From positions 1 to 64,000 of IMG/VR virus record IMGVR_UViG_3300032607_000700: a DNA stretch of 64,000 bases; one strand, given 5' to 3'. Below are positions 1-64,000 of this stretch, piece by piece. How positions within the stretch are numbered: position 1 is the first letter of the stretch; each line of letters begins with the position of its first letter. The DNA comes from a virus. Made by a program: the position numbers and the translations under genes. Below the pieces are notes generated by a model. The model saw only the letters and a program-made list of their open reading frames with translations. It made no database searches and had not been told where the DNA came from.

Positions 1-162
1 ATCTTCTGCTTGTTCCATTAGCCCACACATTTCTCGAACAATCAACTCGGCGAACTTTTCCTTGTCAAATTCCTGAGCGGTATGGTAACCGCGTTCACTA
101 TCATAAAAATTTACAGTGACAATAGTTGCCTGGTCGATCAGGTCTTTAATTCGTTCGTTCAT
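1..162 (-). CDS. Small paralogous 'MNERI...FAELIVRE' protein, C terminus outside the window
   Basis: The ATG at 162 follows an AAGGAG Shine-Dalgarno. The frame stays open to base 1, giving 54 residues that start MNERIKDL and contain the core FAELIVRE. It belongs to a repeated family of tiny phage proteins that also occurs at 451-705, 896-1123, 6171-6365 and 11463-11684. Those members end in a conserved KKHFGVE tail, which here would lie beyond the window edge. The function is unknown. The start overlaps the stop of the upstream gene by ATGA. Confidence 0.75.
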   Translation of the reverse strand, partial: MNERIKDLIDQATIVTVNFYDSERGYHTAQEFDKEKFAELIVREMCGLMEQAED

Positions 163-278
163 AAAAACCACTCCTTGTAAATCCAAGCCACAATACAAGC
201 AACATTGAACCATACAGCAAACAATACCATGTAGAGCAACACCTGAGCCCGGCGTCCTGCTTGTTCACCTTCGTTCAT
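159..278 (-). CDS. 39-residue single-span membrane protein
   Basis: This short frame begins MNEGEQAGRRAQ and continues into one hydrophobic stretch (about residues 14-33) ending in KEWFL. Its ATG overlaps the stop of the upstream gene (TGATG) and its TGA overlaps the ATG of the next gene (ATGA). That linkage on both sides is the main support for its being real. No family was recognised. It is probably an inner-membrane microprotein of the early operon. Confidence 0.6.
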   Translation of the reverse strand: MNEGEQAGRRAQVLLYMVLFAVWFNVACIVAWIYKEWFL

Positions 279-454
279 CATTCAACTCCGAAATGTTTCT
301 TCGCGGCATTCCATCCATACTGAAACGCTTCCCATTCTAGTTCATCGTAACCATAAGCACCTGTCATAACACTGTGCGACCTTGAATCCGATGTGTCGTC
401 GAGGAACTTGTCAAACATATCTGATTGTTCTTCAGTGTCCCAATCTTTTTTCAT
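278..454 (-). CDS. 58-residue protein with the AAKKHFGVE tail
   Basis: The ATG at 454 overlaps the stop of the upstream gene (ATGA). The protein is acidic, starts MKKDWDTEEQSDMF and ends WNAAKKHFGVE. It shares only the C-terminal tail with the MNERI family, so the tail behaves like a portable module joined to a different body. The function is unknown. Confidence 0.65.
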   Translation of the reverse strand: MKKDWDTEEQSDMFDKFLDDTSDSRSHSVMTGAYGYDELEWEAFQYGWNAAKKHFGVE

Positions 455-705
455 TCTTCAACTCCGAAATGTTCTTTAATCCCGTCAATCATCTTTTCAC
501 AAGCACGGTCATAACCAATAACATAATGTGTATCAGTTGCTGGTTCACCCCTAACCTCAGAGGCAATGTCAATACATTCTCGAACAATCAACTCGGCGGT
601 ACGATTTTGGATGTCTTTGATCCTGTCGTAACCCAACGCTACCCAAGTCTCGGGCACCAGTTCGTCTAATACCTGTTCAGCAAGTTCTCGAATTCGTTCG
701 TTCAT
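451..705 (-). CDS. MNERI/HFGVE family small protein
   Basis: The 84-residue protein starts MNERIRELAEQ, has the core AELIVRECIDIA, and ends IKEHFGVEE. All three blocks recur in the paralogues of this window, while the sequence between them varies. It is predicted to be mostly helical and soluble. It sits in a chain of overlapping early genes. No known function is recognised. Confidence 0.75.
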   Translation of the reverse strand: MNERIRELAEQVLDELVPETWVALGYDRIKDIQNRTAELIVRECIDIASEVRGEPATDTHYVIGYDRACEKMIDGIKEHFGVEE

Positions 706-896
706 CTACGACTCCAAGCAATATACCCACCGTTGGTATCGCTCCATGGGCAATACTGTTCCCACAATGCTGTTGCAGCCGCAGGATCATCATGGCTTTT
801 CATCAACTGATCCAGCTTGGGTCGAGTAAAGCAACCAGCAGAACTGTGTGCAGAACTCCAGTCTTGTGTGTTCAATGCAGTTTCAAGTTTGTTCAT
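702..896 (-). CDS. Unknown 64-residue early protein
   Basis: The frame overlaps both neighbours by four bases or fewer and sits between two MNERI/HFGVE family members. The protein is rich in Trp and Ser, starts MNKLETALNTQDW and ends YIAWSRR. No motif or family was recognised. Its reality rests on the gapless operon arrangement. Confidence 0.6.
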   Translation of the reverse strand: MNKLETALNTQDWSSAHSSAGCFTRPKLDQLMKSHDDPAAATALWEQYCPWSDTNGGYIAWSRR

Positions 897-1123
897 TATT
901 CAACTCCAAAATGTTTTTTAATTGCATCTGCTGTCAGATTAGTATTGGTCTTTATCTCCATTCCTGTCCTATTGTTGTTGGCAACTTCAAGACATTCTTT
1001 TACCATCAATTCAGCAAACTTTTCTGCCACAATCATATCAAAATTACGGTCAATGTCTTTGTTGTCATCTGTGTTGGCAAGTTTAGAAGCCTGTTTCAAA
1101 AGTTCTAGAATTCGTTGGTTCAC
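896..1123 (-). CDS. MNERI/HFGVE family small protein with GTG start
   Basis: The start codon is GTG at 1123. The 75-residue product begins MNQRILELLKQ, carries FAELMVKECLEVA in the middle and ends IKKHFGVE. It is the same three-block family as the genes at 451 and 6171. The function is unknown. Confidence 0.7.
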   Translation of the reverse strand: MNQRILELLKQASKLANTDDNKDIDRNFDMIVAEKFAELMVKECLEVANNNRTGMEIKTNTNLTADAIKKHFGVE

Positions 1124-1124
1124 G

Positions 1125-1328
1125 TTATCTACCTACCGCAATCATTCGAACCCGCAATGCATTCAAACTTGACTGTATAGTCATAAGTTCTGCCAACGCT
1201 TTGGTATAATGACCATTGGGATGTTTGTCATGACCCAGCTTGCGATCCACACCCAGTGCCATTTTAACTGAGGCAATGGCTGTATCAACTGCTTCAATTC
1301 GTGCTTCGAGTTTTTCTAAGTCTGTCAT
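1125..1328 (-). CDS. Unknown 67-residue coiled-coil-like protein
   Basis: The sequence starts [15 protein letters not shown] and has a heptad-like pattern through most of its length with a short basic centre (DRKLGHDKHPNG). The ATG overlaps the stop of the upstream HD gene. No family was recognised; a small helical accessory or DNA-associated protein is possible. Confidence 0.6.
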   Translation of the reverse strand: MTDLEKLEARIEAVDTAIASVKMALGVDRKLGHDKHPNGHYTKALAELMTIQSSLNALRVRMIAVGR

Positions 1329-1834
1329 TATTCAACTCCTATTATACTGCGAGCGCGAGCCATCAATATGGCGTCACCGCGGGTTAATATTTGCAACAAC
1401 ATGCGTTTTTCTGCCAAATATACTTGGGCGAATGCAGGGTCGTGGGCCATGATGCTGCCACTGTTGGCAATCAAGTCAGCCAACTTTACAGTTTGTGCAG
1501 CAGCAGGTGCGCAGGCAATATGGTCACGATCCAGAGCCTTGCGAACAGCCCTGTTGCCGTGTTCAGGAGTGCTGACATCAGTCAACCATCCTACCAATTC
1601 TGCAACTTGGTGGCCAAATTCCACGTGGATATCCACAATGCTAACACCTGTGTCTTCTACGGTGTCGTGCAACCAAGCCGCAGCCAACATTTCATCAGTG
1701 TGTGGCACACTGGCAACAATGCCGGCAACTTCAGTAGGATGCACTATGTACGGTTCAAATGTATACTTTCGTACTTGTTTGACTGCAGCGTGAGCAGCAG
1801 TTGCAAATACTCGGGCTCGTTCTACCATGGTCAT
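1328..1834 (-). CDS. HD-domain hydrolase of the SpoT/MESH1 type
   Basis: The start is ATG at 1834, six bases after AAGGAG; the GTG just upstream is less well placed. The 168-residue protein shows the stand-alone (p)ppGpp-hydrolase pattern: [12 protein letters not shown], then the metal motif [13 protein letters not shown], then [16 protein letters not shown], and a later [10 protein letters not shown] helix. Small enzymes of this type remove the 3' diphosphate of alarmones. In a phage this would keep the host out of stringent arrest or counter alarmone-based defence, which is inference. A nucleotide pyrophosphohydrolase with related HD architecture is the alternative. It is the first gene after a strong early promoter. 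Confidence 0.75.
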
Positions 1835-1863
1835 CACATGCTCCTTTGTCGGTCTATGTTTGT

Positions 1864-1892
1864 ATTATAACAACAAGAGCAATACTGGTCAA
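1864..1892 (-). promoter_or_regulatory. Early sigma70-type promoter
   Basis: On the minus strand TTGACC and TATAAT are separated by 17 bases, followed by ATACAAACATAG. The box has the same extended form as the promoters near 7984, 9000, 9758, 10047, 12000 and 12376. It faces the HD hydrolase and the chain of small genes behind it. Confidence 0.8.
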
Positions 1893-1901
1893 CCAACAGT
1901 G

Positions 1902-1946
1902 ATAAATAAAAGTGTAGTTCGCGAGCCCTTAACCTCTCCAACTACT
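1902..1946 (+). repeat. Intergenic repeat, copy 1 (other copy at 56863-56906)
   Basis: The block TAAATAAAAGTGTAGTTCGC at 1903-1922 matches 56864-56883 with one mismatch. After a diverged spacer both copies end in AACTACT, so GTAGTT and AACTAC can pair as a 6-bp stem. Here the copy lies just upstream of the only long plus-strand gene and starts with a late-promoter-like GATAAATA. It may be promoter and leader for that gene or a dispersed element. Confidence 0.5.
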
Positions 1947-1972
1947 CTAACAGTTTATAAGGAACTATCAGC

Positions 1973-2632
1973 ATGAATATTTATTCAAGAAAAAATCACC
2001 CTTCGGGATTTTATGTATACGCATATATGCGAAAAGACGGTACGCCCTATTATATTGGTAAAGGAAAAGGTGATCGTCTTATTAAGGACCACAATGTTCC
2101 AATACCAAATAATCACCTAAATATAACCATTATTGAAGAACATTTAACTGACCTTGGTGCGTGTGCCATTGAGCGCAGACTTATTCGTTGGTATGGTCGA
2201 AAAGATAAAAATACCGGAATACTTCGAAATAGAACTGACGGCGGCGAAGGTGCATCTGGTGCTATTCAGTCTTTAGAAAACCGAAAAAAGAAAAGTGATG
2301 CTGCAAAGTTGCGTTGGAAAAATAACCCAATGACCGACGAAGTCAAAGATCGTATTAGGGCCAAACGAGCATTACAGATTACAACAGCCGAGACCAGAGA
2401 AAAAATGAGTAAATCACGTACTGGTAAAAAGAGGACAACAGAACAAATAGAAAACACCCGCCTTGTGCATCTAGGAAGTAAACGAAGCGAAGAAACCAAA
2501 CAGAAAATGCGGGACAGTAAGAAGAATCCAGTGCGAATCAAGTGTAAACATTGCGGATTAGAAGCAGTCACTGTTAATCATAATAGATGGCACGGCAACC
2601 GTTGTAAACAACGTATCAATGATGCCGTTTAA
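1973..2632 (+). CDS. GIY-YIG homing endonuclease with NUMOD-type repeats
   Basis: Residues about 11-35 hold the GIY-YIG core ([12 protein letters not shown], then [11 protein letters not shown]), followed by a conserved Arg and the region [11 protein letters not shown]. Residues about 90-180 are Lys/Arg-rich NUMOD3-like DNA-binding repeats. The C terminus ([10 protein letters not shown], then [10 protein letters not shown]) looks like a zinc knuckle. The AAGGA before the ATG is well placed. It is transcribed against all neighbours and overlaps the convergent phosphoesterase by 17 bases, as expected for a freestanding homing gene inserted between host genes. Confidence 0.85.
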
Positions 2633-3161
2633 TTTCTCTTTTTAAAGCACTTGCAACTACATCATCTAAACTTACTGCAATCATACCAGTAGCGTCCATA
2701 CCTACATCTTGCATTCGATATTTTTCCATACCAGTAGTTCCGCCGTGTAAATGTCCGTGAAGCATAACACTACCACGATGCATCTGATCCCACTCGAGAA
2801 ACGGATAGTGTGACATAACAATTTTAGTGCCGCCATAGTTGATATCCAGATACTTATGGATTTCTGTAAAACAGTTGCGAAACGCAGGATCTTGTAAAGT
2901 CTTGCGGTCGTGGTTGCCTTCAATCAGGATCTTGGATCCATTGCACCTCCGCATGTATTCTGCTGCTTTTTGAGCAGGCAAGAATGCCACATCGCCCAGG
3001 ATGTACACAGTGTCTTCTGGAGCAATCAAGTCGTTCCATTCTTTGACCATTTGCTCGTTCATGTATGTCACGTCATTGCGAAACCGCGCACGTGATTCAG
3101 GACAGAAACTCATGATGTTTTGGTGACCCAGATGCAAATCTGATGTTATCCATGTTTTCAT
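2616..3161 (-). CDS. Metallophosphoesterase (calcineurin-like)
   Basis: The ATG at 3161 is chosen because AGGAG lies just before it; the open frame extends further upstream without an RBS. The 181-residue protein has the metal-binding series [24 protein letters not shown] and HGHLHGG of the small phosphodiesterase family. Phage members cleave phosphodiester or phosphomonoester substrates; the substrate here is unknown. Only one base separates it from the upstream gene, so the two are likely co-translated. Confidence 0.85.
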
Positions 3162-3162
3162 A

Positions 3163-3414
3163 TTATCTCCTTTTGGTTTGGCCAATACGACTGGCCTTGT
3201 TCCAGGTGTAATCCATCCCGTCGGGAGTCTTACCGTCAACCACAGCATCCACGCCCGGCTTGCCAACTTGAATGGGATCTTCAGCCACCATGGTAACAAA
3301 CACCATGCCTAACTTGCGAAATTCCTCGCTGTACTGCAAGGCTTCGGTCAACGTGTAGGCATTTTTTGCGTGACTCCAATCGGTCACTGGATCTGTGTAG
3401 TAGATTTTAAACAT
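3163..3414 (-). CDS. Unknown 83-residue early protein, probably from a leaderless mRNA
   Basis: A longer frame reaches 3450 but overlaps the promoter, so the internal ATG at 3414 (FKIYYTDPVTDWS) is preferred. The -10 box TATAAT ends seven bases before this ATG, so transcription should start at or next to the AUG. No Shine-Dalgarno is visible. The body shows no recognised domain; it contains a hydrophobic centre, FRKLGMVFVTMV. Confidence 0.6.
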   Translation of the reverse strand: MFKIYYTDPVTDWSHAKNAYTLTEALQYSEEFRKLGMVFVTMVAEDPIQVGKPGVDAVVDGKTPDGMDYTWNKASRIGQTKRR

Positions 3415-3420
3415 AGTGCT

Positions 3421-3450
3421 ATTATATAGTACATGCGATATTCTGGTCAA
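3421..3450 (-). promoter_or_regulatory. Early promoter with 18-bp spacer
   Basis: TTGACC, 18 bases, TATAAT on the minus strand. The predicted start site falls on the ATG of the gene at 3163-3414, which makes the transcript leaderless. Confidence 0.7.
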
Positions 3451-3459
3451 GCGGAGTTG

Positions 3460-3834
3460 TTATATAAATCCATCATCTGGATAGGGTTCTACAGTCCACC
3501 CTATGGCAAACAAGTCTTGACGGATCTCATCGGTAATAAAACTCTCGCCCACATATGAATTATTATTATTGTCTGTCCCTATTATGCCCGAGCAGTACCA
3601 ATCCATGTAATCACCTTGCTGCCGAATATTGGCAATGATTCCACCAGCTGATCTCCAACTGCGAGACCAGTAGTGATCGGCAATCCTGGGCCAAACATCG
3701 TTTTTTTGGAACAGATTATTACACATGGCCGCATAGAAGTTCTGAGCGTATGTGTCGCTGTCAATTATCTTCTGTGCCATCCATTTGCTGGCTATAATGT
3801 CTCGCTCGAGATCATTTACTGGATCGTCTTTCAT
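3460..3834 (-). CDS. Unknown 124-residue protein
   Basis: The start MKDDPVNDLERDI overlaps the stop of the upstream gene by four bases. The sequence is rich in aromatic residues and Asn (WPRIADHYWSRSWRSAGG, then GTDNNNNSYVGESF). It looks like a globular phage-conserved protein but no family or catalytic motif is recognised. Confidence 0.65.
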   Translation of the reverse strand: MKDDPVNDLERDIIASKWMAQKIIDSDTYAQNFYAAMCNNLFQKNDVWPRIADHYWSRSWRSAGGIIANIRQQGDYMDWYCSGIIGTDNNNNSYVGESFITDEIRQDLFAIGWTVEPYPDDGFI

Positions 3835-4034
3835 TGCAGCATGCGTGGTTTGTCAAGGAGATTATGTTGTACGTGATCTGGAAGATCTTCCAAATCAACT
3901 TTTCTGCTTTGCGCAGCAAGTTCGTCAGGGGTCATGGATTCAAACATCTGTTCAAGTTCTGCTTTCAAAGCATCCAGTTCTTGCTGAGTGCCATCAAAGT
4001 CATCAAACGCCCCGGGTGCAAACTGTACTTTCAT
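3831..4034 (-). CDS. Unknown 67-residue acidic protein
   Basis: AAGGA precedes the ATG at 4034. The protein starts MKVQFAPGAFDDFDGTQQ and contains an acidic helix (ELDALKAELEQMFESMT). It is the first coding gene after the tRNA and probably shares its promoter. Function unknown. Confidence 0.6.
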   Translation of the reverse strand: MKVQFAPGAFDDFDGTQQELDALKAELEQMFESMTPDELAAQSRKVDLEDLPDHVQHNLLDKPRMLQ

Positions 4035-4068
4035 AATGTATCCTTGTGAAAAATGGTGGGATGTTTTG

Positions 4069-4141
4069 TTGGACCCTCCGGACTCGAACCGGAACCTTAC
4101 AAATTATGAGTTTGCGGCACTAACCATTATGCTAGAGTCCA
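4069..4141 (-). tRNA. tRNA with CAU anticodon (Met or lysidine-type Ile)
   Basis: The minus strand folds as a complete 73-nt cloverleaf: acceptor TGGACTC/GGGTCCA, D stem GCAT/GTGC with GG in the loop, anticodon stem GCAAA/TTTGT with loop CTCATAA, T stem TCCGG/CCGGA with loop TTCGAGT, discriminator A. The CCA end is not encoded. The CAU anticodon does not separate elongator Met from Ile2. The acceptor stem continues into a 12-bp perfect inverted repeat in the flanks (4062-4073 with 4138-4149). Confidence 0.9.
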
Positions 4142-4166
4142 ACAAAACACCCTTTCCTAAGTGTTT

Positions 4167-4195
4167 ATTATAGTTGATCTTTATTTAACCGTCAA
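4167..4195 (-). promoter_or_regulatory. Promoter for the tRNA transcription unit
   Basis: TTGACG, 17 bases, TATAAT on the minus strand, about 25 bases upstream of the mature tRNA 5' end. The -35 variant TTGACG also occurs in the promoter at 9758. Confidence 0.75.
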
Positions 4196-4220
4196 GTGCT
4201 TTTTAACACTATTTCAGGTA

Positions 4221-5132
4221 TTATTCTTGCGGTGCAAAATTGGGTAGTAGAAATTCTTGTACTCTTGGCAACGTAAACAGCATGGGAGGCAGTTGATCCA
4301 CTGGAAACCGTTTCAAAATTGATTCTGGTTCCCAGGCCAAACTTTCACCTTCTTCAAATTTAAATCCTTGTGCAGCATGCCGTTGATGCCCCTGATTCGG
4401 TGCATGTGCATATGATCGGCTTTTGACTTGGATCCGGGCATTACCGCCCATCCAACTAAAATGCCACCCAAATTCATCAAATATTTCTCCTCCTATGGTG
4501 GGAGTGACTACCTCAGCTGGCACATGATAACTACAACGAATACGATGCGGGGTTGTTTTTTGTATTATAGATTTTTTACAAATACTCATGGCCGTACGCC
4601 AAACAAATGGCCAACCTGCTCGCGCATATGGTCGCAAGTCGGCTCTGCCGTACAGATTGATCAACGGCAACTTCACAACTGTATCAGGGTTATTCTTGGC
4701 AATGTTCAGAGCAAATTGAATATGATCAGGATTGATGATCTCATCACAATCACTCATCAAAATCCAGTCATTAAGATCAAATTTGTAAAGTACCTTCTGC
4801 AATGCATTGCGCTGAATTCGATCTCGTGCCACAGCTTGTATAGACACGATATCTGCACGGTCTTCAGGAAATTGTGCCTCAAAGTCATGTTGTTCCAACT
4901 GCAAATTAACATCGTCGGCCATGTGTACTTCAACCACTGTGATTTTTTCTGCAGGAAGTCCCAATTCAGCAATCAAATTTTTCAATTGATACTGCCTGGG
5001 TATAGCAGTGTGTGTCATATTGGATTCTGAAATCACAAAATGATCCACGTGATCTTTCAACAGATTAATTCTGAATTCTAACAATTCACGTTCGTTGAAG
5101 TAGGGAAAATAATCAATAAGTTGACCCGCCAT
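4221..5132 (-). CDS. GT17-like glycosyltransferase
   Basis: The start MAGQLIDYFPYFNERELLE at 5132 has AAGG upstream; earlier in-frame codons overlap the next gene. The 303-residue protein resembles family 17 N-acetylglucosaminyltransferases: a DYFPYFNERELLEFR N terminus, ISESNMTHTA, then the nucleotide-sugar and metal region WILMSDCDEIINPD, and WHFSWMGG near the C terminus. It probably acts on cell-surface or virion glycans in the cytosol. The acceptor is unknown. Confidence 0.75.
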   Translation of the reverse strand: MAGQLIDYFPYFNERELLEFRINLLKDHVDHFVISESNMTHTAIPRQYQLKNLIAELGLPAEKITVVEVHMADDVNLQLEQHDFEAQFPEDRADIVSIQAVARDRIQRNALQKVLYKFDLNDWILMSDCDEIINPDHIQFALNIAKNNPDTVVKLPLINLYGRADLRPYARAGWPFVWRTAMSICKKSIIQKTTPHRIRCSYHVPAEVVTPTIGGEIFDEFGWHFSWMGGNARIQVKSRSYAHAPNQGHQRHAAQGFKFEEGESLAWEPESILKRFPVDQLPPMLFTLPRVQEFLLPNFAPQE

Positions 5133-5134
5133 AG

Positions 5135-5392
5135 TTACCTTTCTTGTTGTTTCAAAATCCACATGGTCAAATCTGGACCACCAATCAACACACATTGTTT
5201 TGTGTATTTAAGATACCCAGTGCCCGATCGATATCCAGACTGGGACATAAGTGGAATCACCCTTACCTGTCTTGGTGTGATCTTGATCACTTTACCTACC
5301 ATCATTGAGTTATGATGCGTGAATGCAACTGCATCTCCTTCCACAACTTCGCGACCCAGCAGATCGCAGTGCAATTCAATTTCAACTTGCAT
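5135..5392 (-). CDS. Unknown 85-residue beta-rich protein
   Basis: AGGAG sits seven bases before the ATG at 5392, which fixes the start MQVEIELHCDLLGREV. The pattern VEGDAVAFTHHNSMMVGKV resembles a small barrel (KOW/SH3-like) and recurs in style in the protein at 11731-11958. It overlaps the end of the P-loop kinase gene by 11 bases. Function unknown. Confidence 0.6.
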   Translation of the reverse strand: MQVEIELHCDLLGREVVEGDAVAFTHHNSMMVGKVIKITPRQVRVIPLMSQSGYRSGTGYLKYTKQCVLIGGPDLTMWILKQQER

Positions 5393-5846
5393 TCCAGATC
5401 TCCTGGTACCCTTCTTCCAACGACGGTTCATGCCACCCGTTGATCATGCCACGCATCACATGGTCGGGGATGCTCTTGCCAACTCGACTGGCCAACCGGC
5501 GAGCTAACTCAGTTGAATCAGGAGTACGAAACACCACGGCAATATGCTCGTAATTGGGCAGCATGTTGAACTTTTTCTTGCGGCTTTTGATTGTGGTACT
5601 GGTTTGATCCCAGATTATGGTATGCCCGTGCTCACGTGCAAATACCACCTGTTCTATCATTAAATCCACAGCCGTGGGCATGTAATCCTCGAACACTTGA
5701 TTGTAAGTTTTGCCTTGTGCTCTGGCATAGTGTTCTACAAACGCATCTGTAGACACTACAGTCAGCCCCAGTGCCCAATCTTGGTTCTTGATCCATGTGC
5801 TTTTGCCCGAACCTGGCACTCCCACTAAAACATACACTCTCGGCAT
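5382..5846 (-). CDS. P-loop polynucleotide-kinase-like protein
   Basis: The chosen start MPRVYVLVGVPGSGKST overlaps the stop of the 37-residue gene upstream (TAATG). Walker A GVPGSGKST lies at residues 8-16, with a later Asp-bearing strand IIWDQT and the lid region TTIKSRKKKF. This is the kinase half of T4 Pnk-type proteins (AAA_33), which phosphorylates 5'-OH ends. No phosphatase domain follows. Together with the RNA ligase at 6725 it suggests RNA end healing and sealing. Confidence 0.75.
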   Translation of the reverse strand: MPRVYVLVGVPGSGKSTWIKNQDWALGLTVVSTDAFVEHYARAQGKTYNQVFEDYMPTAVDLMIEQVVFAREHGHTIIWDQTSTTIKSRKKKFNMLPNYEHIAVVFRTPDSTELARRLASRVGKSIPDHVMRGMINGWHEPSLEEGYQEIWNAS

Positions 5847-5959
5847 TATTTTTCTACCACTTGATATTGGCTCATTGGGTAGCGTTTTTGCAACCATTCC
5901 ACAAGTCCTGGCTCCCACGGCAATTCGATTGATCTGTTACGGTTGGTAATGTATTTCAT
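5846..5959 (-). CDS. 37-residue unknown protein
   Basis: The frame starts MKYITNRNRSIELPWEPG and ends YQVVEK. Its ATG overlaps the upstream stop (ATGA) and its TAA overlaps the kinase ATG (TAATG). Precise overlaps at both ends argue that it is translated. No motif is recognised. Confidence 0.5.
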   Translation of the reverse strand: MKYITNRNRSIELPWEPGLVEWLQKRYPMSQYQVVEK

Positions 5960-6174
5960 TGTTCATGTCCTAGTGTTGCTGGACTGTGATCCAGCCAATC
6001 CCGATTGTCATCTGAATAAAAGAATGCATCAGGATCAGTTATTGTAACACACAAATCACTATGGGTCAAATCATAGTCTGTAAACACTGTGCCGTCGTAC
6101 ACACGAAAATAATAGTTACCATCAAAAGAACGTATCAAATGTCCTTCCACACCGTTGGCTAGCTTAGAGGTCAT
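5956..6174 (-). CDS. Unknown 72-residue acidic protein
   Basis: The protein starts MTSKLANGVEGHLIRSFDG and is rich in Asp and aromatic residues (DPDAFFYSDDNRDWLDH). Four-base overlaps link it to both neighbours. No family recognised. Confidence 0.6.
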   Translation of the reverse strand: MTSKLANGVEGHLIRSFDGNYYFRVYDGTVFTDYDLTHSDLCVTITDPDAFFYSDDNRDWLDHSPATLGHEQ

Positions 6175-6365
6175 TCTTCAACTCCAAAATGTTTTTTAAT
6201 TTCCTGCACAGTGAGATTGGCAGGATACTTGGTTTCGAGATCTATCATGATTTTGCAACATTCATTTATCAACAGTTTGGCAAATCTTTCCAGTTGCTGA
6301 CTGTTCACAGTGGGATAGTGGCTGCCTCCTGCTTGTAGGGCTAGTTCTTTAATTTGTTTGTTCAT
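6171..6365 (-). CDS. MNERI/HFGVE family small protein
   Basis: The 64-residue protein begins MNKQIKELALQ, has FAKLLINECCKIMID in the middle and ends EIKKHFGVEE. It is a diverged member of the early-gene family described at 1-162. It overlaps the lipoprotein gene stop by ATGA. Confidence 0.75.
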   Translation of the reverse strand: MNKQIKELALQAGGSHYPTVNSQQLERFAKLLINECCKIMIDLETKYPANLTVQEIKKHFGVEE

Positions 6366-6721
6366 TCTTTGTGCCAGTTACCTTGCAAACAATGCAAGAA
6401 CTCATGTCCAGCCATACGCATGTCTACCATCTCAGGCAAGATCATAGTGCAACGATCCGGTGTGAACCATGTGCATGCCAACGCTCCACTGGGGAATCCA
6501 TCGAATCCAAACTTGTGACTTTGGGCATCACATGCAGCTTGAATCTCGGAAGCCTTGACATAACGTACCACCACTTGTGTTTTGTTGGTGATATTCTTTT
6601 TCATATCAAACACACGCCATGGAGAGTTGTCAAACTCCCACAGGGTCAGGCCGTGATCCAGGTGTTGGCTGCAACCAGCAGTCACGATCAATGCAACAGA
6701 TACCAAAAGAGTTTTAAACAT
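6362..6721 (-). CDS. Lipoprotein with HExxH zinc-peptidase motif
   Basis: The N terminus MFKTLLVSVALIVTAGCS is a signal peptide with lipobox (cleavage before Cys17), so the mature protein should be membrane-anchored. Near the C terminus MRMAGHEFLHCLQGNWH carries HExxH, the zinc site of many metallopeptidases, with a further His six residues on. Two Cys pairs may form periplasmic disulfides. An early, membrane-anchored peptidase could modify the envelope or exclude other phages; this is inference. At 119 residues it is very small for a peptidase. Confidence 0.65.
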   Translation of the reverse strand: MFKTLLVSVALIVTAGCSQHLDHGLTLWEFDNSPWRVFDMKKNITNKTQVVVRYVKASEIQAACDAQSHKFGFDGFPSGALACTWFTPDRCTMILPEMVDMRMAGHEFLHCLQGNWHKE

Positions 6722-6724
6722 AAA

Positions 6725-7741
6725 TCACTTCTCTCCCAGCAAATATTTGTTAGAGATTGTCTTGAACGACATTCCACCACGCACTTCCTTGAACACAATG
6801 CCTTCACGCTGGGTGTTGCCAAGTTTTGACTCACCTTCAGCCCATTGCAAGAGTTCATCAACTGAGCCTACACCTAGGTCTTTGTCAATCAACAGCACAG
6901 GAACATGCAGTAGACCCATACTATCAATCAAAGCACGACGGTACACCGGCTGCACATATTCACCAGTTTGAATATTGTAAACATCAAACACACGGAACTG
7001 GGGCTTGGACAGTTTGTAAATGTTGCCTTGGATTCCGGGACCAATCAACTCACCTTGAACGGCCCAGTTGCGTCTGCGTGTGGTGGAGTCGCGCATCTTT
7101 TGTTCAATCTGCTCTTGGCGAGCAACTTGCCAGAATGTGTTATCAGCAGTTTCTTTCAAGTCCAAGTTACGTGAGCATACACCGAACACACCATCAATCA
7201 AGTACACAGTCATTGAAGAGCCTTCCAGCTTTTCAGTAATCTCAAACTGAGTGCCAGCTTGTGCAGCAGCAAGGATTTCTCCAACAAGATTCTGCGCACG
7301 TTCCTGATCAGTCTTGGGAATCAGTGATGGGAAGTTGCCCTTGGCCATGCCAGCCAGCTGAGCATTCATTGGGCGTTCCCACTTGACGATACCAAGTGTT
7401 TCGGAAACGTCATCACCTTCCACAAAAGAATTAGTTTGTGGAATAACAGAGTCAAGATTCAGCAACAACCCTTGGCTCAGTTGACCACGTAGTTTTACTG
7501 TACGCAGACGTTCGCCGCGGATGCCTTCAAACTCTCGAGGCTCTTTGCCCTTGGATAGGAATGGTGCAAGCTCTGTAGGGATCCAAGAGTCAATCTCACA
7601 ATACACTGCTAGATTGCCCACTGAGAATTCGCCCTTTTTAACAACAACCTTCCATCCACCAATGCTAGCGCATTCGATAGCATCTGCACCCTCAATGGGA
7701 TTCAGTGCATCAATTTGTCGAATAGTGGCCATTTTACGCAT
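6725..7741 (-). CDS. RNA ligase, Rnl/DRB0094-like
   Basis: The ATG at 7741 has AAGGAA eight bases upstream. The 338-residue protein carries the nucleotidyltransferase series: motif I EKLEGSS (AMP-accepting Lys), motif III-like FGVCSRNLDL, GELIGPGIQGN, motif IV EGIVFK and motif V SFKTISNKYL. About 160 residues precede motif I, as in ligases with an N-terminal OB-like module. It would seal RNA ends prepared by the kinase at 5382, a known phage answer to tRNA-cleaving defences. The family is clear; the substrate is inferred. Confidence 0.85.
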   Translation of the reverse strand: MRKMATIRQIDALNPIEGADAIECASIGGWKVVVKKGEFSVGNLAVYCEIDSWIPTELAPFLSKGKEPREFEGIRGERLRTVKLRGQLSQGLLLNLDSVIPQTNSFVEGDDVSETLGIVKWERPMNAQLAGMAKGNFPSLIPKTDQERAQNLVGEILAAAQAGTQFEITEKLEGSSMTVYLIDGVFGVCSRNLDLKETADNTFWQVARQEQIEQKMRDSTTRRRNWAVQGELIGPGIQGNIYKLSKPQFRVFDVYNIQTGEYVQPVYRRALIDSMGLLHVPVLLIDKDLGVGSVDELLQWAEGESKLGNTQREGIVFKEVRGGMSFKTISNKYLLGEK

Positions 7742-7743
7742 TT

Positions 7744-7950
7744 TTATTTCCTTCCAATCTTTGATACCACATTGGCCTTGCTCACTTGCAATTGATAAAG
7801 GAACCTACGGTATGTGCGTAATGCTGCAATACTCATTGGATCTTCCTTGCCTTCTAGCTCAGCAATCTTTGCTTCTAGCTCTTGTTCTTTTGCACGGTGG
7901 CGCTCGATATCTGCATTGAGACCTTTTGCTTTGTTCCAAAAGTATTTCAT
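7744..7950 (-). CDS. 68-residue coiled-coil protein
   Basis: The open frame reaches 8001 but overlaps the promoter; the ATG at 7950 with AGGAG before it is preferred. The protein starts MKYFWNKAKGLNADI and runs into a charged coiled coil (HRAKEQELEAKIAELEGK). No family recognised. Confidence 0.65.
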   Translation of the reverse strand: MKYFWNKAKGLNADIERHRAKEQELEAKIAELEGKEDPMSIAALRTYRRFLYQLQVSKANVVSKIGRK

Positions 7951-7983
7951 ACCGTTCTCCTGTTTGTTACTGTGTATGGGTTT

Positions 7984-8012
7984 ATTATACAACCAAAACA
8001 ATAACCGGTCAA
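7984..8012 (-). promoter_or_regulatory. Early sigma70-type promoter
   Basis: TTGACCGG, then TATAAT with a 17-base spacer on the minus strand. It drives the coiled-coil and RNA ligase genes downstream. Confidence 0.8.
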
Positions 8013-8025
8013 CCAGTAGGGTTTT

Positions 8026-8523
8026 TCAGCTACCCGTGCTCAGCACCAGTGTGCGAGGATCTTCTGCATCCGGTGCAAAGCCTTCAATGAACACATGATG
8101 GTCATCACCGCTATCACGGATACAGGCATTGGCTGCGATCCATATAGCCGACCAAGTTGAGCCATTGATGCTACAGCTCACAGGATTCTTACCCCAATGA
8201 TTCTTGTAGACCATACGATCTGCACCTTCGTAAGGGTGACGATCAGAGAGATTGTCTGCTTCGTAAACACTCCATTCACTATTGTCCATGCCCAGTTGCC
8301 GACCCACATCACTGTAATGATTGGACTTGCGATCCATAGAGTCATTGTCCTCTTGGTAAGCACGATCAAGACCTCGACGAATTTCGCTGGCACCGTGAGC
8401 CAATCGTTTGTACAGTTCGGGATTGATCACTGGTTCAAGATGCCGAACAGCACTCTCAAGTTCACAAAGGCCGTTATGAATAGTCGTAAATTCTTCAGCG
8501 GTAAGAGTAGGATTGTGATACAT
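8026..8523 (-). CDS. Unknown 165-residue protein
   Basis: AGGAG precedes the ATG at 8523 (MYHNPTLTAEEF). The N-terminal half is helical, the C-terminal half has the region GSTWSAIWIAANACIRDSG followed by an acidic tail. No catalytic motif is seen. It sits between the early promoters at 7984 and 9000 and would be read from the latter. Confidence 0.6.
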   Translation of the reverse strand: MYHNPTLTAEEFTTIHNGLCELESAVRHLEPVINPELYKRLAHGASEIRRGLDRAYQEDNDSMDRKSNHYSDVGRQLGMDNSEWSVYEADNLSDRHPYEGADRMVYKNHWGKNPVSCSINGSTWSAIWIAANACIRDSGDDHHVFIEGFAPDAEDPRTLVLSTGS

Positions 8524-8544
8524 TTTGGCTCCTGGATTATACAA

Positions 8545-8739
8545 TCAATTGTAGTCAGTATCGAGTTCGAATTGATCGTCGTAACGGGCCTCGCCGCCGG
8601 TGTCTCTGCACCACTGCTCGTACTCCACAGCATCCTCTTGCTCACGCCGACGCACAATAGCGTAGGCTTCAGTGTAGGAGGTGCCTTGGGCCATCAAGTC
8701 TACCATCTGTGCTTCAAACTCTTCCATGCTGTAGAACAT
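8545..8739 (-). CDS. Unknown 64-residue acidic protein
   Basis: AAGGAG precedes the ATG at 8739 (MFYSMEEFEAQMVDLM). The protein is helical and acidic, with a Tyr-rich end (EYEQWCRDTGGEARYDD). Function unknown. Confidence 0.6.
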   Translation of the reverse strand: MFYSMEEFEAQMVDLMAQGTSYTEAYAIVRRREQEDAVEYEQWCRDTGGEARYDDQFELDTDYN

Positions 8740-8749
8740 AGTGTGCTCC

Positions 8750-8965
8750 TTAATAACTCTGGTGGCTGTGACCAATTCGGTATACTGCACCACCTGCCTC
8801 TATACCCAAATCTGCGCTTGCATACTCTGCGGTATAGAGCTCTGGAAGCATACACTCTGCAAACTCACCGTCCGAGTAATAACCGCTCTCAGTCATTACC
8901 AACTTGGCACCTGGCGGCAACTTGCTCAAAGCCTCGATCATTTGTTTTACTGTGATTGCTGTCAT
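8750..8965 (-). CDS. Unknown 71-residue protein
   Basis: AAGGAG precedes the ATG. The opening TVKQMIEALSKLPPGAKLV is typical of a small phage- and plasmid-borne family of unknown function. It is the first gene after the promoter at 9000. Confidence 0.65.
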   Translation of the reverse strand: MTAITVKQMIEALSKLPPGAKLVMTESGYYSDGEFAECMLPELYTAEYASADLGIEAGGAVYRIGHSHQSY

Positions 8966-8999
8966 ATTCTGCTCCTTGTGTGTTGCTGTCTATGTATGT

Positions 9000-9028
9000 A
9001 TTATAATGCCTTTTGGATAACCGGTCAA
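9000..9028 (-). promoter_or_regulatory. Early sigma70-type promoter
   Basis: TTGACCGG, 17-base spacer, TATAAT, followed by ACATACATAG. The -35 box overlaps the TGA stop of the upstream gene at 9025, an economical arrangement also used at 9783 and 12025. Confidence 0.85.
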
Positions 9029-9366
9029 CCTTTGATGTGCTTCCTAGCCCATTCAGCCACAGCGGCTTGGAACCCGTCTTTGTAGAAGTCAATATGAGGA
9101 GTCACGTAGTCGTAGAGACGATGCATTGATTCTCTAGCGGATTCGACATAGGCGGCCTTTTTAGCTTCGGACCACTTGGGGCCACCGGGCCAATAGACCA
9201 GCATGGCCGAGGCAGCTGCCATGTTCCAAACGTAGGCCTCTTTTGTTATCGTATCAACGATCTTAGAAAAGTCCGCCGACTTCTTAGGAACACCATGTTT
9301 GGTCAAAGCCAATTCTACAATCCTCTTCGCTTCGGCCTTTGCGGCCCTTTGAGATATGACTTTCAT
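9025..9366 (-). CDS. Unknown 113-residue basic helical protein
   Basis: AAGGAG precedes the ATG. The sequence starts MKVISQRAAKAEAKRIVEL, has a hydrophobic centre (WNMAAASAMLVYWPGG) and a Lys/Arg-rich end. No family recognised. The compact single-gene unit with its own promoter resembles small early host-takeover genes. Confidence 0.6.
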   Translation of the reverse strand: MKVISQRAAKAEAKRIVELALTKHGVPKKSADFSKIVDTITKEAYVWNMAAASAMLVYWPGGPKWSEAKKAAYVESARESMHRLYDYVTPHIDFYKDGFQAAVAEWARKHIKG

Positions 9367-9388
9367 CTTCTACTCCTTGTTGCTAAGT

Positions 9389-9417
9389 ATTGTATCAGCG
9401 TTTCACGCTCTTGTCAA
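9389..9417 (-). promoter_or_regulatory. Early promoter variant
   Basis: TTGACA, 17 bases, TACAAT on the minus strand, overlapping the end of the upstream gene. It faces the gene at 9025-9366. Confidence 0.65.
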
Positions 9418-9732
9418 GTGGTATTGGAACCCTTGTGCAGACTCTTTCTTAAAAATTCCTTCGTTAGCCCAGTCGCCTTCCAACAGCTTCAGCATCTTTG
9501 GATCTGTAATGAATGCACCGTGTTGCACCTTAACAGCAGCACTCTTTTTACCGTAGCCTACATCGTAAACTGTGCCGCTGATCACCATCTCCAACGCCAA
9601 CTTGATGCGATCCATACGGATCTGCTGTGCCTGTGAGTATAGCGTCTTGTTGGCATGGTTGCGCATACGACGGTCCTGCAGGGCAAAGAACTTGTTAGCG
9701 GCTTCTTTAGTGTCTAGCGTTACGGTGTGCAT
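9403..9732 (-). CDS. Unknown 109-residue protein
   Basis: AAGGAG lies upstream of the ATG. The product starts MHTVTLDTKEAANKFFALQ and is basic in its first half (RRMRNHANK). No domain recognised. It has its own early promoter at 9758. Confidence 0.6.
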   Translation of the reverse strand: MHTVTLDTKEAANKFFALQDRRMRNHANKTLYSQAQQIRMDRIKLALEMVISGTVYDVGYGKKSAAVKVQHGAFITDPKMLKLLEGDWANEGIFKKESAQGFQYHLTRA

Positions 9733-9757
9733 TGTGTCTCCTTGTTGCTATGTATGT

Positions 9758-9786
9758 ATTATACCGCCGTTTAGATAACCCGTCAA
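9758..9786 (-). promoter_or_regulatory. Early sigma70-type promoter
   Basis: TTGACG, 17 bases, TATAAT, followed by ACATACATAG. The -35 box overlaps the TGA stop of the gene at 9783. Confidence 0.8.
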
Positions 9787-10019
9787 CCAATTGCTTTGTA
9801 TAACCCTACAAGTCCTATGGATAATGACACAAAATTCACCACAACTTGTGGCTTATTTCCCACACGAGCAGCCCAGATCAAGAACGCTATAGTGCCCACA
9901 GCAAACACCAAAATATTCCAGGGATACACCGCGGGACCTATTGCGTTGAGCACGTGCCCGGCAATGATTGCTACGGCACCCGCCCATTGAATTACTTCAT
10001 TTTTAAAATTAGATATCAT
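9783..10019 (-). CDS. 78-residue membrane protein
   Basis: Two or three hydrophobic segments are visible (WAGAVAIIAGHVLNAIG, ILVFAVGTIAFLIWAA, VNFVSLSIGLVGLY) with short polar loops. It is expected in the inner membrane. The lysis genes sit elsewhere, so a holin role is unlikely. Function unknown. Confidence 0.65.
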   Translation of the reverse strand: MISNFKNEVIQWAGAVAIIAGHVLNAIGPAVYPWNILVFAVGTIAFLIWAARVGNKPQVVVNFVSLSIGLVGLYKAIG

Positions 10020-10046
10020 TGGCTTCTTTTGTGTCTATATGTGCTT

Positions 10047-10075
10047 ATTATACAAGGGTTTGGATTTCTGGTCAA
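10047..10075 (-). promoter_or_regulatory. Early sigma70-type promoter
   Basis: TTGACCAG, 17-base spacer, TATAAT, immediately downstream of the terminator that closes the SPFH unit. Confidence 0.8.
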
Positions 10076-10083
10076 CCAAATAC

Positions 10084-10110
10084 CAAAAGAAAAGGGCCGT
10101 AAAGGCCCTT
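10084..10110 (-). terminator. Rho-independent terminator after the SPFH gene
   Basis: On the minus strand AAGGGCC, loop TTTAC, GGCCCTT is followed by a T-rich run (TTCTTTTG). It lies about 20 bases beyond the SPFH stop and just before the next early promoter. Confidence 0.8.
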
Positions 10111-10128
10111 GTTCTTGTTTTTATCCAA

Positions 10129-10926
10129 TCACTTGTTCATCATCAATGCTGTGAAGTTTGAAGGTACAACAATAGTTTGCACTTTACCGTTCTTGATACC
10201 TTCGGAGATGTTCAACATGGCCTGTGCTTCCATGAACTTGATAGAACTACCTGAATTGTTAGCCAATGCTGCCATACGACGACTTTCGGCTTCGGCAGTT
10301 TTGACCTCAACTTCTTTCTGTTTCAGTTCATTCTTGCTACGAACCAATGCGTTAGCACTTTCCACAACTGTGTCGCTTGGAACAACATTACGAATCAATA
10401 CCTGACTGATCATGATAGTACCGTCTAGTTTTTCTTCAGCAAGATTGCGAACAATTTCATCCTGAATGAACTTTTCCATTTCGCTACGCTTGTCAGCCAT
10501 GTCCAGTGCTTCGTACTTACGTGCTGCCTTGTAGATGGCATTACGAGCATTTTGCACAATGTAGTTGTACATCACATAAGTGTCTCCTTTGAACTCGGCG
10601 TGGAATGCTTTGTTCTTGGTTGAATACAGTTCTGCCACTTGTTGTGGGTTAATATTATACACAACCACAGCATCAAAATCTTTCATTGTGCTGTTGTCGG
10701 CTGCCACAGGAGTCATGTCATTCAGTGTGACATTAACATCCTTGACAGGGAAGGTCAAGACTTCGCCGATCAGGACCTGATTGAACGAACCAGGCAGCAA
10801 CTCACCAGGCTGTACCTGTTTATCAAAACCAACTCTCACACCCACCTCACCGGTTTCAATGCGAGTACATGCAGATGTTAGAGCAACTGCGGTCAGAACA
10901 AAACCAACTTTAACCAAACGATTCAT
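10129..10926 (-). CDS. SPFH/Band 7 (prohibitin-like) lipoprotein
   Basis: Residues 1-20 form a signal peptide with lipobox LTSAC. The remainder follows the SPFH pattern: GEVGVRVGFDKQVQPGELLPG, FDAVVVYNINPQQVAELY, VRNLAEEKLDG, then a long charged helix (ALVRSKNELKQKEVEVKTAEAE written across residues about 190-215). Such proteins oligomerise on membranes and, as HflK/HflC, regulate the FtsH protease. A phage copy may protect phage proteins or steer membrane proteolysis; that is inference. CAGGAG precedes the ATG. Confidence 0.8.
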   Translation of the reverse strand: MNRLVKVGFVLTAVALTSACTRIETGEVGVRVGFDKQVQPGELLPGSFNQVLIGEVLTFPVKDVNVTLNDMTPVAADNSTMKDFDAVVVYNINPQQVAELYSTKNKAFHAEFKGDTYVMYNYIVQNARNAIYKAARKYEALDMADKRSEMEKFIQDEIVRNLAEEKLDGTIMISQVLIRNVVPSDTVVESANALVRSKNELKQKEVEVKTAEAESRRMAALANNSGSSIKFMEAQAMLNISEGIKNGKVQTIVVPSNFTALMMNK

Positions 10927-11013
10927 TTAGATAACTCCTGTAGAAAAAAGATAAAAACACACAACGAAACCCAGTGCAAAATAAATTGGCCTTAGCCAAC
11001 TATCATTGATCAT
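10927..11013 (-). CDS. 28-residue membrane peptide
   Basis: The frame MINDSWLRPIYFALGF continues with one transmembrane stretch, preceded by AAAGGA. Its TAA abuts the SPFH ATG, and the SD of the SPFH gene lies inside it, so translational coupling is likely. Confidence 0.45.
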   Translation of the reverse strand: MINDSWLRPIYFALGFVVCFYLFSTGVI

Positions 11014-11023
11014 GATGATTCCT

Positions 11024-11200
11024 TTAAAATAAAACAACAACCAGAATCAACAGCACGATTGCCGTCAATCCACACATTGTACTATACGCAAGCAATTTAG
11101 TCAATGCCCATTTGTCCTTTCCGGTCAAATCTCTAAAACTTTTAATTCCAACATAGAAAATGCCAAATGCAATTAAAAATGCCAATATAATTTTAATCAT
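11024..11200 (-). CDS. 58-residue protein with two membrane spans
   Basis: The ATG overlaps the upstream stop (ATGA). The sequence has hydrophobic ends (IILAFLIAFGIFYVG and GLTAIVLLILVVVLF) around a polar centre (FRDLTGKDKWALTK). It lies directly upstream of the SPFH unit and may work with it at the membrane. Function unknown. Confidence 0.6.
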   Translation of the reverse strand: MIKIILAFLIAFGIFYVGIKSFRDLTGKDKWALTKLLAYSTMCGLTAIVLLILVVVLF

Positions 11201-11463
11201 AGTTCAACTCCGAAATGATGTTTAATCAATGCTCTAACATACCAAGTATGCAAACCAGTTGTATGCTTATGTTCTTGAGGCACCCAAACTGTGTCTGATT
11301 CTTTGGCTTCAGCGTCTATCAACAGTTGTTTAAGTTCTTCAATGCCAAATCCTTTGAAGAATTTGAAGGCACCTTGATTTGGAAAATACTCGTAGGGGTT
11401 GTTAAACCCTGCTGAGGAGTAGCCACTATCATAAGGAATTTTAATACCGTCAAACGCACCCAT
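11197..11463 (-). CDS. 88-residue protein with the HFGVE tail
   Basis: The body (MGAFDGIKIPYDSGYSS, then GIEELKQLLIDAEAKE) is unlike the MNERI family, but the C terminus ALIKHHFGVEL carries the shared tail. Together with the gene at 278 this shows the tail attached to different bodies. Function unknown. Confidence 0.65.
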   Translation of the reverse strand: MGAFDGIKIPYDSGYSSAGFNNPYEYFPNQGAFKFFKGFGIEELKQLLIDAEAKESDTVWVPQEHKHTTGLHTWYVRALIKHHFGVEL

Positions 11464-11684
11464 TATTCTTTGACTCCGAAATGTTCTTCAACCTCAACAA
11501 AAATGTCATCAATGTCTCGTTCGGGGTCATGAGGATTCATTTCCTCAATAACGCTTAAACATTCTGCCACAATCAACTGGGCGAACTTTTTGACAAAGTC
11601 TTTAGTGTATGGAATCGTTATAGGATAGCCATCTGGACTTTGATGTGAAGCCTGTTCAGCAAGTTCTTTAATTCGTTCGTTCAT
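11463..11684 (-). CDS. MNERI/HFGVE family small protein
   Basis: The 73-residue protein starts MNERIKELAEQ, has FAQLIVAECLSVIEE in the centre and ends EEHFGVKE. It is a full-length family member. ACAGGAG precedes the ATG. No clear promoter of the common early type is seen in the 46 bases upstream. Confidence 0.75.
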   Translation of the reverse strand: MNERIKELAEQASHQSPDGYPITIPYTKDFVKKFAQLIVAECLSVIEEMNPHDPERDIDDIFVEVEEHFGVKE

Positions 11685-11730
11685 ACCTGTACTCCTGTGT
11701 GTCTAGGTGTTTATTTACGGAATGATTTGA

Positions 11731-11958
11731 TCAAAAGTCATACGCATCGGCGAAGTCAACCATGTCTGGGGTGGCCCGACGCAAGAATTCTTTGCCTACC
11801 ACTGCCGGTTTTGGCCGCCAGACTATCCAATTGTTGATAGCCCATACTTTAACTTTGGAATTTACTGGATTTACCTTAGTAACTCGCCCTATAACTTGAT
11901 TGCCGGACCGGCTACGATAATATACCAACTCGTTCACTGCAATTTTAATTTTTTTCAT
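11731..11958 (-). CDS. Unknown 75-residue basic protein
   Basis: A GGAG six bases before the ATG at 11958 sets the start MKKIKIAVNELVYYRSRSG. The pattern GNQVIGRVTKVNPVNSKVKVW suggests a small beta barrel of the SH3/KOW type. Function unknown. Confidence 0.6.
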   Translation of the reverse strand: MKKIKIAVNELVYYRSRSGNQVIGRVTKVNPVNSKVKVWAINNWIVWRPKPAVVGKEFLRRATPDMVDFADAYDF

Positions 11959-11999
11959 TTTGGTCTCCAAGTTCAATCAGCTCTTGATCTCATGTATGT

Positions 12000-12028
12000 A
12001 TTATACAAAAACGGTAATTTCTGGTCAA
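12000..12028 (-). promoter_or_regulatory. Early sigma70-type promoter
   Basis: TTGACCAG, 17 bases, TATAAT, then ACATACATG. The -35 box overlaps the TGA stop of the GIY-YIG gene. Confidence 0.85.
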
Positions 12029-12369
12029 CCGTTTTGCTTGACCCGCACATCAGTATTCAGCGAGGGTGTGTACTGAGCAATCAGTTGTCGTTCCAACTTA
12101 TGTGCAACTTCTTTTCCGCGAACAATGTCAACTATGGTTGCCACTATGTTATCAGCACCAGCAGCACGAATTGCTTGGTACAAATTCCAAAACTTGTCCT
12201 CAGTACGCGAGCGATAGATGTGCTTGTTTACACGGCTACGCAGGCTCATCAGCGTGGTACGCTGAGTCTTGGCAGTGATACCAATGTAAGTCTCAAACCC
12301 GATATGCAAAGCATACACGATATGAGTGCGATCAACACGCTTCTTACGGGTGGCTTTTTTTGCTTCCAT
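12025..12369 (-). CDS. Small GIY-YIG domain protein, probably from a leaderless mRNA
   Basis: After a basic N terminus the protein has [19 protein letters not shown], a GIY-YIG variant, with an Arg-rich helix ([12 protein letters not shown]) and a later Glu in [10 protein letters not shown]. At 114 residues it is a nuclease domain with no obvious DNA-binding tail, unlike the homing enzyme at 1973. It could be a nicking or repair nuclease. The ATG is seven bases after the -10 TATAAT, so no 5' leader is expected. Confidence 0.75.
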
Positions 12370-12375
12370 ACACGT

Positions 12376-12404
12376 ATTATACCCAGTCTAGCGATTCCGG
12401 TCAA
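12376..12404 (-). promoter_or_regulatory. Early promoter placed at the start codon
   Basis: TTGACCGG, 17 bases, TATAAT, then ACGTGT and the ATG of the GIY-YIG gene. Bases 12405-12496 upstream hold no gene; they contain only AT-rich sequence with a weak ATAATAT/ATATTAT inverted repeat after the stop at 12497. Confidence 0.75.
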
Positions 12405-12496
12405 CTGTTTTGCCCCCAAAAAAGTGAACTTTTTCTGTGGCTTTTTTACAACAAATTTAGTGTGAATATATAATATTATCTTTATATTATCAATTG

Positions 12497-12859
12497 TTAT
12501 TGAGTATAGTTTTCAAGAAACTGATTTAAATCTCCATACACATTGGCCAAAAATGCTTCTTTAGATCCGTAGAATTTGATGCTGGGATTTTTTCTATCTA
12601 TATTAAGATAATAGGGATCTTGTAATCGTTGATCCAACTGTACTAATAGTTTGGGACGTATTTGTTCAGGGCCAATATCAAAATTATAATGCTCAATATT
12701 CATTCGTTGCATGGCAATATAACCATGAGAGCTGAGACGCATACCTGCACCTTGACGAGAATTACGCCACCATGTTTGCATGGCCCAATCTAATCCGGGG
12801 CGCCGAGATTCAGGATACTGCCTGATCAGTGCTTCGGTAATGGCTTGCTTATTTCGCAT
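12497..12859 (-). CDS. Unknown 120-residue protein
   Basis: The protein starts MRNKQAITEALIRQYPESR and overlaps the upstream gene by 11 bases. It contains an aromatic patch (LDWAMQTWWRNSRQG) and a basic surface. No family recognised. Its SD would lie inside the upstream gene. Confidence 0.6.
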   Translation of the reverse strand: MRNKQAITEALIRQYPESRRPGLDWAMQTWWRNSRQGAGMRLSSHGYIAMQRMNIEHYNFDIGPEQIRPKLLVQLDQRLQDPYYLNIDRKNPSIKFYGSKEAFLANVYGDLNQFLENYTQ

Positions 12860-13145
12860 TGGGATATATCTTATCCCCTTGCTTGAGTAATACTACACAA
12901 AACTTGTCAGTGCGAAACTGAATGTTTAGTTTTCTAGCCAAGTTGATTGCGTGTCCTTTATTTGAAAAAGATACTTTTTTATACTTGGGACCAGGATACT
13001 GTGTGAGTAGATTTGAAGTCTTGAGATTGATTGGCTGATTATCAAAAAACACGGCATAGATACCATCAGCTTTTAAAATTTGCTCAGTTTTGTAGGTCTG
13101 CTTGTTAGTATTCTCTATCAACACTGATGGTTTTGGACGACTCAT
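12849..13145 (-). CDS. Unknown 98-residue basic protein with a hairpin-controlled RBS
   Basis: The product starts MSRPKPSVLIENTNKQ and is basic and beta-rich. Its SD (AGGAG) lies nine bases before the ATG but inside the 3' arm of the perfect hairpin at 13151-13188. In read-through mRNA the RBS should be closed. A late-promoter-like box in the hairpin loop could give a short RNA with an open RBS. Function unknown. Confidence 0.6.
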   Translation of the reverse strand: MSRPKPSVLIENTNKQTYKTEQILKADGIYAVFFDNQPINLKTSNLLTQYPGPKYKKVSFSNKGHAINLARKLNIQFRTDKFCVVLLKQGDKIYPNAK

Positions 13146-13150
13146 TGATT

Positions 13151-13188
13151 ATACTCCTACATTTATTTATGCATAAATGTAGGAGTAT
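13151..13188 (-). promoter_or_regulatory. Perfect 16-bp hairpin hiding an RBS and holding a late-promoter-like box
   Basis: ATACTCCTACATTTAT and ATAAATGTAGGAGTAT pair perfectly around a 6-base loop, directly after the stop at 13189. Read on the minus strand, the 5' arm CTCCT masks the AGGAG of the next gene, and the loop plus 3' arm contain CATAAATA, one base from T4 late TATAAATA. There is no U-run, so it is not a simple terminator. Confidence 0.75.
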
Positions 13189-13398
13189 TTAGAAGTCTCG
13201 ACTGCCCAATTCCACAGTGATAACTTCTTGTTTTTGTGCGTTCAGCAACTGCGTCTGCAGTTCTGTCATGGCCAACAACAGTTTGGTTATGTCAGCATGC
13301 AAGTGTTTGGCGTCACGAATTGGCATGATGAAGTCACGCTGTCCACGTGCTTCATGTGCCTTTACTGAATCAACAAATCGGTTAATATGTATGCTCAT
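13189..13398 (-). CDS. 69-residue helical protein
   Basis: The sequence MSIHINRFVDSVKAHEARG continues into a long amphipathic helix (LHADITKLLLAMTELQTQLL). One base overlaps the stop of the MazG-like gene. Function unknown. Confidence 0.6.
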   Translation of the reverse strand: MSIHINRFVDSVKAHEARGQRDFIMPIRDAKHLHADITKLLLAMTELQTQLLNAQKQEVITVELGSRDF

Positions 13399-13745
13399 TA
13401 GGAAAACTTATTAAAAGCGCCCTTCTTTTTCATGAATGGTTTCAAGTTTGGTGGTTGCCAGAAATTTGGCTTGAGTACCTTGCCATCTTCACGCTTGCGC
13501 ACTTTGCCAGTTTCCTTATCCACTTTACTGAAGTTTGATCGCATAACTTCTTTCCACGCACCTTCACCATCCGCACCCATACTATGAATAGCACCAATGG
13601 TAACAACTAAGATATCAATGAGTGCATCTAATGTTTCAATATCATCATTGGCATCTTTGAGTTCTTGATATTCTTCGTCAATCAAGTTCATATACATATC
13701 AAACTGTGCTTGGTCTCCCGTGACACTTTGATCACAGGCTTTCAT
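13398..13745 (-). CDS. MazG/PRA-PH-like nucleotide pyrophosphohydrolase
   Basis: I place the start at ATG 13745 because AGGAG lies six bases before it; an upstream ATG at 13778 is also possible. The all-alpha pattern YMNLIDEEYQELKDAND followed by ETLDALIDILVVTIGAIHSMG contains the ExxE and ExxD metal-binding helices of MazG-type enzymes. These hydrolyse (d)NTPs to monophosphates. In T4-like phages such enzymes tune nucleotide or alarmone pools. Confidence 0.75.
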   Translation of the reverse strand: MKACDQSVTGDQAQFDMYMNLIDEEYQELKDANDDIETLDALIDILVVTIGAIHSMGADGEGAWKEVMRSNFSKVDKETGKVRKREDGKVLKPNFWQPPNLKPFMKKKGAFNKFS

Positions 13746-13758
13746 AAATTTCTCCTGA

Positions 13759-14217
13759 TTACGGAAGGGGTTTGACATTGGCTTCTTCTTTGGTATAAAA
13801 TGGACCTTGATACGGATAACGTTCCAAGGTAATGAGTTTAGGGCTTTGTACAATGCACCAAGTTCTGCGTTGTTTGACCTGATACCAACCGGCTGCAAAC
13901 CACGAACGTGACTTGCGATTCTTGGTATACAACGGCAATTTGTGTTGCACATTCCAGATGGGATTGTATACTCGAGATCCTGCAGGATATCCTTGTACTT
14001 GATAATTGGCAGGTTCTTGATTGGGCTTGTTTCCTACTGCTGGAAATTCAATATCCACTTGTTTACGTATCATTGCAATGGTCTTAAATGGCATGACCTT
14101 GTTGTTGATCCGCACTGCAAAGCCATCTCCTGTGGCTTCAATATTGCCAACTTTTTTATTATCCTGCGTGAGTATGTAAAACTGATCCTTGACTACAGGT
14201 TTAGCTATGATGCTCAT
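13759..14217 (-). CDS. Unknown 152-residue protein
   Basis: The protein starts MSIIAKPVVKDQFYILTQD with a small beta-rich N-terminal unit (VGNIEATGDGFAVRINNKV) and a basic, aromatic C-terminal half (WFAAGWYQVKQRRTWCIVQ). It overlaps the nuclease gene by 17 bases. No family recognised. Confidence 0.6.
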   Translation of the reverse strand: MSIIAKPVVKDQFYILTQDNKKVGNIEATGDGFAVRINNKVMPFKTIAMIRKQVDIEFPAVGNKPNQEPANYQVQGYPAGSRVYNPIWNVQHKLPLYTKNRKSRSWFAAGWYQVKQRRTWCIVQSPKLITLERYPYQGPFYTKEEANVKPLP

Positions 14218-15211
14218 CTAGTGTTCCTTTATATGTTTGGTTGAGCCAACGAGCATATTGCTCTGCTGACTCAGATATCTTGTTGAGTTCGTACTTGCCG
14301 CAGAACTTCATAAATCTCACACCAACTTGACCAATGTCTTTGTGGCTGATCTGTTCACGTATTGCACCGTCTACTTTGGCTTTGATATCGTCTGGCTGTG
14401 CAGTCAAATCAACCAGCACACGATTGCGTTCGTAGTCATCTTTCACACGATGCTCAACACCTTCGTGGTCGGACCAACGTTGCAGCATGAGATTGTTCCA
14501 GGAATATCCTTTGTTGTTTCGATCTTCAAATGCTTCAGTCAAGCCAACTTTGTTTTTGCTACCTTTGGTTCGCACACCAGGATATGCACTAAAGACATTA
14601 TCACTAGTATCACCACGCATACATTTCTCAAACAGCAGCCATTCGGGATCAGGAATAGTCTTGTCTGTCTTGGTCTTTTTATCTTGCACACGACGACCCT
14701 TGGCATCAAATATGCCTGTTATGGTGTGAAGCTCGTCGGTAATGCCATTGTACTGGCTCACATTGGGTGCTAGCAATTGCACAAAATCTGTATCTGATGA
14801 AATCACATAGTGCTCGTCCTGAGGATGCAAGGCTATCCAGCGAGCAATCACGTCGTCTGCCTCAGCCTCAGCATGTCGAATAACGCTACAATTAGTACCA
14901 TCGGCCAGGTATTTGGTGAGGCTATCGTAGGTCTCCCAAAACAATTTATCTTCTTCTTGTTCTGTTTCCGACAGTGCAGCACGAGCCACGGCACGATTCT
15001 TCTTGTAGGGCGCATAAAAGTCTTTGCGCCATGAGCGACCTTCTAGTGCGAACACCACGTGGTCTGCTTGAAATTGTTTGTGTACTTTGTTCACACTGCT
15101 CATCACAATGTGTAAAGCATATCCTATTTTTTCCCATGCATCAGCAGCACGGAAAACAGAGTGACGAGCACGGAAAAAAGTATTAGCTGTATCAATCAAT
15201 AGATATCGCAT
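14201..15211 (-). CDS. FEN-family 5'-3' exonuclease / RNase H-like
   Basis: The 336-residue protein has the PIN/FEN series: YLLIDTANTFFRARH, FALEGRSWRKDFYAPYKKNR, the acidic cluster EAEADDVIARW, SSDTDFVQLL and MRGDTSDNV. This matches T4 RNase H and related phage 5' nucleases, which remove RNA primers and flaps during lagging-strand synthesis. It starts ATGCGATAT at 15211 with no strong SD. It is the first gene after the weaker promoter at 15242. Confidence 0.85.
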   Translation of the reverse strand: MRYLLIDTANTFFRARHSVFRAADAWEKIGYALHIVMSSVNKVHKQFQADHVVFALEGRSWRKDFYAPYKKNRAVARAALSETEQEEDKLFWETYDSLTKYLADGTNCSVIRHAEAEADDVIARWIALHPQDEHYVISSDTDFVQLLAPNVSQYNGITDELHTITGIFDAKGRRVQDKKTKTDKTIPDPEWLLFEKCMRGDTSDNVFSAYPGVRTKGSKNKVGLTEAFEDRNNKGYSWNNLMLQRWSDHEGVEHRVKDDYERNRVLVDLTAQPDDIKAKVDGAIREQISHKDIGQVGVRFMKFCGKYELNKISESAEQYARWLNQTYKGTLDEHHS

Positions 15212-15241
15212 AGGGATCCAATATATTGTTTTCTATACAGT

Positions 15242-15270
15242 ATTGTAACACAGACCAGGATTAAAAGCAA
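15242..15270 (-). promoter_or_regulatory. Possible sigma70-type promoter
   Basis: TTGCTT, 17 bases, TACAAT on the minus strand, about 25 bases before the exonuclease ATG. It lacks the GGTTGACC block of the early class and may be of middle type. Confidence 0.5.
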
Positions 15271-15316
15271 TCTGGATTTTTACCAAAATGTCAAGATCTG
15301 TGTGACGCTGACAGTT

Positions 15317-15757
15317 TCACGATACTTCAGTGCGACCGTCACCGATGTCGGTGCTGCGAACCCACATGCCACTCTTGGCCATGGCTTCTTCTTGTTCCCA
15401 AGTTTCCATCACCACATGTCTACACACATTCTGGAACCACCGATCCACAATTTCAGCATCGGTGTCATCCTTCTTGATCATGTATCCGGCCTTGACCAGT
15501 CGTGCTACAAAAATCTCATTCCAGTCCAGTTCAAATGCACCTTGATGCAAGTTGTCTAGATCCACATCCATGCTGAGAATGTTCACATAAGGCAATTTGT
15601 TCTCAGTGGCCTGTTGTTTAGCTGTTTTGGGTTGTTCTTTGGGAGGTTGAACCGGAGTCTCTGGGCTTCGACGGGCTCGTGGCCTGGGTGCGGGCTCGGG
15701 CAGCTTGGGTTCTACAACAGGTTGGGGTTTCTTTCGAAACATATCAAAAAATGCCAT
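15317..15757 (-). CDS. Unknown 146-residue protein with Pro-rich N-terminal half
   Basis: Residues 1-15 (MAFFDMFRKKPQPVV) are followed by a Pro/Arg-rich disordered linker to about residue 50, then a folded domain (NILSMDVDLDNLHQGAF, then LVKAGYMIKKDDTDAEIVD). It resembles phage-conserved proteins of unknown role. One base separates it from the upstream gene. Confidence 0.65.
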   Translation of the reverse strand: MAFFDMFRKKPQPVVEPKLPEPAPRPRARRSPETPVQPPKEQPKTAKQQATENKLPYVNILSMDVDLDNLHQGAFELDWNEIFVARLVKAGYMIKKDDTDAEIVDRWFQNVCRHVVMETWEQEEAMAKSGMWVRSTDIGDGRTEVS

Positions 15758-15758
15758 G

Positions 15759-16226
15759 TTATTCCTCTTTTACTTCTATCCAGGTATAATCGCCCAGCCA
15801 CTGGACTTGAGCAATATATTGGTAATTTTTGGGAGCACTGCTGCTCCAGTCATTGGGTCCTGTTTTGGCCAGAATAGTTTTTTGTTTGTGGGTATCAAAT
15901 ACTAACCAATAGGTTTGACCATGATAAGTTTGAAATTGATATTCAGCAGAATGCACTGCATCTGTTATTTCTAGTCTACGTTTGATTTCTTGTGCTTGTG
16001 ATTCTAACACTCGAACCAAATCTGTGATGCGATTGTATTCTTGTTGAGCATGCATCCTGGCAACATTGATCATGATGTCCTTTTGTTTTTCAACAGGCAC
16101 AAGATCAAATTTAGGACTCAGCGTGGATGTGGCGTACGGCGTTAAATTTCTGTTGAGGAAATGTATTAGTGAACCAGTTGATTCACTGTCAAAACTGCTC
16201 ACACCGTTGGCTGAATTCTTTGTCAT
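15759..16226 (-). CDS. Unknown 155-residue protein, DUF2452-like
   Basis: The core LVPVEKQKDIMINVARMHA followed by a helix of Gln/Glu residues (RVLESQAQEIKRRLEITDAV region) and a beta-rich C-terminal half (TYWLVFDTHKQKTILAK) recalls the DUF2452 family from memory; this is tentative. No catalytic residues stand out. Confidence 0.5.
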   Translation of the reverse strand: MTKNSANGVSSFDSESTGSLIHFLNRNLTPYATSTLSPKFDLVPVEKQKDIMINVARMHAQQEYNRITDLVRVLESQAQEIKRRLEITDAVHSAEYQFQTYHGQTYWLVFDTHKQKTILAKTGPNDWSSSAPKNYQYIAQVQWLGDYTWIEVKEE

Positions 16227-16233
16227 TTTGCTA

Positions 16234-16473
16234 TTATCGTTTCAATTGCCACAACAAATAGTCAAATTTGCTTATGTAGTATACGTCAAGTACTGGGTCG
16301 CCCGGACCCATGATAAGTCTTGATCCTTTGTAACACCAAGTAAGCCATAGCCGAGTGCCAGATAAGTAACAAGTTCTTGGCCACACACAAAAATTCAAAC
16401 GCCAATTTCTTGCTTGATTTAGACCCCATTCTTGATATCTATACCGTTGCACGGTCACATCATCCAAAGGCAT
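16234..16473 (-). CDS. Unknown 79-residue basic, Trp-rich protein
   Basis: The ATG overlaps the QueE stop (TGATG), so coupling to queE is likely. The sequence starts MPLDDVTVQRYRYQEWG and is rich in Trp, Tyr, Cys and Arg (NFCVWPRTCYLSGTRLWLTW). No family recognised. Confidence 0.5.
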   Translation of the reverse strand: MPLDDVTVQRYRYQEWGLNQARNWRLNFCVWPRTCYLSGTRLWLTWCYKGSRLIMGPGDPVLDVYYISKFDYLLWQLKR

Positions 16474-17333
16474 CACGTGCCCCAGAGATTCTTGAAAAGC
16501 GGTACTTGAAGACGATCACTGTAACGTAGGCCTGCATTCATGGCCATCACAGCCACTGCTTTGTTGTTCAATGAGTAAACACTTTCTACACCGCCCACTG
16601 GCATCAAGTACACATGTCCTTTGAATCCTGCTTGACGATACACTGCAATTGCACGTTCGGCATCTGCAAAGTCTTGCTCAGTGGCAATAACAAATTTCAA
16701 GTATGTTGTACCAACAGATTCATACTCATGCACAATCTCTGGCTGGATGGCATCGTCCCAAGATTCGCCCGAGCAAGGAAGTTTAGCACTTACACTGAAC
16801 GTAATTTCTCGCTCTAATTTGTGATCTTGATTTTGCCACATACCCAAATATGTTCTAAACTCTGAACTCAATTTTTGAGTACCGTTGGTCTCAAATGTGA
16901 TTTCTTTCAACCCTGCCATGTTGGGATGATTCAACAAGTCAGGATAAGCACGTTGCCAACCCAACAATGGTTCTCCACCTGTGATTACCAGATGCTCATC
17001 CTGCCATTCGCCGTGCGGAATAATTTCCATAATACGATTCACAATTGCTTCGCTGGTCAACATGGGACTCAATTCCTTAAAGTCTGGATGCCAACTAGCA
17101 TAACTGTCGCATCCTGTGCTAACCAGCGGAAGTTCATTGTACTCTTTAAATGGATGCATGGCATGCATAACTGCAATTTCTTCTGCTTCCTTGCTGAGTT
17201 CACCACGTGGCATACCAAAGCCCTTGCAAGAAAAATTGCAGCCAAAAGTTCTCAAGAAGACGCTAGGTACCCCCATATATCTACCTTCCCCCTGTATAGA
17301 GTAGAAAAGTTCTGCTATCTTAATCTTTGACAT
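16473..17333 (-). CDS. queE: QueE, 7-carboxy-7-deazaguanine synthase (radical SAM)
   Basis: The start MSKIKIAELFYSIQGEG holds the QueE motif YSIQGEG. The [4Fe-4S] cluster motif is spread out: GCNFSCKGFG supplies two Cys, and the third appears about 45 residues later in STGCDSYASW instead of immediately. VITGGEPLLGWQ and ETNGTQKL are the SAM-binding strands. The enzyme converts 6-carboxytetrahydropterin to CDG in the preQ0 pathway. With FolE, QueD and DpdA in this window it implies 7-deazaguanine made for phage DNA. Confidence 0.9.
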   Translation of the reverse strand: MSKIKIAELFYSIQGEGRYMGVPSVFLRTFGCNFSCKGFGMPRGELSKEAEEIAVMHAMHPFKEYNELPLVSTGCDSYASWHPDFKELSPMLTSEAIVNRIMEIIPHGEWQDEHLVITGGEPLLGWQRAYPDLLNHPNMAGLKEITFETNGTQKLSSEFRTYLGMWQNQDHKLEREITFSVSAKLPCSGESWDDAIQPEIVHEYESVGTTYLKFVIATEQDFADAERAIAVYRQAGFKGHVYLMPVGGVESVYSLNNKAVAVMAMNAGLRYSDRLQVPLFKNLWGT

Positions 17334-17359
17334 TTAAAACCTTTATTGTGTACTTGGTC

Positions 17360-17389
17360 ATTATACATGAAATTGTGGATGTGTTGCAA
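17360..17389 (-). promoter_or_regulatory. Promoter upstream of queE
   Basis: TTGCAA, 18 bases, TATAAT on the minus strand, about 25 bases before the queE ATG. It lacks the early-class -35 block. Confidence 0.6.
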
Positions 17390-17404
17390 AGGCAGTTTTG
17401 CCAC

Positions 17405-18376
17405 TCATAAAGATTTTTTATAAAGGTCTTGCCAGTGTGCAATCATTTCATCCATAAGAGCTTCGAACGAATAAACTGGCCGCCACCCTAATGTGTTTCT
17501 AATCTTGGTAGCATCTCCACGCAGATACGGTAATTCTTCTGGTCGCAAATATTTTTTGTTTTGAACCACATGTTGCGCATAGTTCAATCCTAGTTTTGCA
17601 AACACATAGTCACACATTTCTCTCACACTACGGGTCTCACCTGTGGCAACCACATAGTCGTCTGGACTAGAAGTTTGTGCAATCAAATGCATGGCTTGTA
17701 CATAGTCGGCGCTGTGACCCCAATCTCGATAACTGTCCATATTGCCAAGTTCAAGTGTGTTGGCTAACCCTAGACTAATTTCTACAGCACCTTTGACCAC
17801 TTTGTTGGTCACAAAGTTTGAACCACGTCTTGGACTTTCGTGATTGAACAGGATACCATTGCTGGCATGTAATTTGTAGGCATCTCTATAGTGCCTGACA
17901 ATATTATAACCAAATACCTTGCTACATCCATAAGGACTCACTGGACGCATGGCAGTGGTTTCTCTTTGATAATTGTCAGGATCCACTGAACTGCCGAACA
18001 TTTCGCTACTGCTGGCCTGATAAAATCTAGCCTCTGGACAAATATTTTTGTATGACTCTAACATATTCAACACACCAATACTGTTAACTTGTGCTGTGAA
18101 TTGTGGGATGTCACTACTGATACGCACATGTGATTGAGCACCAAGATTGTAAATCTCATCTGGGTTGAACATTCGTAATGCACGCTCTAAAGAACTTTGA
18201 TCGGTCAAATCACCGTACTCTAAATCCAATGGCAAATGAGCCACACGATTTCGTTGATGTTCTACAGTGCTGTTACGTCGAACAATGCCGGTGACTCTAT
18301 AACCCAGGTTTAGCAAATGTTCGGCCAGGTAACTTCCGTCTTGACCGGTAATGCCGGTGATAAATGCAGTTTTCAT
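17405..18376 (-). CDS. gmd: GDP-mannose 4,6-dehydratase
   Basis: A typical 323-residue short-chain dehydratase: ITGITGQDGSYLAEHLL (NAD-binding GxxGxxG), YNLGAQSHVRISS, the active-site region SSSEMFGSS with YGCSK (the Y-x-x-x-K pair), FNHESPRRGSNFVT and the RDWGHSADYV motif. It makes GDP-4-keto-6-deoxymannose, precursor of fucose, rhamnose or perosamine. Its four-base overlap with the SDR gene places it in a sugar operon. Confidence 0.93.
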   Translation of the reverse strand: MKTAFITGITGQDGSYLAEHLLNLGYRVTGIVRRNSTVEHQRNRVAHLPLDLEYGDLTDQSSLERALRMFNPDEIYNLGAQSHVRISSDIPQFTAQVNSIGVLNMLESYKNICPEARFYQASSSEMFGSSVDPDNYQRETTAMRPVSPYGCSKVFGYNIVRHYRDAYKLHASNGILFNHESPRRGSNFVTNKVVKGAVEISLGLANTLELGNMDSYRDWGHSADYVQAMHLIAQTSSPDDYVVATGETRSVREMCDYVFAKLGLNYAQHVVQNKKYLRPEELPYLRGDATKIRNTLGWRPVYSFEALMDEMIAHWQDLYKKSL

Positions 18377-18954
18377 TTTGCGCTTTCTAATTTTAATAAT
18401 TCACTTTGGGTCATGTTGCTACAAAAATTAATAATCTTTTTGGCAACATATTCAGGATCTAGTTTTTGAGTTCTTGTGATACTGTTTGTCATGGCAGTGT
18501 CAACTGGGCCAAAATGTGCAATACCAATTTTAACATCTGTATTTTGAAAATATTCACTTGCACCTTGCCAAAGATTGTGTAATGCAGCCTTACTTGAAGA
18601 ATACAACATGTAATTTTTTCTGCCTGATTGATATGAACTAGAACCCAACATAACAATTTTAACTGATTTGGGTTGTTTTAAATAATGTTGCAAAATAGAC
18701 CAATTGGTACCAACATTGACATCAAATATATTTTTGTAACTGCCAGAGTTATCATCAAACACGCCTGCGCAATTTATGATCCAATCCGGATTGTGAGCAG
18801 TTAGATTATATGTTATTTGTTGTGCGCTGTCAATCTGCTCCAGTGCAATTTGATCTCTTGCAATTGGAATAACTCCATAGCCTGACAATTCAAGTTGTTT
18901 GCATACACAACTGCCAATGCCGCCATTACTACCAAATACCAAAACTTTTATCAT
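18373..18954 (-). CDS. Short-chain dehydrogenase/reductase
   Basis: VLVFGSNGGIGSCVCKQL is a Rossmann GxxxGxG motif, WIINCAGVFDD the NAG-like motif, and MLYSSSKAALHN the catalytic Y-x-x-x-K. At 193 residues it is compact. In this operon it most likely reduces a 4-keto sugar made by Gmd (inference); no substrate motif is visible. Confidence 0.8.
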   Translation of the reverse strand: MIKVLVFGSNGGIGSCVCKQLELSGYGVIPIARDQIALEQIDSAQQITYNLTAHNPDWIINCAGVFDDNSGSYKNIFDVNVGTNWSILQHYLKQPKSVKIVMLGSSSYQSGRKNYMLYSSSKAALHNLWQGASEYFQNTDVKIGIAHFGPVDTAMTNSITRTQKLDPEYVAKKIINFCSNMTQSELLKLESAK

Positions 18955-19361
18955 TGGTGGTCAAATATGCTATTCACTCTGAATGTGTCTGCTTCATAAT
19001 CGGCACCACCACGTGGGCCTTCGGAAAATACAATAAATTCACTGTCTTGGTCTAGGTAACGTAATGCATGGATTTCGTTAGGCGGCGTACTCACCAAATC
19101 ACCAACTTCGGCTATGACCATTTGGCTAGGTTCTGTAGATCCAACAGGTTTATACCAATATTCCATCTTACCTTTGGTCATCAACATGTGTTGAGTGGAT
19201 TCTTTGTGGTAATGATTGCCACGCAAGGCCCGAGCTCGGCTTTGAACCACAGCAACATGATGTAATTGTGCATTAAAAAATACATCAGCAATGGTTCCGC
19301 GGTCATCTGTATGACGCTCTAAACCAGTATTATCTTGGTTAAAAATATTAATCTTCTTCAT
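18951..19361 (-). CDS. RmlC-like cupin (sugar epimerase/isomerase-like)
   Basis: The pattern DDRGTIADVF, HHVAVVQSRARALRGNHYH and LMTKGKMEYWYKP is typical of RmlC-like cupins (dTDP-sugar 3,5-epimerases, FdtA-type isomerases). His residues in GNHYH probably bind metal or substrate. It likely acts on a nucleotide-linked keto sugar in the same pathway as Gmd. It overlaps both neighbours by four bases. Confidence 0.7.
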   Translation of the reverse strand: MKKINIFNQDNTGLERHTDDRGTIADVFFNAQLHHVAVVQSRARALRGNHYHKESTQHMLMTKGKMEYWYKPVGSTEPSQMVIAEVGDLVSTPPNEIHALRYLDQDSEFIVFSEGPRGGADYEADTFRVNSIFDHQ

Positions 19362-20572
19362 TGTGAAATAAACCTTATGTTGGGGTTGATATTTATAAGT
19401 GCTTGCTTGAGCCCAGTACTAATGTTCCAGCTCAAAATTAGCGCATATGGATTTTTGTGTTGTGCAAATTCTTCATCTCCTCGTATAGGAATACGACTCA
19501 ATGGTGTGTATTTGCCTTGCTTGTGTGGAGAAGAATCAGTAACACAATGCAATGCGGTATGGTCTAGTCTATGCCAGTTCATCCAGGTATTTGCTTTGGC
19601 CGCTGCGCCCACTCCAATAATTACTGCACCAGGTTCTTGGCGTATGCGATAAAATTCTGCTAGCCAAGTATCTCGGCGTTGTATCATGTGTTGTTGCATG
19701 ATTTGATACCGTTCCACAGTAAACAATCCTTGCGCAGTTTCTTGTTCAATGGCTGTTTTAATCTTGTGAGGCTGGGTTTGTGACGTGCCTTTGCGAGCCA
19801 CCACACGTATAGAGCCACCGTGATAGTCTACCCAATCGTAATCCAGCATGGTCATGCCTGCTGAGGCTAGCAAGTGCCATGAACTCTTGACTGTAAAATA
19901 ACTCACATGTTCATGATAGATTTGATCAAACCTACCAGAATTTACCGTATCTCCCCAGTATGGCAATTCAAAAACAAATATACCATCATCGTCTAATAGA
20001 TTACACACACCACGTGCAAAGTTTACTGGATCATTGGCATGGTTAAAAACATTGTTTGCCAGGATCAGTTTGGCCGAGCCGTGGTACTGCTTGACCTGCT
20101 GTGATACTGAATAATCAAAAACAGCATTTAAACAAGGTTTGTTTTGTTCAGTAGCAATGTCACACATGTACTTGGAACTATCAATGCCCAATGTTGGTAG
20201 GCCCTGTGTTCTAAATTGACCAATCAAGTATCCATCATTACTGCCAATTTCTACTACTAATCCTTTGGGTTGATATTTTTGTGTAATTGATTTTGCATAT
20301 TGATCCCAGTGATCTCTAGCAAACTTTGAATTGCTTGATGTGTAACTGTAGCTGTACAGATTGTAGCGTTCTTCGGCGTCACTGATATAACCTAGTTGTA
20401 TTTGCCCAGTGTGGGCATTCATGTACACATTTAACGGAAATACTGGTTCTGACAGATGCAATTGATCTTTGCGCACAAAGGTATCTGCATACGGATGTTG
20501 TCCTAAATCTAAAATTTTAACCACTGGTTGATTACTAATTAAACATCGATCAATTGATCGACTTTGCATCAT
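19358..20572 (-). CDS. Sugar C-methyltransferase-like SAM enzyme
   Basis: The N-terminal region RCLISNQPV is an altered zinc-binding segment, followed by the SAM motif GLVVEIGSNDGYLIGQF, then HEHVSYFTVKSSW and GGSIRVVARKG. The C-terminal part GAVIIGVGAAAKANTWMNW matches the Methyltransf_14 module. This architecture is that of TylC3/NovU-type C-methyltransferases on dTDP or GDP keto sugars. Several in-frame ATGs overlap the upstream gene, so the start (20572) is uncertain. Confidence 0.75.
   Translation of the reverse strand: MMQSRSIDRCLISNQPVVKILDLGQHPYADTFVRKDQLHLSEPVFPLNVYMNAHTGQIQLGYISDAEERYNLYSYSYTSSNSKFARDHWDQYAKSITQKYQPKGLVVEIGSNDGYLIGQFRTQGLPTLGIDSSKYMCDIATEQNKPCLNAVFDYSVSQQVKQYHGSAKLILANNVFNHANDPVNFARGVCNLLDDDGIFVFELPYWGDTVNSGRFDQIYHEHVSYFTVKSSWHLLASAGMTMLDYDWVDYHGGSIRVVARKGTSQTQPHKIKTAIEQETAQGLFTVERYQIMQQHMIQRRDTWLAEFYRIRQEPGAVIIGVGAAAKANTWMNWHRLDHTALHCVTDSSPHKQGKYTPLSRIPIRGDEEFAQHKNPYALILSWNISTGLKQALININPNIRFISQ
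19390..19397 (-). promoter_or_regulatory. Late-type promoter box TATAAATA
   Basis: An exact TATAAATA on the minus strand, 28 bases before the cupin ATG at 19361, inside the end of the methyltransferase gene. It matches the T4 late consensus; activity needs gp55/gp33-type factors not seen here. Confidence 0.5.
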
Positions 20573-20996
20573 GCTCACGGCCATAATAGGGTCCATTCTT
20601 TATTTCAATAATTTTTGTATTTTCATCTTGCACGGTAAATGCATGGCCGCCTTGATACAGAGTGATACAATCTCCAGCACCAAGTTCAAACTCATTCACA
20701 ATAGTTTGATCAAGATCGTATAGTGCAACTCCAAGCCGGCCTTGCCAAATTATCCAAGATTCTTGTGTGCCTACTGTGACTCTTTCTGTGGGCACATGAT
20801 AATGCGGGGCCAGCACGCGACCTTGTGACATACACATGGCTGATACTTGTAAAATTTCATTATCACCACTGGCATTATAACGTGATTGTTGCATGCTGTT
20901 GATGTTAAACACCACTGCAAGAACTTGATCCGGATGTTGAACGCTATAAAATTTATTCTCTTGCAAGAATCCTCCGGGCACTTGCACTCTGTTCAT
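20550..20996 (-). CDS. Cupin-domain protein
   Basis: The motif HYHVPTERVTVGTQESW followed by WQGRLGVALYDLDQ and GAGDCITLYQGGHAF is a double-stranded beta-helix metal or sugar-binding cupin. It lies between a glycosyltransferase and a sugar methyltransferase, so a sugar-modifying role is likely. Starts at 20996 and 21023 are both possible; neither has a good SD. Confidence 0.65.
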   Translation of the reverse strand: MNRVQVPGGFLQENKFYSVQHPDQVLAVVFNINSMQQSRYNASGDNEILQVSAMCMSQGRVLAPHYHVPTERVTVGTQESWIIWQGRLGVALYDLDQTIVNEFELGAGDCITLYQGGHAFTVQDENTKIIEIKNGPYYGREHDAKSIN

Positions 20997-21843
20997 CTTT
21001 TTTTTGGGACATGACTTGGCCATCTTTATTTAATTCTATCACAAATTGCTTCATCTGATTATTAACATCTAACTCAATCAATCGTTGCCAGGCATAATTT
21101 TTTCCGCTGTTGACCCCTTCCCACCAGGCAGTATCTAATCCAATTGACCGCATGTGGTCTGCAATAGTAACACAGTCTTGAAGGCGTTGAGCACTGATTT
21201 GGGGATTATGAAAGTCAACCGGGTTGGTTGGGTTACCTTCAAATCGTACCTTATGCTTGAGCGGATCTGTTGCATCCTCGGTCAACTCAACTTGATTATG
21301 AGTGACATAAACGTCAATCACCTGCATGATATCTAACAAAAATGCCATCTGACTTAGTTCGGCATCAACCATTTGATGCCGGCTAAGGTGATTTGTTACG
21401 TTATACCATGCTCTTGGCACTATAGGGAAAATACTGTAAGGATGGTCATTGTGTGTATGAACCTTCAACAGTTTGAATTGTCCTGTGTATTGTTCAATCG
21501 CTTGATCCCAGTCTTGGGTTGTCATCACAGCATCGTCATTCCACACAAATAACCAATCAGACTCAGTTGATTTTGCCATATGGTTATAGTATCGATTGAG
21601 TCCAGCGTAGCCCATACTTTTGAAAGATTGAGCCTGGTATGCCACACCACGGTTTTCCAATAACGGTTGGATTACTTTGGTAAAGTGATTCAACCCTGTT
21701 TCGTCATCATTATCAAATCCAAAGATCAGTTGTATGCGAGAAACATCGTGCGCTAAATCTATGATGCTAGTTATACTGGTAGTGAGTGCATCAGTTCGAC
21801 TACGGGTTGGCAGTAAAACTGCTATGCTATATTTGTTTGTCAT
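20953..21843 (-). CDS. GT-A glycosyltransferase-like protein
   Basis: IAVLLPTRSRTDALTTSI is a typical GT2 N terminus, and WLFVWNDDAVMTTQDW supplies the DxD-like metal-binding region. The C-terminal third is unusual. The ATG lies seven bases after a TATAAATA box, with no SD, so a near-leaderless late transcript is possible. It likely adds sugars made by this cluster to a surface or virion acceptor. Confidence 0.7.
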   Translation of the reverse strand: MTNKYSIAVLLPTRSRTDALTTSITSIIDLAHDVSRIQLIFGFDNDDETGLNHFTKVIQPLLENRGVAYQAQSFKSMGYAGLNRYYNHMAKSTESDWLFVWNDDAVMTTQDWDQAIEQYTGQFKLLKVHTHNDHPYSIFPIVPRAWYNVTNHLSRHQMVDAELSQMAFLLDIMQVIDVYVTHNQVELTEDATDPLKHKVRFEGNPTNPVDFHNPQISAQRLQDCVTIADHMRSIGLDTAWWEGVNSGKNYAWQRLIELDVNNQMKQFVIELNKDGQVMSQKKDEQSASARRILARE

Positions 21844-21850
21844 TGGAAAA

Positions 21851-21858
21851 TATTTATA
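21851..21858 (-). promoter_or_regulatory. Late-type promoter box TATAAATA
   Basis: Exact TATAAATA followed by TTTTCCA and the ATG of the glycosyltransferase. Bases 21844-21924 hold no gene. Confidence 0.5.
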
Positions 21859-21924
21859 TGCGTATATTATGTGGATAGATTTATCAATCTATGACTTCAA
21901 TTTGATTCTGGACCCACACAGGGT

Positions 21925-22452
21925 TTATCCTTCGTAGATAGCACTATTACCAGCGTGTTCAAACACCTCTGCTGACTTTAGGCCAACTCCTGCACCTACT
22001 GGATATCGAGCTTCAAACACACGCCCATCCGGATGAGTCCAGCCTTGATTGCTTTTGTATGCTTGCAAGATTTCATTCATTGTGTTGTAAGCTAGCTCGG
22101 CAAACATTTCGCAACCCACACCATCCACAATGCGTAGATCAATAATGCCCTTGTTTTCAAAACCACCTTGAATCTTGGTTAGTTGTACAAATGTACCACG
22201 CTCCGGGTCGTCTTTGCCAATGATCAGTGTGTGATCAAACTGCCAGTCAGCCCATTCTTTAAATGCTTTGAGTCCACCAAAATCCATGACCCAATGACGA
22301 TCATCAAGTGTGTCAGATTCAAAGATCAATTTGATACCAATTGAGTATCCGTGCAACATTGAGCAGTGACTATGCACTGATCGCCATTGTCTAAAGCAGC
22401 AGCTGAGACCTCTGTCATTGCCGTAGGTTTTTGTTGAAAGATATTTTGCCAT
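21925..22452 (-). CDS. queD: QueD-like 6-carboxytetrahydropterin synthase
   Basis: SCCFRQWRSVHSHCSMLHGYS carries the zinc His pair and the catalytic Cys region of the T-fold PTPS/QueD family. WVMDFGGLKAFKEW matches VDFGDLK, and WQFDHTLII matches the LDHxxLN segment. AGGAG precedes the ATG. It converts 7,8-dihydroneopterin triphosphate to 6-carboxytetrahydropterin, between FolE and QueE. Confidence 0.88.
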   Translation of the reverse strand: MAKYLSTKTYGNDRGLSCCFRQWRSVHSHCSMLHGYSIGIKLIFESDTLDDRHWVMDFGGLKAFKEWADWQFDHTLIIGKDDPERGTFVQLTKIQGGFENKGIIDLRIVDGVGCEMFAELAYNTMNEILQAYKSNQGWTHPDGRVFEARYPVGAGVGLKSAEVFEHAGNSAIYEG

Positions 22453-22469
22453 TGTGTTCTCCTATGTTG

Positions 22470-22498
22470 ATTATAGCACAGACGGCAGAGTTTGTAAA
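22470..22498 (-). promoter_or_regulatory. Promoter for queD
   Basis: TTTACA, 17 bases, TATAAT on the minus strand, just upstream of the queD RBS. Confidence 0.7.
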
Positions 22499-22527
22499 GC
22501 GGGAATGACGCCCAAGACCGCTGTGAA

Positions 22528-22535
22528 TATTTATA
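22528..22535 (-). promoter_or_regulatory. Late-type promoter box TATAAATA
   Basis: Exact TATAAATA overlapping the stop codon of the HIT gene and about 76 bases upstream of queD. queD may thus have both an early/middle and a late start. Confidence 0.45.
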
Positions 22536-22935
22536 CTGGTGGTTGGTAACCGGTGGCTTTATAGTCAGCTTGCCCAAATATAACTCCACGTACACCACCG
22601 ATAGGATTGGCAGTGTCACCTATTCGACGTGGAATCAAATGCACATGTGGATACATCACAGTTTGTCCAGCACTGGGGCCCATATTGATACCAATATTGA
22701 ATCCATCACATTTGCCGGTAGCTACCATGTCACGGCCATACCGCATGGCTGATTCCATACAGTCAATGATCACCGCATCAGTGTTGTGGTTGGGCACAAA
22801 CAACAAATGACCACGGGTCACTGGGTATCGATCTTCAAACACAGTGACATGAAAGTCACTTAGCTCTTGTATTTTTAGATCCCAAGGTGCCACGCCCGCA
22901 GCTTGAGCTTCATCTAATGTGTCGTAATGTATCAT
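22531..22935 (-). CDS. HIT-family hydrolase
   Basis: The His-triad motif MYPHVHLIPRR lies near the C terminus, preceded by RYPVTRGHLLFVPNH, the usual HIT beta strands. HIT enzymes split nucleotide phosphoanhydride or phosphoramidate bonds. The ATG at 22935 follows the folE stop after one base. A role in clearing nucleotide by-products of the deazaguanine or sugar pathway is possible but unproven. Confidence 0.85.
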   Translation of the reverse strand: MIHYDTLDEAQAAGVAPWDLKIQELSDFHVTVFEDRYPVTRGHLLFVPNHNTDAVIIDCMESAMRYGRDMVATGKCDGFNIGINMGPSAGQTVMYPHVHLIPRRIGDTANPIGGVRGVIFGQADYKATGYQPPV

Positions 22936-22936
22936 A

Positions 22937-23725
22937 TTAGTTGCCATTCCTTGATTGTAGTTTAATGTTGTCAAAGAATTCTTTCTTTGTTCCTGGGTCT
23001 GTTAAGAAAGCACCTTTGAGCACAGTGGTTTGTGTTAGACTATTATGAGCCATTACTCCTCTATTTTCTACACATCCGTGTGTCATTTCAATGTAGACAC
23101 CAACATTCTCACTATCAGTAGCCTTCATGATTTCTCTTGCGATGTCGTTGCATAGTTCTTCTTGTAGTGTTCCTCGTCGGGCACACCATTGTGCGATACG
23201 AGTATATTTAGAAAGACCAATGAGTTTATTAGCGGCAATGATACCGATGTAGGCAACCCCAGATACAGGCTGGTGATGATGAGAGCACATGGACCGTAGC
23301 TCACTGCGAACCACGAGCATGCCTTCGTAACGGTCGTTGCTATCATTGGGAAACGCTGTTGCGTCAGGTGCTGGTTCATATCGACCTTCCATGATTTCCT
23401 TATAGTACATCTTGGCCAAACGTTTTGCTGTGCCTTTGCTGTTGGGATCTGTTTCACGATCAATCAGCAAAGTGTCTAACACTTGCTCAAATGCTTGTGT
23501 TGCTTCGTTGATCAGATGTTCTTTATCAGTGTCATTAAGATAGTCACTGATGTTGTCGCCTGCCCAAAATCTCTTACCATCTGCTCGCATACGTTCGCGA
23601 ATCACTGTGCTTAGATACTTGCCCTGTGCTACGTCTTGTTTTTTAACATACAAGTTTTTTCCTTCCAACGAAACAAATTCTTCTGTTTGTGGATGTAAAA
23701 GTGGATCTGGTTGAAATTTTAGCAT
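22937..23725 (-). CDS. folE: GTP cyclohydrolase I
   Basis: The C-terminal two thirds hold the FolE signature: VVRSELRSMCSHHHQPVSG (zinc Cys and His), NKLIGLSKYTRIAQW, QEELCNDIAREIM and a second zinc Cys in EMTHGCVENRG. It converts GTP to dihydroneopterin triphosphate, the entry of the preQ0 route. The first 90 residues are phage-specific. AAAGAG precedes the ATG. Confidence 0.92.
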   Translation of the reverse strand: MLKFQPDPLLHPQTEEFVSLEGKNLYVKKQDVAQGKYLSTVIRERMRADGKRFWAGDNISDYLNDTDKEHLINEATQAFEQVLDTLLIDRETDPNSKGTAKRLAKMYYKEIMEGRYEPAPDATAFPNDSNDRYEGMLVVRSELRSMCSHHHQPVSGVAYIGIIAANKLIGLSKYTRIAQWCARRGTLQEELCNDIAREIMKATDSENVGVYIEMTHGCVENRGVMAHNSLTQTTVLKGAFLTDPGTKKEFFDNIKLQSRNGN

Positions 23726-23882
23726 GATACTCTTTAATGGTTATGTTTTGTAAATCTGGATACTGTACAAACTTGAGACCCAGGTTTAGTCTTTTCAATT
23801 GCTGGCTCTGGGTAATATATTTAGGTCGCAACCAGCATTTTGGTATTTTATTTTCACTTGAAACACATTGTGTACATATCAT

Positions 23883-23912
23883 AGTATAACATTGCTGTGC
23901 TGTATTTGTAAA
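23883..23912 (-). promoter_or_regulatory. Promoter for folE
   Basis: TTTACA, 18 bases, TATACT on the minus strand, giving a leader of about 150 bases before the folE ATG. The leader holds no gene I can support. Confidence 0.55.
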
Positions 23913-23943
23913 GATTTAGTGTGGTCAAAACTCAAAAATTTTC

Positions 23944-24885
23944 TCAAACATACCAAGACCATGCATGTTGAATCATATCATCTAGTGTGTGTCGGCGCCA
24001 TGTTGGAACCAATTTATTAAACTTTGCGGCACTGGCAGTGAGCACAGCAGGATCGCCAGTTCGTCGAGGCTCCGGCAACACTGCTACATAACCTGCAATT
24101 GCAGCAGCCTGGGTTAGGATTTCTTTCACACTAGTGCCAGTGTCAGATCCCAGATTATAAACACCAGATGGCACAGCAGCATTCAACGCACACAAATGAG
24201 CATGAGCAATGTCTTCCACATGAACATAATCACGTATGCAAGTTCCGTCGGGCGTTTGGTAATCATTACCATACAAAGAAAACTGTTTGTTATCACGAGT
24301 GGCTTCTAGGATTCTAGCAATCACATGAGTAGCACCAGGTTCCTGTCCATGGCGTCCTAGACCATCTGCACCACATGCATTGAAGTAACGGAATGCCACA
24401 TAGTCAAGATTGTATGCACGATGATAGCTGGCCAATACTTGTTCAATCATGCGTTTGCTTTCCCCGTATGGGCTTATTGGCTCACATGGATCAACTTCTG
24501 AACATGAATCTAGTATTGGCTCGCCATATACAGATGCACTTGAACTAAAAATAAATCTAGTCTTGGGCAAGGCATTGGTCACAAGATCCAACAAATGTAT
24601 GGTCTTGATCACATTGTTGTGGTAGTAGTCTGACGGATGTTTAACGCTGGGCCCTACCAAACTGGTACCAGCACAATGAATGATGGCTGCAGGTTGTATC
24701 TGTATCACGTTTGTCTTGGCTTGATCGCTATCAAAGTCTGCCTGGACAAACTGATCAAACACATCTTTCAATCGTGCAGCACATGGCCTACGATCAATAC
24801 CAATTACCCTGTGCCCAGCATCTGACAATGCCAATGCAACTTGTCCACCAATATAGCCCGAGGCACCAGTTACCACCACATGCAT
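23944..24885 (-). CDS. galE: UDP-glucose 4-epimerase-like (GalE)
   Basis: The start MHVVVTGASGYIGGQVALAL at 24885 gives the NAD motif GxxGxxG at once. Further markers are IIHCAGTSLVGPSV, FSSSASVYGEP, SPYGESKRMIEQVL (Y-x-x-x-K), YFNACGADGLGRHG and CIRDYVHVEDIAHAH. It interconverts UDP-Glc and UDP-Gal or the N-acetyl forms. One base separates it from the glycosyltransferase upstream. Confidence 0.9.
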   Translation of the reverse strand: MHVVVTGASGYIGGQVALALSDAGHRVIGIDRRPCAARLKDVFDQFVQADFDSDQAKTNVIQIQPAAIIHCAGTSLVGPSVKHPSDYYHNNVIKTIHLLDLVTNALPKTRFIFSSSASVYGEPILDSCSEVDPCEPISPYGESKRMIEQVLASYHRAYNLDYVAFRYFNACGADGLGRHGQEPGATHVIARILEATRDNKQFSLYGNDYQTPDGTCIRDYVHVEDIAHAHLCALNAAVPSGVYNLGSDTGTSVKEILTQAAAIAGYVAVLPEPRRTGDPAVLTASAAKFNKLVPTWRRHTLDDMIQHAWSWYV

Positions 24886-24886
24886 T

Positions 24887-26062
24887 TTAGAATTTTGCTT
24901 CTCTGGTGTGTTTTCTGTAATCCACGCCCATACGCAACATACTGTCGCCGTTGCCTTGAAGGATATCAATCACACGATCAATTGTACCGTCGTTGCGATT
25001 GCTAATTTGTCCCATGCGTGGATGTTGCCATGATAGTAGTATTTCCAACTTGTTTAGGGCATCTTCAATTGACCAAGGAACATAAAGTCTGGAATGGTCA
25101 TTACTAAAAGTTTCAGGGAAAGACCTATAAGCAGGGTATAGAACATTACACCCAAGAGCATCTGCTTCACTGACTGTGTTGGAAACCCAATCTTGAAGGG
25201 CACAATTAAACACAACACGACTATCATTAACAATATTATAGTAATCATTCTTTTCCAAGTCTTCATAGATCACAAGTTTGCCTGCTGCTTGCAAATCACG
25301 GGTACGTTGCATATAACTTTCGCTATTCGATTTCAACTTACCGCCACTGCAAACTGCAAACTCCACTGTGATATCAGGATGACGAGCATGCCATGCTTCA
25401 ATCAGATCCATGTAAAAGTCTGGTTGCTTTTCTTGATCCCAACGTGCTGAGAATACCACACGCAATTTACGCTCTTCCCAGCTCTTGATACTGGCAACTC
25501 GTGATTGCACTTCTGCTTTGCCAAATGCCAGGCCAGAGATATTGTAGATTGGGGCCTTCCAACCTGCAATTTTCATGTGCATTACCATTTCTTCATTAGT
25601 GGCCAATACACCATCTACGAATGAGTCCACCATGCGTTCGTAGTGGCCCATAAAGTCACTCATGCCCCAGACATGTACAAAATCATCAGGGTCAATACTC
25701 TGAGCAAGACAACGAACAAAGATCCGTGGACGCAATGACTCTGGGATCTGTTTAAGGATGTAAGGCAAAGATTCAATTCCTGGTTGAAACATATCTTCAA
25801 AGTAGATGATATCTTCATTGGAACATGCTCCGGCTTTCATCATGCGTATCAGATTCATCAGCTGGCTCATACCAAAGTATGTACGACCATGCGCATCTAG
25901 CACTTGACCAGTCACAATGGCTTGATCATTGCTGAGGGTGTCTCCAGGTACTACCACATAATCAATACCACGGCGATCAAACACCGCAGTATTCCAGTCT
26001 TGTAGTTGTAGAGTGTACCGTGCTTTATAGGGCTCTAGGCCCATGTAAAACAACTTTCTCAT
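24887..26062 (-). CDS. GT-B glycosyltransferase-like protein
   Basis: The 391-residue protein has a Rossmann-like N-terminal half and a C-terminal donor-binding half: LRVVFSARWDQEKQPDFY, then YEDLEKNDYYNIVNDSRVV and the acidic region NTVSEADALGCNVLYPAYRS, as in GT4-like enzymes. A DNA glucosyltransferase or a surface-glycan transferase are both possible. It overlaps the upstream gene by four bases. Confidence 0.7.
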   Translation of the reverse strand: MRKLFYMGLEPYKARYTLQLQDWNTAVFDRRGIDYVVVPGDTLSNDQAIVTGQVLDAHGRTYFGMSQLMNLIRMMKAGACSNEDIIYFEDMFQPGIESLPYILKQIPESLRPRIFVRCLAQSIDPDDFVHVWGMSDFMGHYERMVDSFVDGVLATNEEMVMHMKIAGWKAPIYNISGLAFGKAEVQSRVASIKSWEERKLRVVFSARWDQEKQPDFYMDLIEAWHARHPDITVEFAVCSGGKLKSNSESYMQRTRDLQAAGKLVIYEDLEKNDYYNIVNDSRVVFNCALQDWVSNTVSEADALGCNVLYPAYRSFPETFSNDHSRLYVPWSIEDALNKLEILLSWQHPRMGQISNRNDGTIDRVIDILQGNGDSMLRMGVDYRKHTREAKF

Positions 26063-26283
26063 GCTCGATAACCAGCCAATCGACGAGTGTCTTCATCCCA
26101 CATGTTCTTGGCCGGCTTGCCCTGGCTGTGTTTGTTAAATTGTTGGAACGCATAACTGCGGAAGTTATACAAGTCCGCCTCGTTGAACTTGTATCCGTAA
26201 TCCACACAGAACTCGCGATATCGGTCTAGATCCTCCAGAGTTTGTTCAGTACGGGGGTTGTTTTTGATTATGATTTTGGCCAT
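26059..26283 (-). CDS. Unknown 74-residue protein
   Basis: The sequence MAKIIIKNNPRTEQTLEDL is followed by a helical, Tyr-rich body (YREFCVDYGYKFNEADLY) resembling small phage-conserved proteins. It is coupled to the glycosyltransferase by a four-base overlap. Function unknown. Confidence 0.6.
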   Translation of the reverse strand: MAKIIIKNNPRTEQTLEDLDRYREFCVDYGYKFNEADLYNFRSYAFQQFNKHSQGKPAKNMWDEDTRRLAGYRA

Positions 26284-26292
26284 GATATTTCC

Positions 26293-26526
26293 TTATTTGT
26301 TATCTTCAATATAAACTAATGTGTTGTTGGGCATACCCAGAAAGGTGCCACAACCAACAACTTCACCTTGCTCATCAATCTGAACATCTCTACGCCCAAT
26401 ATTGATACTCAATACTTTGGTGCCGTCATCGTCTATGATTTCGGCCAATACTCCATCTTTTGCCAAATAAGGTTCACCAAAATTTTCATTGATGACCCCA
26501 CATAATTTTTCTAAAGAGAGACTCAT
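26293..26526 (-). CDS. Unknown 77-residue protein
   Basis: AGGAAACAAA precedes the ATG. The sequence starts MSLSLEKLCGVINENFGEP and is beta-rich (DGTKVLSINIGRRDVQID). No family recognised. Confidence 0.6.
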   Translation of the reverse strand: MSLSLEKLCGVINENFGEPYLAKDGVLAEIIDDDGTKVLSINIGRRDVQIDEQGEVVGCGTFLGMPNNTLVYIEDNK

Positions 26527-26568
26527 TTTGTTTCCTATGTTAAATAAATAATGATAGAAAGATAAGTT

Positions 26569-26703
26569 ATGCCTAAGTTAACCAACCCTACCACTAATGA
26601 TACTTGTTTTTTGTGCGGATGTCAGGCAAAGTGTTCTATATCCATTGATGAACTGTACGAGAGCATCAATATTTTACTGACTGTGCCGGGTAAGTTAGTT
26701 TAA
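26569..26703 (+). CDS. 44-residue Cys-rich plus-strand ORF
   Basis: The frame starts MPKLTNPTTNDTCFLCGCQ and has four Cys in ten residues, like a zinc knuckle. It is on the opposite strand to its neighbours and overlaps the end of the minus-strand gene at 26666 by 38 bases. AAATAAATAAT upstream resembles a late promoter. It could be a small late gene or chance. Confidence 0.35.
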   Translation: MPKLTNPTTNDTCFLCGCQAKCSISIDELYESINILLTVPGKLV

Positions 26704-27118
26704 ATTTTATTAAACAACCATTCTCGCCATCTTCACTAACTTCAATCCATATTTCTTTGTCCGGATATCTGGCAGCGATCTGATCGTAAAGATCCTCTGC
26801 CATCATTTCACAACTTTTGTAGTCAAGTTGCAAGGTTCCGTCTTGATATAGATTCTCAAGCCAGCGTTTGAATTGAATGAACTCTATGGCTCTATCTGAA
26901 TGTTCGACATCAATCCACACCCTGAAATGAAAGATGTGACGGTGAGCAGTAGCAAGAAACGATACATCATATTCATCTCCAGTGGCCAATGCAGGATCTG
27001 TGGCAGCAGCTGGATATTTATGGATGCCTTCTTTGCGGAATGTGACCCAGATCTTGCGATCTGCACGAGAGCGAACTCGCTCTCGTTGTTCTAGCAATAA
27101 TTGTTCTCTTTGCATCAT
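26666..27118 (-). CDS. Second QueD-like T-fold protein (tentative)
   Basis: I place the start at ATG 27118 near a GGA, just after the upstream stop. The body HRHIFHFRVWIDVEHSDRAI, EFIQFKRWLENLYQ, LDYKSCEMMAEDLYDQI and IEVSEDGENGCLIKF follows the order of QueD/PTPS proteins: H-x-H strand, 'DF..LK' strand, helix before the C-terminal E. The usual N-terminal zinc His and catalytic Cys are not obvious, so it may be a repurposed T-fold protein in the deazaguanine pathway. Confidence 0.5.
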   Translation of the reverse strand: MMQREQLLLEQRERVRSRADRKIWVTFRKEGIHKYPAAATDPALATGDEYDVSFLATAHRHIFHFRVWIDVEHSDRAIEFIQFKRWLENLYQDGTLQLDYKSCEMMAEDLYDQIAARYPDKEIWIEVSEDGENGCLIKFKLTYPAQSVKY

Positions 27119-27122
27119 AACA

Positions 27123-27680
27123 TTATTCCAAAGTAAAAAGATTGTGAAAAGTTGATCGAGACATGGCCTCAAGTTTCTTCATGGCGCCATCTGTGAATCT
27201 AAACTGATATGATCTAGAACCATTGGCCTGTCGCTCAAAAAACCCATAGAAACCACCTGATATGTAATCACTCTCATTGCCTAGAATGATTTTTTGTCTA
27301 GCTGCTTCGTAGCATTTTTCAATTTTTTCTTGTATGTGAGATATTGAAAAATTATACACTTCTGCCGAGACTATGACTTGATCTTTGGTCTTGACTCGAT
27401 ATTGTCTCTGTAATTTGCCATAGATCACAGATTCTCTGTACGGAGTCAATTTAATATCCTCGGGAGTCATCCTACCAACTGTGTGTGCTGAAACAGCATC
27501 AAGATCTCTTGATTTGACTTCTGTTTCGATCTCCGGTATATCTGGCCCGGGCGCATTAGACATAGGATAGCCTTGCTCGCCAAGTTCCTTTTCAATATAT
27601 CGACCTGCTGCGCCACCAAAATTTGATGGGACCAATTTACCAACCATTTTCGCTTTGAGTTGAATAACTTTGGCTTTCAT
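27123..27680 (-). CDS. PD-(D/E)XK-type nuclease, MutH/restriction-enzyme-like (tentative)
   Basis: The N-terminal region NFGGAAGRYIEKELGEQGYP followed by APGPDIPEIETEVKSRDLD gives the spacing D, then E-x-K expected of the PD-(D/E)XK fold, with the upstream G-R-x-I-E helix seen in MutH-like enzymes. It is 185 residues. It is linked by a four-base overlap to the gene next to DpdA. A nuclease that spares deazaguanine-modified phage DNA and cuts host DNA would fit; this is inference. Confidence 0.5.
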   Translation of the reverse strand: MKAKVIQLKAKMVGKLVPSNFGGAAGRYIEKELGEQGYPMSNAPGPDIPEIETEVKSRDLDAVSAHTVGRMTPEDIKLTPYRESVIYGKLQRQYRVKTKDQVIVSAEVYNFSISHIQEKIEKCYEAARQKIILGNESDYISGGFYGFFERQANGSRSYQFRFTDGAMKKLEAMSRSTFHNLFTLE

Positions 27681-28183
27681 AACAGTTCATCCTTGGTATA
27701 TTTAGACCAGTCAGTAAAGTGGTCACGATTTTGTAGTTCATGTATGCTGTGACACCAAACACCCGGGTTGGTGGCAGCAAAGTCCTTGTCGTCTATTTTG
27801 AGTGTGGCATTATAGCCCAACAGTTTGATATACGGCAGCTTGACCGAGATCATTGGAATAAAATTATGATCTTCTGTTAGGCTGGATTCCAACAGGCCTT
27901 CTACACAGTTGACATCAATATCAAGTGTACACAGATACCCTTTTTGCAAAAAGTACAAAATCATATTTTCCCACTGCGACCACTTTATGAAGTCGGTAGT
28001 GTTGATGTTTGGGAAACTTTGATTGGCACCAAAATAGATATGCTCACAGCCTTGTATATTGGCAACAATATCATCCACACTTTGCACACCAACCACAAAC
28101 AAGGTTTTCTTGCCCAATGCTGGAGTGTGTTCTACTTCAGTTCCATAAAAGAACTTGGCGTTCTCATGGCCTTCTCGATTCAT
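27677..28183 (-). CDS. Unknown 168-residue protein coupled to dpdA
   Basis: The protein starts MNREGHENAKFFYGTEVEH and alternates strands and helices (LFVVGVQSVDDIVANIQG, LCTLDIDVNCVEGLL). It overlaps dpdA by four bases. Genes of this kind beside phage dpdA may be partners in DNA modification, but no fold is recognised. Confidence 0.6.
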   Translation of the reverse strand: MNREGHENAKFFYGTEVEHTPALGKKTLFVVGVQSVDDIVANIQGCEHIYFGANQSFPNINTTDFIKWSQWENMILYFLQKGYLCTLDIDVNCVEGLLESSLTEDHNFIPMISVKLPYIKLLGYNATLKIDDKDFAATNPGVWCHSIHELQNRDHFTDWSKYTKDELL

Positions 28184-29742
28184 ATTTGATCCTGTTCAAG
28201 TTGTTGCAATGCATGTGAGTTTAACAGATCTTCGGGATCAGCGTCAACTTGTTCCACATCAAATAATGCCGAAAACTGTGTATTGGCATTCATGGCCTTC
28301 TTGCCTTTGAATCCACGTGTGCCAATGATATCCATCCAATATCTGCTGTATGATTCTATAATGGCTTCGGACTCTGCACGATCCGTGGTGGCAAATATAG
28401 CCTCCACAATATCTGCAAAGTGAGCATGATCACCGTTTTCGTTCCACATCATGTAAGGCCATGATCCAGAATCAAATGTACGATTGGCACGTTGTACAGC
28501 TTCCAGGTGCATCCACACATTATGGCCCATCAACAGTGCATATGAGAATGAATCCCAAGATGTCTTGCCTTCTTTACCAATCTTGTTTAGATCGCCGGGC
28601 TTGTAGATACACACATCCTTCATGGTCAATAATCGACTGATTGGGCTTTCATCAAAGTGATCAACCAATTTATCTGCTAGCACTGCTGTACCGTAAGGTC
28701 GTGTGTCTGTGCTGTATTTTTTATCATCAGCAATAGGGCTCATTCTATAACACCACTTTTCATTGTGCGCTAGATCAATGTGATGATACACTTGACCATT
28801 AGCGGTGGCCAGAAATGGACTTGCACAGTCAAAAGAAATAGTGAAATTGGGATTCACATACTTTCTAATGGCTCGCTGAATCACAGTAAGCAGTACCGCC
28901 CATTCCAGTTTTGATGTACCCAAGAAGTGCATCCAGTCGTGCTTGCCCTGTTGCAATAAATTATCATGCCGCAATGCTACCAAACGTTTGAGAACCAGAT
29001 GCACATCGCACATGTTCTGGCCACCCATACTCCAACCATCAAAATGTGTGGTAGGATACTTTGCAGGATCACAAAAGTCTTTCATTTCCTGATACCATTG
29101 TTCTGCTGAGGTGTGATTGTCACCTTGTAACACGTTCAAGAACCGGGCTCCACCGTTTTCTTTACCTTTGCGATGGGCCATGAAGTATTTGTTGTTGAAC
29201 TTGGTGGCATCCACAGCTTCTTGTAGTGTGGTAATTTGACAGGCTCGTGATGCTTTCTTGTCATGAATAACCCAGGTGGGAATATCCAAGATCATTCCGT
29301 AGTCACTCACACTATCCAACCAGGTCAGCACTGCTGAACGTTTCTTTTGAGCTTTGGCACAGCCTGAATTGGCACGCCAATCACCTTCCCACAAGCCCTT
29401 GGCAATCTGGAATCCTCCAGAGTCTCCTAGCATAAACGTGCCAGGTTCTCGATTGCGAACCATGTCTTCTGACCAGTCTTGCTTGGCAAGATCTAGATTA
29501 GCGTGCCCACCTGAATACAAACTCCAGCGATATGGAAACAATGCTTTTTGGCTGTTGAGCCAATTCATCATTTCCATATCTGTCAGCCCAGCTGGCATAC
29601 GTGCAGGATCCACATATGGCCCATTGCGTTGCTTGCCCACGAACGTGGCATAGAATCCTGAGATGGCCGGAAGGAAAACGGCGTATTGGCTTTGACCATC
29701 TGGACCAGTTTGCTTGGCTGTGAGATTGTCTTGATTGATCAC
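28180..29742 (-). CDS. dpdA: DpdA-like DNA transglycosylase
   Basis: The 520-residue protein has the tRNA-guanine transglycosylase core: FMLGDSGGFQIAKG (base-binding DSGGFQ), FDGWSMGGQNMC (the glycine loop) and TISFDCASPF (nucleophile Asp region). Long insertions and the absence of the TGT zinc site are typical of DpdA, which swaps guanine in DNA for a 7-deazaguanine. With FolE, QueD and QueE it implies modified phage DNA that resists host restriction. Which derivative is inserted cannot be read from the sequence. Confidence 0.85.
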   Translation of the reverse strand: MINQDNLTAKQTGPDGQSQYAVFLPAISGFYATFVGKQRNGPYVDPARMPAGLTDMEMMNWLNSQKALFPYRWSLYSGGHANLDLAKQDWSEDMVRNREPGTFMLGDSGGFQIAKGLWEGDWRANSGCAKAQKKRSAVLTWLDSVSDYGMILDIPTWVIHDKKASRACQITTLQEAVDATKFNNKYFMAHRKGKENGGARFLNVLQGDNHTSAEQWYQEMKDFCDPAKYPTTHFDGWSMGGQNMCDVHLVLKRLVALRHDNLLQQGKHDWMHFLGTSKLEWAVLLTVIQRAIRKYVNPNFTISFDCASPFLATANGQVYHHIDLAHNEKWCYRMSPIADDKKYSTDTRPYGTAVLADKLVDHFDESPISRLLTMKDVCIYKPGDLNKIGKEGKTSWDSFSYALLMGHNVWMHLEAVQRANRTFDSGSWPYMMWNENGDHAHFADIVEAIFATTDRAESEAIIESYSRYWMDIIGTRGFKGKKAMNANTQFSALFDVEQVDADPEDLLNSHALQQLEQDQI

Positions 29743-30461
29743 TTGGTTTGTGCAGGTAAAATGTAGTTGTAAACTGCCATACCAGAATCCACTGTGATCT
29801 GCATACAGCCGTCATCACTGATCTTCATGGTCTTGTCTCCAACCAGGCCCAAAATACTGATCACTTGTGGAATAGGCCAAGACCAGGTGCGTTTGAGATT
29901 GCCAGTTACATCATGTTGAAACACAAAGTTACCGCTGTGTGTGGAATGATCTCCAAAGAAAAACTTCAGATGCTTGTCTTCAACTTTGACTTGAAAGTTA
30001 GTTTCTTCAGAGTTGGCCTGCCACTGCATTTTCAAACGCTGAATAGCTGCCACTGTGGGTTCAAAGGTGATATGCCAGTTTACACCTTTGAATTTCAAGG
30101 TCTTGAGTTTGTCATTCACAACTTCACTGGCCATGAACCTGTAGTTGTTGCGGAAGTCTCCTGTTTTGTTTTCAAAGTTGATGCCATCTGGTTCGCCAGT
30201 ACTTCTACGTGTGATAGTTAACTTGGCATCTTCACGATACTCTTGCAGGTTAATCAAAGTCTTGATTTTGCCAAGATTGGGCATACCAAACGTGCCAACA
30301 AAATCAGCAACAGGGTTGGCAAATTGTGCTTCCACAATAACTGAATTATCAGCAGCCAGGCCGTTTACTGTTGTGGCTGCATCTGTGCCGGTGACTTTGA
30401 TCAAGTCGATACAGCCAAGATCAAATGTGTGTTGCACTAGGTCTAAGAGATTGTCTTTCAT
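29739..30461 (-). CDS. 45: DNA polymerase sliding clamp, gp45-like
   Basis: The 240-residue protein matches T4 gp45 in length and pattern: VNGLAADNSVIVEAQF, LINLQEYREDAKLTI, WSWPIPQVISILGLVGDKTM and SGMAVYNYILPA at the C terminus. It forms the trimeric ring that tethers the polymerase and, in T4, activates late transcription. It has its own consensus promoter and overlaps dpdA by four bases. Confidence 0.88.
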   Translation of the reverse strand: MKDNLLDLVQHTFDLGCIDLIKVTGTDAATTVNGLAADNSVIVEAQFANPVADFVGTFGMPNLGKIKTLINLQEYREDAKLTITRRSTGEPDGINFENKTGDFRNNYRFMASEVVNDKLKTLKFKGVNWHITFEPTVAAIQRLKMQWQANSEETNFQVKVEDKHLKFFFGDHSTHSGNFVFQHDVTGNLKRTWSWPIPQVISILGLVGDKTMKISDDGCMQITVDSGMAVYNYILPAQTK

Positions 30462-30508
30462 TTTTGGGTCCTTTTAAATAATATTCTCAATTGGTCTAAG
30501 TCTAAACC

Positions 30509-30537
30509 ATTATAGTGTTGTATGACAAGAATGTCAA
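30509..30537 (-). promoter_or_regulatory. Consensus promoter for the clamp
   Basis: TTGACA, 17 bases, TATAAT, a full sigma70 consensus, about 45 bases before the clamp ATG. Confidence 0.8.
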
Positions 30538-30565
30538 CTACTTTTGGTGGAATTTGTTCTGCTGT

Positions 30566-30582
30566 CACTGAGTTACTCAGTG
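30566..30582 (-). other. Stem-loop after the polymerase C-terminal gene
   Basis: CACTGAG, loop TTA (TAA on the minus strand), CTCAGTG, immediately after the stop at 30583. There is no U-run; it may protect a 3' end or weakly terminate. Confidence 0.5.
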
Positions 30583-31569
30583 TCATTCAAACGAAAATAA
30601 GCTAGTAAATGTATTTGCTGTGTTTGTACTTGATTGCAAGTCCCAGGACAGCACACCCAATAGATTGTCAATCTTTTGGTCCACCACAGTGGCTTCCATG
30701 TTAGCATCATCAAACGGCAGTTCTTTAAACCAGGCTGGCAAATGATGCTCGTCTGTGGGATACCCAATACTGGTCCACCCTAGAGCATTGCTCTTGAGTT
30801 TGCATACAATGGTTTTCATACCATCCACAATCTGCATGGAGTAATTGTCTGAATTCATGCGTCGCAATGTGTTCCAGTTCAATGCAGCTCGAACATGTCC
30901 GGGCATGTTGGACTTGCCATTTTTTTCTTCTAAATTGCCATACTTGGTCAAGTTGTTCACACGCTTGGGTGAGCCTTTTTCCCAGCCCGGGCGTTCGGTA
31001 AATTTGTATTTGAATTCTCTGATACATTCCACAATTTCTTCTCTCTGTGTTCCTGTTAGTACCTTATTTAGAAGATCGCTAAGGAACTCTTGAATAACCA
31101 CCGGAGTATCACTGCGTTTTAGATCCAGACCCATGGCCTTTACCTTGCCCGGTCGGCCATTTACATCCACACGCTTGTTTTCTTTGTCAATGTACAGCAC
31201 AGCATAACGCTTCTTGGTAATAAACAAACCGGTACGTGCTACAATTTCTCGACCACCACGAATCACAGATCCCATGTCTCGTGGACAATGAAATGCCTGT
31301 TCCATGAATCCAGGAAAAGAATCATTCACTTGTTCGGCTATGGAGTTGTACAATGCAATACAAGTTTCTGCAGACCACTCCATTCTACCATCTTCAACTT
31401 CAGCTTGAACCATGGGCCACGCTGAAAAGTAACACGAATCTGTGTTATGTACTAAAATATCATTTGCAAAGAAGAACGGATCTTGTTTGTCAATGCTTAT
31501 ATCATACACATAGTCGTCAATTTCGCCAAGGCATTCGACGCTCTTTACTGTTGTTCTTTCAATATCCAC
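30583..31569 (-). CDS. 43: Split-intein C half fused to the DNA polymerase C-terminal domain
   Basis: Translation starts at GTG 31569. Residues 1-42 are an intein C half: VYDISIDKQDPFFFANDIL then VHN, with the terminal Asn before Thr. The extein TDSCYFSAWPMVQAE completes polymerase motif C (YGD-TDS). KKRYAVLY and the thumb region follow; the end SLFSFE resembles the clamp-binding tail of T4 polymerase. It must be trans-spliced to the product of 31768-32733. The start overlaps the decayed nuclease frame. Confidence 0.9.
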   Translation of the reverse strand: MDIERTTVKSVECLGEIDDYVYDISIDKQDPFFFANDILVHNTDSCYFSAWPMVQAEVEDGRMEWSAETCIALYNSIAEQVNDSFPGFMEQAFHCPRDMGSVIRGGREIVARTGLFITKKRYAVLYIDKENKRVDVNGRPGKVKAMGLDLKRSDTPVVIQEFLSDLLNKVLTGTQREEIVECIREFKYKFTERPGWEKGSPKRVNNLTKYGNLEEKNGKSNMPGHVRAALNWNTLRRMNSDNYSMQIVDGMKTIVCKLKSNALGWTSIGYPTDEHHLPAWFKELPFDDANMEATVVDQKIDNLLGVLSWDLQSSTNTANTFTSLFSFE

Positions 31570-31784
31570 TGGATTACTTTCTTAATTATTTCATGCTTAT
31601 TTGCTTTGAACTCGGATTCCAATATTACCAACGTCTTGAATCCAAGGTCCTGAACAGTCTGTAATTTTAGCATATCTCGATGCCTGATTTCAGCCGCAGT
31701 TTTACCTCGCATGATTGCAGAATCCGCATATACTGCTGGGTTAGCATGCCAGTAATCACCGTTAAATTCATGTAGATAGGCAAA
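31545..31784 (-). pseudogene. Remnant of an intein-borne Vsr/EDxHD-type homing endonuclease
   Basis: A frame with no start codon reads LHEFNGDYWHANPAVYAD and continues KTAAEIRHRDMLKLQT and LGFKTLVILESEF, the pattern of Vsr-like homing nucleases. It overlaps the end of the intein N half by 17 bases and the start of the C half. It looks like the nuclease that once linked the two intein halves, now out of frame. Confidence 0.75.
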
Positions 31785-32282
31785 TTATCAAATCATTTGG
31801 CAGGATATCAACAGGCTTAACTTCAATCAGGAATCCGTCACGATCTACCATTACGCTGTGATCTTCTGTCACTGTAACCGACTTATCATTATGCAATGTT
31901 ATTTTGTACAGTTTCTTTTTAGTTTTATGTCGCATAACATAAGAAATCCTACTCAAAACTGGCGCATCGTCGAACGCATTAAAGCCGACTACTTTAGCAA
32001 ACGACTGAACGCCGTATTCTTTATCACCATTACGTTCGTGTTGCTGGCACTGATTATATAACTCTGCAATTGTGATCTGTTCCGAATCGGTACGAATCAG
32101 TGTATCTCCGGTTACACTGTCGCCATATATGATACTTTTACCACTGTGATCATACTCGCCTGTGATGCATTCATTCACATATGCATCCATGTGCTTGGCA
32201 ATACTGCGACCCACCAAGGTTGTTGACTGTCCAATACGCTTGTCAAAGAATCTGCAGCCGGGATTCAAGATGGCACCATACA
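31768..32282 (-). CDS. 43: DNA polymerase exon 3 plus intein N half
   Basis: This exon follows the group I intron and continues LYGAILNPGCRFFDKRIGQ, then RSIAKHMDAYVNECITG and KSIIYGD, the first half of motif C. The intein N half begins with Ser1 (SVTGDTLIRTD), has block B VTVTEDHSVM, and ends after about 116 residues at TGA 31768. Joined to exon 2 it gives a 233-residue polypeptide, with a 62-codon-plus-1 junction that restores the reading frame. Confidence 0.88.
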
Positions 32283-32546
32283 CATTTATGTTCAGCTAAC
32301 TTCGCTAAAGTTAGTTCGTTTAGATTTACTAAACCGCCTTATATTTCTATAAGGATCAGACTATATCACCATCCAATTATTGGATGCCCCCCGTTTCGAT
32401 TCGCTTGAATCTACGTCTTTCGACTAGTCGTTGAACCTTCATATTGCTATGCTTGGCTGCTGATTGTCTTCAACTTAATGGTCAGAGTTTCCAGCAATTA
32501 GAGGAGTTATTCAACTATTGTTACCAATAGAGGTCGCAGTATCTTT
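32283..32546 (-). other. Group I intron in the DNA polymerase gene (264 nt, no ORF)
   Basis: The minus strand has the conserved core: ATTGCTGGAAACTCTGACC (P), AATCAGCAGCCAAGC (Q/R), GGTTCAACGACTAGTCGAAA (P7 side) and GATATAGTCTGATCC (S). The 5' exon ends in T and the intron ends in G. Removing 32546-32283 gives TCG-TTG-TAT-GGT, that is Ser-Leu-Tyr-Gly, the invariant polymerase motif. It is of the IA2-like type found in T4 td and nrd genes. Confidence 0.93.
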
Positions 32547-32733
32547 ACGAATTTAAATTAATTTTCTTAACCAATTGGCGCTTATCCCAAAACACTATCT
32601 GTTTTTTGACTTCTTCTTGATTTTTGTGAAATATTTTATTGTCGGAAATAACAAGATCATTTCTTGCACAAAACTCCTTTAACTCAGCAGCAGTGCCTTT
32701 TTCTAGCAATGTATTGAGATCGTTAATATTCAT
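32547..32733 (-). CDS. 43: DNA polymerase exon 2 (start of the middle polypeptide)
   Basis: GAGAGGA stands just before ATG 32733, which overlaps the end of the homing endonuclease gene, so a new polypeptide starts here. It begins MNINDLNTLLEKGTAAEL and ends FWDKRQLVKKINLNS, the motif B region of family B polymerases, followed by the group I intron. Without splicing, translation stops at TAA 32545. Confidence 0.85.
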
Positions 32734-33703
32734 CTATTCCTCTCTTGTTGAAAATTTGTCGGTTGTGCTCGTTTTGTACTTCTTTAGTCTCGAAAATAAT
32801 CTCCGGGGACCAATTGTCTGATGAAATTCTTACGATTTGAATTCCTTCTTCTAAGCATATCTGATGCTTACTGATATCATTTTTTATCGATGATTCTTTT
32901 CGATGCCAATATTCTCCATCAACTTCTACTAATAATAGCATGTCTGACAAGTAAAAGTCAAATTTTTTCTCCCTAACGGGATATTGAGTGACGTATCTAA
33001 TATTATTTTTGTTTAAAAATTGTTCAAATTGTATTTCTAAACTTGTAGTTTTTTTATTTGGGAATACTAATTTGTTTTCTTTTAAATATTCTTTTCTCCG
33101 AATACTCAAGTTGAGTCGATATTTTTCAAATTCGATCAAGTCATCTTTACGTCTTCTCCACGCCTGTTGTTGATTTAATGTTTTTTGTTGTTTTACATCT
33201 GGCAGTAAGACAAGTTTTTTACCTTTTTTTGCAATAGAAAGATTTCTTTTAGTTTCGTCAGTGTGTGTTACTCCAGGCTTCCCTATTCTGGATTCGTGAT
33301 AACACTTTTGGCATTGCATGCCGTTTAAAAAATTCCCCAAGTTCACTGTATAAGTCCCATGGTGTAAACATTTTACTTGTATTTGATCAGTTCTCGTTAA
33401 CACTTTATTTGGAAGAGCAACAATAGAATAATTGTTAGTTTCTGCTTGATATACTTCTTCTAAAGATATAATATTGTTAGTATTAATATGATTCCTACAT
33501 CTAACGTTATCTACATTGTCTCGAAATCTTTTGGTAATCGTTACTGTTTTGCTACAAATTTCGCACACAGGTATTGGATCACTCCTTAGGTATAGTTGTA
33601 TGGCTCCTGATAAATCAGAAATATTTTCTTTACCTCCGTAGTACTCTATTAATCGTTTAAACTGTCGGGGATACTTTTTCTTAAAATCATTAACAAAATT
33701 CAT
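32723..33703 (-). CDS. Homing endonuclease interrupting the polymerase gene (EDxHD/Vsr-like)
   Basis: The 326-residue protein has two zinc-ribbon-like Cys pairs (VCEICSKTV; MQCQKCYHES), a basic NUMOD-like middle (TDETKRNLSIAKKGKK), and a C-terminal nuclease domain: SLEIQFEQFLNKNNIRY, KKFDFYLSD, LLVEVDGEYWHRK. Its AT-rich codon use differs from the polymerase. It sits exactly between two polymerase reading frames, like MobE between gp43A and gp43B of some Aeromonas phages. AAGGAAAT precedes the ATG. Confidence 0.85.
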   Translation of the reverse strand: MNFVNDFKKKYPRQFKRLIEYYGGKENISDLSGAIQLYLRSDPIPVCEICSKTVTITKRFRDNVDNVRCRNHINTNNIISLEEVYQAETNNYSIVALPNKVLTRTDQIQVKCLHHGTYTVNLGNFLNGMQCQKCYHESRIGKPGVTHTDETKRNLSIAKKGKKLVLLPDVKQQKTLNQQQAWRRRKDDLIEFEKYRLNLSIRRKEYLKENKLVFPNKKTTSLEIQFEQFLNKNNIRYVTQYPVREKKFDFYLSDMLLLVEVDGEYWHRKESSIKNDISKHQICLEEGIQIVRISSDNWSPEIIFETKEVQNEHNRQIFNKRGIDEY

Positions 33704-33719
33704 AATATTTCCTTTATAT

Positions 33720-33727
33720 TATTTATC
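33720..33727 (-). promoter_or_regulatory. Late-type promoter box GATAAATA for the homing gene
   Basis: GATAAATA, one base from TATAAATA, lies 16 bases before the homing endonuclease ATG. Freestanding homing genes of T4 often carry their own late promoter. Confidence 0.4.
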
Positions 33728-33738
33728 CTGTTACTTTT

Positions 33739-33759
33739 CAGATTAATTTTTTTGACTAA
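33739..33759 (-). repeat. Scar repeating the polymerase LVKKINL segment
   Basis: Read in a frame shifted from the polymerase ORF, this 21-base stretch encodes LVKKINL, the same seven residues found intact in exon 2 (RQLVKKINLNS). The two copies differ only by synonymous changes. It overlaps the frayed C terminus of the first polymerase ORF and looks like a co-conversion or insertion scar. Confidence 0.6.
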
Positions 33760-35371
33760 TGGATAGTCTGTCAGGTATTGTGATACCGCTTGACAAGTCG
33801 TTCCATAGGTTTTTAGTTTTCTGCATGTCTAGACGTTCACTATACCAGCGTTTGAGCAAGCCTGGGATTACACCTTCTTTTTCGTAGGTGAATATGGTAC
33901 CATTGGCACTGAGGATCCATGGTCGATTAGAGTCAAACAGCATCTTCCAAATTTCAGCAGCTGAGTGAACAGTTTCCTCGCCATCCTGCCAGTCTATGGT
34001 GATCTCTGTGCCACGTTGCTGTTCCATCACAGCAGTGTATTCTAAGCTGGCAAACAATCCTTCCCATGCAGCAGCAAAGCTATCTCCGCCAGCTATTTTG
34101 TCTTGGATTAGCCGGTCAGTCAGTGTGGGTCTGAGTTGGCCGACAATGGTTTCTGGACCCATGTTAAGGGCCCGAATAGCACTGGGATAGAGCGAGTTGA
34201 TGTCGATGCTACCAATCCAGTCGTGGATCCCTTTTTTGGGATAAGCAACATAGGCACCTGCGGCTTGCGTGTCATCATCTGTGAGTCTTTCTTTACGGTT
34301 AGGAACTACCATACCACGTTCGTGAGCTTCAATAATAATTGCTTGCTCAGTCACAGCCACTGCACCCATTGTGGTCGGCAACAGCACGGTATTTTCATGT
34401 GCCAGGGTATTGGCCAAGCTCAAGAATTTAAGTTTCTTGTCCAGCTTGCCGATCAACATTGTGTCCTGGCGATTGTAATCAATAAAGATCTTGAAGTTCT
34501 GGTTGTACAACTGATCCAGTGTGCCTTCAAATGCAGTCTTACGACCAATTTCTTCGTATTCACCAATGGCGTCTAAGGCATAGCTGTGACGTTCTTCATA
34601 AGTGTATTTGCGATACAGTTGCATATAGTCCATATGCACTCGACCTACCAAGTCATAGGTTTGATTCTCTGCACCAAATCGTTCAAACATACGTGGCTTG
34701 GGAAACTGATTCCATAAGCACATACGTCTAGTGTCATCTTTGCTGAGAACTCTGGTGATTCGATTCACAGTGTAGGGAATGTCGTAACCTTCCGAGTTCC
34801 ATCCAGTGAGAATGTCTGCATCTTCAATAAGATCCAGAAATGTGTTCAACATGTCTGCTTCTTTTTCAAACATAAAGCAGTTGTCAAACTCTGCTGCAAT
34901 CTCTTTGGCAGTTTCCATGCTCATATGACGTGGAGGTACAGCCAGCGTCACAATTTGATCCAGCCAATCCATGTACACAGAGATAGCAGTGATTGGGTTG
35001 AACGGATCTGTCACAGGTGAGAAACCACGTTTGGGATCAAAGTCTACTTCAATGTCATAGAATGCTGTGTGCAGTTGAGGGCCGTCTTTGCCTTTGTAGT
35101 TTTCCTCTAAACAACGAAAGATAGGGTTAATATCACTTTCGTAGATTTTCTTGCTGGAGTGCATACGCACTTCCTTGCGAAACTCTTTGTTGTTGCGTGA
35201 GGAAAATCTACTCACTGGCGTGTCGTAGATGCTACGAAACTTGCCTTTGGGGTCGTCGTAGTAAAGAACGTAGTTGGCTGGATACTCTTGGTATACCCGT
35301 CGGCCATCTCGGCGTTCAACCACGTGAATTCGATCATGTGCTCGATCATATAAACAGTCCACATAACTAAT
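33743..35371 (-). CDS. 43: DNA polymerase N-terminal polypeptide (exonuclease and start of palm), likely AUU start
   Basis: The protein holds Exo I FYDIEVDF, Exo II ADILTGWNSEGYDIPY, Exo III YNRQDTMLI and polymerase motif A SIDINSLYPSAIR, then stops after MQKTKNLWNDLSSG plus a short frayed tail. AAGGAG at 35379-35384 is seven bases before an ATT codon at 35371 that would give MSYVDCLYDR, the usual N terminus of T4-like polymerases. The GTG at 35362 is 16 bases from the SD and would remove SYV. About 540 residues. Confidence 0.88.
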   Translation of the reverse strand: MSYVDCLYDRAHDRIHVVERRDGRRVYQEYPANYVLYYDDPKGKFRSIYDTPVSRFSSRNNKEFRKEVRMHSSKKIYESDINPIFRCLEENYKGKDGPQLHTAFYDIEVDFDPKRGFSPVTDPFNPITAISVYMDWLDQIVTLAVPPRHMSMETAKEIAAEFDNCFMFEKEADMLNTFLDLIEDADILTGWNSEGYDIPYTVNRITRVLSKDDTRRMCLWNQFPKPRMFERFGAENQTYDLVGRVHMDYMQLYRKYTYEERHSYALDAIGEYEEIGRKTAFEGTLDQLYNQNFKIFIDYNRQDTMLIGKLDKKLKFLSLANTLAHENTVLLPTTMGAVAVTEQAIIIEAHERGMVVPNRKERLTDDDTQAAGAYVAYPKKGIHDWIGSIDINSLYPSAIRALNMGPETIVGQLRPTLTDRLIQDKIAGGDSFAAAWEGLFASLEYTAVMEQQRGTEITIDWQDGEETVHSAAEIWKMLFDSNRPWILSANGTIFTYEKEGVIPGLLKRWYSERLDMQKTKNLWNDLSSGITIPDRLSISQKN

Positions 35372-35419
35372 GATAATTCTCCTTTTTATTACTTGTTGGG
35401 GTTAAGGTGTCTACTTAAC

Positions 35420-35710
35420 TCAATTAAGTATCATCCTTAGTAGTCCAATCGAATCAATTGATACTAGCAATATATAATTGGCAAGCATCCCAAAGCTGCG
35501 CCTAGTGTAGCTAGCCCAAGCGTACATAATACAGCCAAAGATCCAAATAGGATATAGCACAATAAGAGGAGGGATAGGTACAGTGAGGGCCATAGTGATT
35601 GAACATCCGACACTAATTGCCCAAGCCGCAATTTCCACAATAAAACGAACAGGTGAACTGGTGTAGTCATCGTGTATCCATCTGAAAATATCTTTAAATG
35701 CAGGGATCAA
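35420..35710 (-). CDS. 96-residue membrane protein
   Basis: Three hydrophobic segments are visible (FIVEIAAWAISVGCSITMAL, IVLYPIWIFGCIMYAWA, MLANYILLVSIDSIGLL). It overlaps the upstream small gene by four bases. Function unknown. Confidence 0.65.
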   Translation of the reverse strand: MIPAFKDIFRWIHDDYTSSPVRFIVEIAAWAISVGCSITMALTVPIPPLIVLYPIWIFGCIMYAWASYTRRSFGMLANYILLVSIDSIGLLRMILN

Positions 35711-35970
35711 AGAGTTCGACCCACAGTTTCCAAAATAGTTTCCAGCAATTCGTGATCTTGTTTGGCTTTACCAAACTCAGCTTTGTGTGCCAGTTTGATG
35801 GCTTTTTTCAGCACACTGGGTTTGATTTCCAATTCTTCAGCAATGGCCTTGATGGTATCATTGAGTCCGCCAGTGAGTGTTTCGATCTCCTGTGTGACCT
35901 GCATACCTTCCTGAATAATCTGAATCAGTTTGAGTTTTTGATCGCCGTTGAATGTTTTTTGATTGTTCAT
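35707..35970 (-). CDS. Small helical protein, possibly DsbA-like late-transcription factor
   Basis: The 87-residue protein contains LTGGLNDTIKAIAEELEIK followed by PSVLKKAIKLAHKAEF, a helix-turn-helix-like pattern reminiscent of the small dsDNA-binding DsbA of T4-like phages, from memory. The length is right (T4 DsbA is about 89 residues). It has its own promoter. The assignment is tentative. Confidence 0.5.
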   Translation of the reverse strand: MNNQKTFNGDQKLKLIQIIQEGMQVTQEIETLTGGLNDTIKAIAEELEIKPSVLKKAIKLAHKAEFGKAKQDHELLETILETVGRTL

Positions 35971-35991
35971 AGAGTTTTCCAGTAAAAATAC

Positions 35992-36020
35992 ATTATAGCA
36001 ACTGTGTTGACTATATGCAA
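35992..36020 (-). promoter_or_regulatory. Promoter upstream of the DsbA-like gene
   Basis: TTGCAT, 17 bases, TATAAT on the minus strand. It is the first clear sigma70-type promoter after the head-protein block and marks the start of the replication unit. Confidence 0.7.
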
Positions 36021-36035
36021 GTAGTTTTGGTTAAC

Positions 36036-39000
36036 TCATTGGCCGTTTAGCATTTGTGCTATCAATGCTTGGCGTTTCACACGGCTTTCGCTCATGGTAT
36101 TGGATCCAGTGTTGGGTTTTTTTGGTTGCTCGGCTTGTGGCACATTTTTGTAAACACGTTTGACAGGATCGTATACAGTTTTAAGTGGGCCCATGCCGGC
36201 TAGCTTTTTGACTCTGGACACCATGTCTTGATAGTCGGCGCCGTAGTCGGCTTCTTTTTCTCGAGGCTTGCCTTCCGCCATGTCTCGATTGATACTCTCA
36301 CCACCACCACCATCCCCGCTGCCACCAGGCTCGCCACTACCATAATAACCATAGCCTGGAAAGAAATATCTACCCAAGGATCTTGAAGTTTTTTTCTTTT
36401 TTCTTCTTGAACCCTCCGCCACACCTTTTTTATTCAACGCATCAATCGCGGCTTTTTTATGTTCGGGCGATGCTGTACTCATTGCAATATCTTTAATCAT
36501 CTTGGCAGTGCCAACCATGTCATCCGTGGGTTCAAAGTTTCCTAACCTCTTGTCATATTCTTTACGCTTGGCTGCAACTTGTTTGGCGTGAGCACTGGCC
36601 TCATTTATATCATTGAAATAATGACCAATGGCTGCATCTTCTGGGTCCACTGCAATCAGTCTATATGGAGCAATATTCCAACCACGGCCGTCTTTGTCTT
36701 CTATACGCACTCTGCGATCGTCGGGCTGACCACGCATGATAAACACTTCGCCGGAACTGTCCTGGCTGTCACGGACATAATCACCAGACTGAAGATTCAT
36801 GTATTCGTCGCGTGTACTTTCATCATCGTAACCGTCATTGCCTTCCGCCACACCTTGCTCTTTAACTTTCTTTCCTGTGTGTCTAGGAACATCACGCACT
36901 AGACTGTGTTTGCCATCATGGTGCCATCCTGGAAAATATTTGCCCGCTGACTGGAAAAAACGCTGATATATTGCTTCTTGTCTTTCTCCTGCACCCTGCA
37001 TGATAATTTCATCAATCTCTGTGTTGTATTCAGTGATGAATTTACGAACAGCATTGATTACAGTAGAATAGATTAAGAATTGGTTTTTATTTTTAGCAGT
37101 TAAATCAGTATTAATTTCATCGCCAAAACTATAGTCATCTTGTTCTTCTCTTACACCAAATGATACATTCACTGCGTTCCAGTTTTGTTTTTTACCAAAA
37201 GCCGGAGCACCTTTTACAGTGAAGTTTATTAAGTATGTGTCTTTACCAGACTTAAACTTCATAACTTTGTATGTAACTTGTTTACGGTCATTAGTGTTTA
37301 CAAAATCTTTTGGTTCTTTAACTTTGAGACTTGTGTTTGCTAATTCTTCTAAAGAGCCTTCCGCCACACCTTGCTCTCTAACCGGACCACCCCAACGAGC
37401 ATACAATCCATGCTGGGGTCCACCATCTTCAGGATGACGAGCACTGTAAATAGAAATGCCTTTTTGTATGGATTGCAATTCATTTTGATCAGCGTTGGCA
37501 CCCACTGGGAAACTTACATACACAAAGTCTGATTTTTTACCAATCTCTTGACCACCTGCCTTCAATAACAAACCGATTAGTCTTGCGGCGCTGTCGTCAT
37601 AGATTTCACGGCGATTGTTTCTCAGTGCCCATTCATCGCTAAACACAGATGTGAAGCCATTGATTGATACACCTGGCACCTGTGACAGTCTAAGCCATGA
37701 ACTACGAGCCTGTGGAGTTTGAGTTTCATCTGCCACAATGGTCATGCCTAACAATTTCATTGCTACACCGTAGAGATTTTGTCCCAGGCCTGTGCCGCGA
37801 TATTCATTATCAAGTCCAACGTTGGCAACTTGATAGCTGTTTTTGATAGGGAACCACGGTACCGAACGCAATGACAGGAAGCCTGCTTTTCTTAGTCCAT
37901 CATCAGGATGTTTTACATCAAATAGTTCAATGATGTAGTCAGCACCAGTCAAGAAAGAGCCTGCACGCCCAGCTTCACCGGCGGTGTAACCAAAACGCTG
38001 ACTGCCTGGCAGCATCTTGATCTTTGACAAAGTTTCTTTGCCGTAATTCTGACTTTTGGTGCTTAGTCCTTCTTTATCACCCGGGGTTCGTTGTATTTCT
38101 TGTATTTTTTCTTTGGTCTGATCCTGTGCGTCACTTTGTTGTTCACGCTTGTGCAATTCTTTACGTATCAATGCTTTGAATCTTGCTTCATTGCGATGTA
38201 AGACGCCTGGTCGTAACATTATTTTCAAGTGGTCGGTGTCGTAGTTGCTATAATCCGCCCCTCGAGTTGGTAGTTGATCAACAGAGCCTTCTGTCATACC
38301 TTGCTGTCTACGCTGTTTGCGAATAACAGCAATGGCCTGCAATACTGTTTTCTTAGTTAGTTTGCCTTCGCCTGCCATCAAGCGAATATCCTGCATAGTG
38401 ATACCGTCTTCAGTTGGAATCTTGATCTTTGCACCAGCTGACACAACTGGCTTTTTGTTATATTCTTTTTCGTATGCCTGTTGCTGCAACCAAGCATCTC
38501 TAGCAGCCGGACCATATTCGTCATCGTTTCTAGAGCCTTCCGCCACACCTTGCTTGTTCAACGCATCAATTGCGACTTTTTTATGTTCCGGAGAAGCATC
38601 GCTCATTGCAATATCTTTAATTAGTTTTGCAACACCAAACATTTGATCCGCTGGTTCAAAGTTGCCCAACCTCTTATCATATTCTTTACGGTTGGCAGCA
38701 ACTTCTTTGGCATGGGCTGATCGGGGTTCATTACTGCCGCCCGCCCAACCATACGCAGTGCGAAATTTCTTTACTTCTTCTAAATTAAAATAATGACCAA
38801 TGGCTGCATCGTCTGGATCAACCGCGACCAGCCTATATGGTGCAATATTCCAGCCTCGTCCATCTTTATCTTCTATTCTTACTCGACGATCGTCGGGCTG
38901 GCCACGCATGATAAACACTTCGCCGGAACTGTCTTGAGTATCACGGACATAATCGCCTGATTGGAGATTCATATATTCGTCGCGTGTACTTTCAGCATCG

Positions 39001-39821
39001 TACCCGTCATTGCCTTCCACCACACCTTCCCTTACTCCCTTTTCTTTACGCTTTGGTACTGGCTTTCCTGCCAAATCTTTATCGCCGATGTAGACACCAT
39101 TCTTGTCATGACTTGCTGGATTCTTTTCAAACGGCTTACCTTTGCGAGCTTCCCGATCTGCTTCTGCTTTCTTAACAGCATCAGCCCAGTAGCCTTCCGT
39201 TACATCTTGAGCAGCAGCTACAGCACTACGGCTTTCTGCCACACCTTCCTTACCTGAATTAGCGTGTGCCTTGGCAGCTTTTTCACTTGTAAAGATTTTA
39301 CGTGAACCAGCCTGATTAGTTGCAACATATGAGCCGTCTTTGGTTTTCTTTACCTCGCCTCTGTGATTACCACGTGCGTCCCGTGCGCTATCTGTAGTTG
39401 GATCCAAGCCTTCCGCCACACCTTGCTTATACAATGCTAGTCGCTTCTTCTCGTGAGTAATACTTTGTTGGATAGCATCTTGATCAGCATTGGGGCGATC
39501 TAGTTGTGCTTGTAATCTTTCTATAGCGGCTCGGATAGCATCTACATCCTTTTGATCACGCTTGCTCAAGCCCTCCGCTATACCTTGCTGCATATCTCGC
39601 TTGACTGCACGAGCAACATCTTGTGCCAGAGCACTGGGATTGCTATCTCCACCGTAGTTCAACACATCTACGATTGCTGCATGGATTGTACGTTGGTCGG
39701 CTCGGCGTGCCAAGTTGGGATATATCATTTCAAATTCAGCATATACTTGGTTTGCTAAATCTTCTTCATCGTAGCCTTCGACGATTGTGGGTTTGCGATT
39801 GAAAAGGTTGTCAATGATCAT
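36036..39821 (-). CDS. 1261-residue head-associated polyprotein with 13 VAE|G-type linkers
   Basis: The protein is a chain of unlike modules separated by the linker (K/E)QGVAEG. Site-like tripeptides end at residues 15, 83, 137, 196, 209, 269, 428, 511, 821, 993, 1136, 1183 and 1245 (IVE, IAE, VAE, VTE, VVE, MTE, MAE, MSE), each followed by Gly or Ser. These match the hydrophobic-x-Glu rule of the T4 prohead protease. Modules 270-430 and 994-1137 are near duplicates (NDGYD, DEYMNLQSGDYVRD, GQPDDRRVRIEDKDGRGW). Residues about 600-760 look GNAT-like (NEYRGTGLGQNLYGVAMKLL). I infer a precursor cut into about 14 peptides in the head. Confidence 0.8.
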   Translation of the reverse strand: MIIDNLFNRKPTIVEGYDEEDLANQVYAEFEMIYPNLARRADQRTIHAAIVDVLNYGGDSNPSALAQDVARAVKRDMQQGIAEGLSKRDQKDVDAIRAAIERLQAQLDRPNADQDAIQQSITHEKKRLALYKQGVAEGLDPTTDSARDARGNHRGEVKKTKDGSYVATNQAGSRKIFTSEKAAKAHANSGKEGVAESRSAVAAAQDVTEGYWADAVKKAEADREARKGKPFEKNPASHDKNGVYIGDKDLAGKPVPKRKEKGVREGVVEGNDGYDAESTRDEYMNLQSGDYVRDTQDSSGEVFIMRGQPDDRRVRIEDKDGRGWNIAPYRLVAVDPDDAAIGHYFNLEEVKKFRTAYGWAGGSNEPRSAHAKEVAANRKEYDKRLGNFEPADQMFGVAKLIKDIAMSDASPEHKKVAIDALNKQGVAEGSRNDDEYGPAARDAWLQQQAYEKEYNKKPVVSAGAKIKIPTEDGITMQDIRLMAGEGKLTKKTVLQAIAVIRKQRRQQGMTEGSVDQLPTRGADYSNYDTDHLKIMLRPGVLHRNEARFKALIRKELHKREQQSDAQDQTKEKIQEIQRTPGDKEGLSTKSQNYGKETLSKIKMLPGSQRFGYTAGEAGRAGSFLTGADYIIELFDVKHPDDGLRKAGFLSLRSVPWFPIKNSYQVANVGLDNEYRGTGLGQNLYGVAMKLLGMTIVADETQTPQARSSWLRLSQVPGVSINGFTSVFSDEWALRNNRREIYDDSAARLIGLLLKAGGQEIGKKSDFVYVSFPVGANADQNELQSIQKGISIYSARHPEDGGPQHGLYARWGGPVREQGVAEGSLEELANTSLKVKEPKDFVNTNDRKQVTYKVMKFKSGKDTYLINFTVKGAPAFGKKQNWNAVNVSFGVREEQDDYSFGDEINTDLTAKNKNQFLIYSTVINAVRKFITEYNTEIDEIIMQGAGERQEAIYQRFFQSAGKYFPGWHHDGKHSLVRDVPRHTGKKVKEQGVAEGNDGYDDESTRDEYMNLQSGDYVRDSQDSSGEVFIMRGQPDDRRVRIEDKDGRGWNIAPYRLIAVDPEDAAIGHYFNDINEASAHAKQVAAKRKEYDKRLGNFEPTDDMVGTAKMIKDIAMSTASPEHKKAAIDALNKKGVAEGSRRKKKKTSRSLGRYFFPGYGYYGSGEPGGSGDGGGGESINRDMAEGKPREKEADYGADYQDMVSRVKKLAGMGPLKTVYDPVKRVYKNVPQAEQPKKPNTGSNTMSESRVKRQALIAQMLNGQ

Positions 39822-39822
39822 A

Positions 39823-40488
39823 TTATGCTTCTTCTAAGTAGTCTTGGCTGGGATCTTGCGATAATGAACGACGATGTGCTTGAAACATCTCTACTGCTAT
39901 TTCAGCTTCATCTAAGTCTCTGAACCGGCTGGGCAATATACGGCCTTGATAGTGAATTTCAAACCCACGACGTTGATCTCCGTAACACTCTAGACATGAG
40001 CCATCTTCTAGTGTGATTGTTTTCACAGGGCCAGATTCGCCTACACTCACTGGGCTCATCATGGCAGTACCTGACATCATTGGCTCTTGAGATTCTTCTT
40101 GTGCGTTTTCTTCGTCATATTGGTCTTGATCGTCGGCCTTGGCAGGATTCTTGTCTTGAATTTCTTGCTTGGCTTTTTGTTCTAGTTTGTCTAGATATTG
40201 TGTAAGATCCTTCTTGACCTTGCTTAACATGTCCTCGTCAATCGCAGCCATGCGTTCTGCTAATGCACCACCAACCGGCTGAACCGAATCACCAACCATG
40301 TTTTTACCCAGGGGTTTCTTTTGATTGTTGCTGCCTAGCACTGGTGATACGTTTTCAGGCTTGAACAATGCAGGCAGTTGCGGTACTGACTGTTGTTGTT
40401 TGTTTAGCCCTTTTTTTACCGAGACAGGAGTAATGTCTGACTCAATCACGGCCAGGCGTTTTAGTATGTTTGCAATGTCATTGCTCAT
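39823..40488 (-). CDS. Unknown 221-residue protein next to the polyprotein
   Basis: The N terminus MSNDIANILKRLAVIESDIT is followed by a Pro/Gln-rich stretch (QQQSVPQLPALFKPENVSPV) and a C-terminal beta-rich domain (LECYGDQRRGFEIHYQGR). I recall similar proteins in uncultured T4-like phages but no named family. VIE|S near residue 16 is again protease-site-like. One base separates its stop from the polyprotein ATG. Confidence 0.6.
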   Translation of the reverse strand: MSNDIANILKRLAVIESDITPVSVKKGLNKQQQSVPQLPALFKPENVSPVLGSNNQKKPLGKNMVGDSVQPVGGALAERMAAIDEDMLSKVKKDLTQYLDKLEQKAKQEIQDKNPAKADDQDQYDEENAQEESQEPMMSGTAMMSPVSVGESGPVKTITLEDGSCLECYGDQRRGFEIHYQGRILPSRFRDLDEAEIAVEMFQAHRRSLSQDPSQDYLEEA

Positions 40489-40925
40489 GCTCGTTCAACT
40501 TTCAAATAACTATTCAGTTGCCAACGATACTTGCCATGAGCACTGAGTCGTTCTGCAATAAAGTTAGCAATACCTTGTTCATTTTCTTCGTTGGCTACTG
40601 CAAAGCAAACATCCAGTAAATCTAACATTTGATTGTTGTTGGCGTACAATTCTTCCAACATCAATTGAGCACGTGGGATTTTGATTTGTCCGGCAATCTC
40701 TGTGAGTTCACTGTAACGCTCTAGACTTCCCGGAGCATATTCTCCCAGGTAGCGAATGTATTCTGCTGTGGGATCTAATGCAGAATACGCATCTTCGTAG
40801 ATTTTTTGAAAGAATTTGTGCAGTTGTCCAAAGTCCGACCCCTCCACATTCCAGTGAAACTGGTGTGCTTTTAAGTAATAGGCAAAATTAGTTGCCAGGA
40901 GTGTTTTTAAATTGTCCGCGAGCAT
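40485..40925 (-). CDS. Dps-like ferritin-fold protein
   Basis: The pattern YYLKAHQFHWNVEGSDFGQLHKFF followed, 25 residues on, by ALDPTAEYIRYLGE (written here in parts; the first stretch spans residues 16-39) gives the Dps ferroxidase His, Asp and Glu. Length 146 is slightly short. Dps proteins bind DNA and oxidise iron. AAAGGA precedes the ATG. In this late region it might be packaged or protect DNA from oxidants; that is inference. Confidence 0.8.
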   Translation of the reverse strand: MLADNLKTLLATNFAYYLKAHQFHWNVEGSDFGQLHKFFQKIYEDAYSALDPTAEYIRYLGEYAPGSLERYSELTEIAGQIKIPRAQLMLEELYANNNQMLDLLDVCFAVANEENEQGIANFIAERLSAHGKYRWQLNSYLKVERA

Positions 40926-41100
40926 GCTTGTTCCTTTTGTATTCCTTAGGCGTATTAGGCGTTAGGTCCGTTGTGTATTTACCACTCAGCATAGAACCGC
41001 CTTGTCTTGTTTGCATACCCATTGGTTGAACTAACACTGCCATAGATCCAGTGCTGGAGCTGCCCACACTTGCATCTTCCATTATTTCATGTACTTTCAT
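40888..41100 (-). CDS. 70-residue protein with capsid-targeting-like start
   Basis: AAGGATAAAA precedes the ATG. The start MKVHEIMED fits the M-K/R-x-x-E-x-I/L-x-E pattern of the following genes, with predicted cleavage after IME. The rest is Gly/Ser- and Lys-rich and looks disordered (SMLSGKYTTDLTPNTPKEY). It overlaps the Dps-like gene by 38 bases. Confidence 0.6.
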   Translation of the reverse strand: MKVHEIMEDASVGSSSTGSMAVLVQPMGMQTRQGGSMLSGKYTTDLTPNTPKEYKRNKHARGQFKNTPGN

Positions 41101-41112
41101 TTTTTATCCTTG

Positions 41113-41385
41113 TTAATCAGCAGTAACTGCTCGGTGTACACGATGTCTTGACGCAGGACTTAAAAGATGATTGTCATCAGTTTCTGGTTCATATCCACCA
41201 TAACGACTTGGGTCAGCATGATGTTTAATTCCAGTTTTGAGTTTTAGTATCCTGCCCATTCGAACTTGAGTGTTGTCTGGTGGAGAATTTGGACCACTGT
41301 TAGCATTACCAGCTTCTTCAACGTCCTTTTCGCCCAAGAATCCCATGCCTTCGCGTGGGTGATCAAATAATTCGTATATCAACAT
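41113..41385 (-). CDS. Unknown 90-residue protein
   Basis: The start MLIYELFDHPREGMGF at 41385 has no clear SD. The body is polar with many Asn, Pro and His (NANSGPNSPPDNTQVRMG). The N terminus is a weak variant of the capsid-targeting pattern. Function unknown. Confidence 0.5.
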   Translation of the reverse strand: MLIYELFDHPREGMGFLGEKDVEEAGNANSGPNSPPDNTQVRMGRILKLKTGIKHHADPSRYGGYEPETDDNHLLSPASRHRVHRAVTAD

Positions 41386-41449
41386 GATAGCATGCCAGTC
41401 ACGGACCAATTGATTGTTGCAGTCATTGTCATATACTTTGTGAAATCTG

Positions 41450-42094
41450 TTATGCCGTTTGTGTGGCAGGAGCCAATGCTGCGGCTAGGGCCATGCGTCT
41501 TTGTCTATCTGCGCCTGAACTTCGTTCATAGAATTGATCTACAATGGCAGCAGCATCGTTGGAGGTTTTTGCACTTTTCAATCTTCGCCCGGCGTTTGCT
41601 TCTGTGTTGTTCAATTCCCACTGCACAAACTCCAATTGGTCTTGCAAGCTAGACCCTTGTAATGGTTTACGCATCTCTTTAGCAAAATCTTGTTGTCGTG
41701 ATCCGCGCCACTGTGCAATACCATATGCTTGCTCGCCGGGATTTAGTGCAGCAGGATTTAAATTTGGTGTTGATTCTGCTTGTAGGTTGGCCACTAGACC
41801 GGCAGCTTGTTCAGGCGACCATCCTTGTTGCATAAAGTAGTTTAGGGCAATTTTTGCATTGCCCGATGCGCCACCACCTGCGTTATTGGATGGTCTAGAC
41901 GCACCAGATCCAGGCAAACGTATACGAGATCCTGGCTGAATATCATTAGCATTAGCCAACTGTGGATTTTGCCACATGATGCCATCTACGGTGGTATCGT
42001 AGGACTTGGCTATGCCGGGCAAGGAATCTCCAGATCTCACGGTATAGATATTACTAGAGCTGATGGCTTCGGACAAGAACTCAAATAACTTCAT
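41450..42094 (-). CDS. LysM plus phage-lysozyme-like protein with capsid-targeting start
   Basis: The start MKLFEFLSEA gives a predicted cut after LSE. Residues about 17-60 are a LysM domain (YTVRSGDSLPGIAKSYDTT, PGSRIRLP). After a Gly/Ser linker, residues about 80-214 match the phage tail lysozyme type (GWSPEQAAGLVANLQAEST, NPGEQAYGIAQWRGSRQQ) with a catalytic Glu in LQAES. It would cleave peptidoglycan, possibly carried in the virion to open the wall at entry. Confidence 0.8.
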   Translation of the reverse strand: MKLFEFLSEAISSSNIYTVRSGDSLPGIAKSYDTTVDGIMWQNPQLANANDIQPGSRIRLPGSGASRPSNNAGGGASGNAKIALNYFMQQGWSPEQAAGLVANLQAESTPNLNPAALNPGEQAYGIAQWRGSRQQDFAKEMRKPLQGSSLQDQLEFVQWELNNTEANAGRRLKSAKTSNDAAAIVDQFYERSSGADRQRRMALAAALAPATQTA

Positions 42095-42095
42095 G

Positions 42096-43253
42096 TTATT
42101 CTTTTAGCATGTTTGATAAACGACGCATCAGATCTACACTTTCTGCAAATGTTCCAGGTGCGTTTCTGCTTTCAGCCGCTGGTGTATCTGATATTGTACC
42201 TGCTCCCGGGAACGGTGTCTTGCCAGGTAATGGTTTTGCAGGAGTAGCTGCCGCTCCTTTGCCAGCCAACGCAGCCTTTTCGGCTTGTAAGGTAGCAATG
42301 TACCTTGCATTTGGCGGCAATTTGGGATCTGAAGTTTTACTAAATCTAGCAATTTCTCGGTCATATTCTTGCGGCGTTTTGTATCTAGGCGGTTTTCCTG
42401 CAGGTAATGAAGCCTGGCCTGCCGCTGCTGTTGGAAAAAATTGCTTCATTGCTGCTTGTGTAGCCGGGCCCATAATACCGTCTGATTTAATCTTTGCACC
42501 GGCTGCAATTAGCTCATCCTGTAATGCTTTTATTTTAGGATCTGATCCTGCTTTAGGCGCTGCGGCACCTGTCGGCGCGGTCTGTGTACCAGCTTGTAGT
42601 CGTGCATCTGTTGGATTAGAGGCTGGTGCTGGTGCTGTTGCTGCCGGTGCTACCGGAGCACCATCTCTTTCAGCATCAGCCGCCGCTGAATTTGGTGCCG
42701 CCGCTGGTGCCGCTGGTGCTACCGGAGCACCATCTCTTTCAGCATCAGCCGCCGCTGAATTTGGTGCCGCCGCTATAGGGCCTGGGTTTAATGCTGTAGG
42801 CGGTGTCACTGGTGAAGTTGTAGCCGCCGCCGCCGACTGTTCTGCCGATGTCGTTGATGCCTGCGCACCTGCTCCCAGTTCAGCTTCAGCTCGTCGAACG
42901 GCTGCTATATTGGCAGCTAGTTGTGCCTGTGCGCTGGTAGGCGGTGGATTTACAGGCTGTCCAGCTCCAGCTTGGACAGGATTACGCGAACCATCTTGAA
43001 CAGGATTACCCGAACCATCTGTCACCGTTAAAGGCTTAATCGGTGCGCCTGCAGGTAAAGTTCCACCAGCTGCTGTTTTTCCTTTATTAGGTAATCTGTT
43101 AAGAATAAACTGATCACTCAGATCGGGTTGTTGGCCGTCTTTGGTTAGTGCTTGTTGATCCGTTGGTGTTAATGCTGCAAATCTAGCAGCGTCTGCGCCA
43201 GTGTATGGATTGGCAATTGGCGCAGCTTCTCTTAAAAATTCTATTGATCTCAT
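42096..43253 (-). CDS. Peptidoglycan-binding-like, Ala/Pro-rich protein with capsid-targeting start
   Basis: AGGAAC precedes ATG 43253. The start MRSIEFLREA gives LRE as the site. A long Ala/Pro/Thr-rich linker contains a perfect DNA tandem repeat. Then KIKALQDELIAAGAKIKSDG with IMGPATQAAMKQF is a PG_binding_1-type domain. The C terminus has another FAE|S site followed by VDLMRRLSNMLKE. Upstream, AATAAATA at 43283-43290 resembles a late promoter. Confidence 0.7.
   Translation of the reverse strand: MRSIEFLREAAPIANPYTGADAARFAALTPTDQQALTKDGQQPDLSDQFILNRLPNKGKTAAGGTLPAGAPIKPLTVTDGSGNPVQDGSRNPVQAGAGQPVNPPPTSAQAQLAANIAAVRRAEAELGAGAQASTTSAEQSAAAATTSPVTPPTALNPGPIAAAPNSAAADAERDGAPVAPAAPAAAPNSAAADAERDGAPVAPAATAPAPASNPTDARLQAGTQTAPTGAAAPKAGSDPKIKALQDELIAAGAKIKSDGIMGPATQAAMKQFFPTAAAGQASLPAGKPPRYKTPQEYDREIARFSKTSDPKLPPNARYIATLQAEKAALAGKGAAATPAKPLPGKTPFPGAGTISDTPAAESRNAPGTFAESVDLMRRLSNMLKE
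42646..42774 (-). repeat. Tandem duplication in the Ala/Pro-rich gene
   Basis: A 60-base unit (42646-42705) recurs at 42715-42774 with a period of 69 bases. It encodes the repeated GAPVAPAA...NSAAADAERD segment. The near identity points to a recent slippage event. Confidence 0.8.
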
Positions 43254-43290
43254 GTGATGTTCCTTTATGGATGATCTACGTTTATTTATT

Positions 43291-43491
43291 CTATTTGCCC
43301 TGTGCTGCCAATCTTGCGCCATTGTTAAAACTGTTGCTGTGACTGGCAGCATTCTTGTTGCCACGAGCTTTTGACCACGCATACCCAGCTCTATGGCCAG
43401 AACAATCTTTGGTGCAAGGACTGCCTAGGAACGTAAGTTCATCTAGTGCTTGCTGCGGCTGTTTATTACGAGTAAATTCTCTTGCTCTCAT
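43291..43491 (-). CDS. 66-residue Cys-containing protein
   Basis: The start MRAREFTRNKQPQQALDEL shares the M-R-x-x-E-F opening but lacks the Glu cleavage site. The core GSPCTKDCSGHRAGYAWS and SHSNSFNNGAR recalls a small family seen in phages and bacteria. It ends in TAG, rare in this window. Confidence 0.6.
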   Translation of the reverse strand: MRAREFTRNKQPQQALDELTFLGSPCTKDCSGHRAGYAWSKARGNKNAASHSNSFNNGARLAAQGK

Positions 43492-43967
43492 TTGGCATCC
43501 CCAAAGATTGGCCCACTAACATACTGACCATTTTGACTCAATACACCATTGCGTAGATTCTTGATGATACCGTCGGTGATGTCTCTACGGCGAAAGTGTG
43601 GCAAAAAGATATGAACCTCTACTGGTCGATCACCTTGCTCGCCTAGTATAGCATACATTCTGTGACGTCCGTCATGATCACGTACCTTGGCTTCCAAACT
43701 AAAGTCATCATTTTCCCAAGATTCGGGCACAACCACAGTCAAGAATGGCGCACCAAACCCTGGATCGTTGATCTGTCGGCGTAGATTTTGTATGGTTTCT
43801 TTTTCGTCAGCAGCATCAGCGTCCAAGGGCAAGCTGAGTTTGAGAAATGTGCTGGGTCGCATGACTGTGCGTATACCAAAGTAATCTACATCAGCATTGT
43901 GCGGAACAGCACCCAGACCTTGTTGGTTGTCTATCTTTAGTTCAGTTATGAATTCGCTTGATCTCAT
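43488..43967 (-). CDS. ParB/DGRHR-motif-like protein with capsid-targeting start
   Basis: The start MRSSEFITEL gives ITE as the predicted cut. The body RPSTFLKLSLPLDADA and KVRDHDGRHRMYAILGEQG resembles ParB-like nucleases or nucleotide-binding proteins, where D-G-R-H-R is the signature. Activity unknown. It overlaps both neighbours by four bases. Confidence 0.65.
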   Translation of the reverse strand: MRSSEFITELKIDNQQGLGAVPHNADVDYFGIRTVMRPSTFLKLSLPLDADAADEKETIQNLRRQINDPGFGAPFLTVVVPESWENDDFSLEAKVRDHDGRHRMYAILGEQGDRPVEVHIFLPHFRRRDITDGIIKNLRNGVLSQNGQYVSGPIFGDAK

Positions 43968-44167
43968 GTGTCTATCCTATGCACATTGGTCACTATGCTG
44001 TCTTTGCCGTATTGAGCTTGCAGCAATAATCGTGCCATGGCAGGTGATTTGGCAAATATAGCCACGTCTATGCTGGTGGTATAAGAGGGATTTTTCACAC
44101 GCACAGACGCACTGTACACATGAAATCCAGGCAGTAGTTCTTCACAAAGGAATTCTGTTGCTCTCAT
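43964..44167 (-). CDS. 67-residue protein with capsid-targeting start
   Basis: ATG 44167 overlaps the upstream stop. The start MRATEFLCEEL has LCE as the site. The remainder (GFHVYSASVRVKNPSYTTSI and AKSPAMARLLLQAQYG) looks like a small alpha/beta domain. Function unknown. Confidence 0.65.
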   Translation of the reverse strand: MRATEFLCEELLPGFHVYSASVRVKNPSYTTSIDVAIFAKSPAMARLLLQAQYGKDSIVTNVHRIDT

Positions 44168-45840
44168 CAGCAGTTCCACTTTCTCAACGCTAATGCTTTG
44201 CGAGTGGGTTTGCCATTGGGTTTTTTCATTGGACCCTTGACTCCGCCCATTCTGGCACAGAATGATTTACGACGTTTGGCTGCTTTTGATCCTGGTTTGA
44301 GTTTGCTGGGCTTGGTGGTCACTGCCATCTGTAATTTTGAGCCAGGATTCTCTCTGCGATAGCTAGCAACACCTTTGGCATTGAGCCCGCCCTTTTTACT
44401 CTTGCCTGCGCTTCTACGCCAAGCTGCTGTTTCAAACAGTTCGTGATCGTCTACTGATTCAAAGTCTTCCCAAATTACATCAGCATCAACACCGTGTGCC
44501 TCAGCCAGTTCCATTACCATTTCTTCAATAAGATCAAACTGTTGATCAGAGTCAAGATCTTCTGTGATTGACTCCTTGGGCACACAGTCAGGGACCATTC
44601 TCCCTCCTTTGTTTTTCATACCAATTTGTTTGTGTGTGTCCCAGCAGGCTTCTTCTAAATCTATACTCTCGTCAGTTTTTTTGGTAGCATTTATATATTT
44701 TCTATACACTGCCGCTGCCTCAGATTTTCCTGCAGCCTTGGCACGTTGTTCCATTGCCACAGCGGCTTGGATCTTGTGTGCGTGACTACGACCACTATTA
44801 CGAATCTTTAACACACTGGCTCTGGCATCTCCTTCTGTGGCAAATTTCAAACCAGTAATAGTGCCGTTGGGATTTTCATCTGTGTACAAGTCGCTATGCT
44901 TTTTACTATTGGCAGATTGTCCTGCTTTTCTTGGGATACGTTTGTTTTCCGTTACATTTGGCTTGAAGGACTGTGAGTTGTCTTGAACCTTGGACTTGCG
45001 CTGTTTGCGATAGTAAGTATTAGCAGGGTCAGTGTCATGACTTTGATCTGGCCACCATTCAATTGTGAATATCTTTCCATTTTCAAAATCATCATGCATA
45101 CTCATGATTCTTTGTTCGTACTCGTCTCGACTAGGAGATGTTCGTCCTGCAACCACATCCATTACAAAGTTCAAAGTAACAGCATTGGCAGCAAGACTAG
45201 CGCATCTGGCACCAACCTCATTCTTAAGATGATCAATCAGTATGCTTTCACTGCAATCTGCCAACGCAGAACTCAGTCTATGAGGCACCCGTAGATCAAT
45301 GTAACTGTAGCAATAGTCATAGTGCGGAGACGGGCTGATATGCATCACATACTCGTCTTTTATTTCGATGCGTTTGAATCCATCAAGATCATGCCACATG
45401 GCAATATCCTTTGTGGCATCATGCGGATCACCAAAAGTCTTGGTCAAATGCCAAGCATACTGTGCCGGTACACGATTGCGCCATGAGCGCAACAGGTCTA
45501 AAATGTTAGGCTGGCTTTTTTCAGCATCAGTTGCGTCTTCGTTGGTATTCTTCACACAGTTAGGATATGTTTTGCCAAACATCTTTTTATTACCTTCTTT
45601 GTGATAGCCTTTCCAACATGCTTCATCTAAATTTTTATGATCCCTGTGTGTTTGACACATACCACAATCAGGGCATGTCATTTCTTCGTCAATACTTTCA
45701 TTGCGTTTTCTCTTGCCAGCACAATGAGCCTTTTGACTGAATCCCTTGGGGTGAGAGCAGTTGATACTACTTTTGTATTTTTGGCTCCACTTTTCATCCA
45801 AGTGACGCATATTTTCTGTGATAAATTCATGGCTTTTCAT
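44167..45840 (-). CDS. 557-residue multi-module protein with capsid-targeting start
   Basis: The start MKSHEFITEN gives ITE as the cut site. Modules: a Cys/His region (MTCPDCGMCQTHRDH, ACWKGYHKEGNKKMFG), a central domain around residues 110-280, then repeats of basic peptides with internal sites NVTE|N and SITE|D. The C terminus SFCARMGGVKGPMKKPNGKP then RKALALRKWNC is a module common in uncultured phages and of unknown role. The basic, Cys-rich composition suggests DNA contact inside the head (inference). Confidence 0.65.
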   Translation of the reverse strand: MKSHEFITENMRHLDEKWSQKYKSSINCSHPKGFSQKAHCAGKRKRNESIDEEMTCPDCGMCQTHRDHKNLDEACWKGYHKEGNKKMFGKTYPNCVKNTNEDATDAEKSQPNILDLLRSWRNRVPAQYAWHLTKTFGDPHDATKDIAMWHDLDGFKRIEIKDEYVMHISPSPHYDYCYSYIDLRVPHRLSSALADCSESILIDHLKNEVGARCASLAANAVTLNFVMDVVAGRTSPSRDEYEQRIMSMHDDFENGKIFTIEWWPDQSHDTDPANTYYRKQRKSKVQDNSQSFKPNVTENKRIPRKAGQSANSKKHSDLYTDENPNGTITGLKFATEGDARASVLKIRNSGRSHAHKIQAAVAMEQRAKAAGKSEAAAVYRKYINATKKTDESIDLEEACWDTHKQIGMKNKGGRMVPDCVPKESITEDLDSDQQFDLIEEMVMELAEAHGVDADVIWEDFESVDDHELFETAAWRRSAGKSKKGGLNAKGVASYRRENPGSKLQMAVTTKPSKLKPGSKAAKRRKSFCARMGGVKGPMKKPNGKPTRKALALRKWNC

Positions 45841-46544
45841 TTGTTCACCTTGCTCATTGTGTTTTTTGTAGTCTTGCCCTGCACCGCAGTGGTGCGAGCA
45901 GGATCGGGTGCAGAATCAGTACTGGCTGCTGGTATATACTGATTGATTGATCTGCGAGTGAGATCACCCAACACACCATCCACATCCAGATTGGCACCAA
46001 ACTTGGTATTCAGCATGTGTTGCAGTCGCCGCACCAGGGCAGATGGTAGACCGTTGCTTTCGGTCACAGCACTTTCGCTCTTGTTGCCGTAGTTGGCAGC
46101 ACCTTTCTTACGACATTGCACCAGGCGGCCCGAAGCATAGGCTGAAGGCCATACTTTAGCCGACGCCTTGACCTTGTAGTAACAAGCATCTTTCTTTTCC
46201 GCAATCATGTGTATGGGATACATGGCTTGGCCACAATGCGGGCATGATTCATGATTTTCGTTGGTCTTTTTTTTGGTGGCCACATTGATAGCAGCACCCT
46301 GACGATTGGCATTGGGATCTTCGCGGCGTTTTCTTGATGCAGCTGACGCTCGTCCTTTTTTGCCCAGAGCATGAGCCTTGGCCTGCGGCAAACACTTGGG
46401 CTTGCCTTCTGATTCAGAGCCACGAGCACAATCACCTCGGATCTTGCCGTCGGGACCAAATCTCACCCATTTTTGTTTGAACCAGTCTCGTAGATTTTCT
46501 TCCAACTGCTGCTGGTGTTCTGTGATAAATTCATGCGATTTCAT
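45837..46544 (-). CDS. 235-residue Cys-rich protein with capsid-targeting start
   Basis: The start MKSHEFITEH is identical to the previous protein over nine residues, although the bodies differ. Modules: WVRFGPDGKIR with DCARG, a basic segment (KKGRASAASRKRREDPNANR), a zinc-ribbon-like CPHCGQAM, ACYYKVKASAKVWPSAYASG, a VTE|S site and a peptidoglycan-binding-like end (DVDGVLGDLTRRSINQY). Function unknown. Confidence 0.65.
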   Translation of the reverse strand: MKSHEFITEHQQQLEENLRDWFKQKWVRFGPDGKIRGDCARGSESEGKPKCLPQAKAHALGKKGRASAASRKRREDPNANRQGAAINVATKKKTNENHESCPHCGQAMYPIHMIAEKKDACYYKVKASAKVWPSAYASGRLVQCRKKGAANYGNKSESAVTESNGLPSALVRRLQHMLNTKFGANLDVDGVLGDLTRRSINQYIPAASTDSAPDPARTTAVQGKTTKNTMSKVNK

Positions 46545-46973
46545 TTACATCACCTTCTTTCCACGATCTTTTTCAGTGATAGGCCCGCCCACTACCCAGG
46601 CCGCACATGTTCTTGTGCCAGCACACTTGAAATGTAAAAAGTTACAATACCCTAGATCTGAAAGATTTATTGTGGCAGCAGCATCTATGTGGGACTCGCT
46701 ACCTCGGATGCCAGACTCAATGCACTTCCGCATGCTGTTGCTGGCATCAAATGCAGCACAGTTGCCGCACATCATGGTTTTTACTATTTTTTCTGGCACA
46801 GCCCAACGACCAGCTGCACCTCGCCAGTAATCCCCTGGCTCTAAAGGATTTGCTGGACCATAGTGATAATCATCTATAGCTGCTTGACGATTTTTGAGAT
46901 TTAGCTCAATGTCGTGAGTGACCACTGGGCACCCTTTTTCCATTGCTTCAACAAGTCTGATAAAACTTTTCAT
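46545..46973 (-). CDS. 142-residue Cys-motif protein with capsid-targeting-like start
   Basis: The start MKSFIRLVEAME offers LVE as the site. Cys residues in MMCGNCAAFD, GYCNFLHFKCAG and TRTCAAW form a set of six that could bind zinc or an iron-sulfur cluster. Function unknown. Confidence 0.6.
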   Translation of the reverse strand: MKSFIRLVEAMEKGCPVVTHDIELNLKNRQAAIDDYHYGPANPLEPGDYWRGAAGRWAVPEKIVKTMMCGNCAAFDASNSMRKCIESGIRGSESHIDAAATINLSDLGYCNFLHFKCAGTRTCAAWVVGGPITEKDRGKKVM

Positions 46974-46977
46974 ATGC

Positions 46978-47511
46978 TTATTTAACTCCAATTTGTAATA
47001 GACTTGTGTAGTCTGTTTCAGGATCCTGTGCAGACCGTTGGCCTTGGTACAGAATTACACTGAGATCATAATCACCAAAATTGTGATCAACATCATTCCT
47101 GCTTTGTAATGCCACCATGACGCCTGCAGGTATGTGATCGAACCAACCTTGATTTTCTATGTCATGACAACTGGTATTGATCACTAGTCCATCTTGATCC
47201 AGCTGTTGGTAGTTTAACCGATTGGCATCCTTGGCCATGTATTCAGTGTTAGCAATATTCAACATGTGACCCATGCGTTTTGCTGCACGGGTCCTATCAA
47301 CATTTCTATCTACATTCACAATGTGATTGCACTGTATCCGGCTCTTGGCCAACAGTATGCTCATGTTTCCATACCAGGAGCCCAGGATGTAAATTGTGCT
47401 GAACTGATCTTGAATTTTTCCAAGTTCGTGCAGCAACCACAGTTTGTTCAAGACCAGGTCTCGACTAAAACTACCAGAGATTGTGGATGGACTGAATTCT
47501 AATAGTTTCAT
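46978..47511 (-). CDS. SAM-methyltransferase-like protein
   Basis: The region STIYILGSWYGNMSILLA with VNVDRNVDRTRAAKR looks like motifs I and post-I of a class I Rossmann methyltransferase; the later VINTSCHDIENQGW could be motif IV. The start MKLLEFSPS shares only MKxxEF with the block. The target is unknown. Confidence 0.55.
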   Translation of the reverse strand: MKLLEFSPSTISGSFSRDLVLNKLWLLHELGKIQDQFSTIYILGSWYGNMSILLAKSRIQCNHIVNVDRNVDRTRAAKRMGHMLNIANTEYMAKDANRLNYQQLDQDGLVINTSCHDIENQGWFDHIPAGVMVALQSRNDVDHNFGDYDLSVILYQGQRSAQDPETDYTSLLQIGVK

Positions 47512-48602
47512 TTGTTTTTTGCTCGTCCGGCTTTCATATTGGCCAACCAGTGTGACATGCGTTGTTTTTCACCAGAACTGTTCTTGGCAGTTTTTCTCAA
47601 ACTACTCACACTGGCTTTGGTATTTACGCCCACACGTTTGGCCAAGCCCTTGCGGCCAGGATTTTTGCCGTCGGCAAAGTTTTCATTGACTGAGGGCTCA
47701 CTGGGGGTTATAGGTTTTGCAACAGGTTGCTTGGCTTTGTACATAGCCTCCCATTTGTCTGAAATAGCATTTTTTAATTCCAGTGTGGATTTATAATTAT
47801 TGTCTTGCATGTACTTAATTATCCAAACAGCACTGGCACGGTCTCCCGAATCGGGCTTGCGAGCGTTGCTTAGATCCACACTGAGATTTTGATCTTCCGA
47901 TGGGTTGCCATAGTACCGCATGCTTTTTAAAGCACGTTTTGCTCGGTCACTTAGATGTGATTCGTCGCTCTTGGTAATTAACTCAATCCAGGGTTTCACA
48001 AAGTCTGTGGGCTTGCGAGAAGATCCAGCTGGCTGTGGACCACGCAATACATCACGAGCTTGGCCAGGTGTTTGTGCTCGACGTTTGTCCAACAGTCGCC
48101 ATGCTGCTTCGTCTGTGTAGAAAAACACAGGTAAACCTTGTTGTTTGGCCGTGACCAATATCTGTCTTGTTTCGGGACTGCGATATTCATCTTGTTTTTT
48201 CAGCAACACATGCACTTCAGTCACAGGAGTAATTGGAATAGTGGGCTCTTTACTGAACACACGGTCTTCCGCTTCTCTAGTTCTCGTGCCATTGCTGTGC
48301 AACCATGCACCATCCCAGTAGTCAATGGGTTTCACAATGTATCTAGAGTTAAACCAGTCACCGTCGAGTTTGAACATCACCCCACCTGATCCCACAAAAC
48401 GATGATAATCACCAGTTATGGTTCGTGTTAGACTAAGAAAGTATGGATGTCCAGCAGGTGCATAATTTTCTTCGGATCTGTTACCAATCACGCTGGCCAA
48501 TTCAAAGTTACCAGATTGCAGGATCTTTAGCCCGGCTCTGACACTGGTATAATGAAACAATACCGCAGTGGCTCGTTCAATTAAAAATTCATTAGATCTC
48601 AT
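47508..48602 (-). CDS. ADP-ribosyltransferase-like protein with capsid-targeting start
   Basis: The start MRSNEFLIER gives LIE as the site. Residues about 10-110 (LFHYTSVRAGLKILQSGNF, PYFLSLTRTITGDYH, GGVMFKLDGDWF) have the H-Y-T, S-x-T and strand order of small ADP-ribosyltransferases. The C terminus NFADGKNPGRKGLAKRVG and ending MSHWLANMKAGRAKNK is a basic tail found in many phage proteins. T4 Alt is an injected ADP-ribosyltransferase, so a similar role is attractive but unproven. Confidence 0.6.
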   Translation of the reverse strand: MRSNEFLIERATAVLFHYTSVRAGLKILQSGNFELASVIGNRSEENYAPAGHPYFLSLTRTITGDYHRFVGSGGVMFKLDGDWFNSRYIVKPIDYWDGAWLHSNGTRTREAEDRVFSKEPTIPITPVTEVHVLLKKQDEYRSPETRQILVTAKQQGLPVFFYTDEAAWRLLDKRRAQTPGQARDVLRGPQPAGSSRKPTDFVKPWIELITKSDESHLSDRAKRALKSMRYYGNPSEDQNLSVDLSNARKPDSGDRASAVWIIKYMQDNNYKSTLELKNAISDKWEAMYKAKQPVAKPITPSEPSVNENFADGKNPGRKGLAKRVGVNTKASVSSLRKTAKNSSGEKQRMSHWLANMKAGRAKNK

Positions 48603-49003
48603 TTTGGGTCCCACTTCATACTTTTGCTGCCCTTGATGGTTGGAGTAAAGCCTTGTGTTCGATAGAACTTGATCAATTTACTTTGACTCACTTGTCCTTT
48701 GTCCCAAGGGAACAGGGTCAAGCTGATGCCATCTTCTCTGGCCATGGCTTGTAGTTCTTGCATGGCACGAGATCCAACCCCTTGACGTAGAGGATATGCT
48801 TGAATCCATTTGACTTCAACTGCACCGCGTTTGCTAAAGCTAGGAGTTAATTCAAACATGGCAAATTGTTGATCATCGCCTTCGCCCCAGATCATAACGT
48901 GATTGTTCTGCATGGTGTAGGGATACTTTGCATAGACTTTTTCAATCCAGGCCTGAGCTGCATCATTTTTGTTTTCTTCAATTAAAAATTCATTGGCTCT
49001 CAT
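48599..49003 (-). CDS. GNAT acetyltransferase-like protein with capsid-targeting start
   Basis: The start MRANEFLIEE gives LIE as the site. The remaining 125 residues follow the GNAT order: FAMFELTPSF, VKWIQAYPLRQGVGSRAM (acetyl-CoA loop R-x-G-V-G), and KLIKFYRTQGFTP. It could acetylate host proteins after injection; the target is unknown. Confidence 0.75.
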   Translation of the reverse strand: MRANEFLIEENKNDAAQAWIEKVYAKYPYTMQNNHVMIWGEGDDQQFAMFELTPSFSKRGAVEVKWIQAYPLRQGVGSRAMQELQAMAREDGISLTLFPWDKGQVSQSKLIKFYRTQGFTPTIKGSKSMKWDPK

Positions 49004-49623
49004 CTGTTGTCATCCCTTGACCGATCATATAGTGGATGATCGGGTCCATACTGTTCTCGTGACCTAATAGGTACATTATATTGTTTCTGTTGATTACCTA
49101 GCTCTTTTTTGACTTCTGTACGTGGATCACGTAGCAATGCATCCCATGTTGTTTGCATTTTGGGATTTTTGAACCAATTGTTTTGCATCAATTCATCATG
49201 AACTCGATCGCCTTTCTTGGGCAACCATATTTCAATCCTTTTTACATATTTTCTAAATGGATCCAACCCACCTTTGATTAGTGTTTCAAATCTGTCAGTA
49301 TCATGCATGTCACTGCGGCGTTGAAATTCATCACTAGAACTTTCTGGCGGTTCACCTTTGAACCAATCTGTACTGGGCATTCTTCTGCGCCCTATGTCTC
49401 TACGCAGCAGGTCTTGATCCAGGGTGAATATCACTCCGCCGCTGGAGCCATATGTGCTTATGTTTTTCAAATACCCCAAAGCATAGTTATAGTTTCTGGT
49501 GGTGCTGACATTGCCACCAAACCCCAATTTGTCATTATGCCACATGCCCAACATACTGGGTATACTAGTAGCATGATACAAGTCAGCTTCTTGATATTCA
49601 TTTAGAAATTCATTTGCTCTCAT
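49000..49623 (-). CDS. Second ADP-ribosyltransferase-like protein with capsid-targeting start
   Basis: The start MRANEFLNEY gives LNE as the site. LYHATSIPSMLGMWHNDKLG, NVSTTRNYNYALGYL and SSGGVIFTLDQDLLRR repeat the H-x-T ... S-T-T ... strand order of the protein at 47508. The bodies are clearly related but diverged. Its ATG overlaps the TGA that closes the frame behind the giant protein. Confidence 0.6.
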   Translation of the reverse strand: MRANEFLNEYQEADLYHATSIPSMLGMWHNDKLGFGGNVSTTRNYNYALGYLKNISTYGSSGGVIFTLDQDLLRRDIGRRRMPSTDWFKGEPPESSSDEFQRRSDMHDTDRFETLIKGGLDPFRKYVKRIEIWLPKKGDRVHDELMQNNWFKNPKMQTTWDALLRDPRTEVKKELGNQQKQYNVPIRSREQYGPDHPLYDRSRDDNR

Positions 49624-49853
49624 CCGAGATCCTCGGTAATTGCAAACCACGGATCAATGATAACTAATGTGCCATCTTTACGTTGCATAACATTTTCTGT
49701 ATGCAAGTCCCAGCCTATTTTATTTATTTTTCCCGTATGGTACAGCAATGTCATTAATGTGAACAACACGCCGTATTCTGCTTGGTCCCGGTCATCTAAA
49801 TTATCAATACGGTTGAATATTTCTTCAACAGGTATATCGCCAGTGAAGCCTTC
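49620..49853 (-). pseudogene. In-frame extension of the giant protein beyond an amber codon (kinase-like C lobe)
   Basis: After TAG 49856-49854 the same frame continues EGFTGDIPVEEIFNRIDNL and then WDLHTENVMQRKDG and VIIDPWF, the catalytic-loop and DxW signatures of a kinase-like fold, to TGA 49620. That TGA overlaps the next ATG exactly as elsewhere in this operon. Either the amber is read through or suppressed, or the gene is freshly broken. Confidence 0.75.
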
Positions 49854-52800
49854 CTATGTTGCTTCATCTTGAATAATTTGCAAAGCCTGATTCCAGTTCA
49901 TGCGTTGAGTTGATAACGAACTCAGTATCCAGACCATGGCTTCTTCAAAACTGTTATTTTCAATTGGATACAATCGTTCCATATTGATCATGGTGTATTC
50001 TTTATCTAATACATCAAATTTACTAACTGAATTAAATCTAGGCAAATTTTTTATATCATTGTGTGCTGCAGAGAACTCGTAGAACCTATTAAACACTCGT
50101 TCAGATTGTGTGCTTGGATCTTCCGGCATTAATATTTTAATGACATTTTGTTCGTGTTTTGCATATACATTTGCGTCGGCGCCTGATCCTAATTTTTTAT
50201 AGCCGAGAGATTTAAACTGTTTGTCTATTTCTTTAGCAGTATCAGTACCGTACTCGGCCTCCGCCACAGCTGGTTTAATTCTGCTGAATTCGTATCTAAC
50301 CAGGGTGCCAGTGTCTGCACGGAGCGCCCTATATCCCCAGTCTCGGGCATAACGCTGAACCAGTCGGTCATATAGTTTAGCACGACTCTCACTGTTTTGA
50401 CCAGGCTCAACTTCTTTGCTGGCCGAGAAAAATAACTTTTGTGGTTTGTTTTTCTTAATAAATTTTTGGATAGCTGTCAATACAGTGGCAAATATTCGTT
50501 GAGCATCACCGTCGCCGGTTACTTCTTGACTGTTGTTTCTGTAAAACTCAACTCCCCATGTGTCATTTTCATCATCCTCTCGATTGAACATGATGCTTAA
50601 ATTTGTGCCATCAGGTAGTTTGGCCAACATATCAACATCACCATATTCACTTTTTTCAGATTTGGTTTTGTAAGGTTGGTCAAAGGCTTCCACCATGGCC
50701 CCTGGCAGGAAACTGGCTGCTATGTCTCTGCAACTGTTGAAGATGTCGGCATTGTCAGTGACCTGTAGATTGAATGGATAGTCTGTGACAGGATGCTGTG
50801 TGGGGTCTTGCCACCCAGCATAACATTTTTCAATGCCATAGTCAGTTAACAAATCAGTACAACTCTCACCATGCCGCTCATCCATGTCATGCACACACGG
50901 GCTCAGGGTAGTGACCATGATAGCATTGGACCCAATACGACCGTGACGTTTGAGATGATTATCTATGGCCACTCGTTCAGCATGGCGACGTGTTCCGTCG
51001 GGGCCTGGCAAGTTGATACCATAGGTGTGATTGTTTTTGTTGTCAATCAAACAAGCAGCCACACGTCCATACTTGTTTGGATCTGACTCATGTCCACGAT
51101 GTATCATGCTGATGCACTTTTCCAGCACCGTATCTAGTTTACCTAGTTTTGTAATCTCTCGGCTCTCGCCCAGGTCCTCACGTAATCGTTGTTCTAGCAC
51201 TGTGATGTTTTCTGACACTGATTGAGCACGTGGTCTTACTGAGAAGTTACTGGCATCCACTTCTGGATTTGCCTGCATTGCAGTGGCCACCCATTCTTGA
51301 CCCTTACGCCAGGCTTCTGCTTGATTTGCTGCCTGTATCACAAATACTGATTGGTTGGAAGATCTATTGTATACTTCCCACTGTGTTTGTGCCAATGGGA
51401 TATCTAACTCAACCTCTTCTACTCCTGGAATTGGGGTGGATGTGTATTGGCTTTGGCTTGCTGCCTCACCCATTTCTGGTACTACTGTTACTCCGGCCTG
51501 CATACGCCCAGGATTACTACGCATCCAGTTTATGGCCACACGGTTAGCATCACTCTGCACATTGCCCACACCTGAGAAACGATGTATTTCTTGACCGTCT
51601 GGATCTAAGATCAACCAGTTGCCGGTGAATGTTTGCTGGCCTTGCTCTGGACGAGTTAATGTTTGTGGTGCAAAGTTCTGAGCCACATCGGGTTCAATAT
51701 CAATGATGCCACCTTGTGCTGCATCGGCTTGTTGAGTTCGTACGCCATACAATTCAGGAGCTTCACGACGTTGATCAATAACTGAGCGAGCTTCTACTCC
51801 AGCAGCCATGCGGTTGGTCTGAGCCAGCTCTGCCACACTTAACCCATCACTTCTTCTAAACACTTCCCAAGGTCCTGGACCGGTCGGTGTTAGCGTGTTG
51901 CGGTCAACAGGCGGTGCAGCAGGTTCAATCTCTTGAGCAATTAACTCTAATCCAGAGCCCGAGTTTCTTGCATTGTAGTCCTGGATCCAGGCCTCAGCCC
52001 CAGCCTGGTAGCTAAATCTTCTAGGCCCGGCATTGCCTATAGTTACATAACGATCAAGTGGTGGCACCCACACTCCCCAGTTGCCGGTTGTTGTACTGCC
52101 TTGTTCTGTTGGTGTAATACTTTGGAATTTAGAGTCATATGCTCGGATTGGAGTGGCAGTCAAGTCCGTGGCGTAGTCCCATTCAGGAAATTCTTTCTTG
52201 CCTGCTGCAATGGCTTGTGCTGGATTGGTGGCCACCACCTCCACAGATCCGCTGTAGCCTGGGCGACCCACACGCCACACGTATTTTTCACCACCTGTGG
52301 GGTCTTTGGCAACTTTACGTTCTAGTTGTGCTTGTTTAATAAAACTCTTCAATGCTGCCTTGGGCAATTCGCCAGCTGAATACTTTGCAAATATTGCCAA
52401 GGGATCTGTTTCACCCTCGGGTGCCAACATCTTGTACAGCTTCTTGAGATACTCTTGTCTATATGCTTCAGGATTCAATGCAGCACTCATGGCCACGGTG
52501 AAACGCAACAAGGTGTTTTCAATCTTTTCAAAGTTCTCATCTAACCAATCTCCACCGGGGCTACGGAACTCAATATGCCCATCCTTGGTATTGATACTGG
52601 TATACTTGTCTGTGCTTCCTGAATGTATGGCCTTGGTGGCCAGCTGATTCATGCCAGATTTCATTGTGTCTAGAATTTGTTTAGCATTGGCAGGAGTGAT
52701 TTTTCCCTTGATCTTACTGATTGCAGATTTTGCATATTGGTTAGTGGATCTTCCAAAATTGTCCAACACATATTCGTCACCCATCAGCAGGGCTAATTTC

Positions 52801-55115
52801 ACATAGTCCAACTGATCTATACTGTAATTGGGCACTGAAATATTGATGTGCAAGCCAGTTGATTGGTTGGTATAAACACCCATGCGTCCAGCCCAGGCCT
52901 TGACAGCATTTAAATCTTTAAGCAGTTCATCTATGGGCATGGGAGGTGATACAAACTCCAGTCCTTCGTCGCCGTCGTCGTTGCCTTCCAAACTGCCGTC
53001 GGGTTCTACTATATAAAACTGATTTTTTGGTCCAGGTCTTTCTCCAGACTGATGATATCTTGTGTTGACCCGCACTTCACGACCCACAGCCTGACTGAAT
53101 TCGTCAGCTACCATCTGTGTGTCGACACTGTCGTTGCCCTCGTTAGGGTTACTCCAATGCGGCCATTGAATATCGTATTCGTCTTCAACGTTGCTCATAA
53201 GTCCAAGACCTTCAGCCCTCAACCAGTCGCTTTCGTCGTAATCGCCGTATTTTTCTTCACGATACTCATCCAGAGCTGATTGATAATAGTCATTGTTGGG
53301 ATCACTATACACCTCTCTCACAAACTCTTCAAGTAGCTCGTTTCGTTCATCTCCAGTTAACTCGGTGGGATTCCATTCATCATCGTTTAGATTGTTCTGA
53401 ACCCAATCACGAACAAAAACTTCACCGTCACTATCCCAGTCTTTGTCTATCTTTACCGTGAGCCATTCCTGGAAATCATTCTCCATTTTTTCACGCAATT
53501 CTCTAACATCTCTGCGACTGTTCATGTCACCGTCATTAAAAAACGCCACAGCATCATCAATGCTGCTGCAGCGTGTATCAAAGTCATAGTCTGCTTCTAA
53601 TTCATCATTGCTTTGGTCGCTGTCGATGCCTGGCACAATCATTTCAAATTCCATACCAGCAATGGCACCAGTCTTGGCTGCTTCCTTGCGCAGACTCTTC
53701 CCGCCCATGTTGATTTCAAACAGATCCTTCTCTTTGAACTCGCGCAGCAGCTTGTTTAATCCAGCTGTGAGCACGGCCGGATGACCTTGTGAATCTGTTT
53801 TTAATCCCAGTTTGTTGGCTTCTTTGCCCACCGCACCGGGACGCACATCCCGAGTCAAGGCCATCACAAACCTTGGGTCCCGAGCCTGTGCCTTTGTGGG
53901 GATATAACCAGATGCTTCTTCCAGTGTGACACCATCAAACATCTCAGGTTGTTCTTCGGCCCAATCTCTCATGATACGGCCGGCCATGGCGTTGGCTTGG
54001 TCTTCCCAGGGGCTACCAGTTTTGCCAGCATCTATGGGCAGAGGATTTGTTTCATCCTGCTGACGATGTGTCATTTCATGAGCCATTGTGCGAAGTATAT
54101 CCAACACATGGCGACCTGCGGTGGCCAAAATCAATGTGTTGGTGTCTGAATCATATTGCCCAAAACTACCATTCTCTTGACTCCAGTCGGGTGTGGTTTC
54201 CAAACGCAATTTGGGTGGATTCTCTAATTCAAGTTTATCCACACAACTGGTATAGAATCGATGTAGAATCTTTTTCAAGTGATCAGTATCCACACTTTCG
54301 TCCACTTGTTCAGATTCAGTACCAGCAGAATGATCTTGACCAGCATATGCAGTGCCCGGATACCAGTAATCACGCATGCCGTAATTGACTTTCTTTCTGG
54401 CCGCAGGTTTACGATGTAAACTTAACTCACGATCTTGTATTGCTGTCTTGGCATCTTTTAATTCACCAATGCAACCCATGTTTCTCAACAGTTTGAACAC
54501 AATGTTTTCACAACCAAACTCGCCAGTTTTCTCTAGGCCAGTTTTGCGCATTGTTTTGATCTTGTCCCACAGTTGATTAACAGCATCTGCATTGCCGGAC
54601 TTGATAGCCGAATGTATTCTAGCATCAAGATCAGCTGTTTTGTGTTGTACACAAGAGTCATCTATGCGAGCACGACGTTGCTGTGGAACTTGTACCCAGT
54701 CACCATTCTTCACGCTGTAGATGCCTTGACTCACATGCTTTTGATCACTAGGCTGCACATACAGTTCTACTGGTACACCGGCGATCTTTATATTGTGAGT
54801 ATCATTAAATTCGTATTTTTTTGCATTGAACAGTTCTTGATACACCGGATCGGCAGGCATGTCCACCACAAGATGTAGATCAATGTCTGAGTTTTTTGTA
54901 TATGAATAAGCCGCATTAGATCCAGACACTGTGATATCTTTTACTTTGAGATCATCTACTCCTAAGAATTCTTGAAAAAACTCTGCTATTGAGAGCAATT
55001 TTTCTTTAACCTCAGGCAACAAGTGTTCGTCTCTGCCCCACAAACTGGGGTTAAGACGTTGATGGAATTTTACAGCATCCGCGAGATTATAGTTATCAAG
55101 ATCATGAAATTTCAT
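49854..55115 (-). CDS. Giant (1753-residue) polyvalent multi-enzyme protein
   Basis: Modules in order: nucleotidyltransferase (VSGSNAAYSYTKNSDIDL, residues 63-80); HExxH metallopeptidase-like (MAHEMTHRQQDE, about 344-355); amidoligase-like domain (AGMEFEMIVP at 486 to STGLHINIS at 752, then IEFRSPGGDW near 848); four related small beta domains (for example TGNWGVWVPP and TQWEVYNR, about 940-1290); cytidine-deaminase-like domain (RRHAERVA 1376-1383, SPCVHD ... ESCTDL 1405-1422); a domain shared with the 1261-residue polyprotein (about 1487-1612); and a kinase-like N lobe (LGSGADANVYAKHEQNVIK). It resembles the 'polyvalent proteins' described in phages and conjugative elements. The start MKFHDLDNYNLAD lies next to GATAAATA. 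Confidence 0.8.
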   Translation of the reverse strand: MKFHDLDNYNLADAVKFHQRLNPSLWGRDEHLLPEVKEKLLSIAEFFQEFLGVDDLKVKDITVSGSNAAYSYTKNSDIDLHLVVDMPADPVYQELFNAKKYEFNDTHNIKIAGVPVELYVQPSDQKHVSQGIYSVKNGDWVQVPQQRRARIDDSCVQHKTADLDARIHSAIKSGNADAVNQLWDKIKTMRKTGLEKTGEFGCENIVFKLLRNMGCIGELKDAKTAIQDRELSLHRKPAARKKVNYGMRDYWYPGTAYAGQDHSAGTESEQVDESVDTDHLKKILHRFYTSCVDKLELENPPKLRLETTPDWSQENGSFGQYDSDTNTLILATAGRHVLDILRTMAHEMTHRQQDETNPLPIDAGKTGSPWEDQANAMAGRIMRDWAEEQPEMFDGVTLEEASGYIPTKAQARDPRFVMALTRDVRPGAVGKEANKLGLKTDSQGHPAVLTAGLNKLLREFKEKDLFEINMGGKSLRKEAAKTGAIAGMEFEMIVPGIDSDQSNDELEADYDFDTRCSSIDDAVAFFNDGDMNSRRDVRELREKMENDFQEWLTVKIDKDWDSDGEVFVRDWVQNNLNDDEWNPTELTGDERNELLEEFVREVYSDPNNDYYQSALDEYREEKYGDYDESDWLRAEGLGLMSNVEDEYDIQWPHWSNPNEGNDSVDTQMVADEFSQAVGREVRVNTRYHQSGERPGPKNQFYIVEPDGSLEGNDDGDEGLEFVSPPMPIDELLKDLNAVKAWAGRMGVYTNQSTGLHINISVPNYSIDQLDYVKLALLMGDEYVLDNFGRSTNQYAKSAISKIKGKITPANAKQILDTMKSGMNQLATKAIHSGSTDKYTSINTKDGHIEFRSPGGDWLDENFEKIENTLLRFTVAMSAALNPEAYRQEYLKKLYKMLAPEGETDPLAIFAKYSAGELPKAALKSFIKQAQLERKVAKDPTGGEKYVWRVGRPGYSGSVEVVATNPAQAIAAGKKEFPEWDYATDLTATPIRAYDSKFQSITPTEQGSTTTGNWGVWVPPLDRYVTIGNAGPRRFSYQAGAEAWIQDYNARNSGSGLELIAQEIEPAAPPVDRNTLTPTGPGPWEVFRRSDGLSVAELAQTNRMAAGVEARSVIDQRREAPELYGVRTQQADAAQGGIIDIEPDVAQNFAPQTLTRPEQGQQTFTGNWLILDPDGQEIHRFSGVGNVQSDANRVAINWMRSNPGRMQAGVTVVPEMGEAASQSQYTSTPIPGVEEVELDIPLAQTQWEVYNRSSNQSVFVIQAANQAEAWRKGQEWVATAMQANPEVDASNFSVRPRAQSVSENITVLEQRLREDLGESREITKLGKLDTVLEKCISMIHRGHESDPNKYGRVAACLIDNKNNHTYGINLPGPDGTRRHAERVAIDNHLKRHGRIGSNAIMVTTLSPCVHDMDERHGESCTDLLTDYGIEKCYAGWQDPTQHPVTDYPFNLQVTDNADIFNSCRDIAASFLPGAMVEAFDQPYKTKSEKSEYGDVDMLAKLPDGTNLSIMFNREDDENDTWGVEFYRNNSQEVTGDGDAQRIFATVLTAIQKFIKKNKPQKLFFSASKEVEPGQNSESRAKLYDRLVQRYARDWGYRALRADTGTLVRYEFSRIKPAVAEAEYGTDTAKEIDKQFKSLGYKKLGSGADANVYAKHEQNVIKILMPEDPSTQSERVFNRFYEFSAAHNDIKNLPRFNSVSKFDVLDKEYTMINMERLYPIENNSFEEAMVWILSSLSTQRMNWNQALQIIQDEAT

Positions 55116-55131
55116 GATCTATTTATCGTTA

Positions 55132-56103
55132 TCAAGCAGTAGTGGTTTCCTCTGGCACCTGCTGGTTGGTGGCAATCACAGTGATTTCCTCTGGCATCGG
55201 CTGGTTGGTGGCAAACACCGTGGCTTCGACTGGTGTTGCGGCGGCTGCTAAATCACTTGCTGTGGGCTGTGGTTCAATCACAATCTGTGTTTGATTAGCT
55301 TGATTGGCTTGATTGGTCAGGGCAATTTGATGCAGATCAGCATACAGCTTGTCCTGTGTTTGATAATCAAACACATAGGTTCCGGTGTGTTTCAACAACA
55401 CACGTTTGTCTACAAATACTTTTCCGCCGATATCACGCCAGTTTTCACAGAATGTCCAGTCTTCACTGTAGTAACGATTTTCACGTACCGCAGTGTCAAA
55501 GTATGTTTTCATGTAAGGATTCAATGCTGGATCTAGCCCAATGTCATTGATAAACGGCTTCACAGCAGGATGTGCATTGAGTTTTTCAAACACATCACGT
55601 TTGATCAACAAGAAACCAGTGCCGGTCTTGGTGACTTCAATCAAGCCGGATGGATCATTTTGATCCGCATCAGGAATACCATTAACACACCATTTGACTG
55701 GCAGTGATTTCATTGGATACAACCCGCCTACAACATCTTTATCATGGTTCAACATGACCAGCAAGTGCCACGGTTCCCAACCAATGTCAGCATCAACAAA
55801 CATCAAGTGTGTTGATCCTTCTGTGTTTAAGAATTTGGCAGTGAGAGTATTTCTAGCACGACTAATCAATGATTCATTGGTCATTGTTTCCACGGTCCAG
55901 TCAAGGCCCAATTGGCGTGCTATATTGGCCCACTTGATATAGCTCATGAATGTGCTTTCAGTCAGTTGCCCACCGTAGCATGGCATACACAGATGAACTC
56001 TTGTGGTCTTTAGATAATCAAGGTTGACTTGAATACTTTGTTGACCAGTTGTTTGGTCCACTGGGGATGCGTTTTGGTAAGGTAATTGTTGTTGGTCTGC
56101 CAT
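55132..56103 (-). CDS. GT-A glycosyltransferase-like protein with repeat tail
   Basis: The region VHLCMPCYGGQLTESTFMSY, ESLISRARNTLTAKFL and HLMFVDADIGWEPW (D-x-D) is typical of phage GT2-like transferases. YSEDWTFCENWRDIGGKVF completes the fold. The C-terminal 55 residues are disordered, with repeats of FATNQPMPEEITVIATNQQ type. It may glycosylate virion proteins (inference). Confidence 0.7.
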   Translation of the reverse strand: MADQQQLPYQNASPVDQTTGQQSIQVNLDYLKTTRVHLCMPCYGGQLTESTFMSYIKWANIARQLGLDWTVETMTNESLISRARNTLTAKFLNTEGSTHLMFVDADIGWEPWHLLVMLNHDKDVVGGLYPMKSLPVKWCVNGIPDADQNDPSGLIEVTKTGTGFLLIKRDVFEKLNAHPAVKPFINDIGLDPALNPYMKTYFDTAVRENRYYSEDWTFCENWRDIGGKVFVDKRVLLKHTGTYVFDYQTQDKLYADLHQIALTNQANQANQTQIVIEPQPTASDLAAAATPVEATVFATNQPMPEEITVIATNQQVPEETTTA

Positions 56104-56159
56104 AAGGCCCTTTCAATGTTGTAGAATATTTAACGGAGTATAGCAGGCAGGTAGAATTT

Positions 56160-56852
56160 CTACGACCTGGCTTCGTCCAAATAATCTTCAACAATGGGCT
56201 GATTGTACTTGCTTTGATAACTGGCCCGCATGCCGCCTTGGCTCATTTGACGTGTGACTTGTTCTGCAACTGCTGTGCCCATAACAGTATCCAACATCCG
56301 GACCACATTTTTTGCCAACTGAGGATTGCTTTGTGTTGCGGGATAAAGGCTCATGACTAATGCAGTTCGTTGGCGTTCCGTCAAGTCAGGCCATGCTGTG
56401 CGTATTTGTGTAGCCGATGTCATACCTGGACCAAACTTCACAACGGGCAAGTAGGTCATGTATGCGTGTTGAGTCATGGGCGCCATACGGTCACTGATGG
56501 GTTGCAGATATGACGGTGTACCGTCACGTTTCACACCACCCGGCTGCGGAGGCTTCGTGGCGTCTTTTTCACTGCGAGCAAAGATCAACTGAGTATCGGC
56601 AGGATTGTAATTTTTTGTTATTTCTTCTGCACGAAATGGACTCTTGACTTGATAGAAGTCTCCAGGAGAAACTCCGGCCAACTGTGCTAGTTTTTCTTTT
56701 AGTTTAAACGGGAATGGCCGATTTGAAGTGTCGTTGGTTGCAGCCACTTTGACATCAGCATTGGGAAATGCTCGTTGAGCAGATTTATACAGTGCTAAAT
56801 GGCCGGGGTGAAAAGGGTGTGCGCCCATTGGTAATACTACTAAAGTTTTCAT
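56160..56852 (-). CDS. Cytidylyltransferase-like nucleotidyltransferase
   Basis: ATG 56852 (MKTLVVLPMGAHPFHPGH) gives the H-x-G-H nucleotide-binding motif; TSATQIRTAW stands where ISSTxIR is expected. Such enzymes adenylylate or cytidylylate NMN, pantetheine or lipid precursors; the substrate here is unknown. The C terminus has another IVE|D site. A TATAAATA box ends five bases before the ATG, so the transcript would have almost no leader. It ends in TAG, with the frame open nine more codons. Confidence 0.75.
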   Translation of the reverse strand: MKTLVVLPMGAHPFHPGHLALYKSAQRAFPNADVKVAATNDTSNRPFPFKLKEKLAQLAGVSPGDFYQVKSPFRAEEITKNYNPADTQLIFARSEKDATKPPQPGGVKRDGTPSYLQPISDRMAPMTQHAYMTYLPVVKFGPGMTSATQIRTAWPDLTERQRTALVMSLYPATQSNPQLAKNVVRMLDTVMGTAVAEQVTRQMSQGGMRASYQSKYNQPIVEDYLDEARS

Positions 56853-56857
56853 GCATA

Positions 56858-56865
56858 TATTTATA
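56858..56865 (-). promoter_or_regulatory. Late-type promoter box TATAAATA at a start codon
   Basis: Exact TATAAATA five bases before the nucleotidyltransferase ATG. The surrounding TATTTATAAATA is palindromic, so the plus strand also carries TATAAATA (56862-56869). Confidence 0.5.
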
Positions 56866-56906
56866 AATAAAGGTGTAGTTCGCAATACTGCAAATATCTA
56901 ACTACT
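56863..56906 (+). repeat. Intergenic repeat, copy 2 (other copy at 1902-1946)
   Basis: TAAATAAAGGTGTAGTTCGC at 56864-56883 differs from the first copy by one base; both end in AACTACT and can form a GTAGTT/AACTAC stem. Here it lies between two minus-strand genes and no plus-strand gene follows. Confidence 0.5.
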
Positions 56907-56923
56907 ATACAAGTGGCAGGAAT

Positions 56924-57301
56924 TCAATAGGCAGCTTGCACAGTTTCAATCACACCGTCGCGAAAGTTGGTGATCACTGCTCGCAACCAAGTGAAATTGC
57001 CTACCACGGCTTGTATGTAAGTATCTGTAATGGTGCTGGAATCAGCTGAACTACCATCGCCATATGCCGCTATGTCAAACCAACGTGATTCGGCAGGGTC
57101 ATTGTCCAGTGTGGCCTGGATTGAAACTTCACCTTGTACACCACGAAATACCCAACGTAGTGTTTGAATACCTCCACGCCCAAGATAGTAGTTGGCGGCC
57201 TTTTGTGGGTCACCTATAAAGTCCTCACTAGAACCGTCATAGTTGCCCGATGGCACACCATACTCTGTATAGGGCACGAGCGTGACGGTGGTAATGGCCA
57301 T
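56924..57301 (-). CDS. 125-residue virion-like protein
   Basis: The start MAITTVTLVPYTEYGVPSG is followed by a beta-rich body (SIQATLDNDPAESRWFDI, VGNFTWLRAVITNF) similar in style to small decoration or tail proteins. No family is certain. TAATG overlap with the upstream gene. Confidence 0.6.
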   Translation of the reverse strand: MAITTVTLVPYTEYGVPSGNYDGSSEDFIGDPQKAANYYLGRGGIQTLRWVFRGVQGEVSIQATLDNDPAESRWFDIAAYGDGSSADSSTITDTYIQAVVGNFTWLRAVITNFRDGVIETVQAAY

Positions 57302-57465
57302 TATGCTCGTTCCACTTCAACAACAATTCCGCTGCCCACCAGTTCTTCAGCAACTGATGCAAGTGCAGACAGCACATCGTCGGTGGCCACTGTATCTGGA
57401 GTGGTATTATCTTTGACCAATTTTGATAGCTTGATCACAACTATTTCTTCGAATATTTTTGCCAT
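57301..57465 (-). CDS. 54-residue unknown protein
   Basis: The frame MAKIFEEIVVIKLSKLVKD to GIVVEVERA ends in TAA that overlaps the next ATG. CATAAATA (57469-57476), one base from a late box, lies four bases before the ATG. Probably a small late gene coupled to the virion-like gene. Confidence 0.6.
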   Translation of the reverse strand: MAKIFEEIVVIKLSKLVKDNTTPDTVATDDVLSALASVAEELVGSGIVVEVERA

Positions 57466-57472
57466 GCTGTAT

Positions 57473-58168
57473 TTATGGTCGTTTTTGCACTTGTACAGTT
57501 TTGCGAGTCAGCCCCGGGCATACTATTGCCAACATGGTAAGATGTTTGAGATCATGGTGTTCTACAAAATAATGCTCTCGGCTCCATGCCGAATACGGAG
57601 ATGCTTTACCCCATCCAAGACCTTGTGTGATAGTAGTATCAGTAAACCATCTTTCAGTAACAGGACTGGCCACAAGATCCGGAGTCTGATGGCTGATCCA
57701 GTTCCACACTGCTTGTTTTTTATCTCTAGATAATCTCTTTTCCTTGAGATAAGTTCTATATGGATATTTGGGTTGATTGATCAACATGATCACATCCTTA
57801 GGATACGCCAGCACTGCTTGTTTAGCACTGGATTCTGTTGGATAATTTCTAAACAGCGTATCGACATCTTTGATGTCATTGGTGTAAATATGAAAAGTAT
57901 TGTACCCATATGTGCGGTGAATAAATTTACTATCCAGAGTTTCTAATACATCCACCGCATGCAGTATGTTTTGTTTGGTCAAATCTGATGTCAATTGGGA
58001 CCCAATTGACGACTTATATTGATCACGTTTACGTATACGTTCCAGGATCATTGGGCGAGAAAGACTACTCAACAACCAAGCATCATCAATATGTAGACTT
58101 ACCACATATTCATACTTGCCAAAATAAAGTGATCCGCGTGGTTCACACTGCCATTGAGGTAGTAACAT
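57473..58168 (-). CDS. Unknown 231-residue protein
   Basis: The protein starts MLLPQWQCEPRGSLYFGKY and shows DKKQAVWNWISHQTPDLVA and a C-terminal basic end. It overlaps the Clp C-terminal gene by 26 bases. I see no motif that assigns it. Confidence 0.55.
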   Translation of the reverse strand: MLLPQWQCEPRGSLYFGKYEYVVSLHIDDAWLLSSLSRPMILERIRKRDQYKSSIGSQLTSDLTKQNILHAVDVLETLDSKFIHRTYGYNTFHIYTNDIKDVDTLFRNYPTESSAKQAVLAYPKDVIMLINQPKYPYRTYLKEKRLSRDKKQAVWNWISHQTPDLVASPVTERWFTDTTITQGLGWGKASPYSAWSREHYFVEHHDLKHLTMLAIVCPGLTRKTVQVQKRP

Positions 58169-59339
58169 GCTGTGGTGCCTTTAGTTCAAATACAATTTTA
58201 TCCGCCTGCAATTCTACATTCAATGCACAATCAGTCAGCTGTTCAAACAAGATTCGTCTGCTTAATGGTACACGAATCAATTCATCAATTTTGCGATTCA
58301 ACGGACGAGCACCCATCTTGCTGTCGTAGCCTTGTTCTGCCAACAATTCAATCACAGGCTCCGAGAAAAACAATCGGATATTCTTTTCTGCCACACTAGA
58401 TTTCAGTTGGTCCAAGAACTTCACAACAATCTTCTTGATAGCCAGTGTATCCAACTTGGTAAACTTGCAAATTTTGTCAATACGATTACGTAGCTCTGGG
58501 CGGAAGAACTCTTTCATTGCACGATCTTCTTCGCCAGATTTCTCTAAGTCAGTACTGAATCCAATGTTGTTGTTTTCATTGTCTCTGGCACCCAGGTTAG
58601 ATGTCATGATAATAATGGTGTTTTTGCAGTCTACTCGTTTGCCATTTGCACCTGTCACATGTCCTTCATCCAGCATCTGCAGCAGGATATTGGTAACATC
58701 TGAATGTGCTTTTTCAATTTCATCAAACAAGATCACAGAGAATGGATGTTTACTTAGGTCACTGATAAGTTTTCCGCCGCCTACATTACCATCTTCAAAT
58801 CCCACATATCCTGGAGGTGCACCGATCAAACTGCTGACAGAAAACTTCTCTTGGAACTCACTCATGTCATAGCGTAACAAGTGCATGTCCAAATTTTCAC
58901 TCAATAGCTTGGCTAATTCTGTATTGTGATGAATAATACCGTTTGATGTTTGATACAAGTGGGTCGGAGAATCTACACTTAAATCATAGAATACTGTGTC
59001 GTTGATAGATTCAATGTTGGTCACTTGAATTTTTTCGCCATTGGCTGTGATGATGCATTCTCCAATGATAAGTTCATTTAGAAAAACACAAGTTGTTCCA
59101 CCGTCAATTGAAATTCGATGGTTCCTAGCAGCTTTGACTATGCTACCGTTACTAAAAGTAATTTGTAGTCCGATATCATTTTTAGTGACAGCAGCATTGA
59201 TTCTGACCCAGTTGTTTTTTTCATCTTTGATTTTTAATTCAGAATTAAGGAATTGTTCTTGTTCCGGAATAAAATTAAGTTTTTCGTATTGCTCAAGTAT
59301 GGCAAAGAGTTTGCCAATTGGTAATGTTTGTTCGATCAT
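58143..59339 (-). CDS. clpA: Split-intein C half fused to the ClpA-like D2 domain
   Basis: AGGAG precedes the ATG. Residues 1-139 are intein: IVKAARNHRISIDG (block B-like), NDTVFYDLSVDSPTHLYQTS (block F) and GIIHHN, with Asn before Thr. The extein TELAKLLSENLDMHLLRYD continues the second AAA+ domain: LIGAPPGYVGFEDG (pore loop), ILFDEIEKAH (Walker B), MTSNLGARD (sensor 1), FFRPELRNRID and GARPLNRKID (sensor 2). Only after trans-splicing with 59453-61021 does Walker A (GPTGTGK-T) become whole. Confidence 0.92.
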   Translation of the reverse strand: MIEQTLPIGKLFAILEQYEKLNFIPEQEQFLNSELKIKDEKNNWVRINAAVTKNDIGLQITFSNGSIVKAARNHRISIDGGTTCVFLNELIIGECIITANGEKIQVTNIESINDTVFYDLSVDSPTHLYQTSNGIIHHNTELAKLLSENLDMHLLRYDMSEFQEKFSVSSLIGAPPGYVGFEDGNVGGGKLISDLSKHPFSVILFDEIEKAHSDVTNILLQMLDEGHVTGANGKRVDCKNTIIIMTSNLGARDNENNNIGFSTDLEKSGEEDRAMKEFFRPELRNRIDKICKFTKLDTLAIKKIVVKFLDQLKSSVAEKNIRLFFSEPVIELLAEQGYDSKMGARPLNRKIDELIRVPLSRRILFEQLTDCALNVELQADKIVFELKAPQHVTTSMAV

Positions 59340-59417
59340 CTGAGTCTCCTATTAGGTAAAGTATCTACGTATGTATTATGCTGGGTGGATTGTGTTTGAA
59401 ATGTACTCGTCGGAAGT

Positions 59418-59442
59418 AATAAGCACTCGTCAAGTGCTTATT
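59418..59442 (-). other. 10-bp perfect stem-loop between the Clp halves
   Basis: AATAAGCACT and AGTGCTTATT pair around a 5-base loop, ten bases after the stop of the N-half gene. There is no U-run, so termination is uncertain. Bases 59340-59417 also contain a -10-like CATAATACATACG with no -35 match. Confidence 0.6.
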
Positions 59443-59452
59443 GAACATCTAG

Positions 59453-61021
59453 CTAGATTAGGTTATATTCTTTAGCAAACTTATACATATCGTTGGTCAT
59501 CTGTACAGTTACTTCTTGGTCGTGGGCTAAACATTTACCTGTGCCAGTTGGGCCCAGGAACAAGAAACTTGCCATGGGCTTGCCTTGTGTACCAATTCCA
59601 GAGAAGTTGATGTACACACGTTCCAGTACTGAGTCCACGGCTTGTTCTTGTCCATAGAGCTTTTGTTTGATGTTGCTTTCTAGATCCACAATCTTCAAAC
59701 TGCGTTCATTTTGCAGTCTGTCAGTGGGCACGCCAGTTACCCGTGCCACTTGTTCTTCAATCATGCTTTTGTTCACAGTGACTAGACCTGCATCTTTAAC
59801 ACGTTCTCTAGCACAGGCAGCATCCAGCAAGTCAATGCTTTTGTCTGGATTCTTCTTGTCATGAATATATCGAGCAGCAAGATCCACAGCAGCAGTCATG
59901 GCTTCTGTGTCAATCAGCACATTGTGGAATGTTTCCAAGCGTGGGCTTAGTCCAATTAGAATTTTTTCTGTGGTGTCACGATCTGGTTCATCAATGCTGA
60001 GACGATAGAATCGACGCATGAGTGCTCGATCTTTCTCAAATGATTCGTAGTATTCTTCCCAAGTTGTGCTGGCAATAACTTTCAAATGGCCTTTGGTAAT
60101 TGCTGGTTTCAGCATGTTGGCAAAGTCCAAGCTACCAGAACTACCTGCTCCTGCACCTTTCATGGTGTGTGCTTCGTCCACAAACAAGATACACTTTTTC
60201 TTGGCTTCCAGTGCAGAGATCACTGCCTTGAACTTTTCTTCAAAGTCGCCGCGATATTTAGATCCTGCTACCAAACTGCCAATTTCCAGACTCCATATTT
60301 CGTGATCTTTGAGGAACTCAGGCACACGATTTTGTGCAATTTCCTGTGCAAGGCCTTCAATGATAGCAGTTTTGCCCACACCAGGATCACCCACCATGAG
60401 TACATTGGCTTTGAAACGACGTGCCAGCACAGCAATCATTTCGTCTAATTCTTTTGAACGACCAATCAACGGCTCCAGTTGGTCAGCAGAGGCCATTGCA
60501 CTTAGACTGGTACAATATTCTTCCAACACTTCAGTAGCTTGTTGATGATTCATACCTGCGGCTGCTCGTTCTGACTTGTAGTTCCTGGTCCAAAAATCCA
60601 CAAATTCAGCTTTGTGTACGCCGTATTTCAACAAGAAGTAGTGTGCATTGCTGTTGGTCTCACCCATGATGGCCAAGTACAAGTCAATGGTCACAACTTG
60701 TCTACGTCCTGTAAACAACACCTGAGTCAGCGCACGATTAAACACTCGTTCCAATGCAGCGGTCTTGCGTGGAGTTAAATCTTCTCCAGCGCGAATCAGA
60801 CTTTGTAGGCTGTCCAGATAGCCACACAGTTCAGTTTCCAACATGGCCACGTCACAGCCATATTTGGCTAGAGTTTTTCTAAATGAATCATGTCTTACTA
60901 GACTCAACAGTAAATGTTCTGTTAGAACATACTCATGATGCCAGGTACGTGCAATCTGCACCGCACCTTCAATGATGGCGTCAATTTCGGGATTGTCTTG
61001 AATTTGGTTTGAATTGCTCAT
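59453..61021 (-). CDS. clpA: ClpA-like N terminus and D1 domain ending in a 26-residue intein N half
   Basis: The N domain is Clp-like (HHEYVLTEHLLLSLVRH). D1 has LIGRSKELDEMIAVLARR, VGDPGVGKTAIIEGLA (Walker A), GSKYRGDFEEKFKAV and ILFVDEAHTMKGAG (Walker B). D2 begins LYGQEQAVDSVLERV and reaches FLFLGPTGTGK, where the intein starts: CLAHDQEVTV, ending after 26 residues at TAG. Clp ATPases unfold proteins for ClpP or alone. A late phage copy may remodel host proteins (inference). Confidence 0.92.
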   Translation of the reverse strand: MSNSNQIQDNPEIDAIIEGAVQIARTWHHEYVLTEHLLLSLVRHDSFRKTLAKYGCDVAMLETELCGYLDSLQSLIRAGEDLTPRKTAALERVFNRALTQVLFTGRRQVVTIDLYLAIMGETNSNAHYFLLKYGVHKAEFVDFWTRNYKSERAAAGMNHQQATEVLEEYCTSLSAMASADQLEPLIGRSKELDEMIAVLARRFKANVLMVGDPGVGKTAIIEGLAQEIAQNRVPEFLKDHEIWSLEIGSLVAGSKYRGDFEEKFKAVISALEAKKKCILFVDEAHTMKGAGAGSSGSLDFANMLKPAITKGHLKVIASTTWEEYYESFEKDRALMRRFYRLSIDEPDRDTTEKILIGLSPRLETFHNVLIDTEAMTAAVDLAARYIHDKKNPDKSIDLLDAACARERVKDAGLVTVNKSMIEEQVARVTGVPTDRLQNERSLKIVDLESNIKQKLYGQEQAVDSVLERVYINFSGIGTQGKPMASFLFLGPTGTGKCLAHDQEVTVQMTNDMYKFAKEYNLI

Positions 61022-61027
61022 GTGGAT

Positions 61028-61057
61028 AGTATACTATAGATCTCTCTAGGAGATCAA
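61028..61057 (-). promoter_or_regulatory. Clp promoter with an inverted repeat in the spacer
   Basis: TTGATC, 18 bases, TATACT just before the ATG at 61021. GATCTC-N5-GAGATC (61039-61055) fills the spacer, like an operator. Confidence 0.55.
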
Positions 61058-61069
61058 CCTTTCACATAC

Positions 61070-61852
61070 TTATTCGGCAGATTCCTGCTGTATAGCAGCC
61101 ATTAATTCTGGAGAGATCCTGGCAGGCAATCTGGCCTGCACTCGTACCAACATATCTCCCAGTTGTCCATTTCGATCAGGTAATCCACGACCTCTGGCAC
61201 GCAACATACTGTTGGGATTTGTGTTGGGTGGTATACTGAGTTCAATTCGATTGCCACGTATGTCCAACATGGGCACATCGCCTCCAGTTATCAATCGCCA
61301 AACACACACAGTGATTTGGGTATGTGCATTGTTGTCCACTCGTTGCCATGTTCGATCTGGATGTACACGGAATGTGATCACAATATCCTGCCCATTGGGA
61401 CCAATATTGGGGTATTGCACATTGTCCCCATCTGCGATGCCGTTGGGTATGGTGATTTCAATATTGTGTGTGCCTGTATTTGTGCCAAGAGAAACCACTC
61501 TAGACCCCGGGGCAGCCACATCTTGTATGGTTATCCACAAGGTCATTCTGGCATGACCACGCTGAGGCTGCTGCTGAAATTTGGTTCCAAACATGTTGAA
61601 GATTTCGTTGAAATCAAAGTTATGATGAAATCCCCCACCTCCAAATGAATGTTGTGGCTGCGGGTTATTATAAGCTGCACGTTTTTGTTCGTCGCCCAGA
61701 GTTTCGTAAGCCGCTTGAATCTCTTGAAATTTTGTTGTGTCACCACCTGCTCTATCGGGGTGGTGCTGCGACGCTAGTTTTCTAAACGCACGTTTTATTT
61801 CATCAGCGGAGGCTGTGCGGGCCACGCCCAGGGTAGCATAGTGATCAGTCAT
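61070..61852 (-). CDS. DnaJ/CbpA-like co-chaperone
   Basis: A J domain (YATLGVARTASADEIKRAF, the HPD in SQHHPDRAGG, YETLGDEQKRAAY) is followed by a Gly/Phe/His region and two C-terminal substrate-binding barrels (LWITIQDVAAPGSRVVSLG, DVPMLDIRGNRIELSIPP). The zinc-finger domain is missing, as in CbpA. It would recruit host DnaK, plausibly with the Clp gene just downstream. Confidence 0.88.
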   Translation of the reverse strand: MTDHYATLGVARTASADEIKRAFRKLASQHHPDRAGGDTTKFQEIQAAYETLGDEQKRAAYNNPQPQHSFGGGGFHHNFDFNEIFNMFGTKFQQQPQRGHARMTLWITIQDVAAPGSRVVSLGTNTGTHNIEITIPNGIADGDNVQYPNIGPNGQDIVITFRVHPDRTWQRVDNNAHTQITVCVWRLITGGDVPMLDIRGNRIELSIPPNTNPNSMLRARGRGLPDRNGQLGDMLVRVQARLPARISPELMAAIQQESAE

Positions 61853-61880
61853 TGTGTGTAGTTATACACTCAGCACAGGA

Positions 61881-62090
61881 TCATTTCTTTTCAGGAACCC
61901 GAGTACCTTCTAGTTTTTCATGTTTCTTCATGTTTTTGCAATTTTGTTTTACTTTGCCTTTGTCATCCTTGACTGGCGTTCCACTGCGGTCTTTAACATC
62001 CACGCAAACCCTTACGGTTTCTTTGGCCGCTTCGGCAATTGCAAATTGACTACTCAGAGCCAGTGACAGTGCGATCAACAGTTTTTCCAT
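61881..62090 (-). CDS. 69-residue secreted protein
   Basis: The N terminus MEKLLIALSLALSSQFAIA is a signal peptide with an A-x-A site. The mature part is Lys-rich with two Cys (VRVCVDVKD, KQNCKN). GGAAAG precedes the ATG. A periplasmic role beside the lysis genes is likely; the function is unknown. Confidence 0.65.
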   Translation of the reverse strand: MEKLLIALSLALSSQFAIAEAAKETVRVCVDVKDRSGTPVKDDKGKVKQNCKNMKKHEKLEGTRVPEKK

Positions 62091-62091
62091 G

Positions 62092-62160
62092 TTACTTTCC
62101 TACCTTTTGATTTGGTTGTTTTAGCTTTTCTTCGTGAATGCTGATGTGTGTGTGGGCCAT
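62092..62160 (-). CDS. 22-residue possible micro-ORF
   Basis: MAHTHISIHEEKLKQPNQ ends just before the secreted protein, whose SD lies in its last codons. It may be a leader peptide or chance. Confidence 0.3.
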   Translation of the reverse strand: MAHTHISIHEEKLKQPNQKVGK

Positions 62161-62164
62161 GATA

Positions 62165-62731
62165 TTATCTTTCTGGGAATGGTGGAATTATCGGAGCTGA
62201 TTTGCCGCCCCATCCAGTGACAACTTCTGCAGGGCCAGCCGCTGGTGTCCCAAATCCTGTATTTCCGCCAAAACTCGAGAACGAAGGTGCGCCTCCAAAG
62301 CTGCTTCCGCTGCCCAGGGATTGTGACCCCCAGGACTGATTAACAGCGGTTGATGTTGGTGCACCAAACATACCAGGGTTGGACTGTGCCACTGGTGCAG
62401 GCGGCATGTATGTTGTTCCTGCATTGGTGGGTAAAGAAATTCCTCCATTATTGGCTCCTCCAAGTTTTTCTTGTGTACGACCGTAAGCTGCAATGCCTAA
62501 CACCGCACCCATGGCAATGTGATATAGTCCGGCACCTTGTAGAGTCAACGGCTGCCATTGTGTTTGTACACTGCCATGAAATAAACTCTGTGTCAAGCTC
62601 CAAAGAATTGGTGCTAACACAAAATCAAATATACAGGTAATCATATATGTCCACCCCATCATCGGACGCCATTTGGAGTTCATCCAATCTTCGTTTTTCT
62701 TTACACTCTCGCTTTTAACTTCTTTTGCCAT
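62165..62731 (-). CDS. Holin of the three-TM family
   Basis: The N-terminal half NSKWRPMMGWTYMITCIFDF, QTQWQPLTLQGAGLYHIAMG and AVLGIAAYGRTQEKL matches the 3TM holin pattern (GTA_holin_3TM type). A Gly/Ser/Phe-rich tail of about 90 residues follows, unusually long. It would let the endolysin pass the inner membrane. Confidence 0.8.
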   Translation of the reverse strand: MAKEVKSESVKKNEDWMNSKWRPMMGWTYMITCIFDFVLAPILWSLTQSLFHGSVQTQWQPLTLQGAGLYHIAMGAVLGIAAYGRTQEKLGGANNGGISLPTNAGTTYMPPAPVAQSNPGMFGAPTSTAVNQSWGSQSLGSGSSFGGAPSFSSFGGNTGFGTPAAGPAEVVTGWGGKSAPIIPPFPER

Positions 62732-62732
62732 A

Positions 62733-63353
62733 TTATACTCCCATCACATGCAATGCATGTTCATAATGGCGGATACGATCTTCTATTCCAATAAATCCAC
62801 CATTTATTGCTCTGGTGAGCCCTTTTATATCTCCTGCGTCGGCAAATCTATTCAAGTTGTTGGTTTCCCAAAACCAGCAAGCCGATTGTGCTGCACCTTC
62901 AAATGTGGCCAAATATTCACTGGCCTCTTCTACTGGAATCTCCAAACTACCAGCAAAGAATGTGTAGTTGTCACGACCTGTTAGTTGTATTAATCCACGA
63001 CCGCAGAAACGATATCCATCGCCACTGGCCTCGTCACCGTTGCCCATGCGATTAGCATATACTCTGTTGGCAATTTTTTCAGGTTTATTTGCATAAGCTG
63101 CTGCAATGGCATCATCGGCAAAATACTTGGCAAACGTTTTTCTTAGGCTAGCAGCACGATAGTTAAGATTTTCTTTGACAAAAACAAAATTGCCTGACTC
63201 ATGTGCGCATTGGGCAATAAAAGCAGAAACCCTGGCAGGTGTGTTGATATCATAATCAGGCAACAGTTGATCAATGGCTTCGTACCATTGATCAATGTAC
63301 GGATTTTTAACCATCTGTTTTAGTTGACTTAGTGACAATATTGAATTGCTCAT
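62733..63353 (-). CDS. GH19-type endolysin
   Basis: The 206-residue protein has the glycoside hydrolase 19 core: FIAQCAHESGNFVFVKENLN (catalytic Glu), IANRVYANRMGNGDEASG, YRFCGRGLIQLTGRDNY, TRAINGGFIGIEDR. GH19 phage enzymes cut the peptidoglycan sugar chain. There is no signal peptide, in line with holin-dependent export. Confidence 0.9.
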   Translation of the reverse strand: MSNSILSLSQLKQMVKNPYIDQWYEAIDQLLPDYDINTPARVSAFIAQCAHESGNFVFVKENLNYRAASLRKTFAKYFADDAIAAAYANKPEKIANRVYANRMGNGDEASGDGYRFCGRGLIQLTGRDNYTFFAGSLEIPVEEASEYLATFEGAAQSACWFWETNNLNRFADAGDIKGLTRAINGGFIGIEDRIRHYEHALHVMGV

Positions 63354-63613
63354 TTTATGTTATCCCATATTTTCTTTTGTTTCACATACCATTCTTGCCA
63401 AGCTGAGTTCTTGGCTGAACATTCGTGATATGTTGTGTAGTTTTCCGTCACTGTTTTTACAAAATCTACTATGCTGACCTGTTCTCCAGAAATGATTTTT
63501 AGATCAGCACAGCGTTCCATTAACACTTCTGGTGCTGCTGGAAACTCAGCAACAACTGGCACCGATGTGCAAGCCGACAACCACATGATCAATGAGATTA
63601 CAATATATTTCAT
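63350..63613 (-). CDS. Outer-membrane spanin (o-spanin, lipoprotein)
   Basis: MKYIVISLIMWLSACTS is a lipobox signal. The 70-residue remainder (PVLMERCADLKIISGEQVS-type N part, TVTENYTTYHECSAKNSAWQ) is a small periplasmic domain of the Rz1-like or T4 type. It overlaps the i-spanin and endolysin genes by four bases. Confidence 0.75.
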   Translation of the reverse strand: MKYIVISLIMWLSACTSVPVVAEFPAAPEVLMERCADLKIISGEQVSIVDFVKTVTENYTTYHECSAKNSAWQEWYVKQKKIWDNIK

Positions 63614-63987
63614 TTGTTTTTGTCAATGGGTTGATTTAGTGCTGCCGCATTGTGCGTGTTGATAATGACTGCAGGTATAGGACAATTTTCCACATATTTA
63701 ATTACCTCTTGATTGCGAATCACTTCTCTGTCTATGTAGCTCACAATGTCCTGGCCTTTCTCGCGTATGATTTTGGTGTTGGTTACCAGCTTGGTTACCA
63801 CTTGCGTATTGGTTTCTGCACTGAGTTTTTGTGCTGCTGCTACTTTTTTTTCTGCTTCACGCACACGTTCTCGCCAGGCTATTTCTGTTGAATATCCACC
63901 TTTGAAATAAACACCCGTGGTCAACAGCACTATGCCCGCGATCTGCACAGGTATTCTATAGGTGTTTACAAACGGAATAAACTTCAC
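63610..63987 (-). CDS. Inner-membrane spanin (i-spanin)
   Basis: The best start is GTG 63987. One N-terminal transmembrane segment (VQIAGIVLLTTGVYFKGG) is followed by a long periplasmic coiled coil (WRERVREAEKKVAAAQKLSA, VVTKLVTNTKIIREK). It pairs with the lipoprotein to fuse inner and outer membranes at lysis. Confidence 0.78.
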   Translation of the reverse strand: MKFIPFVNTYRIPVQIAGIVLLTTGVYFKGGYSTEIAWRERVREAEKKVAAAQKLSAETNTQVVTKLVTNTKIIREKGQDIVSYIDREVIRNQEVIKYVENCPIPAVIINTHNAAALNQPIDKNK

Positions 63988-64000
63988 AAAAAAGCCGGCC

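Follow-up and report, generated by a model that had tools for sequence, protein, structure and literature searches.

The 76.5 kb record IMGVR_UViG_3300032607_000700 (G000), an incomplete genome fragment of an uncultured T4-like bacterial virus, has on its minus strand a run of genes that probably constitutes a head-cargo operon, with leaders and internal sites processed by a gp21-type protease and with modules recombining at a short DNA seam. All coordinates refer to the window, which is the first 64,000 nucleotides of the record. The locus suggests a large, easily rearranged set of proteins that is injected together with the viral DNA. A nine-residue leader, M[K/R]xxEF[I/L]xE, would dock each protein into the prohead core like the T4 capsid-targeting sequence, and a gp21-type protease would cut after the leader Glu, so that the body stays in the head and is ejected with the DNA. 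In a string protein of 1261 residues one leader would carry in many small modules, to be freed by the protease at internal sites between the Glu and the Gly of QGVAEG, and recombination at the 18–20 bp seam encoding QGVAEG would let modules pass from one phage to another and alternate between a stand-alone form and a place in a string.

The ten leader N termini claimed in an earlier note on this DNA are all present on the minus strand. The strict pattern M[K/R]xxEF[I/L/F]xE is found at nine ATG codons of the record, all on the minus strand at 41.4–49.6 kb of the window, which is far beyond chance as the reversed pattern has no match, and it has none in 13 cultured phages. The nine strict leaders of the cluster end in L/I-x-E, and the rest of the record has no strict leader. 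The shorter M[KR]xxEF opens 11 genes of the cluster and is otherwise found at one TTG codon (2521 starts tested). The relatives G001 (near-complete, 192 kb) and G002 have five and seven strict matches respectively, confined to the homologous cluster, and in 128 related loci 97 of the 1356 N termini of genes fit the pattern, where 0.1 would be expected. Chance and gene-calling artefacts are ruled out as the origin of the leader by the controls, which were reversed patterns and shuffles of the proteins' own residues. The ten proteins form one cluster but are not strictly in a row, with looser genes interspersed (43291–43491, 46545–46973 and 46978–47511), and the cluster extends past them, to an adjoining 1261-residue modular protein (36036–39821) and a 1753-residue protein (49854–55115) in the same gene run. 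A search for T4 late promoters (TATAAATA) preceding the cluster found none.

The run begins upstream with 49854–55115, whose 1753-aa product is a multidomain protein of the polyvalent type (Pfam, PHROGs), with a nucleotidyltransferase-like N terminus below the Pfam cut-off, amidoligase-like (E 9e-7) and deaminase (E 2.5e-10) parts above it, and a DUF6934-like part. An AFDQPY module follows an internal MVE (residue 1474) and aligns with leader and GVAE contexts elsewhere. Downstream are three candidate cargo proteins, with the predicted cut after the last Glu of the leader here as in those below. The first (49000–49623, MRANEFLNE) has no NCBIfam or Pfam match, and its body is related to that of 47508–48602 (HATS/HYTS motif; BLASTP E 4e-8, to which the shared leader contributes). 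The second (48599–49003, MRANEFLIE), earlier called a GNAT protein, is probably a GNAT acetyltransferase, on a borderline match (Pfam Acetyltransf_1, E 5.8e-4; 20.6 bits, cut-off 20.7). The third (47508–48602, MRSNEFLIE), of 364 aa, has counterparts of 83–87% identity in relatives, which retain the leader, has no Pfam, NCBIfam or PDB match, and gives an unusable AlphaFold model (pLDDT 36); the earlier description of this protein and 49000–49623 as ADP-ribosyltransferase-like thus finds no counterpart in these searches. The protein of 46978–47511 starts MKLLEFSP, a leader without the xxE site, has a weak methyltransferase-like match and a start, MKLLEFSPLTLH, that is kept in G002 and L005, and that of 46545–46973 has the looser leader MKSFIRLVE, where L-V-E is followed by Ala. 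Two candidates share the leader MKSHEFITE: 45837–46544, whose homologues, the cyanophage T4-GC119 proteins, include one annotated as structural in S-B68, which indirectly favours a place in the head, and 44167–45840, of 557 aa, with cyanophage homologues, a C-terminal DUF6321 (Pfam PF19846, E 5.6e-21) and a second site, HLDE, directly preceding a WSQKYK module.

Further along, the small candidate 43964–44167 (MRATEFLCE) is kept in relatives, and the candidate 43488–43967 (159 aa, MRSSEFITE) is found in five viral contigs with 82–91% identity and the leader kept; the latter had been described as ParB-like, for which Pfam, NCBIfam and PDB gave no match. The small product of 43291–43491, MRAREFTR, opens with the first part of the motif but lacks xxE, and is kept in G001, G002 and L003. 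The Pro/Ala-rich candidate 42096–43253 (MRSIEFLRE followed by Ala), with a weak peptidoglycan-binding match, starts at an internal ATG at 43253 and not at the longest-ORF start. The lysozyme recognized earlier is confirmed at 41450–42094 (MKLFEFLSE followed by Ala), with Phage_lysozyme2 (E 2.1e-29) and LysM (E 2.8e-11) domains in Pfam, and in PHROGs it is most similar to tail proteins. Such a relative of tail lysozymes would be unusual cargo for a head, which counts against a head-cargo reading. A 70-aa protein (40888–41100) has the looser leader MKVHEIMED, kept as MK[LV]HEIMED in its L003 and L006 homologues. Two proteins without a leader follow, a Dps/ferritin-like DNA-binding protein (40485–40925; Pfam Ferritin E 3.1e-20, PHROG 3636) and a 221-aa protein with several internal xxE sites (39823–40488).

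The 1261-aa protein (36036–39821), with the N terminus MIIDNLFNRKPTIVE followed by Gly, consists of 10 segments of 54–310 aa with QGVAEG-type joints, has [VMI]xE at about nine internal positions, and shares its modules, in other orders, with relatives. Four seams, all on the minus strand, are exact (39408–39425, 38535–38552, 37356–37373 and 36840–36857). Variants with two mismatches (EGVVEG, 39012–39029) or three (QGIAEG, 39570–39587; EGVAES, 39231–39248; QGMTEG, 38286–38303; KGVAEG, 36411–36428) are also present on that strand, and the module after the KGVAEG seam matches, in register, a protein that stands alone behind a leader in another phage. At least 120 viral DNA stretches contain the seam, and a general bacterial repeat was rejected, as 257 Gb of bacterial genomes gave only 26 copies, all single, a number near chance for GC-rich DNA. 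The codons of QGVAEG are nearly invariant (CAAGGTGTGGCGGAAGGC), with an Ala codon that is rare genome-wide (6%) at 172 of 178 seams, indicating copying at the DNA level. QGVAEG proteins open with an [ILV]xE leader in 67% of cases, compared to 24% of other ORFs at the same loci. In five module families the domain begins at the identical residue whether it comes behind a leader Glu, as in one phage, or behind an internal VAE, as in another, and since the same domains stand in register after both, the two signals look, by sequence, like one processing site. Homologous stretches in QGVAEG proteins are present for 60 of the 124 stand-alone leader proteins, and 29% of homology breaks, compared to 11% of random positions, lie no more than 6 aa from a site; this clustering suggests that modules are exchanged at QGVAEG sites.

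The same codon invariance would be expected if the string protein is an ordinary multidomain (polyvalent) protein that is never cut and whose linkers are shuffled recombination seams, and known polyvalent proteins are multidomain, predicted to be packaged and often uncut (PMC5512222). This concerns the string protein only, is compatible with the proposed role of the leaders, and appears rather unlikely: leader Glu and internal VAE precede the same domains in one register, the seam is read in the QGVAEG frame in 103 of 103 cases, and its sequence fits the gp21 cleavage rule L/I-X-E (PMC9026906) except that P3 is Val and not Leu or Ile. In addition, a low-confidence model of the G001 QGVAEG protein places six of six sites in poorly modelled linkers. 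A dual use of the roughly 20-bp repeat, as the joint for in-frame module recombination and, once translated, as the site where the prohead protease would release each module, can be put forward tentatively, and if true, uncultured T4-like phages hold an integron-like cassette array of injected proteins inside one reading frame.

A search for the protease itself (S77) found neither protease nor head gene in the 76 kb fragment, a point against the head-cargo reading, but the relative G001 encodes a T4 gp21-family S77 protease (E 9e-26). Of 19 contigs screened for S77 and the capsid gene gp23, seven have both and 12 neither, so a gp21-family protease is present in all seven contigs with gp23. The contigs with neither were rejected as counter-examples: in G010 and G009 a terminase-like match is found only near a contig end, so that truncation may have removed the head genes, and the other contigs without gp23 and S77 may also be fragments. 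An S78 prohead protease is absent from G001, G002 and 17 large QGVAEG-bearing contigs, and was rejected as an alternative as no screened contig has an S78 match. The residue after the leader Glu is not limited to Ala, Gly or Ser (L, N, H, R, Y and E are also found), which counts against the head-cargo reading, although the conserved candidate site of the capsid protein, LxE followed by N or S, is likewise permissive. The leader might instead target the proteins to the tail, baseplate or another assembly, with xxE incidental or cut by another protease. The lysozyme with its tail-protein matches would agree with this, as would the position of the G001 cluster, which at least some 30 kb separate from the head genes even with the ends joined. 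It is nevertheless improbable, because the leader fits the published rule for targeting and processing in T4 capsids (PMC9026906), because every contig with a recovered head region has gp21 as well as gp23, and because T4-spaced leaders are found in cyanophages, some of them among head genes.

Codon use bears on how the leaders arose. E5, F6 and E9 are fixed with codons close to genome usage, indicating selection at the protein level, whereas residues 4 and 8 are free to vary, and an origin of the leaders by DNA copying is rejected. The view that duplication of DNA or a preference for certain translation starts produced the common N termini as a side effect, with no role for the protein sequence, is thus largely refuted and highly improbable, although codons 2 and 3 are skewed beyond genome usage (AGA 80%, GCA 76%), as expected near start codons.

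Processed head cargo, the preferred reading, resembles several known systems. As in T4 IPI, IPII, IPIII and Alt, a short N-terminal leader with EF[I/L]xE precedes diverse bodies, with a gp21-family protease found here in relatives, but the T4 leader has 10 residues (MKTYQEFIAE; PMC9026906) and that of the present locus nine. The T4-spaced pattern has three matches in T4, including ipII and ipIII, and none in G000, G001 and G002, and the nine-residue leader is therefore a variant and not a direct member of the T4 capsid-targeting class. The earlier claim of T4-type leaders cut after I/L-x-E accordingly has strong indirect support from gp21 with gp23 in relatives, protein-level selection and the shared register, but not in its T4 spacing. 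This spacing, one residue off that of T4, counts against a head-cargo reading, and docking on the core of this phage is only presumed. Compared to T4, nine strict and additional looser members are gathered in one cluster, together with a modular string protein. The ejection (inner body) proteins of phiKZ and SPN3US are also many, packaged in the head, cleaved from a propeptide and ejected; these phages belong to a highly diverged group with a highly diverged protease, and we know of no shared seam repeat among their ejection proteins. The cyanophage T4-GC119 proteins (P-SSM2, S-B68, Bellamy) have homologous bodies but T4-spaced leaders, with MKSFKQFQE followed by Ser immediately before a WSNKYK domain in Bellamy gene 122, and neither the QGVAEG seam nor the string protein was found in the cultured-phage collection. 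Polyvalent phage proteins are multidomain, with unrelated activities, and predicted to be injected (Iyer et al. 2017, PMC5512222), and the 1753-aa protein matches this architecture, as it combines several enzymatic domains of unrelated kinds; the part of that paper drawn on here does not describe strings in which prohead-protease-type sites recur and a DNA seam is conserved.

Injected head proteins are hard to recognize because their bodies evolve fast, and the nine-residue leader and the 18-bp seam mark candidates by sequence alone. The locus offers a concrete and cheap test of gp21 specificity. If the proposed reading is true, metagenomes could yield lists of many candidate anti-defence and host-takeover proteins, and one could directly observe how phage effectors evolve via module exchange.

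The ten N termini that the earlier note had listed as T4-like capsid-targeting leaders are all present, on the minus strand within 40888–49623. The source record is a virus fragment of 76,495 bp, and an exact search at the DNA level for M[K/R]xxEF[I/L/F]xE has nine matches in it, every one inside this cluster, and the reversed pattern used as a control has none. Leaders are retained in close IMG/VR relatives with different surrounding gene content, and the near-complete 192-kb contig G001 has five matches, again only in the homologous cluster. Gene calls were mechanical longest ORFs, with internal starts sometimes picked by motif, as for 42096–43253. M[KR]xx[ED][FI][ILV]xE is matched by 97 of 1356 called N termini in 128 loci, a rate not valid for phages at large since the loci were picked for the cluster or the QGVAEG repeat; shuffling each N terminus with its own residues gave a mean of 0.1 matches and a maximum of 1 in 200 trials. 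Positions 5, 6, 7 and 9 are constrained and positions 4 and 8 free, and codon choice at E5, F6 and E9 differs little from that of the genome, indicating that the peptide is what is conserved. No T4 late promoter (TATAAATA) was found ahead of the cargo gene run (36036–55115, minus strand); it occurs a few times in other places of the record.

The minus-strand CDS 36036–39821, adjoining the leader genes, encodes a "string" protein of 1261 residues, with modules linked by QGVAEG or near variants, a motif of which no mention was found in the papers of the literature collection searched. Among contigs found via other genes, 11 of 15 such seams are encoded by CAAGGTGTGGCGGAAGGC, where the fraction expected from genome codon usage is 0.0014, and in a wider set of 178 seams, partly selected by exact repeat, the Ala codon is GCG in 172, compared to 6% genome-wide. 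Exact copies of the seam 17-mer are present in viral contigs, in at least 120 stretches; of these copies 103 were checked, and every one lies within a long ORF and is read there as QGVAEG. Bacterial genomes totalling 257 Gb contain the 18-mer 26 times, each time singly.

From their sequences, the leader and the seam appear to be one and the same kind of processing site. [ILV]xE is found at residues 4–15 in 67% of the QGVAEG proteins; for the remaining ORFs of these loci the figure is 24%. Of 124 leader proteins that stand alone, 60 share a homologous stretch with a QGVAEG protein. In five families the domain starts at the same position whether it follows a leader Glu or an internal VAE. The AFD[K/Q]PY family reads MRATEFITE/AFDKPY when standing alone and QGVAE/AFDQPY in string format (slash, proposed cut), the DW[N/Q]KVN family MRATEFITE/DWNKVN and QGVAE/DWQKVN, and the WSxKYK family MKASEFINE/GWSQKYK and QGVAE/EWSQKYK; a weaker case of shared register involves a module of the string protein 36036–39821 itself. 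In 22 of 24 WSxKYK instances, whatever the context, [ILVM]xE stands exactly one residue ahead of the domain. The shared Glu could instead belong to the conserved domain, but this leaves the convergence of two unrelated upstream motifs unexplained.

A prohead protease of the gp21 family (Peptidase S77) is encoded in G001 (E 9e-26), near a gp23-type capsid protein; the cargo gene run of this contig does not adjoin the head genes. Among 19 contigs screened (17 large QGVAEG-repeat contigs, G001 and G002), seven have both S77 and gp23 and 12 have neither, and S78 protease gave no match in any. In two negative contigs, G009 and G010, the head region may be truncated, since a terminase-like match is found only close to the contig end; for the others possible fragmentation is the sole explanation we offer. 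The capsid proteins of the seven contigs retain a candidate processing site, LxE/[NS], close to their N termini, so Ala or Gly is not a requirement at P1'.

The T4 capsid-targeting sequence has ten residues and gp21 cleaves after L/I-X-E (PMC9026906); the leader described here has the same design but is one residue shorter, and the seam has Val at P3 where the T4 rule has L/I. A pattern with T4 spacing picks up ipII and ipIII of T4 and also matches three cyanophages, with no match in the 76,495-bp record, whereas the nine-residue pattern matches the record but neither T4 nor those cyanophages. The T4 hypothetical protein gp61.1 (NC_000866, 19101–19130, minus strand; our locus L203) starts with MKTFKEFIKE and also fits the T4-spaced pattern. 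A T4 leader with Asp at the last position still targets but is not processed (PMC9026906), and by analogy members such as MRAREFTR, without the last Glu, or MRAAEFVIDE of G002, with Asp there, may be targeted but not processed.

Firm assignments among the proposed cargo are the lysozyme, with LysM, a Dps-like and a DUF6321 protein, and the protein of 1753 residues, which has a deaminase and an amidoligase part. The GNAT assignment is borderline; two ADP-ribosyltransferases and a ParB-like protein, also proposed earlier, found no support in database searches or in a usable model, the AlphaFold models being of poor quality. A cyanophage homologue of 45837–46544 is annotated as structural, and notes on the P-SSM2 and Syn19 counterparts refer to S-SM1, a virion proteome of which is reported in PMC3037559. 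We infer from the sequences that the cargo is probably packaged in heads. A TTAGSVATVAxPM-like segment recurs after the leader in several QGVAEG proteins (N termini in loci L048, L037, L053 and L063), and resembles the 70-residue protein MKVHEIMEDASVGSSSTGSMAVLVQPM at 40888–41100.

Elsewhere (30583–32283, minus strand), judged from the sequence alone, there is what looks like an intein within a family-B DNA polymerase, at its YGDTDS motif, one ORF reading FFFANDILVHN/TDSCYF and the upstream ORF IIYGD/SVTGD, and the nearby ORF 32723–33703 may encode an endonuclease. A second intein-like C terminus, NKNFVLANGVVAHN followed by C, is located at 67483–68187 of the whole record (7483–8187, minus strand, in its part L002), beside a clamp-loader-like gene. 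By eye, the minus-strand ORFs 16473–17333 and 21925–22452 resemble QueE (radical SAM) and QueD, which suggests 7-deazaguanine DNA modification.

Of the homology breaks between QGVAEG proteins, 29% lie no more than six residues from a site, versus 11% for random positions. The LSKRDQKDV module is shared by the window, G001 and G002 and recurs at locus L053 within a protein that otherwise differs; between L053 and G001 44 of 48 third positions are identical. The modules would thus appear to recombine at the seam.

Follow-up and report, generated by a model that had tools for sequence, protein, structure and literature searches.

Inteins are thought to split at the position of the endonuclease domain, around residue 100. 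Natural split inteins with N-terminal halves (IntN) of 15 to 37 amino acids, although less common than those of about 100 amino acids, form an established group that includes AceL TerL (25 amino acids), GOS TerL (37), VidaL (16), and PolB16 (15) (PMC13014065, PMC10189870, PMC11766414); the rarity that an initial annotation of the locus described here ascribed to short N halves holds only relative to the longer ones. Two types of early split site, S1 and S2, have been defined (PMC13014065). Fractured genes (Dassa 2009, cited in PMC7891396) consist of two half genes with an intervening endonuclease gene, an example being AceL NrdHF with a GIY-YIG endonuclease.

The window analyzed here, that is, the whole stretch of 64,000 nucleotides, represents positions 1 to 64000 of a 76,495-bp record from a virus of bacteria. 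It contains a phage ClpA-like unfoldase gene interrupted in its second Walker A motif by what is very probably a mobile split intein, trans-splicing of which would restore ClpA. The features of the locus are as follows.

58143..59339, minus strand: C gene, 398 amino acids; predicted IntC, then the ClpA extein from Thr+1 (TELAKLL..., the rest of D2, and ClpB_D2-small)
58923..59339, minus strand: predicted IntC, 139 codons, MIEQTLPIGKLF...GIIHHN; first-helix motif LPIGKLF, block-B His74, block-F Asp119/His127, and terminal His138-Asn139
58923..59533, minus strand: whole insertion footprint, 611 bp; flanks contiguous in the empty-site relative L002
59340..59452, no strand: spacer separating the N gene and the C gene, 113 bp
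59345..59350, minus strand: C-gene ribosome-binding site AGGAGA, upstream of the C-gene ATG
59380..59475, plus strand: putative antisense endonuclease 3'-end remnant, AGWIVFEMYSSEVISTRQVLIEHLARLGYIL and a stop; overlaps the IntN 3' end
59453..61021, minus strand: N gene, 522 amino acids, ending ...LFLGPTGTGK-CLAHDQEVTVQMTNDMYKFAKEYNLI and a stop; ClpA-like residues 1-496 fused to predicted IntN
59456..59533, minus strand: predicted IntN, 26 codons, CLAHDQEVTVQMTNDMYKFAKEYNLI; stop codon TAG at 59453-59455

The initial annotation had given a 26-amino-acid N half, a 139-amino-acid C half, and a location in the second Walker A motif of a ClpA-like ATPase, and all of these figures were correct when the open reading frames (ORFs) were reread. 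The extein portion of the N gene comprises Clp_N, the D1 AAA+ domain, and the start of D2 up to GPTGTGK; the gene matches phrog_4871 (1e-136), and TIGR02639 (ClpA) is matched by residues 12-497 of the first protein (1.5e-146) and residues 138-370 of the second. The break falls between Lys and Thr of the second Walker A motif (GPTGTGK^T), and the N protein retains an intact first Walker A motif, GDPGVGKT. IntN and IntC are carried by separate genes, each with its own translation start and with no continuous frame between them, and within the 113-bp gap each of the three sense frames is closed by stops. Ten further loci are built alike, and this, together with the C gene's own ribosome-binding site, bears out the proposal that the intein is naturally split. 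Shine-Dalgarno-like sites also lie upstream of IntC in L003, L086, and L087. A hairpin in the 113-bp spacer was not more stable than in shuffled sequence (z, -0.8), and no terminator is claimed.

Eighty viral loci were retrieved with the C protein as the query. In the closest of them, L002, the gene is uninterrupted, the ClpA exteins are 96 to 97% identical to those of the window, and the DNA is about 88 to 89% identical. The alignment of L002 with the window ends at window position 59534 on one side and at most 4 nt from 58922 on the other, and the insert is therefore 58923-59533, or 611 bp; L002 positions 8000 and 8001, at the two alignment ends, adjoin each other. Nearly all others among the 80 loci are likewise uninterrupted at this point. 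In a quick tree built from 75 ClpA exteins, with long branches for L099 and L105, intein carriers are scattered, with at least five changes; the window is the only carrier inside a clade of 47 rows, and its sister is the empty L002. The occurrence of the split intein across the ClpA tree is patchy, carriers and empties having come from different searches, such that their frequencies are no estimates of occurrence. Between distant carriers, IntC identity exceeds extein identity (window and L105, 55% versus 37/46%; window and L086, 61% versus 41/46%).

The predicted intein contains the residues of a class 1 intein, namely, Cys1, block-B His74, the His138-Asn139 end, and Thr+1. Cys1, His74, Asp119, His127, His138, and Asn139 are retained across the IntN and IntC alignments, and His74, Cys84, Asp119, His127, Tyr129, Gln130, and Asn139 are invariant in the IntC alignment (11 sequences). 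The block-B TxxH is a common, nonuniversal intein signature in which the His is essential. Here His74 is invariant, but each of the 11 IntC sequences has Ala71 in place of the Thr and in this differs from the usual TxxH. When a profile of the 11 IntCs was compared with the PDB, the top matches were all known inteins: PolB16 (0.0014), gp41-1 (0.0018), RadA (0.0074), VidaL, Cat, and DnaE. An AlphaFold model of IntC alone (mean pLDDT, 43.8) was uninformative on the HINT fold.

Relatives were located by a combination of protein scans and DNA-pattern scans. The initial annotation had suggested a search for inteins with the same insertion point and break site. The insertion point recurs in seven other distinct ClpA cassettes (L003/L085, L086, L087, L105, L110, L111/L112, and L099/L108/L109), in three cassettes (L100/L102, L103, and L106) that occupy the P-loop of a shorter protein, KAGSGK^TLLA, PhoH-like by motif, and in one unsplit clamp-loader relative; the break site is of the S1 type, as in VidaL and PolB16. 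IntN has 26 residues in most members of the split family (range, 26 to 42), and gap lengths across the related ClpA and PhoH loci run from about 30 to 1220 bp. No IntC relatives were found among the bacterial genomes or plasmids scanned, and the viral scan queried with the unsplit intein returned no relatives. The contig that carries the window also holds two further split inteins, one in PolB and one in a clamp-loader subunit.

The unsplit homologue, L113, is a contiguous intein of 149 amino acids in a clamp-loader AAA+ protein of LR756508 (an uncultured 484-kb phage genome), inserted at GTGK^T, and it scores 47 bits against the split-family profile (shuffles, at most 8.3). Its sequence is CLGYSEMVDVKI-GAVNSNERELR-LPVGRLFELL, and around the split point it reads CLGYSEMVDVKIGAVNSNERELR-LPVGRLF. 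In the split family, IntN consists of CLxxDQEVTVQM and a conserved tail, xxDMYxFAxxNLI, while IntC starts with MIxxTLPIGKLF, the first-helix motif LPIGKLF forming IntC residues 6-12. Since L113 has LPVGRLF after the first strands and LPIGKLF stands in IntC, the break precedes the first helix. Judged from these sequences, it is of the S1 type, falling between strand b2 and helix a1; S2-type inteins have helix a1 in IntN, whereas the LPIGKLF segment here is in IntC. IntN residues 13-26 make up the conserved 14-residue tail, which is absent from the unsplit L113.

Among the eight ClpA cassettes, the gap contains a convergent putative endonuclease gene in four, a related sense-strand gene in one, an unrelated antisense ORF in one, no gene in one, and a remnant in one, the window. 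The four convergent genes (L003, L087, L110, and L111) are ORFs of 360 to 393 amino acids on the opposite strand that converge on IntN and overlap its 3' end, and L099 has a distantly related endonuclease-like gene on the sense strand; in these five loci the putative endonuclease gene lies between the half genes, as in fractured genes, while the window has the C-terminal remnant only. The five members share a conserved core, D-x(10)-E-x-x-G-(x)3-H-P-x-P, and the C-terminal core common to these ORFs, YDLTIPSL.IIIEYHGE.FHPNP...K, resembles D...E...K nucleases of the Vsr kind. From their position, this conserved core, and ties to PHROG families, we infer that the ORFs are homing endonuclease genes. 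The only strong PHROG match of the putative endonuclease is to phrog_22677, a family of unknown function; L110 also matches phrog_559 (HNH endonuclease) at 0.0034, and there was no match in Pfam. The link to Vsr-like endonucleases (EDxHD, PD-(D/E)XK), by way of an intron ORF in the window that itself matches MTES_1575 (3.4e-8) and Vsr (0.0088), is weak, with an hhalign E of 0.0067 at a probability of 6%. The structure model (pLDDT, 52.7) is poor in the nuclease half, and a fold search with it gave no match at an E of 0.001. The L105 gap has, in the same place, a different, unrelated antisense ORF of 267 amino acids, in which inspection by eye suggests a GIY-YIG endonuclease (LYVKTHTITGLKYLGYT); no Pfam, PHROG, or meaningful NCBIfam match was obtained for it, and tblastn returned hypothetical proteins only.

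The plus strand of the window at 59380-59475 encodes AGWIVFEMYSSEVISTRQVLIEHLARLGYIL and a stop, 18 of 30 residues being identical to the C terminus of the L087 putative endonuclease, GWYVYEMYSSSVQETRRVILEDFAKLGYVL and a stop. This match scored 102, compared with a maximum of 43 in 500 shuffles; with the IntN overlap excluded, it scored 76 against a maximum of 42, and none of 1000 shuffles was as high. Such a match indicates that the putative endonuclease gene was once part of the window element and that only its 3' end is left, the gap being, by this evidence, a deletion remnant with the last 31 endonuclease residues in antisense. The 30-bp gap of L086 was considered as an even shorter remnant (in-frame VILEHFT), but 201 of 1000 shuffles were as good and none is claimed. 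The initial annotation mentioned neither the remnant nor the proposed homing cassette, nor did it give the precise break point.

From sequence, we infer splicing, endonuclease activity, and homing of the cassette. The N gene and the C gene would be translated separately, the 26-amino-acid IntN would dock onto the 139-amino-acid IntC, and a class 1 reaction using Cys1, the block-B His, the His-Asn end, and Thr+1 would ligate the ClpA halves at GK-T; the excised intein parts would leave intact ClpA, for which a peptide spanning GPTGTGKTELAK is expected. The full element would be a cassette of IntN gene, convergent endonuclease gene, and IntC gene, the endonuclease of which would cleave an intein-free P-loop sequence in a co-infecting phage, whereupon the cassette would be copied in. 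The window copy would be a splicing-only survivor whose endonuclease was deleted save for its last ~31 codons, and with the endonuclease gone it should still splice but should not home by itself.

Loss of the endonuclease could also mark a dead element, the halves of which no longer splice, leaving ClpA inactive or working as two proteins; the ClpA extein is recognizable from both genes, and a two-chain form is compatible with the sequence. We consider this improbable, because no catalytic residue is missing, each half is in frame and has a start, and the exteins remain 96 to 97% identical to the uninterrupted L002 protein. Furthermore, nearly all closer pairs show far more change at third than at second codon positions in IntN as well as in IntC, the pattern to be expected of coding sequence under selection; between the window and L003, the values are 0.15 (second) and 0.65 (third) for IntN and 0.21 and 0.61 for IntC. 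For the short IntN, this contrast is blurred in distant pairs with L099. A Walker A motif cut between Lys and Thr is incompatible with plausible ATPase activity, and D2 would thus have none without splicing.

This dependence of activity on splicing is also what would make the Walker A position suitable for a regulatory switch, in which the intein is kept since slow or conditional trans-splicing delays activation of ClpA D2. The initial annotation had proposed that splicing could act in this way, and one part of the proposal stands: D2 can have no activity until splicing has taken place, since the other chain carries the Walker A Thr. Nothing was found that points to regulated splicing. Cys84, invariant in 11 of 11 IntCs, is a conceivable redox handle, and the intein remains though the endonuclease is gone; however, close relatives are without the intein, and regulation is therefore not generally needed. 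The same intein family is also present in the PhoH-like P-loop, and use of the GK^T site there and in the unsplit clamp-loader relative fits homing into conserved P-loop DNA, while the PolB and clamp-loader split inteins of the same contig point to repeated invasion. Retention as a switch is rated improbable, slightly below a dead element. An assembly or sequencing error, by which a single ORF with a contiguous intein was artificially broken at TAG 59453, as the initial annotation had raised, has virtually no likelihood: although the window's own lineage has only one contig with the insertion, L002 is joined exactly at the insert ends, no sense frame of the gap is free of stops, the C gene has a start and a ribosome-binding site of its own, and ten other distinct loci have the two-gene design with gaps that differ in length and contents.

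Beyond the mobile split intein of the window, a broader proposal can be made only tentatively: an S1-split phage intein family may invade P-loop ATPases (ClpA D2 and PhoH) as a three-gene cassette, the 14-residue IntN tail may be a new docking element that was gained together with the split or later, splicing may outlive endonuclease loss, and trans-splicing may possibly be redox sensitive through Cys84. Natural short-IntN split inteins and fractured genes with endonucleases are already published, and our literature search turned up no paper about a ClpA intein. As far as that search reached, the family and its ClpA and PhoH sites, the tail on an S1 IntN, the putative opposite-strand endonuclease gene in an S1 gap, and the remnant are new. 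Elements broken near residue 12 to 26 show an early-gap endonuclease gene, a remnant, its absence, empty targets, and an unsplit homologue, a series of states that opens the origin of early-split inteins to direct testing. The role of the conserved IntN tail is likewise a testable question, and the family supplies a set of at least eight diverse pairs of IntN and IntC for use in peptide-based protein labeling.

Among known systems, L113 (LR756508) has a homologous intein at the same GTGK^T insertion point, but one that is contiguous, without the IntN tail, and in a clamp loader. Fractured genes similarly have half genes flanking a putative homing endonuclease in phage-like DNA; AceL NrdHF has the canonical ~100-amino-acid break, whereas the gene here lies in an S1 gap, antisense in four ClpA loci and sense in one, with a remnant in the window. 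AceL TerL and GOS TerL are naturally split with similarly short IntNs of 25 and 37 amino acids, but the TerL inteins break after the first helix (S2; PMC13014065) and the window family before it; with the LPIGKLF motif in IntC, the likeness in IntN length is coincidental. PolB16 OarG (IntN, 15 amino acids; IntC, 168 amino acids) shares the S1 break, and the start of the window-family IntC can be aligned with its chain at MQEAKIDIKSLYDSLAKK, although this segment scores poorly alone; PolB16 is cysteine independent (Ser1/Ser+1) and resides in a DNA polymerase, in contrast to the Cys1/Thr+1, longer IntN tail, and ClpA host found here. VidaL (IntN, 16 amino acids), like the window family, is natural and Cys dependent and has a short IntN, the break immediately following strand b2 (S1; PMC13014065), and its PDB entry, 6vgv, is among the IntC profile matches, with weak similarity (E, 0.025). 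The window family differs from VidaL in its 26-amino-acid IntN with a conserved 14-residue tail and in its hosts, the ClpA and PhoH-like P-loops.

The phage contig that contains the split ClpA-like gene (G000:C1) holds three split inteins, and their break types differ. The third lies outside the window, in a clamp-loader AAA+ subunit, where the break is canonical, near residue 110, and it is adjoined by another nuclease-like ORF.

G000:C1 about 67483-69010 (633-2160 of locus L089, outside the window): clamp-loader split intein
L089 2136-2939: nuclease-like ORF

In the spacer between the ClpA half genes, an inverted repeat, AATAAGCACTtgacgAGTGCTTATT (59416-59440), lies within the endonuclease remnant; its fold was no better than that of shuffled sequence (z = -0.8). 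Cys84 of IntC (about 59088-59090, minus strand) was found to be invariant in the IntC alignment (11 of 11 split members) and falls outside the usual catalytic positions.

At L105, another viral locus with a split intein at the same ClpA site, a different ORF sits between IntN and IntC, in the endonuclease's place.

L105 8618-9418, minus: 267-aa antisense ORF, unrelated to the endonuclease

By eye, this ORF appears GIY-YIG-like, a reading that database searches gave nothing to back. Because an unrelated antisense ORF fills the endonuclease position, L105 suggests endonuclease replacement in the cassette.

Elsewhere in the window, the predicted product of a large ORF is an unusual multi-domain protein, matching DUF6934 and a nucleotidyltransferase domain as well as an amidoligase and a deaminase.

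49854-55115, minus: 1,753-aa ORF

The DNA polymerase B gene (30583-35362, minus strand) carries at least two interruptions. One is a group I intron, preceded by an endonuclease-like ORF; another is a split intein (Ser1, Thr+1) inserted at YGD^TDS.

32723-33703, minus: 326-aa endonuclease-like ORF (MTES_1575/Vsr, phrog_559)
32337-32556, minus: group I intron (Rfam RF00028, 82 bits)
within 31768-32283, minus: PolB split intein, N part
about 31570-31775, minus: out-of-frame stretch LHEFNGDYWHANPAVY...KKVIQWILKEQQ separating the intein halves
within 30583-31569, minus: PolB split intein, C part

The out-of-frame stretch is a putative second endonuclease remnant within the same genome, with 38% identity (5e-7) to proteins of Pseudomonas jumbo phages, e.g., MIJ3 and PA5oct.
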